In this document: in pieces, positions 1 through 64,000 of the stretch
Layout of the letters: every line of letters begins with the position of its first letter
Numbering within the stretch: position 1 is the first letter of the stretch
Source of the DNA: Bryoerythrophyllum caledonicum
Taxonomy: Eukaryota > Streptophyta > Bryopsida > Pottiales > Pottiaceae
Direction of reading: 5' to 3'
NCBI GenBank assembly: GCA_963971425.1
Contig: OZ020526.1
Location: 18,691,173 to 18,755,172 of the forward strand
Length of the DNA stretch: 64,000 bases
The notes under the pieces: generated by a model
What the model was told of the DNA's origin: nothing
The model's input: the letters and a program-made list of their open reading frames with translations, nothing else
The model's database searches: none
Program-made: the position numbers and the translations under genes

Positions 1-134
1 GCAATAAAGACGGGGCCCCACCTCGGGTAACTCCGAGCGTGGGGGGTTTTCTGTCCGCGCCTCTGAGCACAACGCTCCACACACAGTCATCTAGGAAATC
101 ACATGCTTGTCTTTCCTCCTCAAAAAGGAAGACA

Positions 135-945
135 AATTAACTCTGTAGCCCTTAGCACCTAGGAGACCCAAATTGGGACGATTGAGGAGATAAAACTCAT
201 TTTTCATGAAATCCATGAGAAATTAGGTTGTGAAATTTGATGTTTCAATTTGCGCACACATTACATGAACACTCTACAAAAATAAGATCATGACTTGGAG
301 TTACGGAACTCAGGGAAAAGCCAGGAATACAACACAAAATACATCAAATACACTAAAATACAATGAATACCATGACGTATATTATGTTGTATTTCATACA
401 CATGCAAAATGATTTGGGTCATAAATTTTGATTGAAATTTGTCTATAAAAGTTTTTTCATTGTTTTGTGATTGTCCATCTCTCTCATTGCGTACAAAACT
501 TTTGTTTAATTTGTATAAGTTTGGAACATTTTTGCATACACTCAAATAGACAAAAGTAAAAAAATCATCAATAATCATGTATAAATGTTTTCTTCATATA
601 TGATATATCAATGCCAACCTATCGACCTAGAGCATATGTGAACCTCTTTTATTCAAAGTAAACAAATTCTTGCAAGAATCTATTGATGGATAAAGTAGTA
701 TACCCTCCAAAGTGCACAATTTTCATTACCAATATACGGTAACTTCAAACACTATAATCTTTTCCATCAACCATTGGATGTTGTGCAAAATTTTCCCAAA
801 GTTTAGGTCATGGTTTGAGTTTAATTTTGTAAGGTTGGATATTAAAATTAGGCATTGTATCTCCATCAAAGTATGCTCAAAGAAAAATAAAAATGAGTAC
901 ATATCCTGGTTTTGGAGAAACATGACCTAGGCGCTAAATGGTTAA
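135..945 (-). repeat. Dispersed repeat R1, copy 1 (inverted relative to copy 2 at 51.9-52.7 kb)
   Basis: The reverse complement of this block matches 51885-52715 over most of its length. Both copies carry the same runs around the short string ATGCCTAAT and the phrase CACAACATCCAATGGTTGAT, and both end near a CTTAACC/GGTTTAAGGCC boundary. No conserved reading frame survives; the short ORFs on both strands are incidental. The block contains a degenerate form (741-780) of the core motif shared with the TTAA-flanked elements described elsewhere. It is probably an old non-autonomous DNA element. Boundaries are approximate. Confidence 0.75.
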
Positions 946-1269
946 GGCCAACTAGGGTGACCAAGCTTGGGAGAATCTATGAGTGTAAATAGATGATGTA
1001 GAACATCATCTACAACGGGTACAGTACATCTCGATAGGTTGTCATCAAAATCACTATAGTTTGCCCGTCAGACTTTGGCGCACATTCTTACCACATTTGT
1101 TGAAAGCGCATGGATCCTTGAAATTCAACTTAGGCCGCGGATCAAACAAAGATGAAGTATCAGTCCACCAAATTTGCATATTACTCCAAAAGTGACCACC
1201 TATATGCCTCTTGTCCTTAAAGGGTTAGGTGACAACAAGCCCTCATGTGACATAAGATGGAGCAACCCT

Positions 1270-1735
1270 AAAATCCTAAAGGACCAAAGCATATTTTTGG
1301 AATCTCTACTCCATTGATAAAAACTCCCAAGATAAACTTTTGAGAATGTAATTTTAGGATCTTCTTTGAAACATACTATACAAAGTGGTCACTTTTGAAC
1401 ACTACCTCTTGAACTAATTATTTTTTTAGATTGTAGTGATTTGAACACAATGGGTATCAATAGGTATGGCCTTGGCATTACAATGGTATCACCTATGTAT
1501 TACACGAGTATCACCTTAGCATTACATGGATATTACCTATACAAATCTCTTGAATTTTCTAGAAAATTGGACGTTCTCCATTCTAATTAATCATGTATAT
1601 AATTGACCACTACGTAGGATAAATGAGATGATTTGGTGAATGTTTAGTGAATTTTGACCGTACATATTGAAAGATGATTGCACTCAAGGTGAAAAATTGT
1701 GTCCCTCAAATAAACACTTGGTCCTTTAGAGGTTG
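1270..1735. mobile_element. Degenerate small TIR element of the TTAA-associated family
   Basis: The left end reads TCCTAAAGGACCAAAG and the right end, reverse complemented, reads CTCTAAAGGACCAAG, giving imperfect terminal inverted repeats. These resemble the ends of the better-preserved element at 45471-46283. The flanks (TAAAA on the left, TTGA on the right) look like decayed TTAA. The family core motif occurs on the reverse strand at about 1651-1692. There is no coding potential, so it is a MITE-like non-autonomous element. Confidence 0.5.
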
Positions 1736-3640
1736 AGGCCAAATGGGGTCTGAAATCACATTGTATGTAAAAAGGAATAATGCAAGGAACAACTCAGAAA
1801 GGTAAAGAGTTAGCAAGCAAGCTTGACTAGCAATTTTTCAAATGCAGTGTCAATGATATTGAATTGACATAGAATTCAAAAGCTCAAAAACCACCCAAGC
1901 CGTAAACTAAGTTGTAGAGTATGTGGTACTTGTCATGGGTTGGTTGGATTTTTGGCCTCCTCCTTGTCCAATGCTAGGAACTACAAGAGAGTAAAAGAGA
2001 GAACAAGTGCCATGCTTGACCAATACATGGGTAATCCAAAACTACACCGACATGTATGAACTTCTAAGCAAGTCCAGCAGTGACGTGCTCACATCAACCA
2101 TTAAGCTCCAAGAGACCATACTCTAGTTGATGTACAAATGGAAATGTCTTCCACAAATGAAAAAGTCACATTTTCATCTAATACTGTAAATAGATGCAAT
2201 TCATAAGCATATTGACAAGATGCACTTTATTTCAAGCCATGTAGAATAATTTTGGACTTAGTTTTGGGTCATGGTAGGAAAGTATGTACTAAAAACAAAT
2301 CTTACTATGATATACTTTGAAACTTTTGGCATACCAAAATTTTGTTAAAACCATTCAGCTTGTATATTATGCATTTAAGCTTCGTTAATAGGATGAAGTT
2401 TACAAATTCAACATTTGACTCCAAAATTTACTATTTTTAAAATAGTAAAACTAATGAATTTTTTACTAATGCTAGTTCAATACTTATTATCATTGAATAG
2501 TATTTTCTACAAACTTCAAAAATATTAATGATTTTCATCCATCATAATAACCTTTATAACAAGTTAGGAGAATGTCCCTATGATCATCATGAATTCATTG
2601 CCATAGGCGTGGCATTGAAGAGTTAACATACATACCCTCCACAACCCAAAACCGCCACTGCAACTTTCCAATTGAGGGCCCCCTGAAAATTATTCTGCAT
2701 GTCAGAACACAGGACAGCTTTGGGCACCGGGGTGCAGTGTTGAGACAGCCTACAGGACAGATTGGGTGGGGTTGCGGTTTAGGGTTGCTACACCGTAGTA
2801 GGCTTGTCATGACAGTCTGAAGATGAGTGGGCTTGCACATGCGAAAAGGCCCCTCCTCCAGAATCATGCCTCCAGTACCATGGCAAAATCCTCGCAAATT
2901 ATCAGTTCTAGTTGTGACACATGGGAATGACGGCCAGAGAAAATCCTTATCCGAGGGGGCCACGAGGTGGTGGGGCCAAACCTGACCCCTAATTTTTTTG
3001 GATGGGGACCTATTTATAGAAAGAGAGGGGTTTGTCGAGGTAAACAATAGCCATAGGCCCCAATTTTTTCAAAAAAAATCCAAATAAAGCCTCTCGACCC
3101 CCCAAAATAAGAGGGCCAGAAAAATGACATCATGCAATTAAGACGGGGCCCACCTCCATAAGGACGAGCGAGGGGTCAATTCTCCCTGGCTTGCGAAGGA
3201 CCAACAGCACTTCAAAATATGCTCAGCTGAATGAACTTCGCAGCTGGAGGCTTCCAAAATTGGCTCTTTTCAAATTCATGACATTTCTCATGGGAGCATC
3301 AGTTCTGACCCATAATATTATTCATTTGGGCATAATTCACTACTCTAAAAATGATGTTCAGTGTATTCACATAAATTGATTTGAAAATGCTATAATTTTT
3401 TTTATCTTGATGAATTTTTTTACTAACTATGTCTATAATGATAGTAATGATAGTAATGATAGTTGTGTTATCTATAAAAATATTCATCAAAAGTTAAAAA
3501 AACAATAGCACTTCCAAATCATGTACGATAGTGTGGATACCCTAAACATCATGTTTAGTGTACTGCAACCTACCAAATAGAGTTGGTTCTCAAAAGAGTT
3601 CAATATTTATTTAACCCATGTCAAAAAAATAAAAAAAAAA
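1736..3640. other. Gene-free AT-rich spacer
   Basis: No reading frame with coding character is visible. The 150-codon frame at 2595-3047 on the minus strand has no ATG and no recognisable domain. A segment reading AAGACGGGGCCCACCTC at about 3140 recurs, with one inserted C, at about 8-25, so the first 3.2 kb may lie between two copies of another repeat whose limits I cannot define. Confidence 0.4.
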
Positions 3641-3645
3641 TAAAA

Positions 3646-3648
<3 letters not shown>

Positions 3649-3677
<29 letters not shown>
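3649..3677. repeat. (AT)n microsatellite after an A-rich run
   Basis: About 14 uninterrupted AT units follow a run rich in A from about 3623. A simple-sequence tract with no associated gene. Confidence 0.95.
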
Positions 3678-3678
<1 letters not shown>

Positions 3679-3968
3679 CCCATACAATTCCTTGACTACA
3701 CTAATTACAAACTTTAACACCAAATGTTAACAATGCTACTAATTGTACAACACTGAAATGTCAACATTAATAGAAAGTGGAGACAACTGTGATTTCAGAA
3801 TTTTACCGTTTTACCATTTAATGTTAGTGCATAAATAATTCTAATTTCTGACCACACTTTGGTTCAATCAATCCCCAAATCCAGATTGCAACTTCTACTC
3901 TGGAACCGGGCCAAGATGGAGACCTGGATTGAAACCCTATGTGGCAAACCCAACTGAAATCCCACTTG

Positions 3969-4072
3969 GGAAGAGGGTGGATGGGCGCGGAAAGAAGGTG
4001 GATGGGCTGGGAAAGAAGGTGGATGGGCGGGGAAAGAAGGTGGATGGGCGGGGAAAGAAGGTGGATGGGCGG
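3969..4072. repeat. 21-bp minisatellite, five copies
   Basis: Five tandem units of the form GGAAAGAAGGTGGATGGGCG plus one base. The first is 20 bp and most divergent; the last three are identical. Read on the minus strand the array produces a heptad-like Pro-Ile-His-Leu-Leu-Ser-Pro repeat in a short ORF, which I regard as a by-product of the repeat. Confidence 0.9.
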
Positions 4073-4230
4073 GATGGTGGCAAGATGGTGAGGCAACTGG
4101 TGCGTTGAGTTGGGGCAATTTCCATTGATGAGAAAGAGAGTGAGATAGCGAATCCGTGTTTGTAAAGCCACTGTTCATTTGGGCTGCCTGCTCTTGCTTG
4201 GCTCAGATATCTTTACGTTTGTTTGCTCAC

Positions 4231-4632
4231 TAAGGTTGGATGACCTATAACCACAACGAACCCCATAATGGAGAAGCTAAAGTGGACCAAAACCACCACA
4301 GACCCACCCCATTTCCGAAATTTTAGGAAGTCATGTATGATTGGGTGTCAGTTCATGATTGGTTCAAAGCTGCCGGTTTTTAGTCAATGCAGAAGTGGTT
4401 ATTAGTACAACTTAGTGTGGAAATAGAGAGTTTTGTATGTCGAGGAATGGGTCACGGCTTACTATCCACTTTGAAAATTTGTAGCAATTTCAATATGAAG
4501 AAATAAATGGTCTCGACAATTGCAATATTCATGAAATCCTATTTTGAATTCCCAAAAAATGTCTTACCACGTATACAAACGCTATAAATAGGTCAGCAAG
4601 CTTAATTGGTGGTTATAGGTCATCCAACCTTA
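4231..4632. mobile_element. MITE-like element with perfect 24-bp terminal inverted repeats
   Basis: The left terminus (4231-4254) starts TAAGGTTGGATGACCTATAA. Its exact 24-base reverse complement occupies 4609-4632. The 402-bp element has no ORF. A target duplication cannot be assigned: TAA on the left and TTA on the right may belong to the TIR itself. Size and long perfect TIR fit a non-autonomous class II element, and perfect TIRs argue for a fairly recent insertion. Confidence 0.8.
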
Positions 4633-4664
4633 ATCAGTGGTCAAGTTTGTCATTCAGTTCATCT

Positions 4665-5211
4665 AAGGTAGAGGCACCCAATTCTGACCGGCCACCTAAT
4701 TCCGATTAGTAGAGTATGCATGGCATGGTGCATGAAAATGGAAAATGCTTGAAATGGTGCATGAAGTGACCCAAAACCAATAACTCAAAATCTGAAAACA
4801 CCAGTCATTGTCGGCATTGGGTCATGATGTGTGCAATTTTGGGTTGCTCCACCTCAATTAACCTCTCGTTGGTGGCATTGCCTCAAAAGTCAAACAAGGC
4901 CGATCGGTATTGGATACCCTCCATGGGTTGGTGATCCATGGCATGTCTTCTCTCTTTTACTCACTCTCACTTATTGGCATTGGCTAAAGGAGGGCACCAA
5001 ATCTCACCAACTCTAGAGTTTGAATATGGGCTCCGGTGGTTTTTGGGCTTTTAAATTCTATATCAATTCCAAAGCTTTGTGATTAAATTTGAAAAATTAT
5101 TTGTTGAGTTTCATTACTAATTCCGCATCTTTCTACATAAATATTTTTTACATACGATGTCATTTGAGTCCTGAACTGGCTTAAGTGATTGGAATTGGGT
5201 GCCTCTATCTT
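4665..5211. mobile_element. Second MITE-like element, about 20-bp TIRs
   Basis: The left end AAGGTAGAGGCACCCAATTC (4665-4684) matches the reverse complement of 5192-5211 at 19 of 20 positions. The element is 547 bp, non-coding, and lies 32 bp from the preceding MITE. Both begin TAAGGT and end CTTA-like, but their internal sequences are unrelated by eye. Confidence 0.7.
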
Positions 5212-5350
5212 ATAACTACACCTAGGTTCCAAGCCATGCCAAATGTGCTAGTGTTAGAAGATGACGCATTGATTAACATTGTACTATTTTTTGAGAGGTT
5301 ATAAGTATGCTATCATGATCCACATTACCTTATTTAATTGCATCTTTATC

Positions 5351-6484
5351 TTAACCCCTAAGAGCCCAAGTGTACTTGGGGCATACATTTTGGATTTTGG
5401 GCATGTACCTTTGAGTGGAAAAAATACTCTAATTCTTATGAAAATTTTGCACTGCATTGTCCTTGATGAAATCTATATGGGGAATTTTTCAAATATGATT
5501 TTGGACTTTTGGTTGAAAAGTTATTAGCCTTCAAAGGTCAAAATGGGGAGTCTAGACTATAGGGGAAGCCATGTCAACCAATGCAATTTGAGGAGAAAAA
5601 TGGGGCAGAATTTTGGGACAGAAAGGGCGAGGAAACGAGTCCAGACTTCTACGCACGGAGTCCAAGTGGATATAGCTTCAAAAATTATTAAAAGTGTCAT
5701 TAAAATAATTAAAAAAACAGCAAACAATCAGCCGTCAGCTGGCCCGCCAGCTTCTCGCACTAGAAGCGGGCCCGCCGAGATTTTTAAAGTTTTTAAAAAG
5801 TTTTTTAATTTATTTTTATTTTTATTTTTGTGGGTTGATCTAGCTACAAGGGCTGTCAAAAGCGGGACAAATTGGCCACCCAATTTCAAGCACTACCCTT
5901 TCCCATAATGCTTTATTTATTCTGTATATTCATGAAAATTATGGATTTTACTAATTTTGGTCGTTTCTTTTTCTAAAATTAGTGAAAAAATAAACTGAAA
6001 GTTTCCACCATTGGGATTCACAAATGCAGCAACTTGTATGAAACAAACAATTTCATATCACTTATGTAGTAATTGTCATCATTTTGTACCCCCTTTTACT
6101 AAAGTATATATTTCTACATCTATTACCCCTTGAATTGACCTCAAATTTTGCACACAAATAGCGAACAACATATAAGTCATATTGGTAAAAGATTTTATCA
6201 CATTTCAATGTAAAAACTAGAAGATATGCCTAGTCAAAGTAGGTTGACCTTGCCGAGCAAGAGGGAAAAATACTTTTCTTTGCACTTCAAACGCTATAAT
6301 CTTCACATCCGTATGGTGGATTGCAACCAAATTTATATTGTAAGTTCATATACATGTCTATTTTAGGATTGTATTGTTAAAAGTCTAAAATTAGACTTTA
6401 ATGTTAGATTTTGTTGCCACTTGTTGATGATGGCACATTTGGAGTGTTTCATGAGGGAAAATGCCTTGGGCTTTTAGGGGTTAA
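5351..6484. mobile_element. TTAA-flanked TIR element (1.1 kb)
   Basis: TTAA at 5351-5354 is followed by CCCCTAAGAGCCCAAG. The other end, reverse complemented, is CCCCTAAAAGCCCAAG ending at 6480, followed by TTAA at 6481-6484, so the TIR is 16 bp with one mismatch. TTAA target sites with CCC-starting TIRs are known for piggyBac-type elements; that link is inference because no transposase is present. The core motif shared with related copies lies near 6283-6320. The internal frame 5543-5908 has no recognisable domain. Confidence 0.65.
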
Positions 6485-7266
6485 AAGTCGTTTACTACAT
6501 GTATGTAAGAAACTCAATATTTAGAAGCATCAACCAGTTGATTTTTTTTTCCTGAAACACCAATCACCCTCAAATCATGTGTTGCACCAATGTTTGTCCT
6601 TGTTCTCTAAACAAATTTATACTGTAATGTTAAGATTGGATTTTACAACTTACAAATAAATCAAGGGTGATGTGTATACCCTACCCTTGAGCTTAGAACC
6701 ATTAGAAAATCTCCATGTTACAACTCTGGATTGCAAAACACACAGTCTCAGTAATTCAGGATCTTTCAAAATGACGCACATGTCTTCTCCTAGAGTTAGG
6801 CCCTTTGTGGAAGATCAAAGTCTCTACTTAGTCTTCATTTGAAGTTCAGCTAAGGGCAACTTCACACTATGCCCAAGTCGAGTGACCGTCCGTCAAAATG
6901 AGTGGCCAAACTATGGCGAGAGGCCAAACTTTCTTGCCAAAAAAATACATTAAATAATATAGATTGAAGGTTTGACCGGTCGTGATGTGAAGCCCCAAAG
7001 GCCAAGTCTAAAGTCCAAACCTCATATCAATACGCTGTCCTGATGTAAATATCTACAGTGTGTAAAATATTTACTTGTTTATTTTTTTGGAAAGATCTTT
7101 GATTAGGAGGACGAAACTTATTGGTGACGCTTCTAGTAGCTTCAAGGTGACGCTTATTGCTCATGGAATTGTTTAAAAGGCGAAAACCGTAAACAATATT
7201 CACCAATTCGAAGTATTCCTTTACGTTTTTAGAGTTTGTGTTTGGATTCAAAGTTCGAACTAATAT
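6485..7266. other. Gene-free spacer
   Basis: AT-rich sequence with no convincing reading frame or repeat seen by eye. Confidence 0.4.
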
Positions 7267-7723
7267 GTCAAACTGGAGGGTTTTTATGGAGTTACAAGAT
7301 CTAGAGTCTGAACCGGAGGTAGATTTACAGCTTTCATTGTCTCAGTTGCCAATTCAACCATCTTAGTCGGCGGTTTCTATACCATTGCCATTTCACCCGC
7401 AAGATGAAGCTGGATCTTCTCGTCCGTTGAAGCAACCTTGTGTTGAGCAGCGTTGGCATGGTAATCTCCAAAAGGACGCTCGTGTTTTAGTAATCTTACT
7501 TTAAACTGGATGTGTTGAATCGGACACCCGTGGAGTGACATTTGAAGGCAGTTTCGAGGGCCTGAACGAAGACCATTATTTTTGTATACCTAGGCCAATC
7601 GAGCTAAGCGCTGACCACCATCGTTGGTTTGAAAGGCCAGTGAATCTTTTGACAAAGACTCAACGTGCAGATTACATCGCAATTACTATGAAGCGCATCC
7701 TCAAGTTCTTGCAGATGGAATAA
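7267..7723 (+). pseudogene. Decayed protein-coding ORF of unknown family
   Basis: One frame runs from an ATG at 7267 to a TAA at 7721-7723 and is broken by two in-frame stops (a TAG near 7365 and a TAA near 7501). Coding-like character continues on both sides of each stop in the same frame: an acidic N-terminal part, a Pro/Ser-rich middle, and a C-terminal part with aromatic and basic residues ending in Lys-Phe-Leu-Gln-Met-Glu. I recognise no domain. It could be a decayed gag-like ORF of a retroelement or a host pseudogene. Persistence of one frame is the only evidence that it was coding. Confidence 0.35.
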
Positions 7724-8094
7724 CACTATTCTTTGACTTTAGTTTTTCCCTTTACTTAATTTTGATTGAAGTTTTGTACAAAATTTAAGTGTTTTGTGTT
7801 TCATTTGAATGTTAGAAGTTAAAAGATGGTAGATAGAGGATAGTTTACCTCCTAGTTACAACTCTAAAGATTTGTTGACCTTTAAAGATAAGTAGATACT
7901 TATCTTTTGAGTTTTCCTAGGGCCAATAGGTGTTTTGAGGCCCATGTAATATGCACATGGGCTGATCTTATCCACCTTAGGGGTCTAGAGGGTAGGTAAG
8001 CATCTCCTCTCTCCTTCTTAGTCGGGTTTTGGGGGAAAAAGGAGTTAGTGTGCTTTTAGAGTGAAGTGTGTCTGGGTGTCGAGAGCCGAGAGTT

Positions 8095-8745
8095 TGATGG
8101 GCCATAACTTTGGTTATAAGAAACAATTTGGAATGCAATTTTGAGGGTTTCTTCCTCTTTGAGATGCGCTCTTAGAGAGATTATTTTTTCTTGATTTGAA
8201 GTAGTAAACAAAAAGTTACAAGCGTGTGAGTGGAGGAGGGTCTGTTGCCACCCAAAGAAGACGAGCAGAGATTCGGGCGGCCACCAAAGTTTGTAGTTTT
8301 TTCGTTTCTCTTCAAAAATTTCAGGGGTTGTAGAACTTTTGTTTAACTTTTCATAAACCTATGATTCAAGTAAATTAGAGTTGTATTGCAACAATTATGA
8401 AGGTTTGAAATTGTGAAAATCCGAGGCCATCCATTGAGAGGGCAGAGATTTCAACAAGCCATAACTTTTGGACAGTAGTTTAGAATAGTTTGAGATTTGA
8501 AATAGATGTGTGCAACATTGTCATAGCTCTCTAAAAAGTTGTTACAATTGAGATTTGGAATTTTGAAGAAGAAGTTATGAGCGATTGAATATCAAGAAGG
8601 GCGGAACTTTGAACTCGCATAACTTTTGGACAATAGTTTAGAATGACTTGAAATTTGGAGGAGTCTTAGTTATTTGTATTAGCTTTCTACAAGGTTATTA
8701 CACTTAGAAGTTGGAATTTTGAGTCATTTGTGGCACTTGTTTGAA
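8095..8745. repeat. Degenerate tandem repeat, units of about 160 bp
   Basis: The phrase CATAACTTTTGGACA followed by AGTTTAGAAT recurs at about 8460 and 8620, with similar downstream text (ATTTGGAATTTTGA). A weaker copy begins near 8100 with CATAACTTTGG. Such arrays are common in untranslated leaders and LTRs of plant retroelements, but no LTR pair or coding region could be tied to this one. Confidence 0.5.
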
Positions 8746-9999
8746 GGTCACAACCTTGGTAGAATCTTTTCTATTGGGTTTTTGAACACTTCTTTGAGTT
8801 TCTTTATGTTTTTGAACACATGATGATTTGAAGACTTGAAGACCAGAAGACATGAAGACTTGTGTGTTGTGGCTTGTGGCTTGTTATTCCTAGTCAGATT
8901 TGGAAGCTCGTTGTCCTTATTTTGTTATTCCCAGCCGGATTTTGAGGCTAGTAGTTTTCAATTCTGTTTCGTAAATTTTGTTGCGGCTAAGTGGGGTTGA
9001 TCATCGACACGGTCGTATTTATGTTGTTCCCACCGGTGAGGCGCAATTGCTGGTCACTGTGGGTTTGAATTTTGGGAGCCAATCTTTCGAACGGTTTCAG
9101 CTTGTGGTCTAGCCGTCCCGTTTTACCCATCCGAGGCCGTGGTTTCTTATCACCCACCCTTACCCTTAACCCTTTAGAACCACCACAGGATAGGCCAATG
9201 AGGAGGAGTTTCAAGACTAAAAACTGAAGACTGAAGATTGAAGATTACAAGATTTGACGGAACTCCATAGCAGACTATTAAAAGTCGCAGCCGGATACCT
9301 TGCGTATTATCAAGGCGCGCTCCTCTCTACACGACAACACCAAAAAAAATATCAGCCAATAAAAGTTAGCCAAAAGAATCAACCAAAAAAAATTAGCGAG
9401 AATTTTTGGCCTCTTTCATCTAACGGTCTAGATCTTGTGAGCTTTTGATTATTTTATTGAAAAATTTGATGGACTCTTGATTGTAGTTTGGATCTGCTAT
9501 AATGGGCGACCTAAGTTTTGCTGAAGAGGCCGTTGCTTTGGCGCCAAAACAGCACAAAAGTGTTGCCATGTAGGACGACAGCCTTTGGAGTTTGGGTACA
9601 AGTGTGAAGGCCCAAAGTCCAAACTTTGGCCATTCTAGCAATCTCATTGGTGAAAATCGACGGCCACTTGACTTGGCCACCAAGTGTGAAGCGGCTCTAA
9701 GTGTCCTTTAAGCAAAAAAACTAATTTTTTTACTGATGGAAATCTATGACACCCTCAATAGCCCAAATGTGGCATTGAACAAAAGGTGCCACAATTCAAA
9801 GTTGTGTATGTTCCATGTGGAATGTTTCAATATGCACTTTGTTCATAGGCTGTGTGCAAAGAGGAACTAAATTAAATTGCTGCAAAGTTGAATTCTCCCT
9901 GGTGTATGCATAAGTGTTGGATAATCACTAATTGATAGGCAAGACTGTGGAATTTGGTAGAGTACTATCCCTGACACACTGCACCAGACAGATTTTGCT
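8746..9999. other. Gene-free spacer
   Basis: Short ORFs on both strands (for example 8987-9214 minus and 9420-9683 minus) have no recognisable domain and no repeat support. I see nothing else. Confidence 0.35.
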
Positions 10000-10014
10000 T
10001 TAACCCCTAAATTA

Positions 10015-10041
10015 TCAAGAATCCCTTTAGGGGATTCTTGA
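10015..10041. repeat. Perfect 11-bp hairpin
   Basis: TCAAGAATCCC and its exact complement are separated by five bases. It lies a few bases inside a TTAACCCCTAAA string (from 10000) resembling the ends of the TTAA-flanked elements, so it may be a subterminal palindrome of such an element. No matching second end was found. Confidence 0.6.
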
Positions 10042-10329
10042 AGGTTTGGGCAGGTTCCTATTGTGTCAATTTATAACATTATTTTTTGAAATGTTTATTG
10101 TAGATGGACATTCTTAAAAGCTTTGTGTAAGTCTATTTTTTTCCCCTGAATCCAACATTTAATGAAAAAGTTATAAGGTTTTGAAGTTCAAATGGGGAAA
10201 GTAGGCACGTCTGGCAACTCCAAAACCTTTTGCTAGGACACTTTGTTGAATGTGATATCTTCAATACTAGCAAACAATATTATTTCCTTCTATACTGTCA
10301 AAAAAAATCTCTTGACTTCAATGAAAATA

Positions 10330-10870
10330 GCATATTAATCCAAGTCAAAAATTCTCACACATTGATGCACATTGTTGGACAAGGTACCAAGAAATCTTCT
10401 ATTTTTCCACATAAAACTTAGAGATCTTCATTTTTTACTTTTTATTTTCCCACAACATTATGTGGTGTAAACCTTCTTATTTTGACCATTCAGAATATCA
10501 TATTAAAGCAGATTAAGTTCACAAAAGAATTTAACGTGAATCGACAATTTTTGAACCTCCACTCCTTGCACAATTTTTTTGAATACGCTGCAGCCTTTCT
10601 TTTACCTCAAAAAATTGGTGTACAAGGAATAATATCATGCTTAACATGGTATTAATGAATTTAGACCTTGTGTAGTGCAAAAATTGGACACCAAGTAAAG
10701 TCAAAGTTTGTTGATCCACTAATCACAAAGATGAAAATGAACCCTTTTCTCTACTTCAAACACTATAATCCTTTAATCCTTGCGGTCAAAGTCTATGCAA
10801 TTGTGTGAGTATGTTACTTAATGAGTTGTAATTGAGATCTTGCGGTTAAAAGTAGAAAACTAGAGTTCAA
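10330..10870 (+). repeat. Dispersed repeat R2, copy 1
   Basis: Direct match to about 53795-54330. Shared runs include ATAGCATATTAATCCAAGTC, CCACATAAAACTT, GTGTAAACCTTCTTATT and CTCTACTTCAAAC. The two copies differ by many substitutions and short indels, so both are old. The family core motif is at about 10752-10790. There is no coding capacity. Confidence 0.75.
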
Positions 10871-12196
10871 AAGAATGAAGTAGGCCTCCGCTACTTCATG
10901 GACTCGACCAAAAAAAAAGTTGGAAAGAAAAAATAAAAGTTTGTTTTTTCTTCCTTACTCATTGCACTAAAACAAACGGTTTTGAAGTGTTTTTGGTGTG
11001 AAATTGTTATAGTAATTTAGGGATTAATCTATTTAATGTTGTGATGCTACCATCAACTTCTTTGGCTTCAATTTTTTATTTAAAAAATAAATAAATTGAA
11101 CTCATTATTACTATTATTAATATTAATACTATTATTACTACGGGCACAAATCAAACCAAATTTAATTGCAAAGAGATAAAACAATAGAAGTGGATAAAAA
11201 ATACGCGGAAGAGTTGGCCATGTGAAAGATATGATGGGGCACTAATAGAGCTTTCTAATCTAAGTCACATGTTTGCCTCATCTACTACAAAGAGCCTTCA
11301 ATTGAGCCCAATTGGTGTCAAAACGGGTAAAAGCTTAAATCTTGGCCACTTTGTCATAATCGTAAGAACCTGCCAAATGGTGCTCTGAGTCTTGTGCAAC
11401 GTTCATTGTTGTTGATTAAATATCCAATTGTTGCGGGCAATCAAAAAGTCCAAAGATTGATGCCTCAAAGAAAAAACCATATTCTACTAAGATTTTAAAC
11501 TTTTTGGATAGCCTAGAAGTAAAAATGGACTTATTGAGATTTGGTTTCTTCCATCGTTGTCTGATGTAGTTGTCAGGATCGGCACATGGAGGTGTTTGTA
11601 TAGGTGGTATTCGGATAGAAACCACCTAGAGAGTTGTAGAGTTACCGGAGAGCCCAAGACTTAGCGCTAATGAAAGATTAGAGTTAGGGTTAGTGCCGCG
11701 TGGCGGCTAGAGCAACGGTGGTGTCTTTTGACACCTAATCTCGGGACTTGGAATCAGATGACCTCCACGTGTGGTTGAGAGAGAGTCATCTTTCTCAAGT
11801 TGAGTCTCCCACGTGATGAGGTGAGGGTGTGTGCGTGTTGCACATCATTAGCCTTATCAAGACCATGTTTTCACTCTTGAAGAGTGGCATGGACTCAACT
11901 TATTGTGATTTATGAGTGTTTATCACTTATTTGTTAGTAAAGGGGTCCTTGTAGACCAATTACTAAATGTTGTGGTCTGGGTATTTATGTCTTTTTCCCT
12001 AGCCTAGGTTGCTAGAAGTTGATAGTTTCTTTTGTGAACTATTGTTTTCGTTGTTTACGGAAGCAACGGTGATAGTATAGTCACCATTGCTCCGAGTTTG
12101 CCTCTAATTGTGCGCTCTCACCTGTTGGCACGATGTTATCTTTGCACGATGTCTTTATGCACGACATAGTTTACAATAGCATTGAGAATCTTGGTA
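10871..12196. other. Gene-free sequence ending at the LINE insertion site
   Basis: No gene recognised. From about 11640 the composition changes to a mixed, LTR-like text, but no partner LTR was found. The last 11 bases (12197-12207, just beyond this stretch) are the left target duplication of the LINE. Confidence 0.4.
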
Positions 12197-12207
12197 ATAA
12201 AGCCCCA
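12197..12207. repeat. LINE target-site duplication, left copy
   Basis: ATAAAGCCCCA, identical to 20239-20249. These two copies define both ends of the LINE exactly. Confidence 0.9.
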
Positions 12208-12439
12208 GAAGAAGAAGAACGCCGGTCCCCGAATTTGGAGGCCGGCGTGAATAAAGTGTCCGTTCATTCCACCACTAAGTCCATGCCCACCGGGCATGGG
12301 TTAGTAGTATGGAACTACTTCCCCCTTTCGAGGGAGGACACTATGTACCCAGTAACAAGTAGCCAATATCAAAAGACCCAAGGTCCAAAAAGTCTCTTAA
12401 AGGAAGGAGGAAGTGTACGGTGAAGTTGTAAGTACAGGT
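12208..12439 (-). promoter_or_regulatory. LINE 3' UTR with RNA hairpin and (TTC)n tail
   Basis: Downstream of the TAG stop (12440-12442) the element has about 230 bp of 3' UTR. A hairpin at 12281-12299 has an 8-bp perfect stem around a 3-base loop; the equivalent in the 53-kb copy (53263-53279) keeps its stem through a paired C/G to T/A change. A second short stem (CCCT/AGGG) lies just 5' of it. The final bases are TTC repeats. LINE RTs commonly recognise 3'-end structures, so this is the likely RT-binding region. Confidence 0.7.
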
Positions 12440-15400
12440 CTATGGAGGGAGGTTCGATGCGTCAAGAAGGGGTTGGTTGTTCTCAAGTTTTCGTTTGTGT
12501 AGGAGTATCGACATAGCATGTTGAATTGCAATAGTGTTAATATTTGAAAAGGTGGTTTTGATTAAAGTGATGGGGATTTTAAATGTGTCTTCAAGGGTTG
12601 TCATTGAGGGAATGAAGGTGGTGGCTCTGGCTCCCGCGGTGATGACAATAAGGGGGTCTACTTTCCATCCTAGTGCTTGGATATCGTCAATTAGTGGTTG
12701 ATATTTATTTATTTTGTTTGTTATAGTGTCCGGAGAGAATCTATCATTACAATATGTAAATTCAATAAACTGAATAGTGAGACTAGGGTCTATGTGGTTT
12801 GGTGGGGGGTCTTTGTATGAAAGCCCTCGAACACATAGTAGGTCGGGTTTGAATCTCGCATTACATTGACATTTTCGAGTGTAACAGGTGCATGGTAATA
12901 GCCATGGCGGGACCGTATTTTCTTGTGGGTTGTCATTAAAGGTTCCGGCATTCATGAGAATGAAGCAACGGGATTTGGTTGATGATATAAGTAGTTTACG
13001 AATAGCCCATACGGCTTTGTTATGTCTTTTGACAATTAGTGAGTGAATATGGGGGTTTTGGCACTTGAGCAAGACATGTAGCCATGTGTCCGGGTCCGTA
13101 GTGTTGCAAATTGGACAGGTAATTGAAGGAAATCTTTCTATTCCAAAGAAGAGTTGTTTGCGGGCATTTCCCATGTATTGTCCGGCACGGAATTTGATTA
13201 GGCATGTGATTTGTGAATCTGTAATTGTGGGGTTTTGCCAGAAATTGTTGGACATTATGTTGTGGATATTTGGGTTGCCGGTCCATTTGTCAATATTGGG
13301 GAGATTTTCTGTGAGTTTTTCTAGGTTATTTGTAAGATCATGTTTTTTGAGGTATTTGTCTAAGAACCTTATGGGACCTTTGTCGGGAGTTTCGCTCATA
13401 GAGGGCCATTCATATCTATGAAAGTAGTATGGGGTGGCATGAGCGTGTTCATATGGGTGTTCGGCATTTTTGTGGGTTTTTTCTCTCCCTTCCTTTGCTA
13501 GTTTGTCAGCTTGTTCATTGCCGTCGATATTAGCATGAGCTCGGACTTTGTGGAGTGTAGTGATTTGTGTACGATTTTGGAGCATTTCAACCATTGATGT
13601 GAGGATAGTTTTGTCCGGGTGACTGTTGTGTAAGGTGGGGTGTTTTATGTGTGTATTAAGGAGATATAATACATTTATGCAATCTGTGAAAATGTGAGCT
13701 GGTTCGTTTGGGTATTGAGTGGTGATTATCTTAAGGGTTTTATGTATAGCCATCATTTCTGCTCTTAGAATATTTTGGAGTCCATGTAGTCTTTTACCTA
13801 ATTTAATTTGTTTGGTTGGGTTGTATATCCCATAACCGGCTTTTTCTCGGTGCCAATGTCCAGGGCTTACTTCGGTTGGTTCTTTAAAGGATCCGTCAGT
13901 ATAGTAGCAGAGGTTGGGGTCAAATTTGAGGTTGGTAGTAATTTGGTAATTGGGGAGTGGGAGGTTCATTATGGTAATTGGTAGTGCGGAGGTATTTGTG
14001 TGGGGGCTTTTGGCCCATTTTTTGTTACGGTTTACCCGGGTTGAGATAGGTGTGGGTGGGGCGATTGCGGTGTATACCTTGTTAATATTTAAATTTTTTG
14101 CTAGCAAAGTGAGATGAGTGAGGTTTTCTAGCGTACCTATTTCTCGGGTTTGGTGATGTATACATAGGATACGTAGGGTTGCTGGTTCAAGGCGTGGTGT
14201 TTGTATTTGCGGTGGAATAGTGGGTTCTGTGTAAATCATAGAATCTGCTTCAAATAATACTATGATGTGAGAGTCTGGGAATGGGCCTAAGTGTGGGTTA
14301 GAGTTCTGGTACCACTGAGTGTCGGGAGTAATAATAATGGTGATGTTGTGGTTTGGATCGTTATTTGCCGCTAGGCGTGCCCAATGTGTTGCTTGTTGTG
14401 TTTCTTCTTCGTTGTGAGGGTGTGCAAGGCCTATTCCACTCCACCTATAATCAAAAGCTTTTCCTAGAGAGCCAAAAACCTTATCACGTTCGAATGGAGA
14501 ATAGAATTTTGAAATCTTTGTGGAACATGTAACGGGGGAAGAGAAGTATGAATGTGTAATATTCAAGGATGTAATAAGGTAGTCTATGATAGGGTCGGGT
14601 AATGTATAGTGTGCATTTTTAAGGGGGTTATTTTTGGGTGTTCGATATTTATATCTTTGGTATAGCCAAACAATTTCAGTTTCAAATGTTTGAGGTGGTG
14701 GTTCAATGTTAATGGGGGTTTGTATTGTGTTTTGAAATTGGTTCCACAGCCATTGTAGTCTAGCGAGTGGTATAGTTATTAGGTGTCTACCATTATCTTC
14801 GTATATGTCGGCATTGTCTTGTTGTATTTTGATTGTATTTGTTTGTGTGAGGATGTCGGTTTCGGGGTTACATTCAGTTGTAAAGATGTTGAGGAGGGGG
14901 ATAACAAGAGGTGGCGTGACAAATCTACTATCTCGGGGTTGTGCTTGAGGGTGGTGTATTTTTATGATATTCAGGTAATAATTGTTTTGGGTTCTGAGGT
15001 AGTATTGTGTGAGGATTTCGGTGTTGTGTAAGGAAGCGTTTGGGTTGTGCCAAGGGAAAAGATTTCTTTGTGGGAACCATTTGGTGTAGGTGGTGTTATT
15101 GTGATGCCAATGGCAAAGGTATGACGTGTATTTTTTGCTTATGTTGTTAGAGTCACTATACTTTCTATGTTTGTGCGCGGTTATGTTGTTTATTGGGTGT
15201 ATGGAGGGATTTTTTAGTATATGTGGTGGGGGAGCATATGGTCGTGCATGTGATGGGTTTGGAGGGATTAGTGGAAGGTTGGTGTTAGGGTGGATGTCCC
15301 TGTGACCAATGATGTATGGTTCTTTAAGTGTGTAAGGTGGGGCGTGAATGGTGCAAGGGTATTGGCATATGGGGAGGCATGGTTGTTGACAAAATAATTG

Positions 15401-18400
15401 TTTAGCAATATTTAGTGCACTTTTTATTAACTTGTGGGGGGTACCGTAGAGTGTTTTATAGCTTTTGTCGTCCATTAGTTGTGTTCCATTTGGTAGTGTG
15501 ATTTGTTTTAGATCGGTAATATTGGCAGATAATAGTTTTTGTAGGAGTTTGTCGGATAATTGTCGGTCAAGTCTAGGGAGGTTATGTATTTCATTTGTCC
15601 AATTTTGTTCTAGCGGCGCGGGGTCTAGTAGGAAATCTTCTATTTGACTTTTTAGAAATGCTTGGCCTTCTGTTTTGAGTAGAAAAAGTGTGCGGGTAAT
15701 AGGAGACCTAAGGCAATCAAATTTTTTAAGTCTTTGGAGGTGTTGTGCACCTCCATGAATGGCAAGGATATGCCGAAGGAGTCCACTGTAGATTAGTCCT
15801 AGTCGTCCTTTGTCGTTAAGTGCATTTTGGAGTTGTTCTCCAATGCATCTTAGATAGGCATTTTTGAGGGAAAAAGCTTCTAATCCAAAAAGTTCGTGGG
15901 GGAGTTGTGTTATGATATTAGGTGTACATTTAGGGAGTCCGCATACTTTCTTTTGTAAGGCTGTGATTTTTTTGTCTAGTTTGTTTATGGCGGGCGTGGA
16001 ATAAGGGACCGCATAGAAGCTATATGCGATACCCGGACGTATAACGGTATCAATCATTTTTATTTTTTGTTTTAATGTGGCCGGGCATAGTGTAATTTCA
16101 TTACATTGTTTAATAAGTTTTGTAGTAGTAGCGTGAGTTTGAATTTTCCATTTTAACGATGGGACTAGGTTTATTCCAAGGTATATGTAGGGTTGGTTTT
16201 GGTTGAGTACCGGAATTGGTTGATTACGATATTGGATATTGGTAGCTTGGATAAGGGCTTTGAAGGCGGTAGGGTTTATTTTGGATTTGTTTGGGCATCC
16301 GGTTACGGCACATTTCTGGACCCCTAGTTCCATCCCGGTCCATAGACAAAATTTGTCTATTTTGTCTAATTGAATTTGGAGTGATTTAGGGCGTTCGGAG
16401 ATGGCCGCTAGATCGTCGGCATATGCAGCTGTGTTTATAGTGATTTTTGAGGTACCAAATGTGTAGCCATTATTACCTCTTTGAAGCCATCTCAATAAAG
16501 GTTCTAGAAAGATAATAAAGAGGTATGGACTCAATGTATCCCCTTGGATGGTGCCCCTTTGGATGGGGATAGGGCGTGTGTTACCAAAGAATTCTCCCGT
16601 GTATATAGTGGTGGATTGGGAGTAAATATTGCCAACCAGTGTGACTGCTTCTTCCGGGTATCCAAGATCACTCATAATGGCTAATAGTCGAGGATGGTCA
16701 ATGGAGCCGAATGCGTTTTTGAAGTCAATATAGAGTATGTAAATGTCTTTATTAGTAAATTTTGCATCCTCAAGAGCGGCAATAAGGGTTTGGAGTTGCC
16801 GTGTGGTGCTTCTCTCGGCTCTAAATCCTTCTTGACTTTCGTGTAATATTTGGTGTTTTTCCCCGTAGGCCGATAGTATTGATGTTAGTGTGCTAGTGTA
16901 TAATTTGTAAATGGTGTTAGCTAGGGCAATGGGACGGTGGTTAGGTAACTCGGATGGGTTACCTTTTTTGTATAATAAAATTGTTAGACTTGTTTTCCAG
17001 GATGCGGGAATGGATTTTTGTTTGTAACAGTGAAAGAAGAATAATGATAGAAGGTTATGAAATCTTGGAGGCATATTTTTTAGAATTGAGTTGGGTATAT
17101 GGTCCGGGCCGGGGGCTTTGTTGTTTCCCAAGTTTTTAAGGCACATGTTGTATGTGTCTCTGTTATAATATGTGTGGAGAGGTGTTGTTGGTTCGCCTCT
17201 TTTATCAATGGTAAATCCGTCCAAATCGTGCCACGGGTATTGCCTAGCTCCGCACGTGCATGTTAATGTGTGTTGTGGTTGGAAGTGGCATGGGGGGGTG
17301 GATGGTCTATTGTTTATGGATTGTTGAAAATGTATTTCGTTTGCGATGTCATCTGGGCTAGTTAGAATGTTGTTGTTTTGATCCAAGATGCAGTCAAGTG
17401 GCAGGTTTGTGTTGTTTTTAAAGACTTTTCTATTAATCTTTTTTGGGCTAGTTTCATATAAATGACGGTACTTCGAGATGGCTTTTTTGACGCATTCTCT
17501 TGTATATTTTGTAGTAATTTTTCGGGCTTCTTTGTTGGCAGTTTTTGCAATGGATGCAATGTCTTTTATCCATTCTTCGTGAGGGGTGTTGGGTAGTGGT
17601 GCTTGTGGGATTTGAGGATGTTGGAGGTTTTGTAGTTTGGAGAGTATGGGGTGGGATCGCCAGTTATGGTTAGTTTTAGTAATATAAATTGCTTTACGAA
17701 TAGTGTGGTATGTGATAAGATGTTGTTTCCATTTTTTGGCTAGTTTTCTCGGGAGATACCCCCCTTGTTTTGAGGTTCTAGATGTCAGTTGTGGAATCAA
17801 GGGTGCTTTACAAGTTTTTTCTATTATAGTCGAGATTTCAGTAATAAGTTTGTCAAGAGCTGTGCAAGCTTCTTGCCATTGTATGTGCGTGAGGTGTTGG
17901 TGGTTAGAGAGGACATTTGTGAGGGAGTCTATTTGTAGTGAGTGTTTTTCAAAGAACATTGTATTGAAGTTGTCAAGGTTTTCTTTTGGGATGGGGTTTA
18001 GTATTTTAATGTCATTTGAGTTGATGGTTGTGGGAGGTCTACTTATAAGGGTGTTGTGAGGTATATTGAGTTGGATTGGGAAGTGGTCCGAGTTTAAGTT
18101 AGTTGTGGTATTGGTGGTAGATGTATAACGGGTGTGGTTAGGTGTTTTAATGTAGAATCCATCGATTAGGCTAGTATGTGTGTAATTAAGTCCACCTTGA
18201 CGAGAGTATTGTGTATCGGTTGGGATTAAGCATAATTCTAGGTCCTCCGTATAATTTTTCCATTGATAGTCTACGTCGAGTGGGGGGGTAAGAACTTCTC
18301 CGTTTTGTCTTCCAATAAGGGCTATGTCACGGTTAAAGTCTCCGCATAGTACTATTGTATGGTTGGTGTGTATATTTATTTGCGAAGTGATGGAATTTTG

Positions 18401-19474
18401 GATTACCGGAATAAGCCTAAGGTCTTCTATGTGCGAAGGCATGTATAGATGGAGGATGAGCCATGGTTGGAGGGGACGATTATTAATTACAATAATTTGA
18501 AGGTATGGTGATATATTAGTTGGGGTAGGGATTTTAGTAATATTCCCTGGGAAGGCGTATGATTGGTGTATGAGCATGAGTAGGCCTCCTCTTGCCGGCG
18601 TGTATGGCCTTCTTTGTTGGATGCATCTTGTGAGAGAATGGGTATTATTAAATATAAGTTTATAATCGGGAAATGTTTTTTGGATGTATTTTGTGGATTT
18701 AGTAGCGGTTAGTTTGGTTTCTTGTATGGCAATTATGGCGGGTGGTGTGTTGGTGTAGGTGGTTAGTTTGTGGATGCATGGTAAAGCGGTGTTTAGCGTT
18801 GAGGCGTTCCATGTAGTTATGTATGTCTTTCTATTATCTATGTTGTCTTGGTTTCGGAGTGGGGGGGGAGTGAAGGCGGGTGTCGGGGTGGGGTGTGTGT
18901 AAGCGTGGATTGGTTCAGAGCATCTAAGAGCTTCAGAGATGAGATTCTGTGGGAAATAGGGGAATATTAGTTGTAGTTCATCGGGGGAAGGGGGTGAGGT
19001 TTGGCTATGGATAAAGTTATATAGTTCATTGTGTAGAGAGGTTTTGCGTTCAAAGAGGTGTCGGTTTTCCTCTAGGAATTTAGTGTATGGGTGGAGTGTA
19101 TCTATATGTCTTTCGGGGGGGTTATGTAGGGAGTTTAAGGTGTTTAGTAATATATTTGTCCAGTGAGTTGGGTTTGTGTTGGTGGAGTGTTGGTTGGTGA
19201 TATTGTTGCATTCTTCTATTGAAGGGTGGAGGGTGGTAATTATGGCGAATAGAATATGTGTGGATGGGTGGTTGTTTTTTTGAAGTATGTAGCGGGAAAT
19301 GTTAGGGTATAGGGTGGAGTAGGCTTGGTGAAGTATGTGGTTATTTTTTAGAAGTGGCGCAAAGGAAGATGCTAGGTGTTGGTATTCGGGATGTAGTTTT
19401 ATAGTGTTCGGAATGAAGTATATTTTTGATAATCTTTTGTGTGTTTTTGGGTGGTTGAGGAAGACGTTTGGCAT
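12440..19474 (-). CDS. LINE ORF: endonuclease / reverse transcriptase / RNase H polyprotein
   Basis: 2,344 codons from the first ATG in the element (19472-19474) to TAG. Domains by residue from that Met: APE-like endonuclease about 210-475 (motifs W-N, Q-E-T, R-G-G, G-D-F-N, S-D-H); reverse transcriptase about 770-1030, ending in Y-A-D-D; a conserved domain of uncertain type about 1655-1780; RNase H about 1857-1995; a Cys/His finger about 2118-2145. All expected catalytic motifs are present and no frame break was seen, so the protein may be functional. It would nick target DNA and copy its own RNA there. The reading frame stays open upstream through a 2A-like motif and the Asn/His-coding repeat to beyond 20257, but contains no ATG there. 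Confidence 0.93.
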   Translation of the reverse strand: MPNVFLNHPKTHKRLSKIYFIPNTIKLHPEYQHLASSFAPLLKNNHILHQAYSTLYPNISRYILQKNNHPSTHILFAIITTLHPSIEECNNITNQHSTNTNPTHWTNILLNTLNSLHNPPERHIDTLHPYTKFLEENRHLFERKTSLHNELYNFIHSQTSPPSPDELQLIFPYFPQNLISEALRCSEPIHAYTHPTPTPAFTPPPLRNQDNIDNRKTYITTWNASTLNTALPCIHKLTTYTNTPPAIIAIQETKLTATKSTKYIQKTFPDYKLIFNNTHSLTRCIQQRRPYTPARGGLLMLIHQSYAFPGNITKIPTPTNISPYLQIIVINNRPLQPWLILHLYMPSHIEDLRLIPVIQNSITSQINIHTNHTIVLCGDFNRDIALIGRQNGEVLTPPLDVDYQWKNYTEDLELCLIPTDTQYSRQGGLNYTHTSLIDGFYIKTPNHTRYTSTTNTTTNLNSDHFPIQLNIPHNTLISRPPTTINSNDIKILNPIPKENLDNFNTMFFEKHSLQIDSLTNVLSNHQHLTHIQWQEACTALDKLITEISTIIEKTCKAPLIPQLTSRTSKQGGYLPRKLAKKWKQHLITYHTIRKAIYITKTNHNWRSHPILSKLQNLQHPQIPQAPLPNTPHEEWIKDIASIAKTANKEARKITTKYTRECVKKAISKYRHLYETSPKKINRKVFKNNTNLPLDCILDQNNNILTSPDDIANEIHFQQSINNRPSTPPCHFQPQHTLTCTCGARQYPWHDLDGFTIDKRGEPTTPLHTYYNRDTYNMCLKNLGNNKAPGPDHIPNSILKNMPPRFHNLLSLFFFHCYKQKSIPASWKTSLTILLYKKGNPSELPNHRPIALANTIYKLYTSTLTSILSAYGEKHQILHESQEGFRAERSTTRQLQTLIAALEDAKFTNKDIYILYIDFKNAFGSIDHPRLLAIMSDLGYPEEAVTLVGNIYSQSTTIYTGEFFGNTRPIPIQRGTIQGDTLSPYLFIIFLEPLLRWLQRGNNGYTFGTSKITINTAAYADDLAAISERPKSLQIQLDKIDKFCLWTGMELGVQKCAVTGCPNKSKINPTAFKALIQATNIQYRNQPIPVLNQNQPYIYLGINLVPSLKWKIQTHATTTKLIKQCNEITLCPATLKQKIKMIDTVIRPGIAYSFYAVPYSTPAINKLDKKITALQKKVCGLPKCTPNIITQLPHELFGLEAFSLKNAYLRCIGEQLQNALNDKGRLGLIYSGLLRHILAIHGGAQHLQRLKKFDCLRSPITRTLFLLKTEGQAFLKSQIEDFLLDPAPLEQNWTNEIHNLPRLDRQLSDKLLQKLLSANITDLKQITLPNGTQLMDDKSYKTLYGTPHKLIKSALNIAKQLFCQQPCLPICQYPCTIHAPPYTLKEPYIIGHRDIHPNTNLPLIPPNPSHARPYAPPPHILKNPSIHPINNITAHKHRKYSDSNNISKKYTSYLCHWHHNNTTYTKWFPQRNLFPWHNPNASLHNTEILTQYYLRTQNNYYLNIIKIHHPQAQPRDSRFVTPPLVIPLLNIFTTECNPETDILTQTNTIKIQQDNADIYEDNGRHLITIPLARLQWLWNQFQNTIQTPINIEPPPQTFETEIVWLYQRYKYRTPKNNPLKNAHYTLPDPIIDYLITSLNITHSYFSSPVTCSTKISKFYSPFERDKVFGSLGKAFDYRWSGIGLAHPHNEEETQQATHWARLAANNDPNHNITIIITPDTQWYQNSNPHLGPFPDSHIIVLFEADSMIYTEPTIPPQIQTPRLEPATLRILCIHHQTREIGTLENLTHLTLLAKNLNINKVYTAIAPPTPISTRVNRNKKWAKSPHTNTSALPITIMNLPLPNYQITTNLKFDPNLCYYTDGSFKEPTEVSPGHWHREKAGYGIYNPTKQIKLGKRLHGLQNILRAEMMAIHKTLKIITTQYPNEPAHIFTDCINVLYLLNTHIKHPTLHNSHPDKTILTSMVEMLQNRTQITTLHKVRAHANIDGNEQADKLAKEGREKTHKNAEHPYEHAHATPYYFHRYEWPSMSETPDKGPIRFLDKYLKKHDLTNNLEKLTENLPNIDKWTGNPNIHNIMSNNFWQNPTITDSQITCLIKFRAGQYMGNARKQLFFGIERFPSITCPICNTTDPDTWLHVLLKCQNPHIHSLIVKRHNKAVWAIRKLLISSTKSRCFILMNAGTFNDNPQENTVPPWLLPCTCYTRKCQCNARFKPDLLCVRGLSYKDPPPNHIDPSLTIQFIEFTYCNDRFSPDTITNKINKYQPLIDDIQALGWKVDPLIVITAGARATTFIPSMTTLEDTFKIPITLIKTTFSNINTIAIQHAMSILLHKRKLENNQPLLDASNLPP
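13040..13130 (-). other. C-terminal Cys/His zinc finger of the LINE protein
   Basis: C-P-I-C, then a spacer containing D-T-W-L-H, then K-C and H-I-H. This matches the finger found downstream of RT/RNase H in several LINE clades, where it contributes to nucleic-acid binding. The 58-kb copy keeps the arrangement (C-S-I-C, then D-T-W-L-Q, K-C and H-I-H), though its first His is Gln. Confidence 0.7.
13480..13910 (-). other. RNase H domain of the LINE
   Basis: Carries the catalytic residues in order: Y-Y-T-D-G-S-F (near 13890-13905), R-A-E-M-M-A-I, F-T-D-C-I-N and V-R-A-H-A-N-I-D-G-N-E-x-A-D. The last, His-containing motif indicates the complete D-E-D-D type with a basic loop. It would remove template RNA during element synthesis. 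Confidence 0.88.
14140..14540 (-). other. Conserved extra domain between RT and RNase H, possibly methyltransferase-like
   Basis: The protein here shows S-P-F-E-R-D, F-G-S-L-G-x-A-F, a G-x-G-L-A-H-P-H segment, a W-A-R-L-A-A helix, then a hydrophobic strand I-I-I-T-P-D. The order recalls the PCIF1-like / N6-adenine methyltransferase layout (FGSxGS, then NPPF, then a strand with P). The expected NPPF is replaced by AHPH, so activity is doubtful. The decayed copy at 57-60 kb keeps the same motifs, including AHPH. Family assignment is a guess from pattern. Confidence 0.4.
16390..17180 (-). other. Reverse transcriptase domain of the LINE
   Basis: Shows K-A-P-G-P-D, P-A-S-W-K-T, N-H-R-P-I-A-L, the Y-I-D-F-K-N-A-F aspartate motif, Q-G-D-T-L-S-P and A-Y-A-D-D-L (near 16412-16425). 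All catalytic aspartates are intact. A thumb-like region continues to about 15900. Confidence 0.92.
18030..18850 (-). other. APE-type endonuclease domain of the LINE
   Basis: Motifs in order along the protein: T-T-W-N-A-S (near 18822), I-A-I-Q-E-T-K, A-R-G-G-L-L-M-L, L-C-G-D-F-N, then L-N-S-D-H-F-P (near 18078). These are the metal-binding and catalytic signatures of the exonuclease-endonuclease-phosphatase fold used by LINEs to nick DNA for target-primed reverse transcription. Confidence 0.9.
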
Positions 19475-19525
19475 TGGTCCTGGGTTAGTTTCTATGTCTC
19501 CAGAGAGTATAATTAATAGTTTGCA
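19475..19525 (-). promoter_or_regulatory. 2A-like ribosome-skipping motif just before the LINE ORF's first ATG
   Basis: In frame with the ORF, the encoded peptide is C-K-L-L-I-I-L-S-G-D-I-E-T-N-P-G-P, immediately followed by Met. This fits the 2A consensus (D-x-E-x-N-P-G-P preceded by a hydrophobic helix), which makes ribosomes release the chain between Gly and Pro and continue. 2A motifs are known in some non-LTR retrotransposons of animals and trypanosomes. The odd point is position: no ATG in any frame occurs in the element upstream of it, so its translation would need non-AUG initiation, readthrough from flanking sequence, or an N-terminal part missing from this copy. Confidence 0.85.
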
Positions 19526-19556
19526 GTGTGTAATGTCTATGACTGCAAGTCGATGG

Positions 19557-20238
<682 letters not shown>

Positions 20239-20249
20239 ATAAAGCCCCA
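20239..20249. repeat. LINE target-site duplication, right copy
   Basis: ATAAAGCCCCA, directly abutting the outermost unit of the CAA/TTG repeat. The repeat is therefore the true 5' end of the inserted element and not flanking host sequence. Confidence 0.9.
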
Positions 20250-20759
20250 CATATCACTTGCCATAATTGATGGATAATAATTACTTGTGCCCCTTGGTTG
20301 TAGACCTCACCTTTGTCGTCAACATTGAGGAAAGCACGGTTACGCCATTAATTAACCACTACATAGGATATCTACATGGTAAACCACTACCACCTTGTAC
20401 CATAGTTGTCTAATAAAATCAACTTCTTTACCTACTTCTTCTAAATCCTACATGTTGATCCATTTGAATTTGAACCCCAAGGTGAAGAGATGGTGGCATT
20501 TAGTTCCAGCCACATTAGGCGAAGGCCGCCTTTTTCAAAGGATGTTCCTCCCGAATTTAGTTGTCTAGGTCATAACAATTTATTGTTTAGCCATCTCACC
20601 CGACCTTGATTCTACTCTAGCTTACTCGTTCTTCTGTAATATATACAATAAAATATTGGCCTTCTATCTTGAGCTAGGAGTACAAATCAAATGCGTTTAT
20701 AAGTATCCTCAATCATCGTGGTCCATGAACATGTTGGTATTGGATAGAAGATGCACGTT
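20250..20759. other. Gene-free sequence between LINE and copia element
   Basis: The former continuation of the 11.6-12.2 kb sequence across the LINE insertion. I see no ORF of note. An ATG at 20262-20264 (minus) opens a Gln/Pro frame through the microsatellite but lies outside the LINE. Confidence 0.4.
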
Positions 20760-20764
20760 GTCTT

Positions 20765-21181
20765 TGTTGGAGTTTAGAGTTGCTCTTAGTTATTACAGTA
20801 TTGTAAATAGTTAATTGAGATAGATTTTGGGGGAAAGTAAAAGGGGAGAAAACGGAGAGAGGTAAAAGAGCCACATGTTGCACATGAGAATGGCAAAGTC
20901 AAAGGATAAAGACCAACCCACTTGCATTGACTTAGCCAAGTGAATTATTGGTTAAAAAAGTCAAGTGGATGGTGGAAAAGTCTTTGGGGCGGCCATGAGG
21001 CCCATGTAGGGTAGAAGAGACTTGGAATTTGTTCAAGAAGGCACTAAAAAGGTGCCAAATAAGTGGTATAAGTAAAGGCCTTCAAAAGTAGGCAATATCT
21101 CACTCCAAGCATTGTTTGTACTACCTTGTGTGTGTATTCTTGCTTGTACAATCATCTCTCAACTTCTTTTTATCATCAATA
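20765..21181 (+). repeat. Copia 5' LTR
   Basis: Begins TGTTGGAGTTTAGAG and ends CATCAATA. 417 bp. It pairs with 26017-26431. The end dinucleotide is TA rather than the usual CA if the flanking 5-bp duplication is read as proposed. Confidence 0.9.
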
Positions 21182-21196
21182 GGTTATAGGCCCACT
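21182..21196 (+). promoter_or_regulatory. Copia primer-binding site (degenerate)
   Basis: GGTTATAGGCCCACT directly follows the LTR and resembles the initiator-Met tRNA complement used by most copia elements, with a few mismatches. Confidence 0.5.
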
Positions 21197-21259
21197 CATG
21201 TGAGTTGTAAGCCTAGAGTTTTGTTGCAATACTTGGTTGGTGGATGTCTTGAGAGGTTT

Positions 21260-21970
21260 TTGAGTGTTCAAAGAGCAAGAGGGCTGATTTCAAGCATTAG
21301 AGATGCATAAGGGTGCACTTGGAGCTTAGTGGTGCGCAAAGGCTAATTTGAAGCTATGATGGTGTATAAGAGCTTATTTAAAGTATAGGAGTGCACAAAG
21401 GCTCATTTAGAGCATTCAAGGTGCACAACAACACATTTGAAGCACTTGAGGCGATTTGGGAAGGTACAAGGAGCTTGGAAGAGCAATGGTGATGCACATT
21501 AAAGAGTTTGGACCTTGTAAGTGTTTAGTCATAATAAATGTGCTTGTTTGCTCTCTAAAGGTACTGATTTGAGTGATTGAGGTGTTTAGTTGCACATTGG
21601 AGTCTACATGAAGCTCATTAAGGTCATTGAAGTCTATATTTGCATGTATGAGCAAAGAATGGACTGATTTGTTTGAATGAGATGCAAAGGTGTTCATTTG
21701 AGTCTAGAAGAAGAGGACTTGAGTGTTTGAGTAGTACCTTTGCACATTTGAGCTTAGAAGTGACTCATTTTATTGTACTTGCACATAAGAGGCTTGAAGG
21801 AAGAGATTTGAGTGTGTAAAGTTCTTAGTTGTCAATCAGAACCTATAAAGGAATTGATTTGAGTGTATTAGATGCGTACATGTAGGTTGGAGCCTAGAAA
21901 GGGCTCAATTGAGTGATTGAGGTGTGATAGTGCACATTAGAGGCTTAGAAGGATTGATCTTGGCCACTTG
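21260..21970 (+). repeat. Degenerate tandem repeats in the copia leader
   Basis: Units of about 50-60 bp built on GTGCACAAAGGCTCATTTGA and GATTTGAGTGTTTGAG phrases recur between LTR and gag. They carry no long ORF and form an unusually long (about 800 bp) repeated leader. Confidence 0.6.
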
Positions 21971-21989
21971 AGTGTCAATATAGCTTCAT

Positions 21990-24900
21990 TTGAAAGTGAG
22001 AATGCTAAGAGCATTGAGAAGTTCAAAGATGAGAACTTTAGCCTTTGGAAGTTTACAATTGAGATGGTGTTGTAGTCCATGGATTTTAGGAAAATTGTGG
22101 AAGGCAACGAGGAACCTCTATTCAAGAACGACGATCCGAAGGTAGTGAAAGACTACAATCGGCGTGTCAAGAAGGCCGTGACCATCATCGAGCTCAATTT
22201 GGCGGACAATCAACTTGCCGACATAAGGAGTTGCAAAGGAGTTGCGGAAGCATGGAAGTTGTTGTGCAACATCCACGAAACCAATAGCTTGTTCAACATC
22301 CTCTTCATTCGCCGTAAGTACTTAACAATTAAAATGCAAGAAGGTGATGATATGATAACACACATCAAGAAATTGAAGGAACTTGCGGATCAACTTAACT
22401 ACTTGGAGGTCCTCGTAAAAGATGAAGATATCGTCATGACCTTGCTTGAGAGCTTGTTGCCATCGTTTCAGAGCTTGATCAGGGCCTTGGAGACATTGAG
22501 ATTCGAGGACCATATGATGGAGTTTGTTACCGCCCGAATGATGGACGAAGTGTCGAAACGCAAGGAGAGGGAAGTTTATGGCAATGATGCGGCATTGGTT
22601 TCAAGGCCAAACAAAGTGGGCAACTCGTCATCACAAGGAGAGCCCAAATTGTGTTACAATTGTGGCAATCGGGCCACCTTGCGCAAAATTGCTTCAAGGC
22701 AAAGACATGGGAGCGCGACAACGCAAATCAAGCGAAAGAGAAGGAGGGTGCCAACCATGCAAAAGACGATGATGTTTACAACCCAAGATGGATCTTATTT
22801 CAAGTCCACGTGTAAGTGGATCTTGGATTTGGGTGCCACAAAACACATGACACAACATAGGGTGGCATTTCAAACGTATGAGATAATTCCACCACGCAAT
22901 GTGCATTTAGGTGATGATAGTGTCGTGAACGCCATTGGAATTGGATCCATTGTGGTGGAAGTACTTGTTGGAGGGCATCCAAGGAAGATAATTATCAACG
23001 AGGTCCTCCATGTGCCAAAGATGCAAGCAAACTTGCTCTCGGTGAGCAAACTTGTGCCAAGTAGATTGAATGTACAACTCAATGTAAATGGGTGTACATT
23101 GAAAGCATTGAATGGAGTTGTAATTGTTGTGGCACCGCGTGAAGCCAATTTGTACCAAGTGACCTTCACAAAGGTGCACAAGGCGGATGTGGCTAACGTA
23201 GTACAATCATCAACGAACAATGGTGCAATAGAGCTTTGGCATCATCGACTTGGGCATTTGAATGTGAGGAATGTGTGCTTTCTTCAAACCATGGTAAGTG
23301 GGATGACCCTGGGCAAGGATGACTTGTCTATCTCATTTTGTGAAGGGTGTGTGCAAGGAAAACAATATAAAATCCCATTTCCAAAGGATGAAGGAACCCG
23401 TGCCACCAAGCCTTTGGAGATTGTGCATTTGGATGTGTGCAATTCTATGAGGACGACGTCTATCGATGGTGCAAGGTACTTTGTGACCTTCATCGATGAC
23501 ATTTCAAAGAAGGTGTCGTTGTACACGTTGAAGACAAAAGGGGAGTGCCTTGAGAAGTTCAAGGAGTTCAAGGCACTTGCGGAGAAGCAATCGGAGGAGA
23601 AGATCAAGGCGTTTCAGTCGGACAATGGCGGGGAGTTCATATCGTTGAGGCCTTTCAAGGATTTTTGAAGAAGCATGGCATCGAGCGGCAAACATCAACA
23701 CTATTCACGCTAGAGCAAAATGGAGTGGCAGAGCATGCCAATCACACCACTGTAGAGATGGCAAGGAGCACGATTCAACGCCTCAAGCTCTAGTTTTGGG
23801 CGGAAGTGGTAACCAATGCGGTGTACATTTGCAATTGGTGTCCAACACGGGCTCTTGTCACCATGATACAGCAAGAGGCTTGGAGCCGCTGTAAGCCATG
23901 CATTGCACACATGCGTGTGTTTGGATGCATTGCTTATGCAAAGGTGCCTGATGCATAGAGGGGCATACTTGATACAAAAGGGACCAAGTGTTTATTCCTT
24001 GGATATTGTAAGGGCACCAAGGCATATTGTCTCATGTGTGTTGAGACAAAAAATATCATTAGGAGCTATGATATTGCGTTTTATGAGGATATCACTATTG
24101 TTAGTGATGGTTTGGAAATTTGTTCAAGTGGAAGTAGTGAGACACCATCATTAATTTTGGTGGACAAATCTTCCAAACCAACTCGTACAAGTATGAGTGA
24201 AGATGATGATTGCAAGACGGAGGAAATGGTGTTTGATAACGAAGAAGCCACAAACGAAACGCCTTCACCAACAACAATGGCCAAGCCGTGTAGAAGAAGA
24301 TGGAAACATCCAAGAGCCTCGATATCCAAGAAGGGAACGGCGACCGCTTGGCAATTGGTGGATGAACCACATCTTGCCACAACATGAAGGAGAAGGCGCC
24401 AACATGGCCACCCTCAAGGATCCATTGAACTTGTATGAGGCAATGCGCTCCGAGGATGCGAGTTAGTGGGAGGCGGCCATACAAGAGGAGTATGACTCAC
24501 TTATGGTGAATGAAATGTGGGAGTTGGCTCTGCTTCCGAAAGATCCCAAGAGCGTTGGGTACAAGTGGATATTTTGCACAAAAAATGATGCTTTGGATGA
24601 AGTTGTGCGGCACAAAGCAAGATTGGTGGCTAAAGGATTCTTGAAAGTTGTCGGAGTTCAATTCCATGAGACATTTGCTCCCATTGCAAAGTTCAACACC
24701 ATTTGGTGCATCCTTGCGCTTGGAGCAGCGCTCAATTTGGAGATCCACCAAATGGATTTGAAGATCCACCAAATGGATTTGAAGACCGCATTTTTGAATG
24801 GCGAGTTGGAAGAAGACATCTGTATGAGCCAACGGCAAGGCTTTGAGAAGAAGAACTTTGAACATCTTGTGTGCAAACTTAAGAAGTCATTTCACGGACT

Positions 24901-25963
24901 CAAGCAATCACCAAGAGCATGGTACCAACGAATCGACTAATTTTTCATCAAAGAGGGCTTTACAAGAAGTGAAGCGGATCACTCCTTATATGTCAAGCAA
25001 ATAGATGAGTACTTGTTGATAGTACTCATCTATATGGATGACTTGATCATCTTGGCTAGCCTTCTGGCAAAGTTGATGTGGCTCAAGGGCAAGCTCGACA
25101 CAGAGTTTGACAAGACCGATTTTGGCGAGTGGAAGTATTGTCTAGGTGTGGAATTTGTGAGGGACCGCAAGACACGGACCATCACCATGAGTCAAAGGAA
25201 GTACATTGAGGGGGTGCTCAAGTGCTTCAACATGGAGGAATGCAAGCTCATTGGTACACCACTTGATGTGAATGCCAAGTTGTTGAAACTCTTGGAGAAA
25301 GAGTTTTAGGCCATTCAAGGTGAGATGGATGGCGTGCCATACAAGTGTGGAGTTGGATCCTTGATGTATGCCATAATAGGCACACGGGCCGACCTTGCAT
25401 TTGCGGTGAGCATGCTGAGCCAATTCATGTCTAAGGCTGATCCGACACATTGGAGTACCGTGAAGCGCATCACGCGGTACTTGTAAGGTACTATAGACCA
25501 CAAATTGTGCATTGGTGGTAAGGACATTGCTTTGAGGGGGTATTGCGATGCGGATTGGGCCGGAGACGTCAACGAACGTCGTTCGGCAACGGGATATGTA
25601 TTCTTTGTTGGAGTTGGTGCCATCTCGTGGAATTGCAAGAGGCAACCAACCATTGTGTTGTCCACGACAGAGGCGGAGTACGTGGCAACTAGCCAAAGTA
25701 CGAAGGATGTCATTTGGCTTCGTAAGCTTTTGGCGGATGTTCGCTTTGTTCAACAAGGAGCAACGACCATCATGTGCGATAATCAAGGATGCATTGTTCT
25801 TGAAAAGAACCCGACACACCACTCACGCACGGAGCACATCGATGTGCAACACCACTTCATTTGCAAGAAGTTGGAGAGTAATGAGATAAGCTTAAAGTAT
25901 TGTCCAACAGAGGACACGGTGGCGGATGTGTTGACAAAGGCACTTGCTAGAGAGCGATATTAA
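21990..25963 (+). pseudogene. Copia gag-pol polyprotein remnant
   Basis: Gag frame runs from about 21990, with a TAG at 22073-22075 just before the ATG at 22079. The gag zinc knuckle near 22655-22705 is split by a one-base frameshift after its first two Cys. Protease near 22815 has D-L-G-A in place of the usual D-(S/T)-G. The pre-integrase HHCC region (about 23230-23360) and the first half of integrase (about 23400-23640) follow, then a stop; the rest of integrase is broken. RT lies at 24500-25310 with Y-M-D-D intact; its aspartate motif region carries a 21-bp tandem duplication. RNase H at 25320-25963 keeps C-D-A-D-W-A and T-E-A-E-Y. Further stops interrupt RT and RNase H. Non-functional. 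Confidence 0.9.
24743..24784 (+). repeat. 21-bp tandem duplication inside copia RT
   Basis: ATCCACCAAATGGATTTGAA plus one base occurs twice in a row, duplicating seven codons (I-H-Q-M-D-L-K) that carry the first catalytic Asp of RT. It is in frame, and expected to disturb the palm. Confidence 0.95.
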
Positions 25964-26005
25964 AGGTTAGCTACGGCGATGGGATTGCAAGGTGGTAACT
26001 CTTTG

Positions 26006-26016
26006 CAAAGTGGGAG
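26006..26016 (+). promoter_or_regulatory. Copia polypurine tract
   Basis: AAAGTGGGAG immediately precedes the 3' LTR and is the expected plus-strand primer site. Confidence 0.75.
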
Positions 26017-26431
26017 TGTTGGAGTTTAGAGTTACTCGTAGTTATTACAGTATTGTAAATAGTTAATTGAGATAGATTTTGGGGGAAAGTAAAAGGAGAG
26101 AAAACGGAGAAAGGTAGAAGAGCTACATGTTGCACATGAGAATGGCAAAGTCAAAGGATAAAGACCAGCTCACTTGCATTGACTTAGCCAAGTAAATTAT
26201 TGGTTGGAAAAGTCAAGTGGATGGTGGCAAAGTCTTAGGGGCAGCCATGAGGCCCATGTGAGCTAGAAGAGACTTGGAAGTTATTCAAGAACGCTCTAGG
26301 AAGGTGTCAAACAAGTGGTATAAGTAAAGGCCTTCAAAAGTAGGCAATATCGCACTCCAAGCATTGTTTATACTACTTTGTGTGTGTATTCTTGCTTGTG
26401 CAACCATCTCTCCACTTCTATAACATCAATA
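26017..26431 (+). repeat. Copia 3' LTR
   Basis: About 91% identical by eye to 20765-21181, starting TGTTGGAGTTTAGAG and ending CATCAATA, followed by GTTTT, the probable right target duplication. Confidence 0.9.
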
Positions 26432-26436
26432 GTTTT

Positions 26437-29400
26437 CCCTACCAAGTACAATCTACAATCTTGCATCAGCTCAAAGTGTCCATAGGCCGCACCTCGTCAC
26501 TTTTCCCCAACCTTTCAAATTGCAACCTAGAAATACGTAGGTGGGCAATTGTAAGATGGGCAATTCAAAAAAATTTCCTTGCTTCGGAAGGAGTTTCTTA
26601 TGTTACTCCAATTATTGCCTTGTAACTTGACGTATTCCTTGATGGTCTCCCAAACTTCTCTCTCAATATCATTCAATCCGTATAACAAGGCAACATCCTT
26701 GAAAAAAAAACTGAAATTCTTATTCAAGTGCCCTAACATTGCAGACAAATAGCAGATCCTTGCAACCAAGCGTCACAATTATTTGCCATGAGAAGCCTAC
26801 ATGTATTGAATCTAAACCTTGTGTCGACTAGGATTGTCTGCTATGCCATTGCTCAAAAAAACAAAGTCGCTATGACTAAGATTTCCTTCACAAGTGATAT
26901 CCAGGACCTCTTAATTATATTTCACAACCTTGAATCATTGGATGCTATAAAACCAAAGGAAGAAAACTACCAGAGACTTGGGGCTACTTTGATCCCAAAC
27001 AGGCTGACATTAAATAAATATGAAGCCAAGTAGTGATTTGAAATTAAAAGATCTTGGCACACAGGCCACAGTTACCCATTTGCATATTAGTGTCATCGCT
27101 GCTTCAAGCGAGTCAACAAGGCTGAATCCTCCATCCTCCTTCTTTTAGTAGTATACGCACTTTATTGCGCGGGTCCTTGTCGGATAGAGGACCGTGCCCA
27201 AATGAAGTTGCGGGTCTTACTTGTTGTCCGACTGATATCTGTGGAACTTTCATGCCAAAGTGCTAAAAAGAAAAGCAACGTTAACACAACAAAGTATTAT
27301 TTATTATCGTTTTGCCGTTGCTATTAGATTTGAAAAGAACATATGCAACAATGTTCTATTTAATTTTTCATGTAGTAAGTAGTCAATGCTAGAAAAATTA
27401 AGGTTAAGTTCAAAGGTTGAATCTAGTAGTTTAGTGCTATTGGTCTTTGAAATACACTAATGTGGCTAAAAATAAGAAATTTGTCTACTTTTTATAAGAA
27501 CATAGATCTACAACCGTAGGAAATAAAAGAAATTATAACTATAAGAAATAAGAAAATCTATAACTGTAGGAATGATTTTTTTTGTAATTATATATTCAAT
27601 TTTTTTGAATAATTGAATATTATCATTATAATACCGTGGTATAGATAATAATTCTTATAGAGTATTAATTTCCTCACTCCAATATTCGTTACTTTCACAA
27701 TGTGAAAATATGCAAGAAAGAAAAAAAATTAATACTCATTAGTGGCTCTTGGAAACTAATTATTTCTTATTGTTTAAAATTTTAAGAATCAAGTGTGGAA
27801 ATTGAAAAGATTCAATAGGACATTGAACGTGTTCAAAAAACACATAACATTCCAAATATTTGTGAAGATAATTGCATGCATTGTACTTGACTTTTTAATA
27901 CAATTGATGGTATTGCTAAAAAGAATATCAAACATGATAAGAAAATTTTGAAAAGACTCATGGACTACCATATAAAGTGGTGGTCTTTTTAGTCTCACCA
28001 CTACTTCAACAAAACATGAAGTGATGCATTATCACACATGAGCATTACTTTATTCAAAAATATATTGTATTCTCTAACTATATTGATACCGACAAGGGCT
28101 TTATATGTGTAATGCTCTGATTACTCCTCATTCAAAGTTCGTCCATATGCATTCAAGACTAGATATCTTTTATTCCGCTCTGCAATCATTTCTTCAAAAT
28201 TTGTAAAGTATACGTATTATTTTCTATTGCTAAGAAATATCTCAAAACATAGAGCTATATAGATACATCTATGAAGTATCTCAAAGAACAAAGCCACATG
28301 ATTAATTATTATGAAGAACCTTTATGATTCTCAACTTTGTCCTACTGTGATAGACATTCATCAAAGTGATTCATGCAAACAAAACAAAAGTGAACCTCAA
28401 ACTTTATTTTTGGATCTGAGAGCTTGAAATATTTATTTTTAGTAAAATGTCTATAGCCGCATGCAATGTGGAGTAAAATTTGGCACAGTCATCAACAATG
28501 GCTTCTGAATTTTGAATTGTACTTGGTTCCAATTGTCTATAGAAATTCATATTTCTCTGATTTTTCTACGCCATTGTTTTACCGTCATACTTGGACATCT
28601 ACACAATATTGTTCACCTTCACACATAAACAAAAGCTCTAGAATCTAATCTATTTTCATGATTGCAAATATATGCGCATTTTTCTACCTACAATCCTATG
28701 TTTAAATATTTGATCTATATAATCTAATTTAAAGTGAATGTATTATTGATTAAATTTTTTCAAAATTGACCCATGTAGTTTTAGTTTGATAATTTAAATA
28801 TACACGAAACTTACTCTTTTCTCTCTTCACAATATTCTTTATTTTCAAATATCAGTAACTAATGTAATTTTAATTGCTCTTTATTTTAATCAATATATAC
28901 ATACATGACGAGATAATTCAATGAAATATTAATATTTGTTATAAATCATTGTGTGCGCTGTCCACCTTAAAAAAAATCATTGCACGTGGCTTGCTTAATG
29001 ATCTCCATTTCCATGTACTGAATTGTTAAATCATTGTATGTCAATCGGATATGATTTCCATCAAGTAGCTCCTACATAAAAAAGCTAGAAATTCTTTACG
29101 AGCATCTTCACCTTTCATAGATTTATACATGAGTTTAATTTAAACGATTAAAGCTCTCTCTGTAGCTATTGACTTTAAAATCGACATGTTCTCCAGTGCT
29201 CTCAATGTACGATTTCGGTCGAAGAGTCATGGGAACAACATAAGCTTGCAATGTATTGTCTTTACGTAATAAATTATGAATCTACTTTGCATCTTCATCA
29301 TTTGAAACTCAATGGTTTGTATGTGCAGTATTTGGCGGCAATATTTTTGTTTTTTGAACAGAAAAGGTGTAATCCGTACTAAATAGACACCAAGATGAAT

Positions 29401-32100
29401 GATTTGCACAATTATATACTAAACCATACAGCAAATAGAATAATAATATCATATTGGAGTTCATGTTTATAGCTTTAGAATGATATAAAATGCTATGATT
29501 TTATTATCTTTTACTTATAGAATAATGTTCTACATTGAGTAGATATGGACATAATTATACAATGACAATTTAGATATGGTTTTGAAATGTTTCATGACAT
29601 TATCTTCTTGGAAATAAAACTATTTTTCACACCAAAATGCTAAATTTTTTTTGTTATTCTACGTACAAGTTATTGGCTTTCGTTTTTTTTGGCAAGCTAA
29701 ATTTTTTTATAATTAATTTCAATAAAGAATGATATTATTCATGTAAACATAATATTTTTTTAATTCAAAATCTCAATTCTAATGCATGTTGAGTATTTTC
29801 ACACAGCATATTAAAAAATTTACACAACATATTTGAAATTTTTACATATTATTCAACTAGGTATCAACATTATACACATCAGCATCAAATTCAGTAGTGA
29901 CAAAAAAATGAGGTAGTCTATCTTTTTTGATAGAAATAGATCCGACATAGAATTCTAAAGCTCTATTTGGAATAATGCAAATGCGTTGTTTAATAATTAA
30001 AGATGTAGGGTTATTCTTTAGAAGAACTTTAGTATCTCTCTTACCTTTAATTTATTATTCATACAAAATCCATTCCGTAATTTAAAACTTAGAATTGACT
30101 TCCTCTTATATCTCATTGTTGTGGAGGTCATGTGTTAAAAGATATTGATATAAGATTTCTGAAAGGATTTATAAATATAGAGATATTAAAAGAAATAAGC
30201 ATAATTAAAAAAATTATAACACTAATGAGTAGTAACATGGGAGCGGTCTTTCAATTAATGGCAACGTAAGAGAGCAACTTTAGCTGACCGCCATCAATAA
30301 CATCATAGGAGGTTTGTTTAAATGCCCCTTCAATAATAGGTAATAGGAGACGGCAACTTAAGTTGGCCTCCAAGAATAATACTATGATTATGCGGTCTTC
30401 TATGAATGACTTTTGAAGGGCTAATTATGTTTAACGATTGTGGTACGTGGTACATAGCACTATGGAATCATGCATTTTTAAAAAAAAATTACATTTCTTG
30501 AATACTGAATTTTTCTCATATATCTATATTTTAATTTCTTGTCACTAACACATTTATACATAAAATATTTACAATATTGTCATAATTCCAGATTGTACAA
30601 AGAAGCGATTGGAAAACCTCATATCCAACAATCTACATAACTAATAATAATTTATAATTTATAATTTTCAATAATATCCTACGTTAATTACACACTTAAA
30701 TAATATTTTTTTGTAAAAATAAATTTTATATTAATGCCAAATCAACTTGGTGGTACACATTTAGATTATTAGTTTAGAAGAATAAATAATTAAAAAAAAT
30801 AATGAGATTTCACTTTTTCAATCCTTGTCAAAAACTCCAAGTTGTTGGATGTGGAGAAATCTTCACTGATATTGGTTGGATACACCTTTACCATCCACAA
30901 TTGATAAGAGATTTGAAGTTCCATCAATATTCATTCAATTGCACGCAAAAATTCATGATGGTAGAGACTTATGTAAGTTGGTAGGTAAGTCATTGTTAAG
31001 CGAGCCATTTGTTCCAATATCACAATTAGAACTACAACTTAATATTGTTTACAGATGATAATTCCATAACTTAGTCAAAAAACATTCTGTAAAAAAAAAA
31101 TTAAAAAATTTAGGAGAGAGATGTTCATGACCGTTGTCGTAGCAGAGAGTTTGTGTTGCAAGAAAACACTGGATTTCTGTCTGCAACTTTTACTCAATCA
31201 ATTTCCTTGAGGTGTAAATCCAAATATATTTATAGATTGTCCCTTTTAAAAGACAATCACCTTAATACACAAGTCTTTGTAGGACAAAAGTGTCCAACTA
31301 CTTAAGTAAACGATAAAAACTTACAAACCTTAGAAAGGGAAACAATCCCAAATCATGAGGGCATGTATCTCTCAATTTAACCGTTGAAGTGACTTTTATT
31401 TTTGAAGAATCACTGATGTACTATAAATAACTACCATACCATATCTCAACTGCAGATTCGTCACGGATCTTGAAATATTGTCAAAATACTCACTACCTCC
31501 TTAAATCCTTGATTACAAACACCCGCGCACTGAAATCTTCATAACTCTCAAACAGATGCTCCAAATGCTACGAAATTTGAGATATAGCTTAACAGCATAA
31601 TAAACCACATTTTTTTAAAGTCTTAGCCAAAAATTCGTCTAGAAGCCAAAGATATGGCCAAAACCGTCACCAACATCAAAGTGATATACCTATAGTTCTA
31701 TAGAATATATGTACTCTATTCAACTGCAAATATCTCCTTTATTAAAGCTTGATATCCTTCAATTCTTCCGTAGAGTAGATAGAAATTGAAAATACCTTTC
31801 CAACCTCTCCTCTCGATCTCCAAAAGCTCTCCTGAAACTCTCGAAATGCTCAAAAAAGTAACAATAGATCTTCAGTTTGCTATCTAATTTTGGACGGCTA
31901 TATCTCATTCACCCGAGCTCCAAAACCCATGTTCTTCATATCAAAACTACAGCCCACAATCCCATCTATCTAATTCTGAACTTTCCTTCTTTTAGAACGG
32001 TCTTAGAGTTGTTCAAAATCTCCTAGCCGTCTCGGGCAGTCCCTTGAATCCTCATTGGTCATAGAAATTGGCGAATGGAATGAGGACTTTCATCCAAAGC
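26437..32100. other. Long AT-rich stretch without recognisable genes
   Basis: Only short random-looking ORFs on both strands; AT content is very high from about 27.3 to 30.8 kb. A minus-strand frame at 26527-26769 has a weak resemblance to hAT transposase text but starts and ends abruptly. No tRNA, rRNA or paired repeat was recognised. Confidence 0.45.
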
Positions 32101-32175
32101 CATCCTTCCTCCATCCCTCGCCACCTCCCTCCATCCCTTGCCACCTCCCTCCATTCCTTGCCACCTCCTCTTATC
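32101..32175. repeat. Short tandem repeat CCTCCCTCCATCCCTTGCCA
   Basis: About three units of 21-22 bp, with small differences. Confidence 0.75.
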
Positions 32176-32917
32176 CTTCTATCCCCTTGCCATGTCATTT
32201 AATTCTTTAGACTATCTTTAGCTTCTCAATTTAAACATTTACATCTAAACTCTAAACTTTAAGCCCAAATTTTTCTCAAAGGCTTAACATCAAACATCTA
32301 AGTCTTAAATAATCTAGAGACCACAACTAATTTGAAACGTACGAAGTGAGCTTTCTATATCAACTCCCAATTTCATTTATCAATTATTCTAACATATTTC
32401 AAACTTGTAAAGATATTATCAACCGTGATTGGTTTTTTACATATTTTAGGTAACCATAGTGCTACAAACGCTTATATACTACTGGATAATATCTACAGAC
32501 ATCGATCACAACTCAGTGGGCTGGCTGAGCGTTTCGCCACACTAAACTGATTGAGCGTTCAAATCCTGTAGATTGTCTAAACAGTTGGTGTGGCGCGTGG
32601 TCCGAAGACTGTTGATACTTCAATAGTGTGATAGCCGATTGACGCTCTTGAACCCTGAGCTAGTGACAAGATGCAGGAATAATTTCCAAGATAAGGCTCG
32701 CCCCGGTAAAATATGATCATGTGATTGAAGATGAATCCACTAGTCATATCTTCACTATTGGCCTAGACCATTCAATACCCCTATTTTCTATATTAATATA
32801 TGTTTTCACATCACGTACTCAATTACTTCACGACACCGTGGAGAGGTGATTGACTCACAGATTATAATCACTCAAACGCATCCTACTTTTGTCGGCCCTA
32901 CTTGTATGTTTTAATTC

Positions 32918-33108
32918 ACATGATGACAAAACGTGTAATAATCCACTTGATGACAAGATGTATAAGAACCCATCTGATGACAAAATATTTTAGAACGCAT
33001 TTAATAACAAAAGATCAAAGTAAAGAGCCACTCTTGATCTTTACGCAAGAAATTAATGTCCATTATGTCCGTTATGTCTGTTATGTCCGTTATGTCCGTT
33101 ATGTCCGC
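32918..33108. repeat. Two adjacent short tandem arrays
   Basis: From 32918, three to four degenerate units of about 28 bp around ATGATGACAAAA; from 33058, five units of GTTATGTCC (about 9-10 bp). A small ORF across them (32902-33126) reads as a repeat artefact. Confidence 0.7.
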
Positions 33109-33126
33109 CAACCGAGTCGGTGCTAA

Positions 33127-35030
33127 GAAAGCGCGCTAAAGCCATATTGGTTTCAATATACTTACACATGATGCATTCTTTAGAGATTTCAAGAACAAGG
33201 TTTATCTTGTGAAGCCTAAAAGCTTAACCTTGTCCTTTGGCTTCAGAAGTTAGAGCTTACTAGAATTAATCCAAGTAACAATAAATATAAATACATTGTA
33301 AAAACAGGTCCAATGACATATATACCTTACAACAATGTTGATTTCCTACTAAAGCAATAAAAATACTTTTATCTATATTCTTGAAGAAATATTTTTCTAA
33401 ATATATGAAATAAGGATTAAACTATTAGTTGCCTAAACAATTGCAAACATAATAAAGTTAGGGCTCAAGGTAAAAAAAATATTTATTAATCAAAATCCAA
33501 AAATTATTCAAACATGAGCCTAAATTAAAAGGACCACCTCATTGTCATAATTTAAAATTTATTCAAGAACTATATGCCAAAACTAACATTATTTAATGTA
33601 TCTTTTACTCTTATTTCAATTCCACGACTTTCATGATTAAATTTTTATTATGATATGAATATTTTATTAAGTATTTGTTACACTTAAGTCTTAAGGGTTG
33701 TAGCATTTGGGCAATCAATTTAGATGTGATTCATAACATGAATAGAGATTAGTTACAGTGATTGCCAAAATTAAATATTGCATTAGCTAAGTTTGTCAAA
33801 TTCAATAGATTACGTTGTTGAATTTTATGGAAAGAAATATCACTATAAATTGCATAAAACTACCATTGCAATAAATCATATATCCATGATGATTGAAGTA
33901 CATTACACTGTAGTATAAAAAAAAAACAGATTAATGATAAGTCCAAAATTCAATTTTGCTTACAGTCACTGAAACAATTTAATAATTTGTCTATCCGCCA
34001 TTTGCAGTTAAAACATGTCTAGAATGCGCTTATGCGTGCTTCTATACAAGTTCTTACACTTAACAAGAACAGTTGAAACCAGTGTTTTTATTTTAGGCAA
34101 ATTATCGCCAAAAAGTGAATTGAAAATTATCAAATTGAAAATTAGGCGACGTGGACTGGAGTTTACCCTAGGTAAAATTGCCAAATTTTAACGTTTTTAG
34201 GGTAACCTGTCGCCTTGGATCCTGAAGTTTAGGGTCTTCCAACGTACCTGTCGCGTGACAGTGTCGTTCCCATTTCGCTAGGGTGGCGCCATCGCAGCCG
34301 CTTGTTTTGAACGTACTCGCCACCATTTCGACACAGTCCCGCGCTCACTCGCCACCATCTCTCATAATGAATCTTGTACTCTTCAGCACGATTCGCCAGT
34401 CACCAAACGAAGTTGTTTTTTGGAGGTTTGTCGTTGCTCTTGTATTTGGTTGCGAATCGCGACCATGAAAGATATTGTGGCTGCGTGGGAGAGGGAGTGG
34501 GTGCGTTTCCCAATTACAGATCAGTTATGGAGTTCTTGCCCAATTGCACTCTGGGCGTTGCGCAATGGAAGTTGATGGATATAAGGAGGAGACGGCGCTC
34601 ACACAAGTATCTACTATCAATGTTTCATTGTTTCACTTGTGTATACTGAATTGGCCTCACCTGTAGCCTGCTGGATACTAAAATGCTTGTGTGTGTGCTC
34701 ACTTGACAGAAGAAGCCGTTTTCTTTGGAACGATCTTGGATCGACATTATTTGTAAGTTTAGGGTTTGCGTCCAATGTTTGTCATTGTTTGTTGTCACTC
34801 CTGGTCTTGTTTGTTGTTGCTACTGATTTTTGCTCAATCGCTTGTTACTGCAGCAAGGACTGAGTTTCACGCGCAGTCTGAATCTGTTAGATCTGAGTTT
34901 GTGGCGCAACAATGCAGTTGCCTCAAGACAACGCCATAAGCCCGATCGATCTGAGTTTGTCATAGGCTAGTTGTGATCTGCGGTTTTTTTAGGGTTCTTG
35001 CCATAGTTTGTTGTGATTGAGGTCGTCATC
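33127..35030. other. Gene-free flank leading into the hAT gene
   Basis: AT-rich to about 34 kb. At 34080 CAGTGTTTTTATTTTAGGC resembles an hAT terminal repeat and could be the 5' end of the hAT element that follows, but no exact second end with an 8-bp duplication was found. From 34280 to 35030 the sequence is mixed and may be the 5' region of the transposase gene. Confidence 0.35.
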
Positions 35031-38000
35031 ATGTTCGCAGGGTCAGCTTTGCACAAGTATTATGCCCGGATGCCTAGTACAGGCTCTTCTTCGTCTAGTT
35101 CAGTGCTACCGCAAGGAATCAGCACTACTATGGCTGGCACTAGTAGCGCGTCTCTGGAGCCTTGTAAATCTATGGAAATCTGTAAGTCTGTCGAAGTCCC
35201 AAGTCAGTTGCCGTCGGTTTAATCCTGCTATAAGGCTAATCCAACCATCCGATGTTGTCCCTTCCATGCCTGCTTTGAGTGCTGATGTCATTGAAGTTGT
35301 GCAATTGTCGTCGGATGGATCCACTGTCTGTTCCACTGCCACTCTGGTGGACAAAGGGAAACAAAAAGTTGTAGAGTTTGAGGATTTAAGATCCGACTCT
35401 GATCGAGAAAACCCCTTTACTCCCGGTCCAATTGCTGTGAAGAAGACGAAAAGGTCGTATGAGGCTTCTCGTAGGTTTCAAGAGTCCTGGGTTGCGCATC
35501 TACCTTGGGCCGAGTTGTTCAAAGACGAGAAGGGTCAGGATTCAGTGAGGTGTCTTGTCTGTACCTCTATTGACGGTCGAGATAAAACAATGGCTGCCAA
35601 GATGGATACGCTCCAAAAGCACGCTGGAAAACGAAAAGCGACAAAGGATTTGAGGAACGGCGTGAAGAAAGACCAATGGTATGTTGATAGAAACTATAGG
35701 CACCTTCGGAATGAGCGGATTTATGCAGGCCAACAGCACACCACTGTGGTGGAGCAAGTCTGCGCAGTCAAAGGAGAGCGAGCTCGGAAGAGAATCCAAT
35801 TCGCTACAATTTTGCACCTCCTCCATGAAGGGCGCCCCATGCAGGAGTACACCGCCCTTGAGTCGCTGTTCACCTTCCTCGCGGTTCCAAAGCTACCGAC
35901 GCGCCATTGGACCGGCACAGCGGGGTGGGACTTGGTGGTCTGTCTGTACGAAGAGGTCCAGGAGAAAACACGGTAGGTCATGTGGCAGACTCGTGTCTTC
36001 TCCATAACGTGTGATAAAGTTACCACCTTAGACACTCAAAGCTGGATCTCAGTCCACGGCTATATCTGAGAGTCTTGGCAACGACGAGCTGTGCTCCTGT
36101 CACTAGAACGCGTTGTGGAGGACGCAGGAGTAGATCACTTGACAAAGGTGCTAGTAGAGGCCACGACAACATTTGTTGGAATCCCCAACGACGAACTCGC
36201 CACCAAGCTGGCGTCTTTTGGTGCTGGTAAGCCTCATGTGCTCGTGTCTTTGCAATATGCATGTGACTCGTGAGCTAGTCATTGCATGATGTATTCTAGC
36301 TCCCTTATGGATTTGTTAAATGAATGTGTGTGCTTGTGTCTTTGCAATATGCACGTGAGCCAGTCATTGCATGATGTACTCCAACTCCCTTATGGATTTG
36401 TTAAATGAATGTGTGTGCTCGTGTCTTTGCAATATGCATGTGAGCTAGTCAGCACATGATGTATTCCAGCTCCCTTATGGATTTGTTAAATGAATGTGTG
36501 TGCTCGTGTCTTTGCAATATGCATGTGAGCCAGTCAGCACATGATGTATTCCAGCTCCCTTATGGATTTGTTAAATGAATGTGTGTGCTCGTGTCTTTGC
36601 AATATGCATGTGAGCCAGTCATTGCATGATGTATTCCAGCTCCCTTATGGATTTGTAAAATGAAAATGTGTGTGCAGATGGAGTAAGCACGTTTCAAGGC
36701 AAACGAAATGGAGTAGTACAGCAACTCATGCACAAGTTTGCACCGAGGCTTCTAGGGATTCACTGCATGGTAAGGATGTGTTTTCAGATGCATTGTACTC
36801 ACTGTTTAGGGCTCTGCATGTGAGCGTTGTAACGTGTGCATTAATTTCGGTGTGCCTTGTTTTGTGTTGTGAAGGCACATAGGACGAACCTGGCTGTTCA
36901 GACATTGAGTGACCTGCCGGTGGTATCTCGGATAGAGGACATGCTGGCTTCACTACACCGTTTCTTTGCTCCCTCACCGAAAAGGCACTTGCAGTTTCAG
37001 AAGTTGACAGCGCTAATGGACTCCATAGGATTGAAGATCCTAAAGAATGTGAAAACTCACTGGATTTCAATGCTCTCCCCTACTGTGAGGGTGATGAACG
37101 AGTACAATGTTCTTCTGGTGAAGATGGATGGAGACTCTCGTGTAGTCCCTGTCACAGACGGCGTGACTAAGGGGAAGAAAGATAAAGGCTTGAGGAAATT
37201 GGCTATCAAGAACCTAGGATTCCTGACGGACATCAAGATCCTTTTGGGCCTCTGAGCCTTACTCCCTCTTCTGCGTTCAGTCCAATCCCTGCTGAAATTT
37301 GCCCAAAGTCGTGAGCAGTTTGTTTGTGATTATATTGCTGCCATCTCATGTTGTATTGCGGAGGTGCAGGCATTCTACATCGACTCCAATGCCTTTACAC
37401 AAGAGATTTTTTGGGACTTCACGGCCTTGGTGGAGACAAGGCACGACCATATTCCATTGAGCTGGGTTGTGAGCGACGCCTTGGATTTGAACTCGGTGGG
37501 CGGGCAGGAGACCCTACATTTTACTCCAGTCGGCCACAATATCTCAGTTGTCCATGTAGCAGCTGATGGCAGTGTTTTCCCTGTTACCCGTGACTCCTAC
37601 GTCGCAATTTGTCGGGAGGTGAAGCGGATGTGCGCAGGTATGGTTGCTTGCCCACCGAGTTCAAGTTTTATCTGCGATGTTGTCCTTCAAATCGTAGATA
37701 ATAAAATGATTTATGTATCTTGTAGGTGCTGCCAAGACACTTGTGGAGGAATTACAGGCAAGTTTCCATGCGTCGACTTTGATGGACGCGTTTGGGTTTG
37801 TATACCCATAGTACTGGCTGAAGGAGGATGCAGAGTCGAATTTTGAGAAGCACCTGTAAATTATCAAGGAGCACTATTGCTATAAGAAGAATTTCAATGA
37901 GAAGGCAAAAGACTCGAAGAAGCGTAAGGAAGTGGATATTGAGCAGTTGGAGAGAAATGGAGGAGAAGAAGGAAGCGGTTCCCATACAAGGGTTGGAGCG

Positions 38001-38402
38001 CCCATGCTTGACGAAGGGATCCTCGAGGAGCAGAAGAGCATGTTTAAGTTAACCATGGCGGCCAACACCAAACTGGCCATGAAAGAAGACATCCCAGGCT
38101 TGAATCCTCTTACACGCTTATGGCGTCGTCTTGAGGTAAGTGCGTTGCTGCGTCACAAGCTCTCTGAGTACATCAAGCTAGCAGAGTTGGCGGTGGTGAC
38201 TGTCTTGGGGAGCGTCGAAGATGAGCGCACTTTTAGCACACTGTCCTTCATGAAGAATAAACTGCGAAATCGCTTAGCTACCTATTTGCCGTTGGTGGTC
38301 GGCATGCATGCCCAAGACTTCTTCGACTTGGCAGATTTCCCGTACGATGCAGCATATGAGCCTTGGAGACAGCAGAAGAAGACGCCGCGCATGGAGTCCT
38401 GA
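35031..38402 (+). pseudogene. hAT-family transposase gene, four exons, decayed
   Basis: Exons inferred from frame and GT-AG sites: 35031-36226, 36678-36769, 36875-37637, 37726-38402. Exon 1 encodes a low-complexity N-terminus, then a zinc-finger region with C-x2-C and D-T-L-x-K-H spacing (about 35560-35640). The exon 2/3 join restores H-C-M-A-H-R-T-N-L-A, a hAT hallmark, which supports the splice sites. Exon 4 ends with the hAT C-terminal dimerisation domain (E-D-E-R-T-F-S-T-L-S-F and K-N-K-L-R-N-R-L). Breaks: a frameshift near 35220, and in-frame stops near 35974, 36067, 37252, 37837 and 37856. The element is inactive but recent enough to be read throughout. Confidence 0.85.
36236..36660 (+). 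repeat. 85-bp minisatellite inside the hAT gene's first intron
   Basis: Five tandem units of 85 bp (first slightly longer), each holding TGTCTTTGCAATATGCATGT and CTCCCTTATGGATTTG. The array fills almost the whole 451-bp intron 36227-36677. A short piece of the unit (GTGAGCCAGTCATTGCAT) recurs near 41946-41985 in the B3 pseudogene intron. Confidence 0.93.
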
Positions 38403-39258
38403 AGAATCTTGAAAATTTGTTTCTCCTTTCAGTGTTTTTGTATTATTTGCTAGTAACTTCTAACCTGTCAATTCACTTGCAGGAGCCCAATGAACCATGC
38501 TGATGTCGATGATGACTAGGGGACCAGGGGTGATACCAGTGGCTGCTGGTGTCACCATCTTATGGCAACCTCCTCCAAGGACCCGCCCACTAAATCACAG
38601 TTGCAGCCTTTTCTTTTGATCTTTCTTGGTATTTTTTCTTTTGATCGTTCTTCGTATCACCATTTATTTTTTTTCTTGTTTACTGAATTGACGTTGTAAT
38701 TGTTGAGAATCAGTCTTTTTGGCATGCGGTTTTAGCAATTTTATGCTCTTGCATGCTTCTTTTGGTTTTCTTTCTTGTTGTTTGTTTTTTTGGTGTTATT
38801 TTTATTTTTTATTTTTATTTTTTCCTTTTTCTGATTTTTTTTAATTTCTTTTTCCATGGTACAGCCTACTGCAATGAAGAGCTACTGGGCAGTGGGGGAG
38901 TGAATTTGCCCAAAGGCTGAGAGTCTGAGACGCGAGTTGCGAGTCGCGACACTTGAGTGCAAGGATCTTGTTTGTATTGAAAATTAATTGTGGAGTTGGT
39001 GTCACAATTACTACTTTCACTCATTGCAGGCCTTGGCTTCTAATCGGAAGATCTTATTTGCTAATGAACCACAATCATCATATTTCTAGTAGGTACCCCC
39101 GGTTACTTGTAGGCTGTGAGTCGTGACTGTTGGATCGTACTTAATGAGATGTTTGTACGTTGTTTACTGCATTGTTGTAACTTGTAAGTGGTCAATGTGG
39201 AGTTGAGGACCAGTGGAATCTTCCCCTTTTCTCCGTTTTGCAGTCTTTCCTGTAGACT
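38403..39258. other. 3' flank of the hAT gene
   Basis: T-rich tracts around 38620-38850; a possible untranslated terminal exon begins after a CTTGCAG at about 38484. Nothing else recognised. Confidence 0.4.
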
Positions 39259-39366
39259 TCTCGGAGGCTCTGTTTTGCGGTTTAGGGTGAGGCTCTGTTT
39301 TGCGGCCTTCATTTAGGCTCTGTTTTGCGGCTTCTCTAAGGCTCTGTTTTTCAGCCTTCTCTGAGG
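39259..39366 (+). repeat. Short tandem repeat around AGGCTCTGTTTTGCGGC
   Basis: Four to five degenerate units of about 27-30 bp immediately upstream of the B3 pseudogene's probable start; it may be part of its 5' UTR. Confidence 0.75.
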
Positions 39367-39382
39367 CTTCATCAGCTCAACG

Positions 39383-42300
39383 ATGGTGGTTCGTGGAATT
39401 GAAGCGACTATTGCAAAACTGGAGGCGCGCAATGCCACGTACTGGACGTTTACTGTGGAGGCGCCATGACCGACCCTCAACTTGGTAAGTGCAGAATCTC
39501 CACATTCCAAATTTTGAGTTTAAATCTGAGAATGTTATCAAGTCACCTTCCTTTTCTAACTTCAGTTACTTCACTGTTTGTGATAGGAGATTCCAATGGA
39601 ATTGTTGAAGAAGCGAGGCAACCGCATCAAAAGAAGATGCACCCTATAGCATGTTGATGGGGGAGCAGCGCACAACATCCACTTCAAGCCTCGTTCAGGG
39701 GATTTCTTGTTGAAGCCGCGTGTCTTTGCTCCCTGGCGGAAGTTTGTAGAAGAATGTAGGGGGAAATTTGTCTTGTAAATATAAATAAATCCAAGATAAT
39801 TTCCTAATGGGAGGTCTTAGGGAGGCTTAATTCAGTCTATCGTTTGAATAACTAAGGTCACATGTTAGATAAGAATGTCTTTTGTTTAACAAATTGCTTA
39901 AGATAACGAATTATTTGTTATAGGTGTGTTAATTAGCCCTTGTGCTTTTCCCGTGAGTGCACTCTACACTCTTATAGTCAATTAGTGGTTAAACATGCAT
40001 TTGTGATTGTGTGGGATCCTCTCACTAAAGGACACAAATAGTCTTTAAGTGTTTTAGTGAGTGATACAATTTGTCTTGTTCATAATCAATGCATCATAAC
40101 CAATTTCATTGCCAACTCTAATTGCTAATTCTTTTTTATTAGAATTGACAACTATGTTAGCTATTCTATTTTGCCATGAGCTTATCGGTTCGGAATTCTA
40201 TCCTGGCTTCCCACTTTCGCTCCACTGGTCCGCCTTAAGTTAATCATTTCATCATACCTGCAAAACTTTCCATTCAAAGAAACACCGGACAACAATTATA
40301 TCTCACTCTCGGTATAATTGTTGTTATTGATAACCCTTTGCTATCAAATCTATGTGTCCTGTCACTAATACTTCCTCATGGCAAATGGTCTTGTTTTATG
40401 TCGTCAATCTCATGACACATACAAACAATCTCTTTTTCTTTAGCTTGACTTAATGTACACTTGGTCAAACTTTAATATAAAAGGCATCTAGCCCAACTTA
40501 TGACAACATGGTCATTCTCAAGACTCTCTCGGCCCACTCTTGGCTCTTCAGTCTTACTTCTCCATTGCTCTCTCTTTTAGCAATTCTTTTCTTCTCAATT
40601 TACCTTCACTACTTGTCATGCTTCACCCACATGATCTTTTAATGCTTCAATTCATACTACAATGACATAAATTGCTTTTGGGAAAATTATTATTGTCTTA
40701 TAATTTAATGACTAAGGGTGATCAATCCTTATTTCACACATTAAGGACTTAATTTCACTCGGCAATTCTATCAGACAAATAGTATAATTGTATGCATTTT
40801 ACCTCATCCGCTATCCATTCATCTCAGTTTTAGACTCGGGGGAATTACAACAGTCATACAGGACTATTTGTAATTATCACTTTATGGTTTTTTATAATTC
40901 GTCATATCACTCGGCGTTTACCATCGGAAAGGATTTGACAAATGGTAATATAATAAAAGGACTCAATTACTTCAGTGCTTCACAGCTTCTCCATTTATGA
41001 TACTCAATTTAGTTATAGATACTGGTAGTAGTCAAGACGAATTGTATATTACAACAATCTCAAAGTGGTGATTGAGAATGGACTACAGCATAGATTAATC
41101 GTATCCAAGATACACTCGTTCATTCCTGAGCCATTAATTGTGCACCATTATCACAAATCAGTGTTTTGTGAAAATAGACTCAATCAACGACTACTGGTCT
41201 TCTGCAATCAGCCATCAAAATCCCAAGGATTCTGACTTCGTCATCCTCTGACCTCCAATCTACAACTCTGATGTACTGTAGACTACTGGTAATGTAGAAA
41301 TTACACCAACAGATCAGAAATCATAAAACTAGGCTTGTATTTCATAAAAGTTTGAGAGTTACAATCACCAGCCTAGGACACACATTCAAAGTGAGAAAAA
41401 TGTGGTGTCTCCAAAGTTGGATTCAGTTTCTTTATATCCCTCTCGTGACTATTGGTTTCTCGACCTGGACCAATGATCTTCTCTCTCAACTTCCATAACT
41501 ACTCGTCTAACTTACTCTTGATAACTTCCCACTGATAACTACTTTTACTAACTACTTAACCGCCTATTCGTCTTTTTTACACTATTCCGAAAAATTAGGG
41601 TAAATGTTCACACTATTTCATACTATTTATAAACTAGTGCTACTTATGATCCCTATTCACACTGTAAAGACGAATAGTGTTCAAAAAGTAAAATTTCTGC
41701 ACTACAAAGAACACGCCATTGAAGTGGGCGCCTTTCTCGTCTTTGAGGTGGTGGAGAAGGTCAGCATTGTCGTGTTTGTTTTTTCTGCAAGCCAGGCTCA
41801 TGCTGCAAAGAGCCAACATGTTTCCCCATCGTTCTTCAAGACGTTGAAGAAGTCCCATTCTCCCTCCCACTTCAAGACTGCAAAAATGGTAAGTAAACTC
41901 CAAACCTGAAGTGAGGCTATGTTGATTTCACTCGTTTCCATGGCTGTGAGCCAGTCACTCACAGGATGTGAGCCAGTCATTGCATCTGCTATTCTTAAGC
42001 ATGTTATGCGTCAGTCATACGAACTTCGAAGTGTATTTCTTTCTTGAGAATGTGGAGTCTTTCAAGTTCATGTCGCTTGGACTGAATATCGAATTGTGAT
42101 TTGGGAACGTTCGTGTGCAGATTGTTGATTGTGCAGGCTGTGTGACTGTTGGCAGCTGTACATTGTTGAATCGTTGATGATTGTTTAGTGTACAGTGTAC
42201 ACCCTAAACTTCTAAGGTGTTGCCTGTACAATGTAAACTAATGTGTTGCTTGTGTGGATTAGGATGTTCCTGCGAAGTTTTGGCAGGCCGTGGGCATGAG

Positions 42301-42460
42301 CTTCTTCAATGGTAAAACCTTCGACTTGCGCGGACCTGCTGCGACTGAGGCAGTAGACGCCAAACTTTACAGCAACAATCGGCAGAAGGGCGTGAACCTT
42401 TCATCCGGGTGGACCACATTTTACAAAGCAAATGGATTCCACCTCGGTAACAAGCTCTAG
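39383..42460 (+). pseudogene. B3-domain (REM-like) plant gene, inactivated and split by an insertion
   Basis: Inferred exons: 39383-39484 (ATG start, GTAAGT donor); 39587-39754 continuing at 41712-41892 after removal of the insertion 39755-41706; and 42263-42460, ending in TAG. Rejoined, the text W-R-K-F-V-E-E / H-A-I-E-V-G-x-F-L-V-F is the conserved C-terminal half of a B3 DNA-binding domain. The last exon gives a second B3 domain (I/V-P-A-K-F-W, N-G-K-T-F-D-L, S-S-G-W-T-T-F-Y-K-A-N) that stops early at G-N-K-L. Two in-frame stops (TGA in exon 1; TAG near 39650) also break it. B3 proteins are plant transcription factors, so this is host-derived. Confidence 0.75.
39755..41706. mobile_element. 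1,952-bp insertion in the B3 gene, probable solo LTR
   Basis: Flanked by the 5-bp duplication AAGAA (39750-39754 and 41707-41711). It begins TGTAGGGGGAAATTT and ends AAATTTCTGCACTACA, so the ends are imperfect inverted repeats starting TG and ending CA, as in LTRs. There is no internal coding region or second LTR. A CTTTATATCCC string (41430s) gives a TATA-like box in minus orientation. A solo LTR fits best; another non-autonomous element with a 5-bp duplication is possible. Confidence 0.75.
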
Positions 42461-43613
42461 TTCACACTCTCAGGGGATCATGAATTTGTAGTGTCCGTTG
42501 TTGAATTTGCTTGAACCTTGTGCGTTTGTTTTCGAGCTCACTGATGTTGTATATAGAGTCTAGATGGTGTTCTTTGTAAGTGGATGGTGATCAATGTTCT
42601 GGTTATCGCCAGCTTTGCAGAGCCAAAATAGAACTGTCGCCACAAATAAATGTTTCCTTTTTCGCCAAAAAAACACTACATCTACTGTCAGCTATTGCCA
42701 CAAATGGCCAAAAAAAGAAACTCTCTGTAGCTAGCATTTACACGCAGTAGCTACATATTTGCCATACATTATTAGATTAAAAAATTTCTTTGTAGCCATT
42801 TTTGCACTTTTCTAGATATTGAGGTCGCCAAAGTTGCTAAAAATTAAAAAACAGGATATAAACGGTGGTTGAAACTCAACAATCTTCAATGTGCTTCCAT
42901 TAATGTTATCATTTGTTAAATATGTGTTTTTCATTTGTTTAATCAACATTTTGAAGTTGTCTACGAATGTTTGATCTAATATTTTTAGTTTGAAGTTTGC
43001 GCCAGGCACTTAAAAATATGAATTTATTACAAACTAATCTACGTTGCATTCTTGGGCATACACTTAAAGCATCTTATTCGCAAAAAGCGGACTCTAGGAA
43101 GTCCGCTTTTTAGGCTTCTAATAATCTTGAATTCTTCACAAATATAACGGTTTTACAAAAAAATAAAAAATTGAAGACACATGCTACATGCATATTTGCT
43201 TTATATTTTGTATTATTCATATTGAATTATAATTGTATACCATCCTCAAATGATTGTTTCCATATATCCACAACAAATACAACTATAAATAGGTTGGAAA
43301 TTAAATCAAGGATTTGACCATATTTATCAAAATAAAAAAGATCAACAAGTTTAAAACTTTATACAATGCCCTCTTGAAATAATTCATAAAAGGATATTAT
43401 TGAAAGCACATTACATTTACAAAAAAAATCCTATTGAAAACATATTAAAAAAGCTACAACGCTCTCTAATATACGTAGTTACTAATAAACATATTATTAT
43501 ATATTTTTCTATACATCTCTCTTGCAGGCACGAGTAATGATAATACTGCATCTATAGATAAAATGGATACATCACTAAATCATTGTCCTTCTAAATGCCA
43601 TAAAGTTTCTTTA
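42461..43613. other. Gene-free spacer with a hairpin
   Basis: AT-rich. Contains TCGCC-rich text at 42600-42720 ending AAAAAAACACTA, faintly like an hAT terminus, and the hairpin listed separately. No ORF. Confidence 0.4.
43082..43111. repeat. Perfect 12-bp hairpin
   Basis: AAAAAGCGGACT and its complement around a 6-base loop (CTAGGA). Isolated in AT-rich sequence; possibly the core of a foldback element, with no function visible. Confidence 0.75.
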
Positions 43614-44097
43614 CTACTCCTTCCAAATACGATCCCCTCTCCGTAATGTGCTCACACTCATCGTTTGCTCTAATGTCAACTCGAGCGCGTTATTTATATT
43701 TGGCTCCATAAATGCTCCATCCATATAAAAAACACTACCCACTATTACACAATAATAATCTTTCTTCGTCTTCCTAGTATAAAACATAAAATTTTCAGGA
43801 AGTGCAGTCTTGATTCCTTCATCCATCACTTGCCCCGGAATATCTTTATCGAGGTTGTCTATTGTGTTGTGATGGGAATTTTTTTGTTACAATGTCACAA
43901 TGACACGACACGTTGACAGCACGACACTATGACGCATTGTGTCTTTACTGTGACGGCTCCATTTTTAAGTCAAAATTTTGAATATCTACATTTGCTTTTG
44001 TAGTGACACGTAGAATGCACAACACACGCCGCATGCCACATGTGCAGACAAGTCATCAAATAGGGATAACTACATAGTGTTTAAAAATATTATAGGT

Positions 44098-44345
44098 AGA
44101 GTGGTTTGTCCGCTAGGTCGCGCCCGCCGCCTTATTGCTACCAATTGCTCATGTCCGCCTTTGTCTGTCCATGTCCGCCCCTCCTCTCCTTGGCCATTGT
44201 CCCCTAGTCCGCTCGGGTTTGCTATCATCCGCCCCGTTGGCCCGTTCACTCCCAACAACTTCCTTCCACTCTTATCCGCCCGTCCACCCGTTCGCTTGCT
44301 CGGCTATCCACACCCTGTCCGCCCATCTGCCATTCCGTCCAACTA
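44098..44345. repeat. GTCCG-rich low-complexity tract, left
   Basis: Many GTCCG/ATCCG words at irregular spacing in otherwise C/T-rich sequence. A similar tract lies at 45060-45330. Both give spurious Pro/Ser/Arg-rich ORFs. Confidence 0.55.
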
Positions 44346-44448
44346 CATATTCCGGATATGTTTAATACAAAAATATTGGTGCTCTAAACCATAGAATTGG
44401 TTTAGTATGGCATAATATATTATAAATAGAACAAATTTGTTTGAATGC

Positions 44449-44931
44449 TTACATGTTTTTCTTCCTTGCCCCATCTAAACCTCTCTTCATCTTTTCATAC
44501 TGCATTGGCCACTTTTTTTCCAACTCGTCGACACACAAACTATAATGCAGCTTAGGTTTAGGATTATATTCTTGGCGGCCTGGTGTTCCTAAGCAACGAG
44601 GTCTTATTGACTTGGCAACGCCTAAGTGTTTATCCATCCCTACTCGTAGAATAGAACTTACAAGTTCCCGACTTGGATTTTTGGTTAGTCTTTGTTCATC
44701 TTGGTCCATAGAATTTATGACAATCACCTCCTTGCTCTCTTCCAAGAGCATCGTTATTTCTTCATGTCTTGCTTCGTCTTCATCATTGAGCTTTTCTTGC
44801 GCTTCAACTATGGCCGCCGTAGGGACTTTGTCACCTTCCTTATCCTCGCAAGTATTGATATCACACCAAGTGAGTAAGAACTCAAGAACCTCATCTTCCA
44901 AACTTATGATTCTATCACTTTCCATCAACAT
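44449..44931 (-). CDS. Hypothetical 160-residue protein
   Basis: An ATG-started frame, charged (many Glu, Asp, Lys), with no domain I recognise, ending in a basic tail (G-A-R-K-K-N-M). It lies between two stretches rich in GTCCG motifs (about 44098-44345 and 45060-45330), which suggests a mobile or repeated segment. Another minus-strand frame at 43614-43829 (71 codons) may be part of the same decayed locus. It could be a chance ORF. Confidence 0.25.
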   Translation of the reverse strand: MLMESDRIISLEDEVLEFLLTWCDINTCEDKEGDKVPTAAIVEAQEKLNDEDEARHEEITMLLEESKEVIVINSMDQDEQRLTKNPSRELVSSILRVGMDKHLGVAKSIRPRCLGTPGRQEYNPKPKLHYSLCVDELEKKWPMQYEKMKRGLDGARKKNM

Positions 44932-45059
44932 ACATTAATCACATAAAAAAACTAGAAAATGAGTTTTAATGCAAGGTATAAGCCTTTATATAGCTTACAT
45001 TCCGTGACATAGGCCTAGGTTCATGGATACTTCCCGTTAATTTCCTTCGTCTTATCACT

Positions 45060-45330
45060 CTCGTTTGCACCGGTTTACACCTCCTCCACATCATGTCCGT
45101 ATCTCCTTTGTTCCATCCGCACATTGTCAGCCTTGTCCGCATGTCGTCCGTCCCTTTCACGCCTTCGTCTACATCTTGTCCGCCCCATGCGCTCTCGTTC
45201 GCCCTAGTTGCGTTGCCGTCCGTGCTCGTGTATACCTTGTCCAAAATATTGTCCGCTCGTTCGTCAGTCCATGTGCACAACCTTGTCATGTCCATCCATC
45301 TCCGTCTGACCCCATCCGACCCTCATTTGC
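45060..45330. repeat. GTCCG-rich low-complexity tract, right
   Basis: Same composition and word content as 44098-44345, on the same strand, flanking the hypothetical ORF. No exact alignment of more than short words. Confidence 0.55.
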
Positions 45331-45470
45331 CTTTGTCTGCATGAGACCCATTGCAGATGAAGGCTTTAGGAGGCCTTGCCGGCCTAGTACTCAACGCTAC
45401 ACCATGCGGCCTCAAAATAGGTTGTGGAATTTTAGTTTTGAAAACTTGCCGACCAATCAGTTAACCCCTG

Positions 45471-46283
45471 AAGGACCAAGACATTTCCCCCTCAAAATCA
45501 CTTCAAAACTGCCATTTTCAGCTCATTCAACACAAAATGATACAAAATGTTTTTTCTGAAAATTGAATCGTGGGATCTTGTACTAGAGTTGTACAAAAGT
45601 GTGTGGTGAAAATTTTGGTAAGTTTGACCGCACAGATTGAAAGATATTAGCCTTTGAAGTGAGATATAATCTCTTTTTGAGGTCATACTAAACACCTTCA
45701 ACAAACTTCGACCACCTTCTATCGCAACTTTATGCACTATGGGCCGTGAATTTATTAAGTTAACTTGAAAAAGATCATGTTAGGCACATGTGCACCAAAT
45801 TTTAGAAGTAGAAGAGGTGTAGAAGATGTCCTAAAAAATCATGCAATGCAACTATGTGCTGAGAATCAACAATACACTTTATATTTTGCATATACCATAT
45901 CCTTCTCAAATTTTTGAAATTCACAAATCCGTACAATAGATGCAAAGATCTCAATTTTCTTTCCAAGAGGAAATTTTCTTTCTCTTAAATGGACAAAAAC
46001 TCGAACTTTTATTGAATTTAGAAGTTATTAAAGTTTGGTGACAGTATACTGTATTTGTGATATGTCACACTAAATTGCTGCACTATTTGTATATGTAAGT
46101 GAAAATAAATTGTAACTTTTGAACCGTAAGTCGGAATTCTACGAAATTTGTGTTTACGTAAAGTTAATCAAAAGTTGTCCATTCATTACAAAAACTCAGA
46201 AAATAATGCCTAGAATTGAGAACGTGGTACCTTACCCAAACTCAAAATGTCCTCCGAGGGGACTTTGGTCCCTTAGGGGTTAA
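45471..46283. mobile_element. TTAA-flanked TIR element R3, complete copy
   Basis: TTAA (45471-45474) then CCCCTGAAGGACCAAGAC; the other end, reverse complemented, is CCCCTAAGGGACCAAAG, followed by TTAA (46280-46283). The 805-bp interior is non-coding and contains the family core (reverse strand, about 45622-45660). A second copy at 59781-60372 is nearly identical over its first roughly 590 bp. The structure fits a non-autonomous piggyBac-like element; the superfamily is inferred only from TTAA and CCC ends. Confidence 0.75.
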
Positions 46284-46432
46284 GATCCGAACGGCGAGTG
46301 AAATGTCGTTTTGTAGTCACACCATTTCTCATGAAGTAGACAGGATGTTTGCACACTTCTCATATTGAGCTTGGAACACTGGGGTGAACGACTATTCAAA
46401 GGTGTGGGCGACTCCATTTTTGTTTTTGGCAA

Positions 46433-47245
46433 TTGTTTCAAGAATGTAAGGGGGTGGTTCCACCACGTCCTTATGGTAATGACAACCACCCCATACGTTT
46501 AAATGTGGAGAATAAAGCTCAGGTAGAACTGTCACTGTCAATATCTGTGCATGACAATGGAAAGCAAGTGCAGATTTTTCAAACCACTGAACGATCTGAA
46601 TTGGGACCCACAGGTGCACAACCTCAAAAGCTACACCAACTCTCCTTGAACGAGGGCTTCAACTCAGCTGCAAAGCAACAACTCGATCGGATATGGTCTA
46701 GTATTTTTTATGAGGCAAATATATTCTGTAATATAATTAGGCATGCAACCTTTGTGAATGCGGTACGTGAAACCGCACGCATTCGCATTTGTTGTACACC
46801 CCACCGTCTTATAATGCGGTGCGTACGATTTTGCTCACAAACAAGAAAGTTGAACTACAAAGGCACATCAACTAGAAGTTGGGGAATTCAATATCAATGT
46901 ATGGTGTTACGGTGTATAGTGATGATTGGGACAATGTTCAGAACGGGCCTCTACTATATGTTATCCAGTCAGGCACCTGAAGGGATGTTTTCTTAGGCAC
47001 CATTGATACGTCGGGCAATTACAAGGATCACTTCTACGTGGCACTCAAATTCGTCCGTTTCTAAGTACAGTTTGGCCACATAATGTTGTCCAGGTATGCA
47101 CGGACAATGCTCCTGTCATAGTATCTACTTGCCTCTGACATCATGCAAGAAATCCCCCATCTCTATGTTCAAGGATGTGTTGCTCATTGCTTGGACCTTT
47201 TATTAGAGGATTGGGGGAAGGAACATTGGATGAAAATGATGGTGA
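46433..47245 (+). pseudogene. Decayed hAT-type (DUF659) transposase
   Basis: The frame from 46433 reads into L-N-E-G-F-N-S-A-A-K and a DUF659-like segment (about 46690-47060; A-N-I-F-C-N-I-I-R-H, then R-E-T-A-R-I). It breaks into other frames that still show Y-x-A-V-R-like, W-G-x-Q-C and D-T-S-G-N text. Further on, V-C-T-D-N-A-P-V (about 47090) and P-H-L-Y-V-Q-G-C-V-A-H-C-L-D-L-L-L-E-D (about 47155-47215) are typical of plant hAT-like transposases. Several frameshifts and stops; inactive and unrelated in detail to the 35-kb hAT gene. Confidence 0.7.
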
Positions 47246-48926
47246 AGAAGGAAAGGGCCATTTGTGTATTGATTTCATGATGGGCAAAGTACAAGTGCGG
47301 GAATGGTGCATCAAATAAGTAAGTTTGGAGGTGGGAAATGAAGATGTGGAATTGCATGACTTTGAATGGTCTTGGTATGATGTGTAGGAATGAAGAATGA
47401 ATGGACAAATACATTTGTAAAGAGATTTTAGAGCAAGAATTGATTTAAACAAGGCATGCATACAATTTATATTATGAGTTTGATTTTTTAAGAAGATAAT
47501 GATTCTATTATAAGGCATTGCAAGCGATGTGGTACCGAACATTTACATCTAGGATCTTCTTTGCGAGCAGTGACCACATCCACTCTACACCCTTCTGTTT
47601 GTACTAGATTATTCCATGTAAAAATATAATACATCATGATATACAAAACATAAATAAATAAATATAATATATATAATTATGTATTATTTATGGTATGATT
47701 ATTATATATAATTATCTTATGGTACATGTGTTGTATACAATAGATGCTATTTATATCATGAGTTAAATATAATATATATGTTAAATAATATGTATATTAT
47801 ATATAGCACATTTAATATATAGTATATATATTCTAGATGTATAAAAAATGTATTATATAGTACATATGTTGTTTATAATAAATACGCTACATATCAATAT
47901 ATATAATAGAAAACAATTTGTCATGTGCGTGTTTGGAACATCTGAAGGGTTTTTATCTAACTACCCTAAGGTGACATCCTTCAAAAACAAAATCTTTTGG
48001 AGGAATTACTTTGTCTTTTGAACATTGTGACTTAAAATTCAAATGTGCCCTTTGGAGTCATTTAAATGTGTCCTTTCATTAAAATTTGGATAGGCATTTC
48101 ATTAATATTAAATTAGGTGATACCCATATGAAATTTTTTGGACAAAATTTAAGTATTTTGATGACACTAATAACTATGGGGTATACTACCTCGGATACAT
48201 AAAGTAAGTAATGGGTATTTCAAATAATATATGGATATTTATAGTACGTGATGGATAATTAATTTTCCTCTTGCTATTTCAAAAATTAGTTTTCTGATCA
48301 CACACCAAGATTTTACCAGAAGAAGGGAAGATGGTGCACAAAAAAAATGAGTAGTAGTTTGACTACCACTGCTTTGCTTTGCTGATGTGCCCTTGCTTAT
48401 GTTGATTTGGGGTCAACATTCAGTTCTTAGTTGTTCATGAAGCATTTCATAAATACTTCCTAAACATGCAACTAAACTTCTTAATTCAAAAGCAAAGTTA
48501 CATCCTACAAAAGTGATGTTTGAAGTGAAATATTATTGCATTGAATATTTTGCAAAAGGAGAATGAGTCTCAACAAAATGAGGCACATTGTATACACAAA
48601 TGAAACAAAAAAGAAGTGGCAGCCTTTTCTTTTAATTTAATGCTCCAATGACTCAAATTCTTCAATTCTCTTTTGGCCCGTCAATTACAACGGGGTTCCC
48701 ATCGTAGTATTTACATGCAATATTATATTATATTATATATGATATATACTATATATGGATAGTATGTTCTATATACTATACATAATACATATTATATATG
48801 ATATATAGTACATGCTATGTGTGTTGTATACATACTATATCTATCACATGTGCTAAAATATATTTGTTATTTCTTCATTTTTAAGTGTAGAATAAATATT
48901 CCATATGGTATATATCCAATACGTAT
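47246..48926. other. AT-rich stretch without genes
   Basis: Includes TATA-rich low-complexity tracts at about 47640-47900 and 48720-48860. No ORF of note. Confidence 0.5.
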
Positions 48927-48995
48927 AGGAAGAACTATGGTCTCCGAAGGAAACCAATGTGAATATAGTGTTTGTTTATTCTCTTCAACAAGCAT
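48927..48995 (-). mobile_element. Fragment of a LINE/SINE 3' end
   Basis: GGAAGAACTATGGTCTCCGA followed by GTGAATATAGTGTTTGTTTA and TTCTCTTCAACAAGCAT aligns with the 3' ends of the LINE copy at 57.35 kb and of the SINE at 51.5 kb. The rest of the element is not recognisable. Confidence 0.6.
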
Positions 48996-50053
48996 TCAAT
49001 ATGAATACATATACATGTTCAATGTATGTGATCAGTTTTATAATATTGTATTCAGTATATTCCACTATTTTCAACATATATTTTATTCATTTCATAAGTC
49101 TGTACCCTACGTTGGGATCGCTTTAGAACATAATTAATTCCAACCAGAGAATTGACCAGGATTTTGAAATTATTAAGTTTTTGTCTAGGTGGTACCCACG
49201 TAGTATCAAGGTGCTACCCCTAGAATGCATAGGTGATACCCATGTGACACTTGTATGATACCCATGTCATATATGATACCCATTGTGTCCGAATTATTGT
49301 GTCAAAAAAAAAAGCATTTCGTTTTGACATAGAGGTGTTGGAAAAGAGCCTTTCATCCCAGGGTAGCTTTTTATCCAGGTAAGTTCACAGTATTGAAGAT
49401 CGTGAGCAGGAGAAAGACTGAGATTCGTTTCAGGAGTTCATTAACCAATGGTTATTACTCTCCATCACGGCATTCCCCAGCAAATTAAGAAACTCACTAC
49501 AATCTTCCCGGCAGACTGAGTTTCAGCAGCTAACCAGCCTAACCTGCTCCGGAATACAATCACAGTGCCAAATTTAGACATGATTTTTCATAACGGTTGA
49601 GACAACTACCTCACATACATAGTGATTCCATCCCCGCGGTATACCCAGAATTAAAAAATTATATGAATTCTCTCTCTTAAAACCCTGTCCAACTATCATA
49701 AAAGATTTAAAAAAGAATTACAACTGAACCAGTGGACAACCATTCACATACAAAATCAGTGCGTCAGAAACTGTACTAGTAACTTGTTTCGGATTTCTGA
49801 TCATGTTTTACTACTCAGCTGCAAGGAGGCAGCCGAGGACTTATCGGCGAATAAACAAAGTCCTAAAACGGAGATGCACTCAAGCTCATTCTACTGATCC
49901 CGCCCTCCCACATATAAAAAAAAACTGCATGTGCACAGAAGGAACCATTCAGCTACAAAACACAACCCACACATCCTCCAGTGCTCCGGTCCAGTGCAAG
50001 TGGTACAATAATTATATTGACAGTCTTGATGCTACACCAGTGACATCCGAAAT
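48996..50053. other. Spacer and probable 3' flank of psbP
   Basis: At 49180-49290 the words GGTGATACCCATGT/GATACCCATGT form a degenerate array; related GGTATCA words occur near 1450-1520 and 54430-54500. From about 49370 the composition becomes balanced; the part next to 50053 should hold the psbP 3' UTR. No canonical AATAAA was found in that orientation close to the stop. Confidence 0.45.
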
Positions 50054-51105
50054 CTAGGCGACGGTGAAGGAGTTCCACGTTCCCTCAACGAACTTCTTCA
50101 CACCCTTGAACCATCTCTTGTCTCCGGCCTGCGCCTTCAACAAGTACAATTGGCCGTCCTTCACCGTAGCAGCGATCAGCTGATGCTTGCCTCCTTCATC
50201 TCCATCAGCGGTGCGGGTCAGCACGCTGAGCTTGTAGTATGGCCTGCCGTTCACCTGCACCGTGTTCGCCTCCAACAACGAAGCGGTCGCCACGGCGTTG
50301 TTCAAAAATCCTCCCTCTGAGGCAGTCTTGCCGGAGTAGCTCTGCTTTCCGAGCAGGTACGAAACCTGGAAAATATGGACATATTTCATTTCGCATTCTG
50401 TATCATCTCACACAAGATGAGCATCTCCCATTCATAAACCATCTGAACACGATATAAGCGCCGTAAATCAACATAGCGCAATCAACAAACCATGAAGTCA
50501 ACTGCGAGTAATCGCAAACACATCGGCTCACCTCATCAAGGAACTTCTCCGGGGGACCGTAATCGGTGATGGATCCCTTGCTCGCGGGGGTGACGGATAC
50601 GAACAGGTTGGTCGTGGAGTCGAAGTTGTCCTCGAACCTCAACACGGTACCAGGAAACTCCTTCTCCTTGCTGGGGTTCCACTTCGCGGGGATGTCCAAG
50701 CTGAAGCCCTCACCCTTGTACGGGGTGAAACCAGTTTGCTTCTTCAGGGAACCGAACACATTAGCTGCAAACCAGGCCACAACCCTCGATCAGCCAACAA
50801 TTTCTCAACCCTACCAAACCCTCAAAGCAATGCAAAGAAGAAAACGTACCACTCTCGCCGTACGCAGCGTTGGCGGGGGCGATCTTGGCGCCGGCAGCGA
50901 CGACCCCAGCGACGAGGGCGAGCGCGGCGCGGCGGCTGACGGTGTCGGAGTCCTCACCCTTGGAGGCGCGGACGGCGAAGGAGCGCTGCACGGGGGCGGC
51001 GCGGGGGGCCGCAACGGTGACGGAGGCGCCGTTGAGGCTGGACTTGGAGGCGAGCGAGGCGCTCTTGAGGACGAGCCCGGAGGACACGGCTGCGGTGCAC
51101 GCCAT
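50054..51105 (-). CDS. psbP: PsbP, 23-kDa oxygen-evolving-complex protein of photosystem II, precursor
   Basis: Three exons: 51105-50850, 50764-50532, 50365-50054 (801 bases, 266 residues). The introns of 85 and 166 bp have GT-AG ends, and joins fall inside a codon (G / CT, giving E-S-A-N-V-F-G) and between codons (L-D-E / V-S-Y). ATG context is GCAGCCATGG. Residues 1 to about 47 form a Ser/Ala/Arg-rich chloroplast transit peptide. Residues 57-80 carry the thylakoid Tat signal with S-R-R (58-59), a hydrophobic core and A-N-A, with expected cleavage before A-Y-G-E-S. The mature part of 186 residues is the usual PsbP length, with [13 protein letters not shown] and F-V-E-G-T-W near the C-terminus. 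PsbP binds the lumen side of PSII and supports Ca/Cl retention at the Mn cluster. Frame and splice sites are intact, so it is probably functional. Confidence 0.96.
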
Positions 51106-51520
51106 GGCTGCAGCTAGGAGGGAAGCGGGGCGGGAGAGGGGGAAATGGAAGGGGAGGAATGGCTGGCTCGATCACTGCTGCGATGGCAACAAGCGCCGGG
51201 CTTGAGTATGTGAAGGGGGGCCGCGAGAGTGGCGGTGGCGATGAGCGATGGGGAATGGCTGACCACTGCGAGTGCCATATCTGCTGCGTTATCCTCTTTG
51301 GCTGAGATGGCCGCGCTGCCATTGGCCGCGGCCCGCTTTGGCCCACCCGCTCTGGATTGCTGCCCGGCCTTCCTATCAGATGCCCGCTTCCCGGATCAAG
51401 TGCGTGCCTTCTGCACTCGTCCGTGTGTGTCGTCAGCACCCCCTTTTTTCCTTGGTTTTTCGCCTGCACCCAGATTAGCGGCACTTTGTTTTTCCACCCG
51501 GCCACATTGGAGACCTGAGA
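51106..51520 (-). promoter_or_regulatory. psbP upstream region
   Basis: About 415 bp, GC-rich near the ATG, with C/T-rich leader text. On the sense strand a CCAAT sits at 51321-51325 and a GATAA (I-box-like word of light-regulated genes) at 51289-51293; no clear TATA box. The interval ends at the SINE target duplication (51521). Individual words are weak evidence. Confidence 0.35.
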
Positions 51521-51531
51521 GAATTTTATCA

Positions 51532-51861
51532 TGAAGAAGAGCGTAAGTATAGTGTTTGTTCATTCTCTTCACTAAGCATATTGTCACAGGAGATAGGTTA
51601 GTGTAATAGAACTACTCATCCCTCTCGAGGGTAAACACTTCTCAACACTGAGTGCTTCCCTGCACTAATTGTCTTAGAGACAACCGACATGTCATATCCC
51701 CCAAGGGCTTTGTGAGTCCCCATACAACAAGGTCTTGGGACCCCTTACCATATTTGGTTGGACTATGGTGGTAGGCGCCACGCCGGCAATAGGACTTGAA
51801 TTCACAACCACCTCACCGATGTGCCATGACCCAAACCACTACACCAAGGCCGTTGTGCCTT
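51532..51861 (-). mobile_element. tRNA-derived SINE sharing the LINE 3' end
   Basis: In minus sense it starts AGGCACAACGGCCTTGGTGT, with a Pol III A box TGGTGTAGTGG (51836-51846) and a B box AATTCAAGTCC (51792-51802) about 33 bases apart, as in tRNA genes. A unique body follows, then a 3' region (about 51534-51650) matching the LINE 3' UTR in order (TTCACTAAG, TAGAACTACT and TCGAGGG words, read on the plus strand), and a CTTCTTC tail. The flanks GAATTTTATCA (51521-51531) and GAATTACATCA (51862-51872) are an 11-bp duplication with two mismatches, the same length as the LINE's. Confidence 0.8.
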
Positions 51862-51884
51862 GAATTACATCAACGTTGATATGT

Positions 51885-52715
51885 TTCACTTGAACCCTAT
51901 AATCCTTTACCGCCCAGGGATGTTTTTGAAAAAACCAAGATTTTTGCTGATTTTTTTCTTTGAACCGGATTTGATGGAACTACAATGCCTAATATTAATA
52001 TCTAACCTTACAAAATTGAACTTAACCCATGACCTGAACTTTGGGGAAATTTTGCACAACATCCAATGGTTGATGGAATAGATTATGGTGTTTAAAGTTA
52101 CTGTATATTGGTAGTGAAAACTCTAGAATTTGGAGGGTGTACTACTTTAATTATCAATAGATTCTTGCAAGAATTTTTTTACTTTGAATTAGAGCGGTTC
52201 ACATGTGCACTAGGTTGATAGCTTCGCATTGACATACCATATGCGAAGAAAATATTTATACACAATTATTGGTGATTTTTTTGTTTTTTTCAACTTGATT
52301 GTATATGAAAATGTTCCAACCTTATACAAATCAATACGGAAGTTTTGTATGTGAGGAGAGAGACCAATAATCACAAAACAATGAAGGATGTCTTAAAGAC
52401 AAAGTTCAATCAAAATTTAAGACCAAATCAATGTGCATGTGTGTGAAATACAACATAGCATGTGGCATGGTATTCACTGTATTTTAGTGAATTTGGTGTG
52501 TTTTGTGTTGTATTCCTAGCTTTTCCAAGAGTTCTACAAATCCAAATCATGATTTGATTGTTGGAGAGTGTTCATGTAATGACTGCGCAAATCTTAACCT
52601 TGCATCTCAAAGCCCAATTCCTCATGGATTTCATGCAAATTGAGTTTTAGCACCTATGGAGGCCCATTTTGGGCTTCCTAGGCGTAGAGGTTTAAGGCCA
52701 ATGAGCTTTTTTGGC
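51885..52715 (+). repeat. Dispersed repeat R1, copy 2
   Basis: Matches 135-945 in opposite orientation. No coding capacity. Begins just beyond the SINE and carries a degenerate family core at about 51885-51915. Confidence 0.75.
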
Positions 52716-53167
52716 CTGTGAGGATCTACAAGGGTTCTAGATCGTGCAAAATGGCATCTATGCAATGGATACATTTATGCACAAAAATCTACAAACTCAT
52801 TTCACGGAAATCACTGTAGCCCAATGCTTGCACCGATTGCGGTGGCGATGGTCTCAACATATGCCCATCTTCCTCCACCTCTAAGTCATGGTCTATTTTT
52901 CCCTTTGAGGTGGCCTCTAGCGCTTTCTATAAAAGTTCTTGTTTTAAAACGACCTATACATGGTCAATCGGCCTTAAAGGGTTGAAAAGTGTTCATTTAT
53001 TTTGTTTTAGTGTAAAGACTTGTTGTTTCCAATGGGGGAAGGTTAGTCCCCCAAGATCTTGTCCTGACACTATATCATGTCCCAGTGCAAAACCTTGTCC
53101 CGTCCCAACGCAACTCTCTATTCCGGCAGGATATCCTATCTCCCTTTATGTCTATTATTATTCTACT
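52716..53167. other. Gene-free spacer
   Basis: Nothing recognised except a GGCCTTAAAGGGTTGAAAAG string near 52972, which resembles a decayed TTAA-element end. Confidence 0.4.
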
Positions 53168-53178
53168 GCAATCAAATA

Positions 53179-53654
53179 AGAGAGAAGAAGAAGAAAAATA
53201 AGAGTTCCGGTCTCGGAAGGGGCCGGAGTGAATGAAGTGTCTGTTTGTTCCACCACTAAATCTATGTCCCTCGGACATAATTTAATAGTGTGGAACTACC
53301 CCCCTTCTTGAAGATAGATATTATGTAATCAGTAACCAAGAACCAAAGACTAAGTAGAGCCATAGGGCTCAGTTCCAAGAGATGATCTATAGAGGTTAAA
53401 TGTGTGTTTTGAGAGGTTTTAAGGGGGGATCATGTAATTTGCGGAGGGGTTGGTTATTTTAAAGTTTTTGTTTGTGTAGAAGTATGGACATCGCATGTTG
53501 GATAGCAATGGTGTTAATTTTAGAGAATGTCTTTCTAACTAGATTAATGGGGATATCAAACGTTTTTTCAAGACTTGTCATAGAGAGGATAAAGGTAGTA
53601 GCTCTAGCTCCAACGCTACTGAAAATAAGGGGGTCAACTTTCCATCCAAAACAC
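53179..53654 (-). mobile_element. 5'-truncated LINE copy (about 0.48 kb)
   Basis: Has the (TTC)n tail, 3' UTR with hairpin (53263-53279) and the C-terminal end of the ORF (53459-53650), then stops abruptly, as expected for incomplete reverse transcription. Possible 11-bp duplication: GCAATCAAATA (53168-53178) and GCAATTAAACA (53655-53665), two mismatches. The truncated frame is not functional. Confidence 0.85.
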
Positions 53655-53794
53655 GCAATTAAACAATTATGCACTTAGCCAAGTGCAGTGGTTGCTGGTA
53701 GAAAGCTGCAAGTTATTTGCTCATAATTTTTTAAAAATCAAAATTTGGCAATAGTTTGTGGTTTTAAACACATATGTTGTTAGTTCTTTGGTGA

Positions 53795-54330
53795 AATAGC
53801 ATATTAATCCAAGTCAATTATTTTCATACATTGTCACACATTTTCGGCCAAGGTACCAAAAACACTTCTACCTTTCCACATAAAACTTTGAGATCTTTGT
53901 ATGATTTACTTTTGATTTTTCCTACGGCATTATGTGATGTAAACCTTCTTATTGACCATTTGGATTCTCATTTAAAACAATATCGAGTTCACAAAAAAAT
54001 ATAACGTGAATTGAGAATTTTTTAACCTCCACTCATTGCACAATTTTTTTGAATATGCTACACTCCTTTTCTACCTTTAAAAATTGGTGCGTAAGGAACT
54101 ATCAACGTGCTTAACATTATGGTAATTAATTGAGACCTTTTATAGTGCAAAAATTAAACACCAATTGAAGTCAAACTCTGCTGGTCCAGTAAACGCAGGG
54201 AAGTAAATGAGCCTTTTCTCTACTTCAAACATTATAATCTTTCAATCCGTGCGGTCAAACTTTATGAAATTTTGTGAGTATATTACTTAATAAGTCATAA
54301 TTGAGATCCTACGGTTAAAACTACCAAAAA
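53795..54330 (+). repeat. Dispersed repeat R2, copy 2
   Basis: Direct counterpart of 10330-10870; see shared words there. The core CTTTCAATCCGTGCGGTCAA occurs at about 54239-54258. No ORF. Confidence 0.75.
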
Positions 54331-54587
54331 ACTTCATTTATTCTTCCTTGTTAATTGCACAAAAACAAGCATTTTTAACGATTTTTCGTTGAGATATTTT
54401 CAACATAATTTCTGGACCAACGTACACTTTGGGTATCAATAACAAGTGTATCACCAGCAGGGTATGACTTTTTGGGCACCACTACCCGGATACCAACCAA
54501 GGTATCAATTTAGGGTTTTGGATTAGGGTTTTGACTTGCGGGTATCAATAAAGGATATCAATCCTTTGCAACGTTGGGTAGTCCTAT

Positions 54588-55863
54588 GAGGGGTGTGCGC
54601 GCGCACACCCCTTGCAGTAGTTGTGACGGAGGCTGTGATTGTGAGAGCCTAGGGTTTGGTAGAGGGAGACAATGGAGGTGTGGGAGAGATGGGCTTGTGA
54701 GGGCGGGAAGAGAAGGGCTATGAGGGTGGGGAGAGAGGACTTTTGAGGGAGAGGAATGGACGGAGTGTGAGAAAATGTGAAGGTGGGAGGGAGCTGGGGC
54801 GGCCTCTGAGGGTGAAAGAAGAATGTGAGGGGCGGCAGGCGTCCACCGATCCGAGGCCTCCAGCAGCTGTGCGCGATGAGTAGGGCACGATCCGACGTAG
54901 CTGTGCATAATGGCGACGAGCAGCTCGCACCGATCCGAGGAGCTTGATGATGCAAATTCACGGCGACATCACGGCGCCTTCTAGTCTCCTCATCTACGTC
55001 ATCAAGGCGACATCACGCACATTCACGACGACATTCACGGTCATCACGGCGCCTCTCCTGTCCACAAGCACACATTCAGGGCGACTTCACGGTGACATCA
55101 CAGAGTGGAACGCAACTTCACGGCGCCTTTCTGTCTCGACAGACACACCCTTCTCCTGTGTTGCATACGCGCCGCCTTCCTGTCTCCTTCCTTTGCTGTA
55201 AAGCTGCGCCCCACTCTTTGTCGAGATTCCCTCCTTCTTCGCAGAGATCTCCTTGTCTGCAGCTTCTCCTTAAGTCCGCAGAGATCTCCTTCTACGCAGC
55301 TTGTCTATGTGCAAGCTCCTTAAACGCAACTTGTCTGCGTCTGCATGGAGCTCCTTCCACGCAGCTTGTCCGTGTCTGCAGCGAGCTCCTTCTATGCACC
55401 TTACTGTGTCTGCAGCGAGCTCCTTCTCCGTGTCTTCTCTTTGTTTGCAGAGATTCCTTCACGTGGAGGAGTGCCCTCACCTCTCCTTTCCTCCGCGAGT
55501 CCAAACAGTTGCCTTTGCTTGTACACGGTGACACGAGATTCTTTATCCGCAGCTCTTGCTTGTCTGCAGAGACTCGGTGTCATACTCTGTACTACACTCT
55601 CTTGACAGTGTCTCGACAGGATTCCTTCTCTCCTCGACAATGTCACGACAGTGTCTCGACAGGAGATTCCTTCTCCGCAGCTCCGGTGCTTCTTCGCTTA
55701 AGAGCCCGCACTTTTCCTCTCTCGCGCGAGTCCAAATAGCTATGAGGATTATCAGCTGCAGAATCCATATTCATAACGCTTCCACAAATTGTCGTCCCAG
55801 ATCTCGTTCGGATGTGTTGGATGGAGGAACACTAGCATGCAAGGGTGTGCGCGCGCACACCTC
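54588..55863. mobile_element. 1.28-kb TIR element with palindromic ends (MULE-like)
   Basis: The left end GAGGGGTGTGCGCGCGCACA (54588 on) and the right end, reverse complemented, GAGGTGTGCGCGCGCACACC (from 55863), continue into TTGCA, giving TIRs of about 26-29 bp that are each themselves palindromic (GTGTGCGCGCGCACAC). Flanks TAGTCCTAT (54579-54587) and TAGTCTAT (55864-55871) look like a 9-bp duplication with one base lost, as in Mutator-like elements. The interior is C/T-rich with tandem repeats and has no transposase. Long Ser/Leu/Cys-rich ORFs inside come from the repeats. Confidence 0.7.
55256..55460 (+). repeat. Tandem repeat of about 36-38 bp inside the TIR element
   Basis: Five to six degenerate units around GAGCTCCTTCTACGCAGCTT and GTGTCTGCAG. 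Another set of repeated ACATCACGGCG words lies at 54958-55130. Confidence 0.75.
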
Positions 55864-55871
55864 TAGTCTAT

Positions 55872-57133
55872 GGAACTCCATGGAATCGTCTAGGATCTCA
55901 TGGGAACGTGGCTAGGATTTTTTAGTTTAGGGTTTGGGTTCCTAGTGGCGGCGGCTAGGGTTTGGATCTGTGGCGGCTAGGGTTGAGGTTTCTGGGCTGA
56001 TTTGTGTAGCTATATCCACAGACTCAGTGTCATACTCTGTACTACACTCATGGCTTCAGTTGTAGTGGTTTTGATGTCACTCAGTACACCGTTCCGTGAA
56101 TATAGTGTAGACCAGACTATTTAAAATTTCCTACACTAATTGAAAATTTAGGTGCAATTGTTGACTGAGACACACTTGCTTGAGAAGATATACTCAATCA
56201 GAACTTGGCATGCACATGCTTTGATGGAAATTAGTGTGAGTGATCTACATCAATAATCCCTCTACACTATATTCAGTGTTTAGTGTAGTTGATGTCTCCG
56301 ATCATATGTAAACATTCAACTTGTTTTGAATTTGATAATTTGAACATATTATTTGGTACCTTTTTGTGTGTTGAGCTGCCTATTTCTAGTTCAGCAATAA
56401 TCCATGTCCGGGGCCAGCGGGTGGAGAAAGTGCAATGTATTTGGAGTGCAGGCTGAAAGCAAGATTCGCATTCTTCAATCGGCAAAGGCTCACATACTAC
56501 AATATGTTGCAATGCAAACCGAAGCTATCGATGACGACCGTTTGCAAGCAGCCCTAAATTCTATGGAGTAGATAGTGTGCCTTTATGAGAGTATACTAGT
56601 TGTGTATGGTAATTGCTATATAGTGTATGTGTAAAAGTAGTAAATTCTAAGAGTGATGTAAGACATTATGTCATTAATCCATAGAGTAAAGGTGTTTTTA
56701 CTATTGGTGCTAAGTCCATTTGTAGAAGCATCTACATTTAGTTTCTACCATTGTATGCATTATGTACTACGTTAGAATATATTTTAATCATCTGCCAACC
56801 CTTGCATGAAGTGTATTTTTTTGTGATTACACCTGTTTGAATACTACAATCCTTCAAATTTATCTTTGAAATATTGTGAAACTATATTAAATACACATTT
56901 ATCTAGTATTAACGAGGGGCCACCAAAAATTAGTTGAAAGTGCCAAAAATCGCTTCCAATGTTAACAACCATGATTGTACACAATATTGTTGCAAAAACT
57001 CATTTTTTTTTCTTTGAAAAAACATTTTTTTTCTTCAATTTTGTCACTTTTGCTTGCAATGGCCGTTGTTGTACCTAAGTGCACTTTTATTTGGTGAGTG
57101 AAAAATTGCTTAATTGCGTGTTCCAAGTGCTAC
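55872..57133. other. Spacer with one small ORF
   Basis: An ATG-started 55-codon frame at 56404-56571 (plus), containing G-W-R-K and an amphipathic stretch, matches nothing I know. A 34-bp phrase (CTCAGTGTCATACTCTGTAC...) near 56022 repeats one inside the TIR element at about 55572. The rest is AT-rich with no gene seen. Confidence 0.35.
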
Positions 57134-57347
57134 AATGTCATTATTAAGTGGTTGATATTTATTAATTTTATTTTCAATTGCTTCTGGGGAAAATCCGTCA
57201 TTGCAATATTTGAATCCTATAAATTGGGTAGTAAGGTTTGTATTTATGTAGTCCGGTAGGGGGTCTTTACATGGTAGTCCTTTGGTGCATAGTCTCTTTG
57301 GTTTAAATCTGGCATTATTATGACATCTTTGGGTATCACATGTGCAG
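57134..57347 (-). mobile_element. LINE internal fragment (A)
   Basis: Matches the LINE ORF near 12667-12890 (C-terminal coding region) but lacks the 3' UTR. It stops exactly where the (TTC)n tail of the next copy starts. Confidence 0.75.
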
Positions 57348-59780
57348 AAGAAGAAGAAGAACTCTGGTTCTCACTAAAGGGGGCCGGAGTGAATAAAGTG
57401 TCTGTTTGTTCCACCACTAAACCAATGTCGACCAGACATAGATTTAGTAGTATGGAACTACTCCCCCATGTCGAGGGTAGACAACATGTAATCAAAAGTA
57501 TGTAACCAATAATCAGTAACCAGTAACCTAGGACCTAGGACCAAGTTAGAGCCATAGGCATATATTGACGAGATGATATGTGGAGAGTTAAGTGTGTATT
57601 TTGGGAGGTTTTAAAAGGTATCATTTAGTTCGGGAAGAGGTTAATTATTTTCAATTTTCCGTTTGTGAAGGAGAATGGACATTGCCTGTTGGATAGCAAT
57701 TGTGTTTATTTTTGTGAATGTCTTTTTAATTTGATTGATGGGGATATTGAATGTTTTTTCAAGACTTTTCATAGATGGGATGAAGGTAGTAGCTCTAGCT
57801 CCAGCAGCAATGACAATAAGGGGGTCCACTTTCCATCCGAGGGTTGTAATGTCATTAATAAGAGGTTGGTACTTATTAAAAAAAATTCAATTGCTTCAGC
57901 AGAAAATCTATCATTACAATAATTAAATTTGATAAATTGGATAGTGATATTTGTGCTAATGTGGTCTGGTGGAGGGCCTTTGTATGGTATTCCTCTAATG
58001 CATACCAACTTTGGTTTAAATCCGGCATTACAATGACATCTTTGGGATCCACATGTGCATGGAAATAGCTAAAGGGGGATTGTGCTTTCTTGTTGATTAT
58101 TGGTGAAGGTTCCGGCGTTCATAAGTATAAAGCATCAGGATTGTTTGAGGATACAATTTGTTTCCGGATTTTCCATACCGCTTTGTTATGTTTTTTGATG
58201 ATTAGGGAATGTATGTGATGGTTTTGGCATTTAAGGAGTACTTGTAGCCATGTGTCTAGGTCCGTGGAGGTGCATATGGAGCATGTTATGGATGGAAATC
58301 TTTCGATTCCAAAGAAGAGCTGTTTGCAGGCATTTCTCATGTATTCTCCAGTACGAAATTTGATAATGCATGTTTTTTGTGAATCTATAATTGTGGGATT
58401 TTTCCAAAAATTTGTAGAGAGTTCATTATCAATGTTGTTATTGCCGGTCCATTTGTCTATGTTAGGGAAATTTCCTGAGATTTGATCAAGGTTGTTAATT
58501 AGATCTTGGTTTATGAGGTGTTTACGTAAAAATTTGATGGGGCCTTTGTCCGGGGTGTCTTCCATAGAAGACCAACTTTCTCTTTGGAGGTAGTATGGGG
58601 TAGGGTGGGCATGTCCATGTGGGTGTATTGCATTTCTATGGGATTTATTTAGTCCTTCTTTAACTAGTATATCTGCTTGTTTGTTTCCTTCTATGTTGAC
58701 ATGTGCTCTAACTTTATAGAGGGTTGTGATTTGTATCCAATTTTATAGCATTTGAACCATGGATAATAGGATGACTTGGTCGGGGTGGCTATTGTGGAGG
58801 ATAGGGTGTGTCATTTGTGTGTTTAATAGGTGTAAGACATTTATACAATCCGTAAAGATATGTGTAGGTTCATTAGCGTATTATGTAGTGATAATTTGGA
58901 GGGTTTTATGGAGGGCTATCATTTCTGCTCTAAGGATACTTTGAAGTCCAGGGAGTCTTTTAGATATTTGTATTTCTTTGGTTGAGTTGTATATGCCGTA
59001 TCCTACTTTTTCTCTATGCCAATGTCCCGGACTCACTTCTGTTGGTTCTTTGAAGGAACCATGTGTATAGTAACTATATGCGGGGGAAAACTTTAAAGGG
59101 GTATAGTCACAATATGTAGGGAGGGGGGTGGTGTAACATGGTGGTTTTATGTTGTGTTTGGATATTTAAGATGGAATCATTTTTGTAACGGTTCACTGGG
59201 TTAACAAGGTGTAGGTGGAACTATTTTTGTATATATTCCGCTTATATTGAGGTTATTTGTTATGGAGGTGAGTATGTCAAGTTGCTCTAAGGTATCAAAA
59301 TTATTATTTTGATGGTGTATGCATAGTATATGAATGGTGAATGGTTCAAACCTAGGTTTTATTAATAATTCAAGTGGTATGGTGGGTTCTTCATATGGTA
59401 CCGAGTCTGCCTCAAATAGAGCTATGATGTGAGAGTTTGGGAATGGGCCTAAGTGAGGGTTAAAGTTTTGGAACAAGTTATTGTCTGGTGTGATAATAAG
59501 AGTGGTAGTAGATTTTGGATCATTTTTGGCTGCAAGTCTTGCCCAGTGTATTGCTTGTTGTGTTTTTTCTATATTGTGGGGGTGTGCAATACCATTCCCA
59601 ATCCATTTGTGGTCAAAGGCAATTCCTAGTGAGCCAAAAAAACTGTCTATTTCAAAAGGCGAAGAGAACTTAGTGAGTTGGATGGAGCATGTGACGAGGG
59701 ATAAAAAGTACAAGTGTTGGATGTTGAAGGATGAGATTAGTGAGTTTGGAATGGGCATGGATAATTTATATTGTGCGAGT
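57348..59780 (-). mobile_element. 5'-truncated, decayed LINE copy (B)
   Basis: From the 3' tail (GAAGAAGAAGAA on the plus strand at 57348), 3' UTR with hairpin (57425-57439), through the C-terminal finger (58119-58565 frame) and RNase H region to the SPFE/FGSLG/AHPH domain (59201-59821 frame). Several stops and frameshifts break the ORF. The upstream part is cut at 59781 by the TTAA element, at a position where the intact LINE also has TTTTTAAG, so that element landed in the LINE. Confidence 0.88.
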
Positions 59781-60372
59781 TTAATCCCTAAAGGACCAAG
59801 ACATTTTCCCCTCAAAATCACTCCAAAACTGCCATTTCAGCGCATTCAACACGAAATGATACAAAATGTTTTTTTTGAAAATTTAACCGTGGGATCTTGT
59901 ACTAGAGTTGTACAAAAGTGTGTGGTGAAAATTTTGGTAAGTTTGACCGCACAGATTGAAAGATATTAGCCTTTGAAGTGAGATATAATCACTTTTTGAG
60001 GTCATACTATACACCTTCAACAAACTTCGACCACCTTCTATCGCAACTTTATGCACTATGGGCCGTGAATTTATTAAGTTAACTTGAAAAAGATCATGTT
60101 AGGCACATGTGCACCAAATTTTAGAAGTAGAAGAGGTGTAGAAGATGTCCTAAAAAATCATGCAATGCAACTATGTGCTGAGAATCAACAATACACTTTA
60201 TATTTTGCATATACCATATCCTTCTCAAATTTTTGAAATTCACAAATCCGTATGAAAGATGCAAATATCTCAATTTCCTTTCCAAGAGGGAACTTTCTTT
60301 CTTTTAAATGGACAAAAACTCGAATTTCTATTGAATTCAGAAGTTATTAAGTCACAGTATTTGTGATATGTC
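59781..60372. mobile_element. TTAA element R3, partial copy inside LINE B
   Basis: TTAA at 59781-59784, then TCCCTAAAGGACCAAGACAT and about 590 bp nearly identical to 45471-46075, differing by scattered substitutions and a short deletion near 60352. The other terminus is missing; sequence changes abruptly after GATATGTCACAC. Confidence 0.8.
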
Positions 60373-61079
60373 ACACAAGATTTTCACCGGTACGAGGAAG
60401 ATTAGAGAGGAGTAGCTCTACAAACCCTGGTGAGGAGGGTTGTTTGAGTGTTAGGCGCAAATTTGAGGCACATACAATGAGGGTTGCTGGGCTCATTGAG
60501 ATCCCGATGTGTCCCTCTTTTGCTGCTGAATGGTACACTTATGGTGTGTAGAAAGTTGGAAGGGATAGCAAATCTTTGATCTACTGCTATAGAATTTGAA
60601 TGGAGATGCAAGTGATCTAGCATTAGGCTGAGGAGAGTAAGTCTGAAGCGGGTCTCTTGTGTTGGCTCAGATCTAGATCTAGACTTTGCTTCCTCCATAT
60701 CATCTTCTTGTTAGTCAGATCTAGATCCGGATACCACAAACACCATAGGAACACCATACACCAAAACCCTCCCATCCAGGATGCAAGCACCAGCATGAAG
60801 AAAGTTTACTGCACACACCAAACTCAAGCCAGACTCCAAGACACAAGCACTATTCACAAAGATCAACGACCCTCAAAACCAGCTAAGTCATATTGTGATA
60901 TTCCGTACTTTGCATTGTTTAAATTCCATAGATCTTACAATGATTCCTTAGAAATTGTTGACAAACGCCCCGGCACGAAGGCGAAAAACTGTTCCTAGAT
61001 ATCCAAGGCCGCCCCAAACCAAGACTGAGAGACAGCATACTACAACAGACAGAGGCCCCTGAACATAATGACGTATCAC
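60373..61079. other. Spacer without recognised genes
   Basis: Composition shifts to A/C-rich from about 60740. No domain found in either strand's ORFs. Confidence 0.4.
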
Positions 61080-62615
61080 AGCGGACGTGTGAAGCTGCGA
61101 GGTGTAGCAGAAGACGTCACAAGATATACAAGCATCATCGTCGACATCACAAAGAAACACGCGCCACAATCAACACTCAAGGAGCCACATACAGATACGC
61201 ATCCTCCTAACCCTAACTCATTCATTTTCTATTACCACACAAGTTCTTGCACACAAAACTCTTTTATAACATGCTCGAAACACACATCGATCCTCACAGC
61301 ACCTAGGCAGAACACAATAACTAAACATAATACAAAAAAATACACAGAAGGTATAATTGTTAAAATAAGGAAGCACATGAGAATAGATATATACGCAGGT
61401 AAAGTAGACAGATATGGACTAACAGTTAGAGCAGGCTACGATAGAGAAGCCTGGCCCATCAATTTTGTGAGAGTAAACGAATCCAACAGGCCGAGATGGG
61501 GAGACCCTGTAAATGCTGGGCGGAGACAGGGACATCACAGAAGGCAGGAAACTGAGCCCATGAGCTCCGCTCGCGAAAAGGAGTACAACATGAAGAAGGA
61601 AAAGCCCTCTACCATTACGCAAAGAAACGTGTTCAACAGGAGCGGGAGAGAGTCTGTCCGAGAGAGGGCGTACGTCGGATGGTGGAACTACATCATCACC
61701 AACAACGACAACAAGGTAAGTCTTCTAACATTATCAAAAATTCCGTTTCTTGACATGAAACATGCATGGAAAATATGCGCAGGGAGAGTAAACGAACCCA
61801 TCAGGCTGAGATGGGTGGACCCGGTAAATGCTGGGCGTAGACAGAAACATTACAGAAGGCAGGAAGATGAGCACATGAGCCCCGCTCGCGGAAAGGTGTA
61901 GTGCAGCAGAAAGAAAAAGCCCGCTAATGCTGCTCAAAGAAGCGTGCTTGACAGGAGCTGGAGAGAGCCTGCCCGAGAAAGAGCGTACGTCTCAAGGTGG
62001 AACTGCATCATCGCCAACAACAACAACAGTAAGGTAAGTCTTCTAACCTTACCAAAAATTCGGCTCCTTGACATGAAACATACACGGAAAATATGCACAG
62101 GAAAAGACAAAATAAGAGACATAAAAGAATACTGCAGCAAACATCCCCGAAGAGGTCACCAAGGACAAACACTCAAGCGCGCGCCAAACAGCAGTCAAGT
62201 TCAAACGACACCTAGTTCCAAGCAACCAAGATCCACACCAAAAACGCCCAGCTCCAAGCCGCCGAGACCTAAGGAGCACCCCTCACAAGACGACCTGGAG
62301 TACACGGTGGAGGAAGAGATGAAAAATCTAATACATCATGGTGGCCGCATGGAAGAATCATGGCAGCCGATGTGGAGGAAACCCACCGAGGCAGCCGAGC
62401 AAAACAATGCAGAAGAACGAATTATCCCTGCTCTGCTACAAAAACGGCGAAAAAAAGAAGCAACGGATATTAGCTTCGCCTACAAGGTAAGCTCTATTAT
62501 CTCACCAAAAATTCACTTTTCCATCACAAAATTACCATGGAAAAAATGTGCAGGAAAAAGAAAACTAAGCCACACAGAATGGTACCACAACGACCATATC
62601 CGTAGATGCAGCTAA
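61080..62615 (+). other. Candidate multi-exon transcribed locus of unknown function
   Basis: Three putative GT-AG introns, each exactly 67 bp: 61716-61782, 62034-62100, 62487-62553. All start GTAAG, contain CAAAAATTC and end GCAG, and they resemble one another along their length. The exonic text is basic (many Arg, Lys, Asn) and includes A-G-R-R-Q and R-E-R-A-Y-V repeats. A TAG interrupts one copy at about 61900. I recognise no family; it could be a retroelement gag-like region or a decayed gene. Exon assignments are inference. Confidence 0.35.
61468..62103 (+). repeat. Tandem duplication of about 318 bp
   Basis: Unit 1 (61468-61784) and unit 2 (61785-62103) match in order: GAGAGTAAACGAA, AGATGGG, GTAAATGCTGGGCG, GAGCGG/GGAGCTGGAGAGAG, then the intron-like segment. 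Each unit holds one 67-bp intron candidate. Confidence 0.85.
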
Positions 62616-64000
62616 GTCCAGGCAGTCAAGCATGAATCAAGCAGAAGTCCTGGGAAAAAGACATCCTACACCAAGTTGTCCAGCCCGAAGACTTGGACGC
62701 CCCGCTCCAAACAGCCGCGCCCAACGGGAGCATCCCCACAAGACGCCGACCCTGACCGGCACCAAAACTGGAAACAAAGGAATCACCTATTCCCACCCCG
62801 TAATATTGGAACGTCCCACGTGCCACCAAACCCCGGATTCGATGAGAACAAAGAACGGCGCCTTGTGGTTCCTCACGACCTACACAACCAAACCCTACAC
62901 CAGTCAAACAGGTGTAAACGACCTTCCGACAAACTCTATCGCTCATCCTCTTACCCTGTCCCTCAGATTCTAGAAATCAATAGTTGTCCCTGCTACAGCC
63001 AAGATAAGAAGTTAGTAGAAAGAAGGATTCTTGTGAGCAGAGGTGTAGGAGCGTACCTTAGTCACATTCACGCCACATGCCGCGGTAGGTGCCCGCACAG
63101 AGTCATAAGTAGAAGAGTCACCACACAGAGCAGCTTCCTCGCCTCGACCCGCCTACACCAAACACCTCCCCAGCACAACGGCGCTGCCGCAGGCAACATC
63201 AAAATCACCTGGACACGACGGGCAGTAGCATTACACCGCACAAGAACAGTACGCCGTAGAGGAACTCGGAGGCGGAGGGGATCACCGAGGAGGGCAAGAA
63301 CAACGAGCCGTCCAGGAGCATCGTGTGTCGCAGGTGCATCGCGACACACAAGAACATCGGGCGGTAGAGAAGCGTCACGCCGCACAGCAGAACCACACTG
63401 CACCGGAGCACCGCGTCGCGATAGAACCACCTGGAGGAGTCCTAATTTTCAAGCAGAAGGCGTCGCTTCCACCTGGAGGAAACTCTGGTCCCCAAGCCAA
63501 CGACAACTAGAGCAGCAAGATCACCTCGCAAGCCGGAGCACGCAGCACCACAGCAAACCAGTGCTGCAGCACGTCATCACCGCCAAGTGGAGTCTCTGTA
63601 CACAACATCCAGTTATGGACCTCAACCCGAGGAACCCCTGGACTCCTAACTCGGAGAGACAAAGTTGCAGATTGTGGACAGTATCCGGCAGGTACTGTGA
63701 CAACCCCGAGCCAACTCTCCCAGGGCCGCGAGAAGAGAGAAGGCGAACAACAAGGAGGCACGACCCTCGTAGGGAGTTGCAGAGCCAGACACCGAACCCT
63801 TGGAGTGCCCAGCCATCACTGGAGGACAACGTATTCCCGAACTGGAGAACACACTGGAGGGCCCACCGTACGAACTGCCAACGCCCACATCAAGTGCCCC
63901 CCATCCAGTCAGGTAAACACTCTCCCACTTTGGACCATATTCTTCTTTATATGCCACACCTCATTTTCTTATGTTTGCACTTAATACCACGACCTGGAAG
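62616..64000 (+). other. A/C-rich sequence to the window edge
   Basis: Open frames on both strands are short and domain-free. A further donor-like CAGTCAG/GTAAAC lies at 63910-63915, so the locus to the left may continue beyond the window. No repeat partner is visible within the window. Confidence 0.3.

What the first reader, a model, noticed from the sequence alone, without database searches (positions are those of the whole stretch)
19475..19525. 2A ribosome-skipping motif in a plant-genome LINE, ending right before the element's first AUG
The LINE frame encodes a canonical 2A C-terminus (G-D-I-E-T-N-P-G-P after a hydrophobic run) directly followed by the first Met of the element. 2A-bearing LINEs are documented in animals and trypanosomes; I know of no well-described plant case. 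No ATG in any frame lies between the element's 5' end and the motif, so if it is translated, initiation is unconventional, or this copy has lost an N-terminal ORF.
Basis: partly seen in the sequence, partly recalled or inferred. Interest (0 to 1): 0.92.

Follow-up and report, generated by a model that had tools for sequence, protein, structure and literature searches.

The report
2A ribosome-skipping LINEs in a moss
A moss genome carries well over a thousand copies of a jumping gene whose enzyme is preceded by a virus-like "2A" signal that should make ribosomes skip a peptide bond, in elements whose two genes also appear to be joined by a change of reading frame.

Summary
The minus-strand frame encodes HCKLLIILSG-DIETNPGP, then Met. 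It lies in an 8,031-bp LINE insertion (12208-20238) bounded by an 11-bp target-site duplication.

The window copy is 5'-truncated inside a CAA-repeat tract, so no ATG lies upstream. Most other fetched copies continue to 4.6-6.9 kb before the 2A, and many carry an ORF1.

The host is a moss, judged by its LEAFY gene. The D(I/V/M)ExNPGP coding pattern occurs 1,717 times in the 437-Mb genome; the reversed control occurs twice. In 20 of 20 loci sampled by motif, Met follows directly, and the 2A frame is open further upstream than either other frame. Core codons vary synonymously. The leucine-rich context resembles a published active 2A class.

In 27 of 27 ORF1 3' ends examined (few lineages), the frame leading to the 2A crosses the ORF1 stop in the -1 frame, near a conserved NCA AAC. 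In one lineage that -1 tail is conserved as protein down to about 40% identity. I infer ORF1, then a -1 shift, tail, 2A and ORF2.

Against it: no canonical slippery heptamer, no universal hairpin, and only 8 of 18 tail/2A pairs share one frame. The youngest subfamily shows no ORF1 in the one copy read. Neither skipping nor shifting was tested.

The parts
12208..20238 (-). LINE insertion, 8,031 bp, 5'-truncated inside the CAA-repeat tract
   Evidence: bounded by an exact 11-bp direct repeat; most other fetched copies extend to 4.6-6.9 kb before the 2A
12197..12207 (.). target-site duplication, ATAAAGCCCCA
20239..20249 (.). target-site duplication, ATAAAGCCCCA
19562..20238 (-). CAA / CAACCA-type repeat tract (Asn/His runs in the 2A frame), AUG-free
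19475..19564 (-). 2A (StopGo) region, 30 codons, ending HCKLLIILSGDIETNPGP
19475..19498 (-). 2A core octapeptide DIETNPGP; the predicted skip is between the last G and P
12440..19474 (-). ORF2 from the Met after the 2A, 2,344 aa, no internal stop
18074..18814 (-). endonuclease domain (IQETK, GDFN, SDH motifs present)
   Evidence: Pfam PF14529 E 2e-5 and PF03372 E 4e-4, both under the curated cut-offs; motifs
16169..16960 (-). reverse transcriptase domain, with YADD
   Evidence: Pfam PF00078 E 7e-31; PDB R2 chain 9nl3 E 4e-32; YADD
14315..14698 (-). PCIF1-like (cap-adenosine methyltransferase-like) domain; AHPH where PCIF1 has NPPF
   Evidence: Pfam PF12237 E 7e-10, 39.2 bits, cut-off 31.1; alignment to PCIF1 chain 6irx, E 0.18
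13484..13912 (-). RNase H domain
   Evidence: Pfam PF00075 E 5e-12

Best explanation
This is a 5'-truncated copy of an abundant APE-type LINE of a moss. ORF2 (endonuclease, RT, PCIF1-like domain, RNase H) is meant to be released from whatever is translated ahead of it by 2A/StopGo skipping: the ribosome omits the Gly-Pro bond of NPG/P and goes on, so ORF2 protein starts Pro-Met. In full-length copies of several families, ribosomes reach the 2A by a -1 change of frame at a conserved NCA AAC at the end of ORF1. They translate a low-complexity tail, and the 2A then cuts the product into ORF1-tail-2A and ORF2. SHOWN by sequence: the LINE, its truncation, a conserved 2A with free synonymous change, ORF1 upstream in other copies, the -1 overlap, a conserved -1 tail protein in one lineage. 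INFERRED: actual skipping, the actual -1 shift, and the purpose (making little ORF2 protein per ORF1 protein, and freeing it from ORF1).
For: 2A: 1,717 genome-wide matches against 2 in the control. Met directly after NPGP in 20 of 20 loci sampled by the motif, although Met was not in the search pattern; core codons vary synonymously (four Pro, four Gly and three Ile codons seen); 26 of 27 distinct sequences have Gly before the core, most after a Leu/Ile run. This resembles the LLLLSG-like class of PMC12846837, of which motif 6 was active in their assay (section 10 read). The 2A frame is open further upstream than both other frames in 20 of 20 loci; stops number 73 in 4,400 codons against 251 and 243 in 4,380 each. 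Link to ORF1: the -1 frame crosses the ORF1 stop in 27 of 27 ORF1 3' ends examined (overlap 16-226 nt), each with in-register NCA AAC, the CAAAC beginning 5, 8 or 11 nt before the stop. TCAAACGTGGATTGA is identical in 16 of 16 ORF1 ends of one lineage; the 18-nt pattern occurs 270 times against 0 in the control. The -1 tail gives 107 protein matches at about 40-98% identity besides itself, 51 of the 107 without stops. In three tail pairs it has 0 stops in 294-296 codons against 13-21 in the other frames. In 12 of 19 other copies of the window's family and its nearest sister groups that hold the motif, the frame is open from the ORF1 overlap to the 2A.
Against: No X XXY YYZ slippery heptamer: the P-site codon NCA cannot re-pair well in -1. 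Folding after the site is strong in three subfamilies (z -3.7 to -4.6) and moderate in L043 (-2.8), but weak in L035, L036 and L044 (-0.3 to -1.1) and absent in the SNVD lineage (14 sequences, z -0.85 to 1.5). Only 8 of 18 tail/2A pairs share one open frame, and only 4 of 9 site-to-2A pairs on contig C1 are in the -1 frame (hand arithmetic; 9 of the 16 listed C1 sites could be paired). An L075-like family has long ORF2 frames (2,423, 2,379 and 2,092 aa) although its tail frame breaks before the 2A. The youngest subfamily (33 of 131 listed matches with exactly 3,087 aa open) shows no ORF1 within 5.1 kb in the one copy read, and has in-frame AUGs 171-263 codons before the 2A; L034 shows no ORF1 there either. 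In the CAA-tract families the tract changes frame in some copies (L012). Tail dN/dS is only mildly below 1 (0.59-0.84) and clearly the lowest of the three frames in only three of seven comparisons.
Confidence: 0.68

Rival explanations
1. ORF2 is started at its own AUG (the Met right after NPGP), by scanning, reinitiation or internal entry through the AUG-poor, unstructured CAA- or A/C-rich tract; the 2A matters only when some ribosomes come through from upstream.
For: Met follows NPGP in all 27 distinct sequences; the window's tract is AUG-free; the L075-like family keeps long ORF2 frames although its tail frame is broken, and 10 of 18 tail/2A pairs are in different frames.
Against: The 2A residues upstream of that Met and the -1 tail are conserved as protein; a never-translated leader would not keep D(I/V)ExNPGP with free synonymous change.
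Confidence: 0.3
2. The tail-2A-ORF2 frame is its own cistron, started at an upstream in-frame AUG or a near-cognate codon; ORF1 is separate, and the -1 overlap is a relic of compact packing.
For: In the one copy read of the young ORF1-less subfamily five in-frame AUGs lie 171-263 codons before the 2A; some copies of the window's family have in-frame AUGs before the CAA tract (L009, L010, L013).
Against: In group B (L019-L026) no in-frame AUG lies between the ORF1 stop and the 2A; the -1 frame opens only 16-22 nt before the ORF1 stop in several families, just ahead of the conserved NCA AAC.
Confidence: 0.3
3. The NPGP motif is not active in skipping; the region is kept as a signal-sequence-like or other N-terminal peptide of ORF2.
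For: The run before the core is hydrophobic; 2A-like N-termini can double as signal sequences (PMC4981915, passages including the abstract).
Against: Core and upstream residues both resemble the active consensus; a signal sequence would not need NPGP, yet 1,260 of 1,540 places with the flanking codons keep exactly NPGP.
Confidence: 0.07
4. The motif is a chance or artefactual match in one repeat.
For: None found.
Against: 1,717 against 2 genome-wide, spread over several divergent subfamilies with different codons.
Confidence: 0.01

Closest known systems
[quoted passage not shown] 2013, PMC3708506; not held, known from citations and recall) and L1Tc of Trypanosoma cruzi (Heras et al. 2006, seen as a citation in PMC11512398)
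   Same: 2A/StopGo peptide in frame with the proteins of a LINE.
   Different: Land-plant host; 2A abuts ORF2's Met; ORF1 overlaps in the -1 frame and a tail leads to the 2A; PCIF1-like domain between RT and RNase H. How the animal elements compare on these points is recalled, not checked.
StopGo/2A of RNA viruses, LLLLSG-like class (PMC12846837, section 10 and passages)
   Same: D(I/V)ExNPGP core after an L-rich run; 15 of 27 distinct sequences end in (S/C)G before the core.
   Different: 11 of 27 end in GG and one in CR, not in the (A/S/C)G of that class; it sits in a cellular transposon of a plant, whereas that paper finds no evidence of natural StopGo in plant viruses and only rare use in cellular genes.
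Gag-Pol -1 frameshifting of retroviruses; HeT-A and TART of Drosophila (PMC5009743, passages)
   Same: A downstream enzyme ORF overlapping the end of the upstream ORF in the -1 frame (Gag-Pol case).
   Different: No canonical slippery heptamer or universal structure found; products would be separated by 2A, not by a protease.
L1 and RTE LINEs of land plants (review PMC9033089, passages)
   Same: Endonuclease and RT; RNase H often present; 5' truncation.
   Different: ORF1 has no convincing Pfam match; a PCIF1-like domain and a 2A are present; the RT scores higher to R2 chains than to other PDB RTs, so clade membership is open.

Membership tests
2A / StopGo peptide | core D(V/I)ExNPGP | tested here: met
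   window and 19 of 20 similarity-chosen copies; 1,717 matches in the genome
2A / StopGo peptide | supporting upstream context (L-rich, small residue and G before the core) | tested here: met
   26 of 27 distinct sequences have G at -1; Leu/Ile runs in most, weak in L044, L045 and L048
2A / StopGo peptide | lies inside a translated frame between two coding parts | tested here: met
   by sequence only: frame open furthest in 20 of 20 loci; conserved tail protein upstream in one lineage
2A / StopGo peptide | skips the Gly-Pro bond during translation | not testable with these tools
   needs a reporter
APE-type LINE | APE endonuclease plus RT in one ORF | tested here: met
   RT clear; endonuclease below Pfam's own cut-offs, but E 2e-5 and with its motifs
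APE-type LINE | 5'-truncated insertion with target-site duplication | tested here: met
plant L1 or RTE clade | RT groups with L1 or RTE | tested here: inconclusive
   only PDB comparison was available; no reference set for a tree
programmed -1 ribosomal frameshifting | downstream ORF overlaps in the -1 frame | tested here: met
   27 of 27 ORF1 3' ends, from few lineages
programmed -1 ribosomal frameshifting | X XXY YYZ slippery heptamer | tested here: not met
   shared element is N NCA AAC; only the second codon is of the usual type
programmed -1 ribosomal frameshifting | downstream stimulatory structure | tested here: inconclusive
   z -3.7 to -4.6 in three subfamilies, -2.8 in L043, weak in L035, L036, L044, none in 14 SNVD sequences
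programmed -1 ribosomal frameshifting | trans-frame product | not testable with these tools
   needs a reporter or mass spectrometry
PCIF1 cap methyltransferase | catalytic NPPF motif (recalled) | tested here: not met
   AHPH in both window copies

The most novel reading that the evidence does not exclude
A plant retrotransposon family that expresses its polymerase by two recoding events in series: a -1 frame change at a non-canonical, linear NCA AAC signal at the end of ORF1, followed several hundred codons later by StopGo. It would be a protease-free Gag-Pol strategy, in which a low-complexity tail and the 2A replace a viral protease, and it is present in hundreds of copies.
Probability: 0.45. 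Interest if true: 0.85.

Novelty: new variant of a known kind. Interest (0 to 1): 0.74.

Why it matters
StopGo is described as mainly viral, rarely used in cellular genes, and without evidence of natural use in plant viruses (PMC12846837, abstract and passages). Here a land-plant genome holds the motif 1,717 times with free synonymous change, in elements that include a large set of near-identical copies with long intact frames. That gives a natural plant test bed for StopGo, many naturally varied 2A peptides, and a directly testable case of how a LINE makes two proteins from one RNA. How ORF2 is translated is unsettled even for mammalian LINE elements, where an unknown, AUG-independent start is considered likely (PMC5009743, passages).

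Tried and rejected
Rejected: a chance motif. Rejected: that the window's CAA tract is the element's true 5' end; it is a truncation point. Looked for a common RNA structure after the shift site: not universal. Looked for a canonical slippery heptamer: none. ORF1 identity: no convincing Pfam or PDB relative. Viral contigs: 12 stretches matched a pattern, none encoded a relative of the RT. Odon et al. 2013 is not held. A PCIF1-LINE link in print: no such paper seen in the listing. Literature searches for a plant 2A LINE (listings, plus abstract, a section or passages of PMC12846837, PMC4981915, PMC11512398, PMC5009743, PMC7466625 and PMC9033089) showed none; the Rao et al. survey cited in PMC12846837 was not seen, so absence from print is not established.

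Weak points: the 20 loci L033-L052 were chosen by the motif, so their core is invariant by selection; only Met, upstream context and frame are independent there. They all come from contig C1, because only the first places of the list are printed. The 27 ORF1 ends come from few lineages and are not 27 independent cases. My first junction count used only 52 of the 107 tail rows; one search repeats it with all 107. My first tail/2A count used 27 of 131 rows; one search uses all 131.

Full report
WHAT IS IN THE WINDOW. On the minus strand one frame is open from 20347 to 12440. It reads ...HCKLLIILSG-DIETNPGP-MPNVF..., with the 2A core at 19498-19475 and ATG at 19474. An exact 11-bp repeat, ATAAAGCCCCA, at 12197-12207 and 20239-20249 bounds an insertion of 8,031 bp. 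ORF2 from that Met is 2,344 aa without a stop. It has endonuclease motifs, a reverse transcriptase with YADD, a PCIF1-like domain and RNase H. The endonuclease scores lie under Pfam's own cut-offs.

THE 5' END. The insertion begins inside a CAA-type repeat tract. Between there and the motif there is no ATG in any frame. In most of the 20 other copies fetched, homology goes on to 4.6-6.9 kb before the 2A (L015 and L017 only to about 1.2-1.3 kb), and the two read in full have a long ORF1 there (L023, L010); the ORF1 end is found in 19 of the 20 copies by DNA match, all but L015. So this copy is 5'-truncated, as LINE copies usually are, and its missing start is simply lost.

THE HOST. The window lies in G000, 437 Mb in 894 contigs. 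Of seven LEAFY-family matches one is strong. It has Asp and Cys at the two positions that mark the moss type (recalled from the LEAFY literature), and its best PDB match is 4bhk, LEAFY homolog 1 (of Physcomitrella by recall). I take the host to be a moss, and not P. patens itself, because a few residues differ.

HOW COMMON AND HOW CONSERVED. The D[I/V/M]ExNPGP coding pattern has 1,717 matches, the reversed control 2. Of 21 copies chosen by DNA similarity (the window and 20 others of the 46 rows), 20 have DIETNPGP and one has NLGP. Twenty loci chosen for codon diversity from the printed, contig-C1 part of the list have the same ORF2 start, though several are broken soon after, with DIET, DIEK, DIEQ, DIEA, DIEI and DVET forms, and all 20 have Met directly after NPGP. 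Over 40 sequences (27 distinct), every core codon position varies synonymously, Gly precedes the core in 26 of 27 (the residue before that is S in nine, C in seven, G in eleven), and a Leu/Ile run precedes in most. Of 1,540 places with GDIET-(any four codons)-MP(N/K)-type flanks, 1,260 have exactly NPGP and 280 do not. A protein search with 2A plus 225 aa of ORF2 scored 149 of 4,200 candidates; all 149 matches begin at query residue 10 or earlier and so reach into the 2A.

IS THE REGION BEFORE THE 2A TRANSLATED? In the 20 diverse loci the 2A frame is open further upstream than both other frames in 20 of 20; stop codons number 73 in 4,400 codons against 251 and 243 in 4,380 each. The sequence is mostly A-rich and G-poor, yet the other frames have stops, so composition alone does not explain it.

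LINK TO ORF1. Where I could read the ORF1 end, the frame leading to the 2A opens in the -1 frame and overlaps the ORF1 stop: group A 22 nt, group B 121, L036 112, L043 22, L044 37, L040/L075/L047 16. In all 27 ORF1 ends examined the -1 frame crosses the stop, and in-register NCA AAC is present, its CAAAC beginning 5, 8 or 11 nt before the stop. The -1 frame runs on further than the +1 frame in 23 of 27, ties at the end of the fetched sequence in three (L068, L069, L073), and is shorter in one (L018). In one lineage (ORF1 ending SNVD) TCAAACGTGGATTGA is identical in 16 of 16 ends, 12 of them from copies whose ORF1 is 63-75% identical to the query; the looser 18-nt pattern occurs 270 times, control 0. 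In L075 the -1 frame opens 4 nt before TCAAAC and stays open for 406 codons. That 406-aa tail finds 107 matches in the genome (some are two pieces of one copy), at about 40-98% identity besides itself; 51 have no stop, among them six at 42-45%. Of 49 tail matches that begin at the junction and have an ORF1 match just upstream, 38 are in -1, nine in +1 and two in 0; of the 39 whose ORF1 match reaches the junction, 38 are in -1 (all 107 rows). The -1 count is partly built in, because both queries come from -1 copies; what it shows is that indels at the junction are rare.

RESULTS AGAINST A SIMPLE MODEL. Comparing the open-frame lengths of all 107 tail matches and all 131 listed 2A/ORF2 matches, 18 places have both, and in 8 of 18 the lengths agree, so one frame holds both (for example C2:12168510, 2,177 aa; C6:25320545, 1,228 aa); in ten they differ. 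On contig C1, 4 of 9 shift-site/2A pairs are in the -1 register (hand arithmetic; seven more of the 16 listed C1 sites had no listed 2A near). L075-like copies keep ORF2 frames of 2,092-2,423 aa with the tail frame broken. The youngest subfamily, with 33 of 131 listed matches at exactly 3,087 aa, shows no ORF1 in the one copy read (L052, 5.1 kb upstream), and L034 shows none either; L052 has in-frame AUGs 171-263 codons before the 2A. It could make leader-2A-ORF2 by ordinary initiation. In the window's family and its nearest sister groups, 12 of 19 other copies with the motif are open from the ORF1 overlap to the 2A; L011, L012, L015, L016, L018, L027 and L028 are not. RNA folding after the site is strong in three subfamilies (L010, L023, L041; z -3.7 to -4.6), -2.8 in L043, weak in L035, L036 and L044, and absent in 14 SNVD sequences. 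dN/dS in the tail frame is 0.59-0.84; it is clearly the lowest of the three frames in three of seven comparisons, about equal in the three with L061, and not the lowest in L075-L059; the comparisons with L061 and L059 also hold 2-5 stops in the tail frame.

MECHANISM. Best supported: StopGo at NPG/P releases ORF2 protein from an upstream translated part (about 0.85 that it skips). How ribosomes arrive is less sure. I favour a -1 shift at the end of ORF1 in the ORF1-bearing families (about 0.55) and ordinary upstream AUGs in the ORF1-less subfamily. Initiation at ORF2's own Met may add to both.

KNOWN OR NEW. 2A-bearing LINEs are known from animals and trypanosomes (Odon 2013 and Heras 2006, seen as citations). 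PMC12846837 (section 10, abstract and passages) calls StopGo rare in cells and finds no evidence for natural use by plant viruses. PMC9033089 (passages) names only L1 and RTE LINEs for plants. The P. patens study PMC7466625 (passages) reports two LINEs; no 2A is mentioned in the passages seen. My searches showed no plant 2A LINE, which does not prove there is none in print. I class this as a new variant of a known kind.

Noticed in passing
window 14315-14698 (minus); second copy near 59587-59638: ORF2 carries a PCIF1-like (cap-adenosine methyltransferase-like) domain between RT and RNase H, with AHPH in place of NPPF in both copies; a LINE with a captured, probably inactive, RNA-methyltransferase fold.
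   Followed up: partly
window 57122-59784 and 53192-53647 (minus): Fragments about 70% identical to the 3' part of the LINE: at least one more member of the family, lacking the 5' part.
   Followed up: partly
L034+L053, L055+L040 and L056+L052 (G000 contig C1): In-frame, decayed extra copies of the 2A, in two cases with the first codons of ORF2, lie upstream of the intact 2A, as if the 2A-start module was duplicated in tandem.
   Followed up: partly
L056+L052 (C1:7110200-7116100) and 33 places: A young, nearly identical subfamily with a single 3,087-aa open frame including the 2A; no ORF1 found in 5.1 kb upstream of the one copy read; possibly a single-ORF derivative that borrows ORF1 protein.
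   Followed up: partly
L010 and other group A and B copies: The CAA tract between ORF1 and the 2A varies from a few hundred to over 1,000 nt; CAA repeats recall the TMV omega leader (recalled), so it might also help ribosome entry.
   Followed up: no
window 22076-25963 (plus): A degenerate Ty1/copia-type LTR retrotransposon reading frame beside the LINE (by reading only).
   Followed up: no
window 36270-36675: Tandem array, 85-bp unit, 4.8 copies, 94% matches.
   Followed up: no
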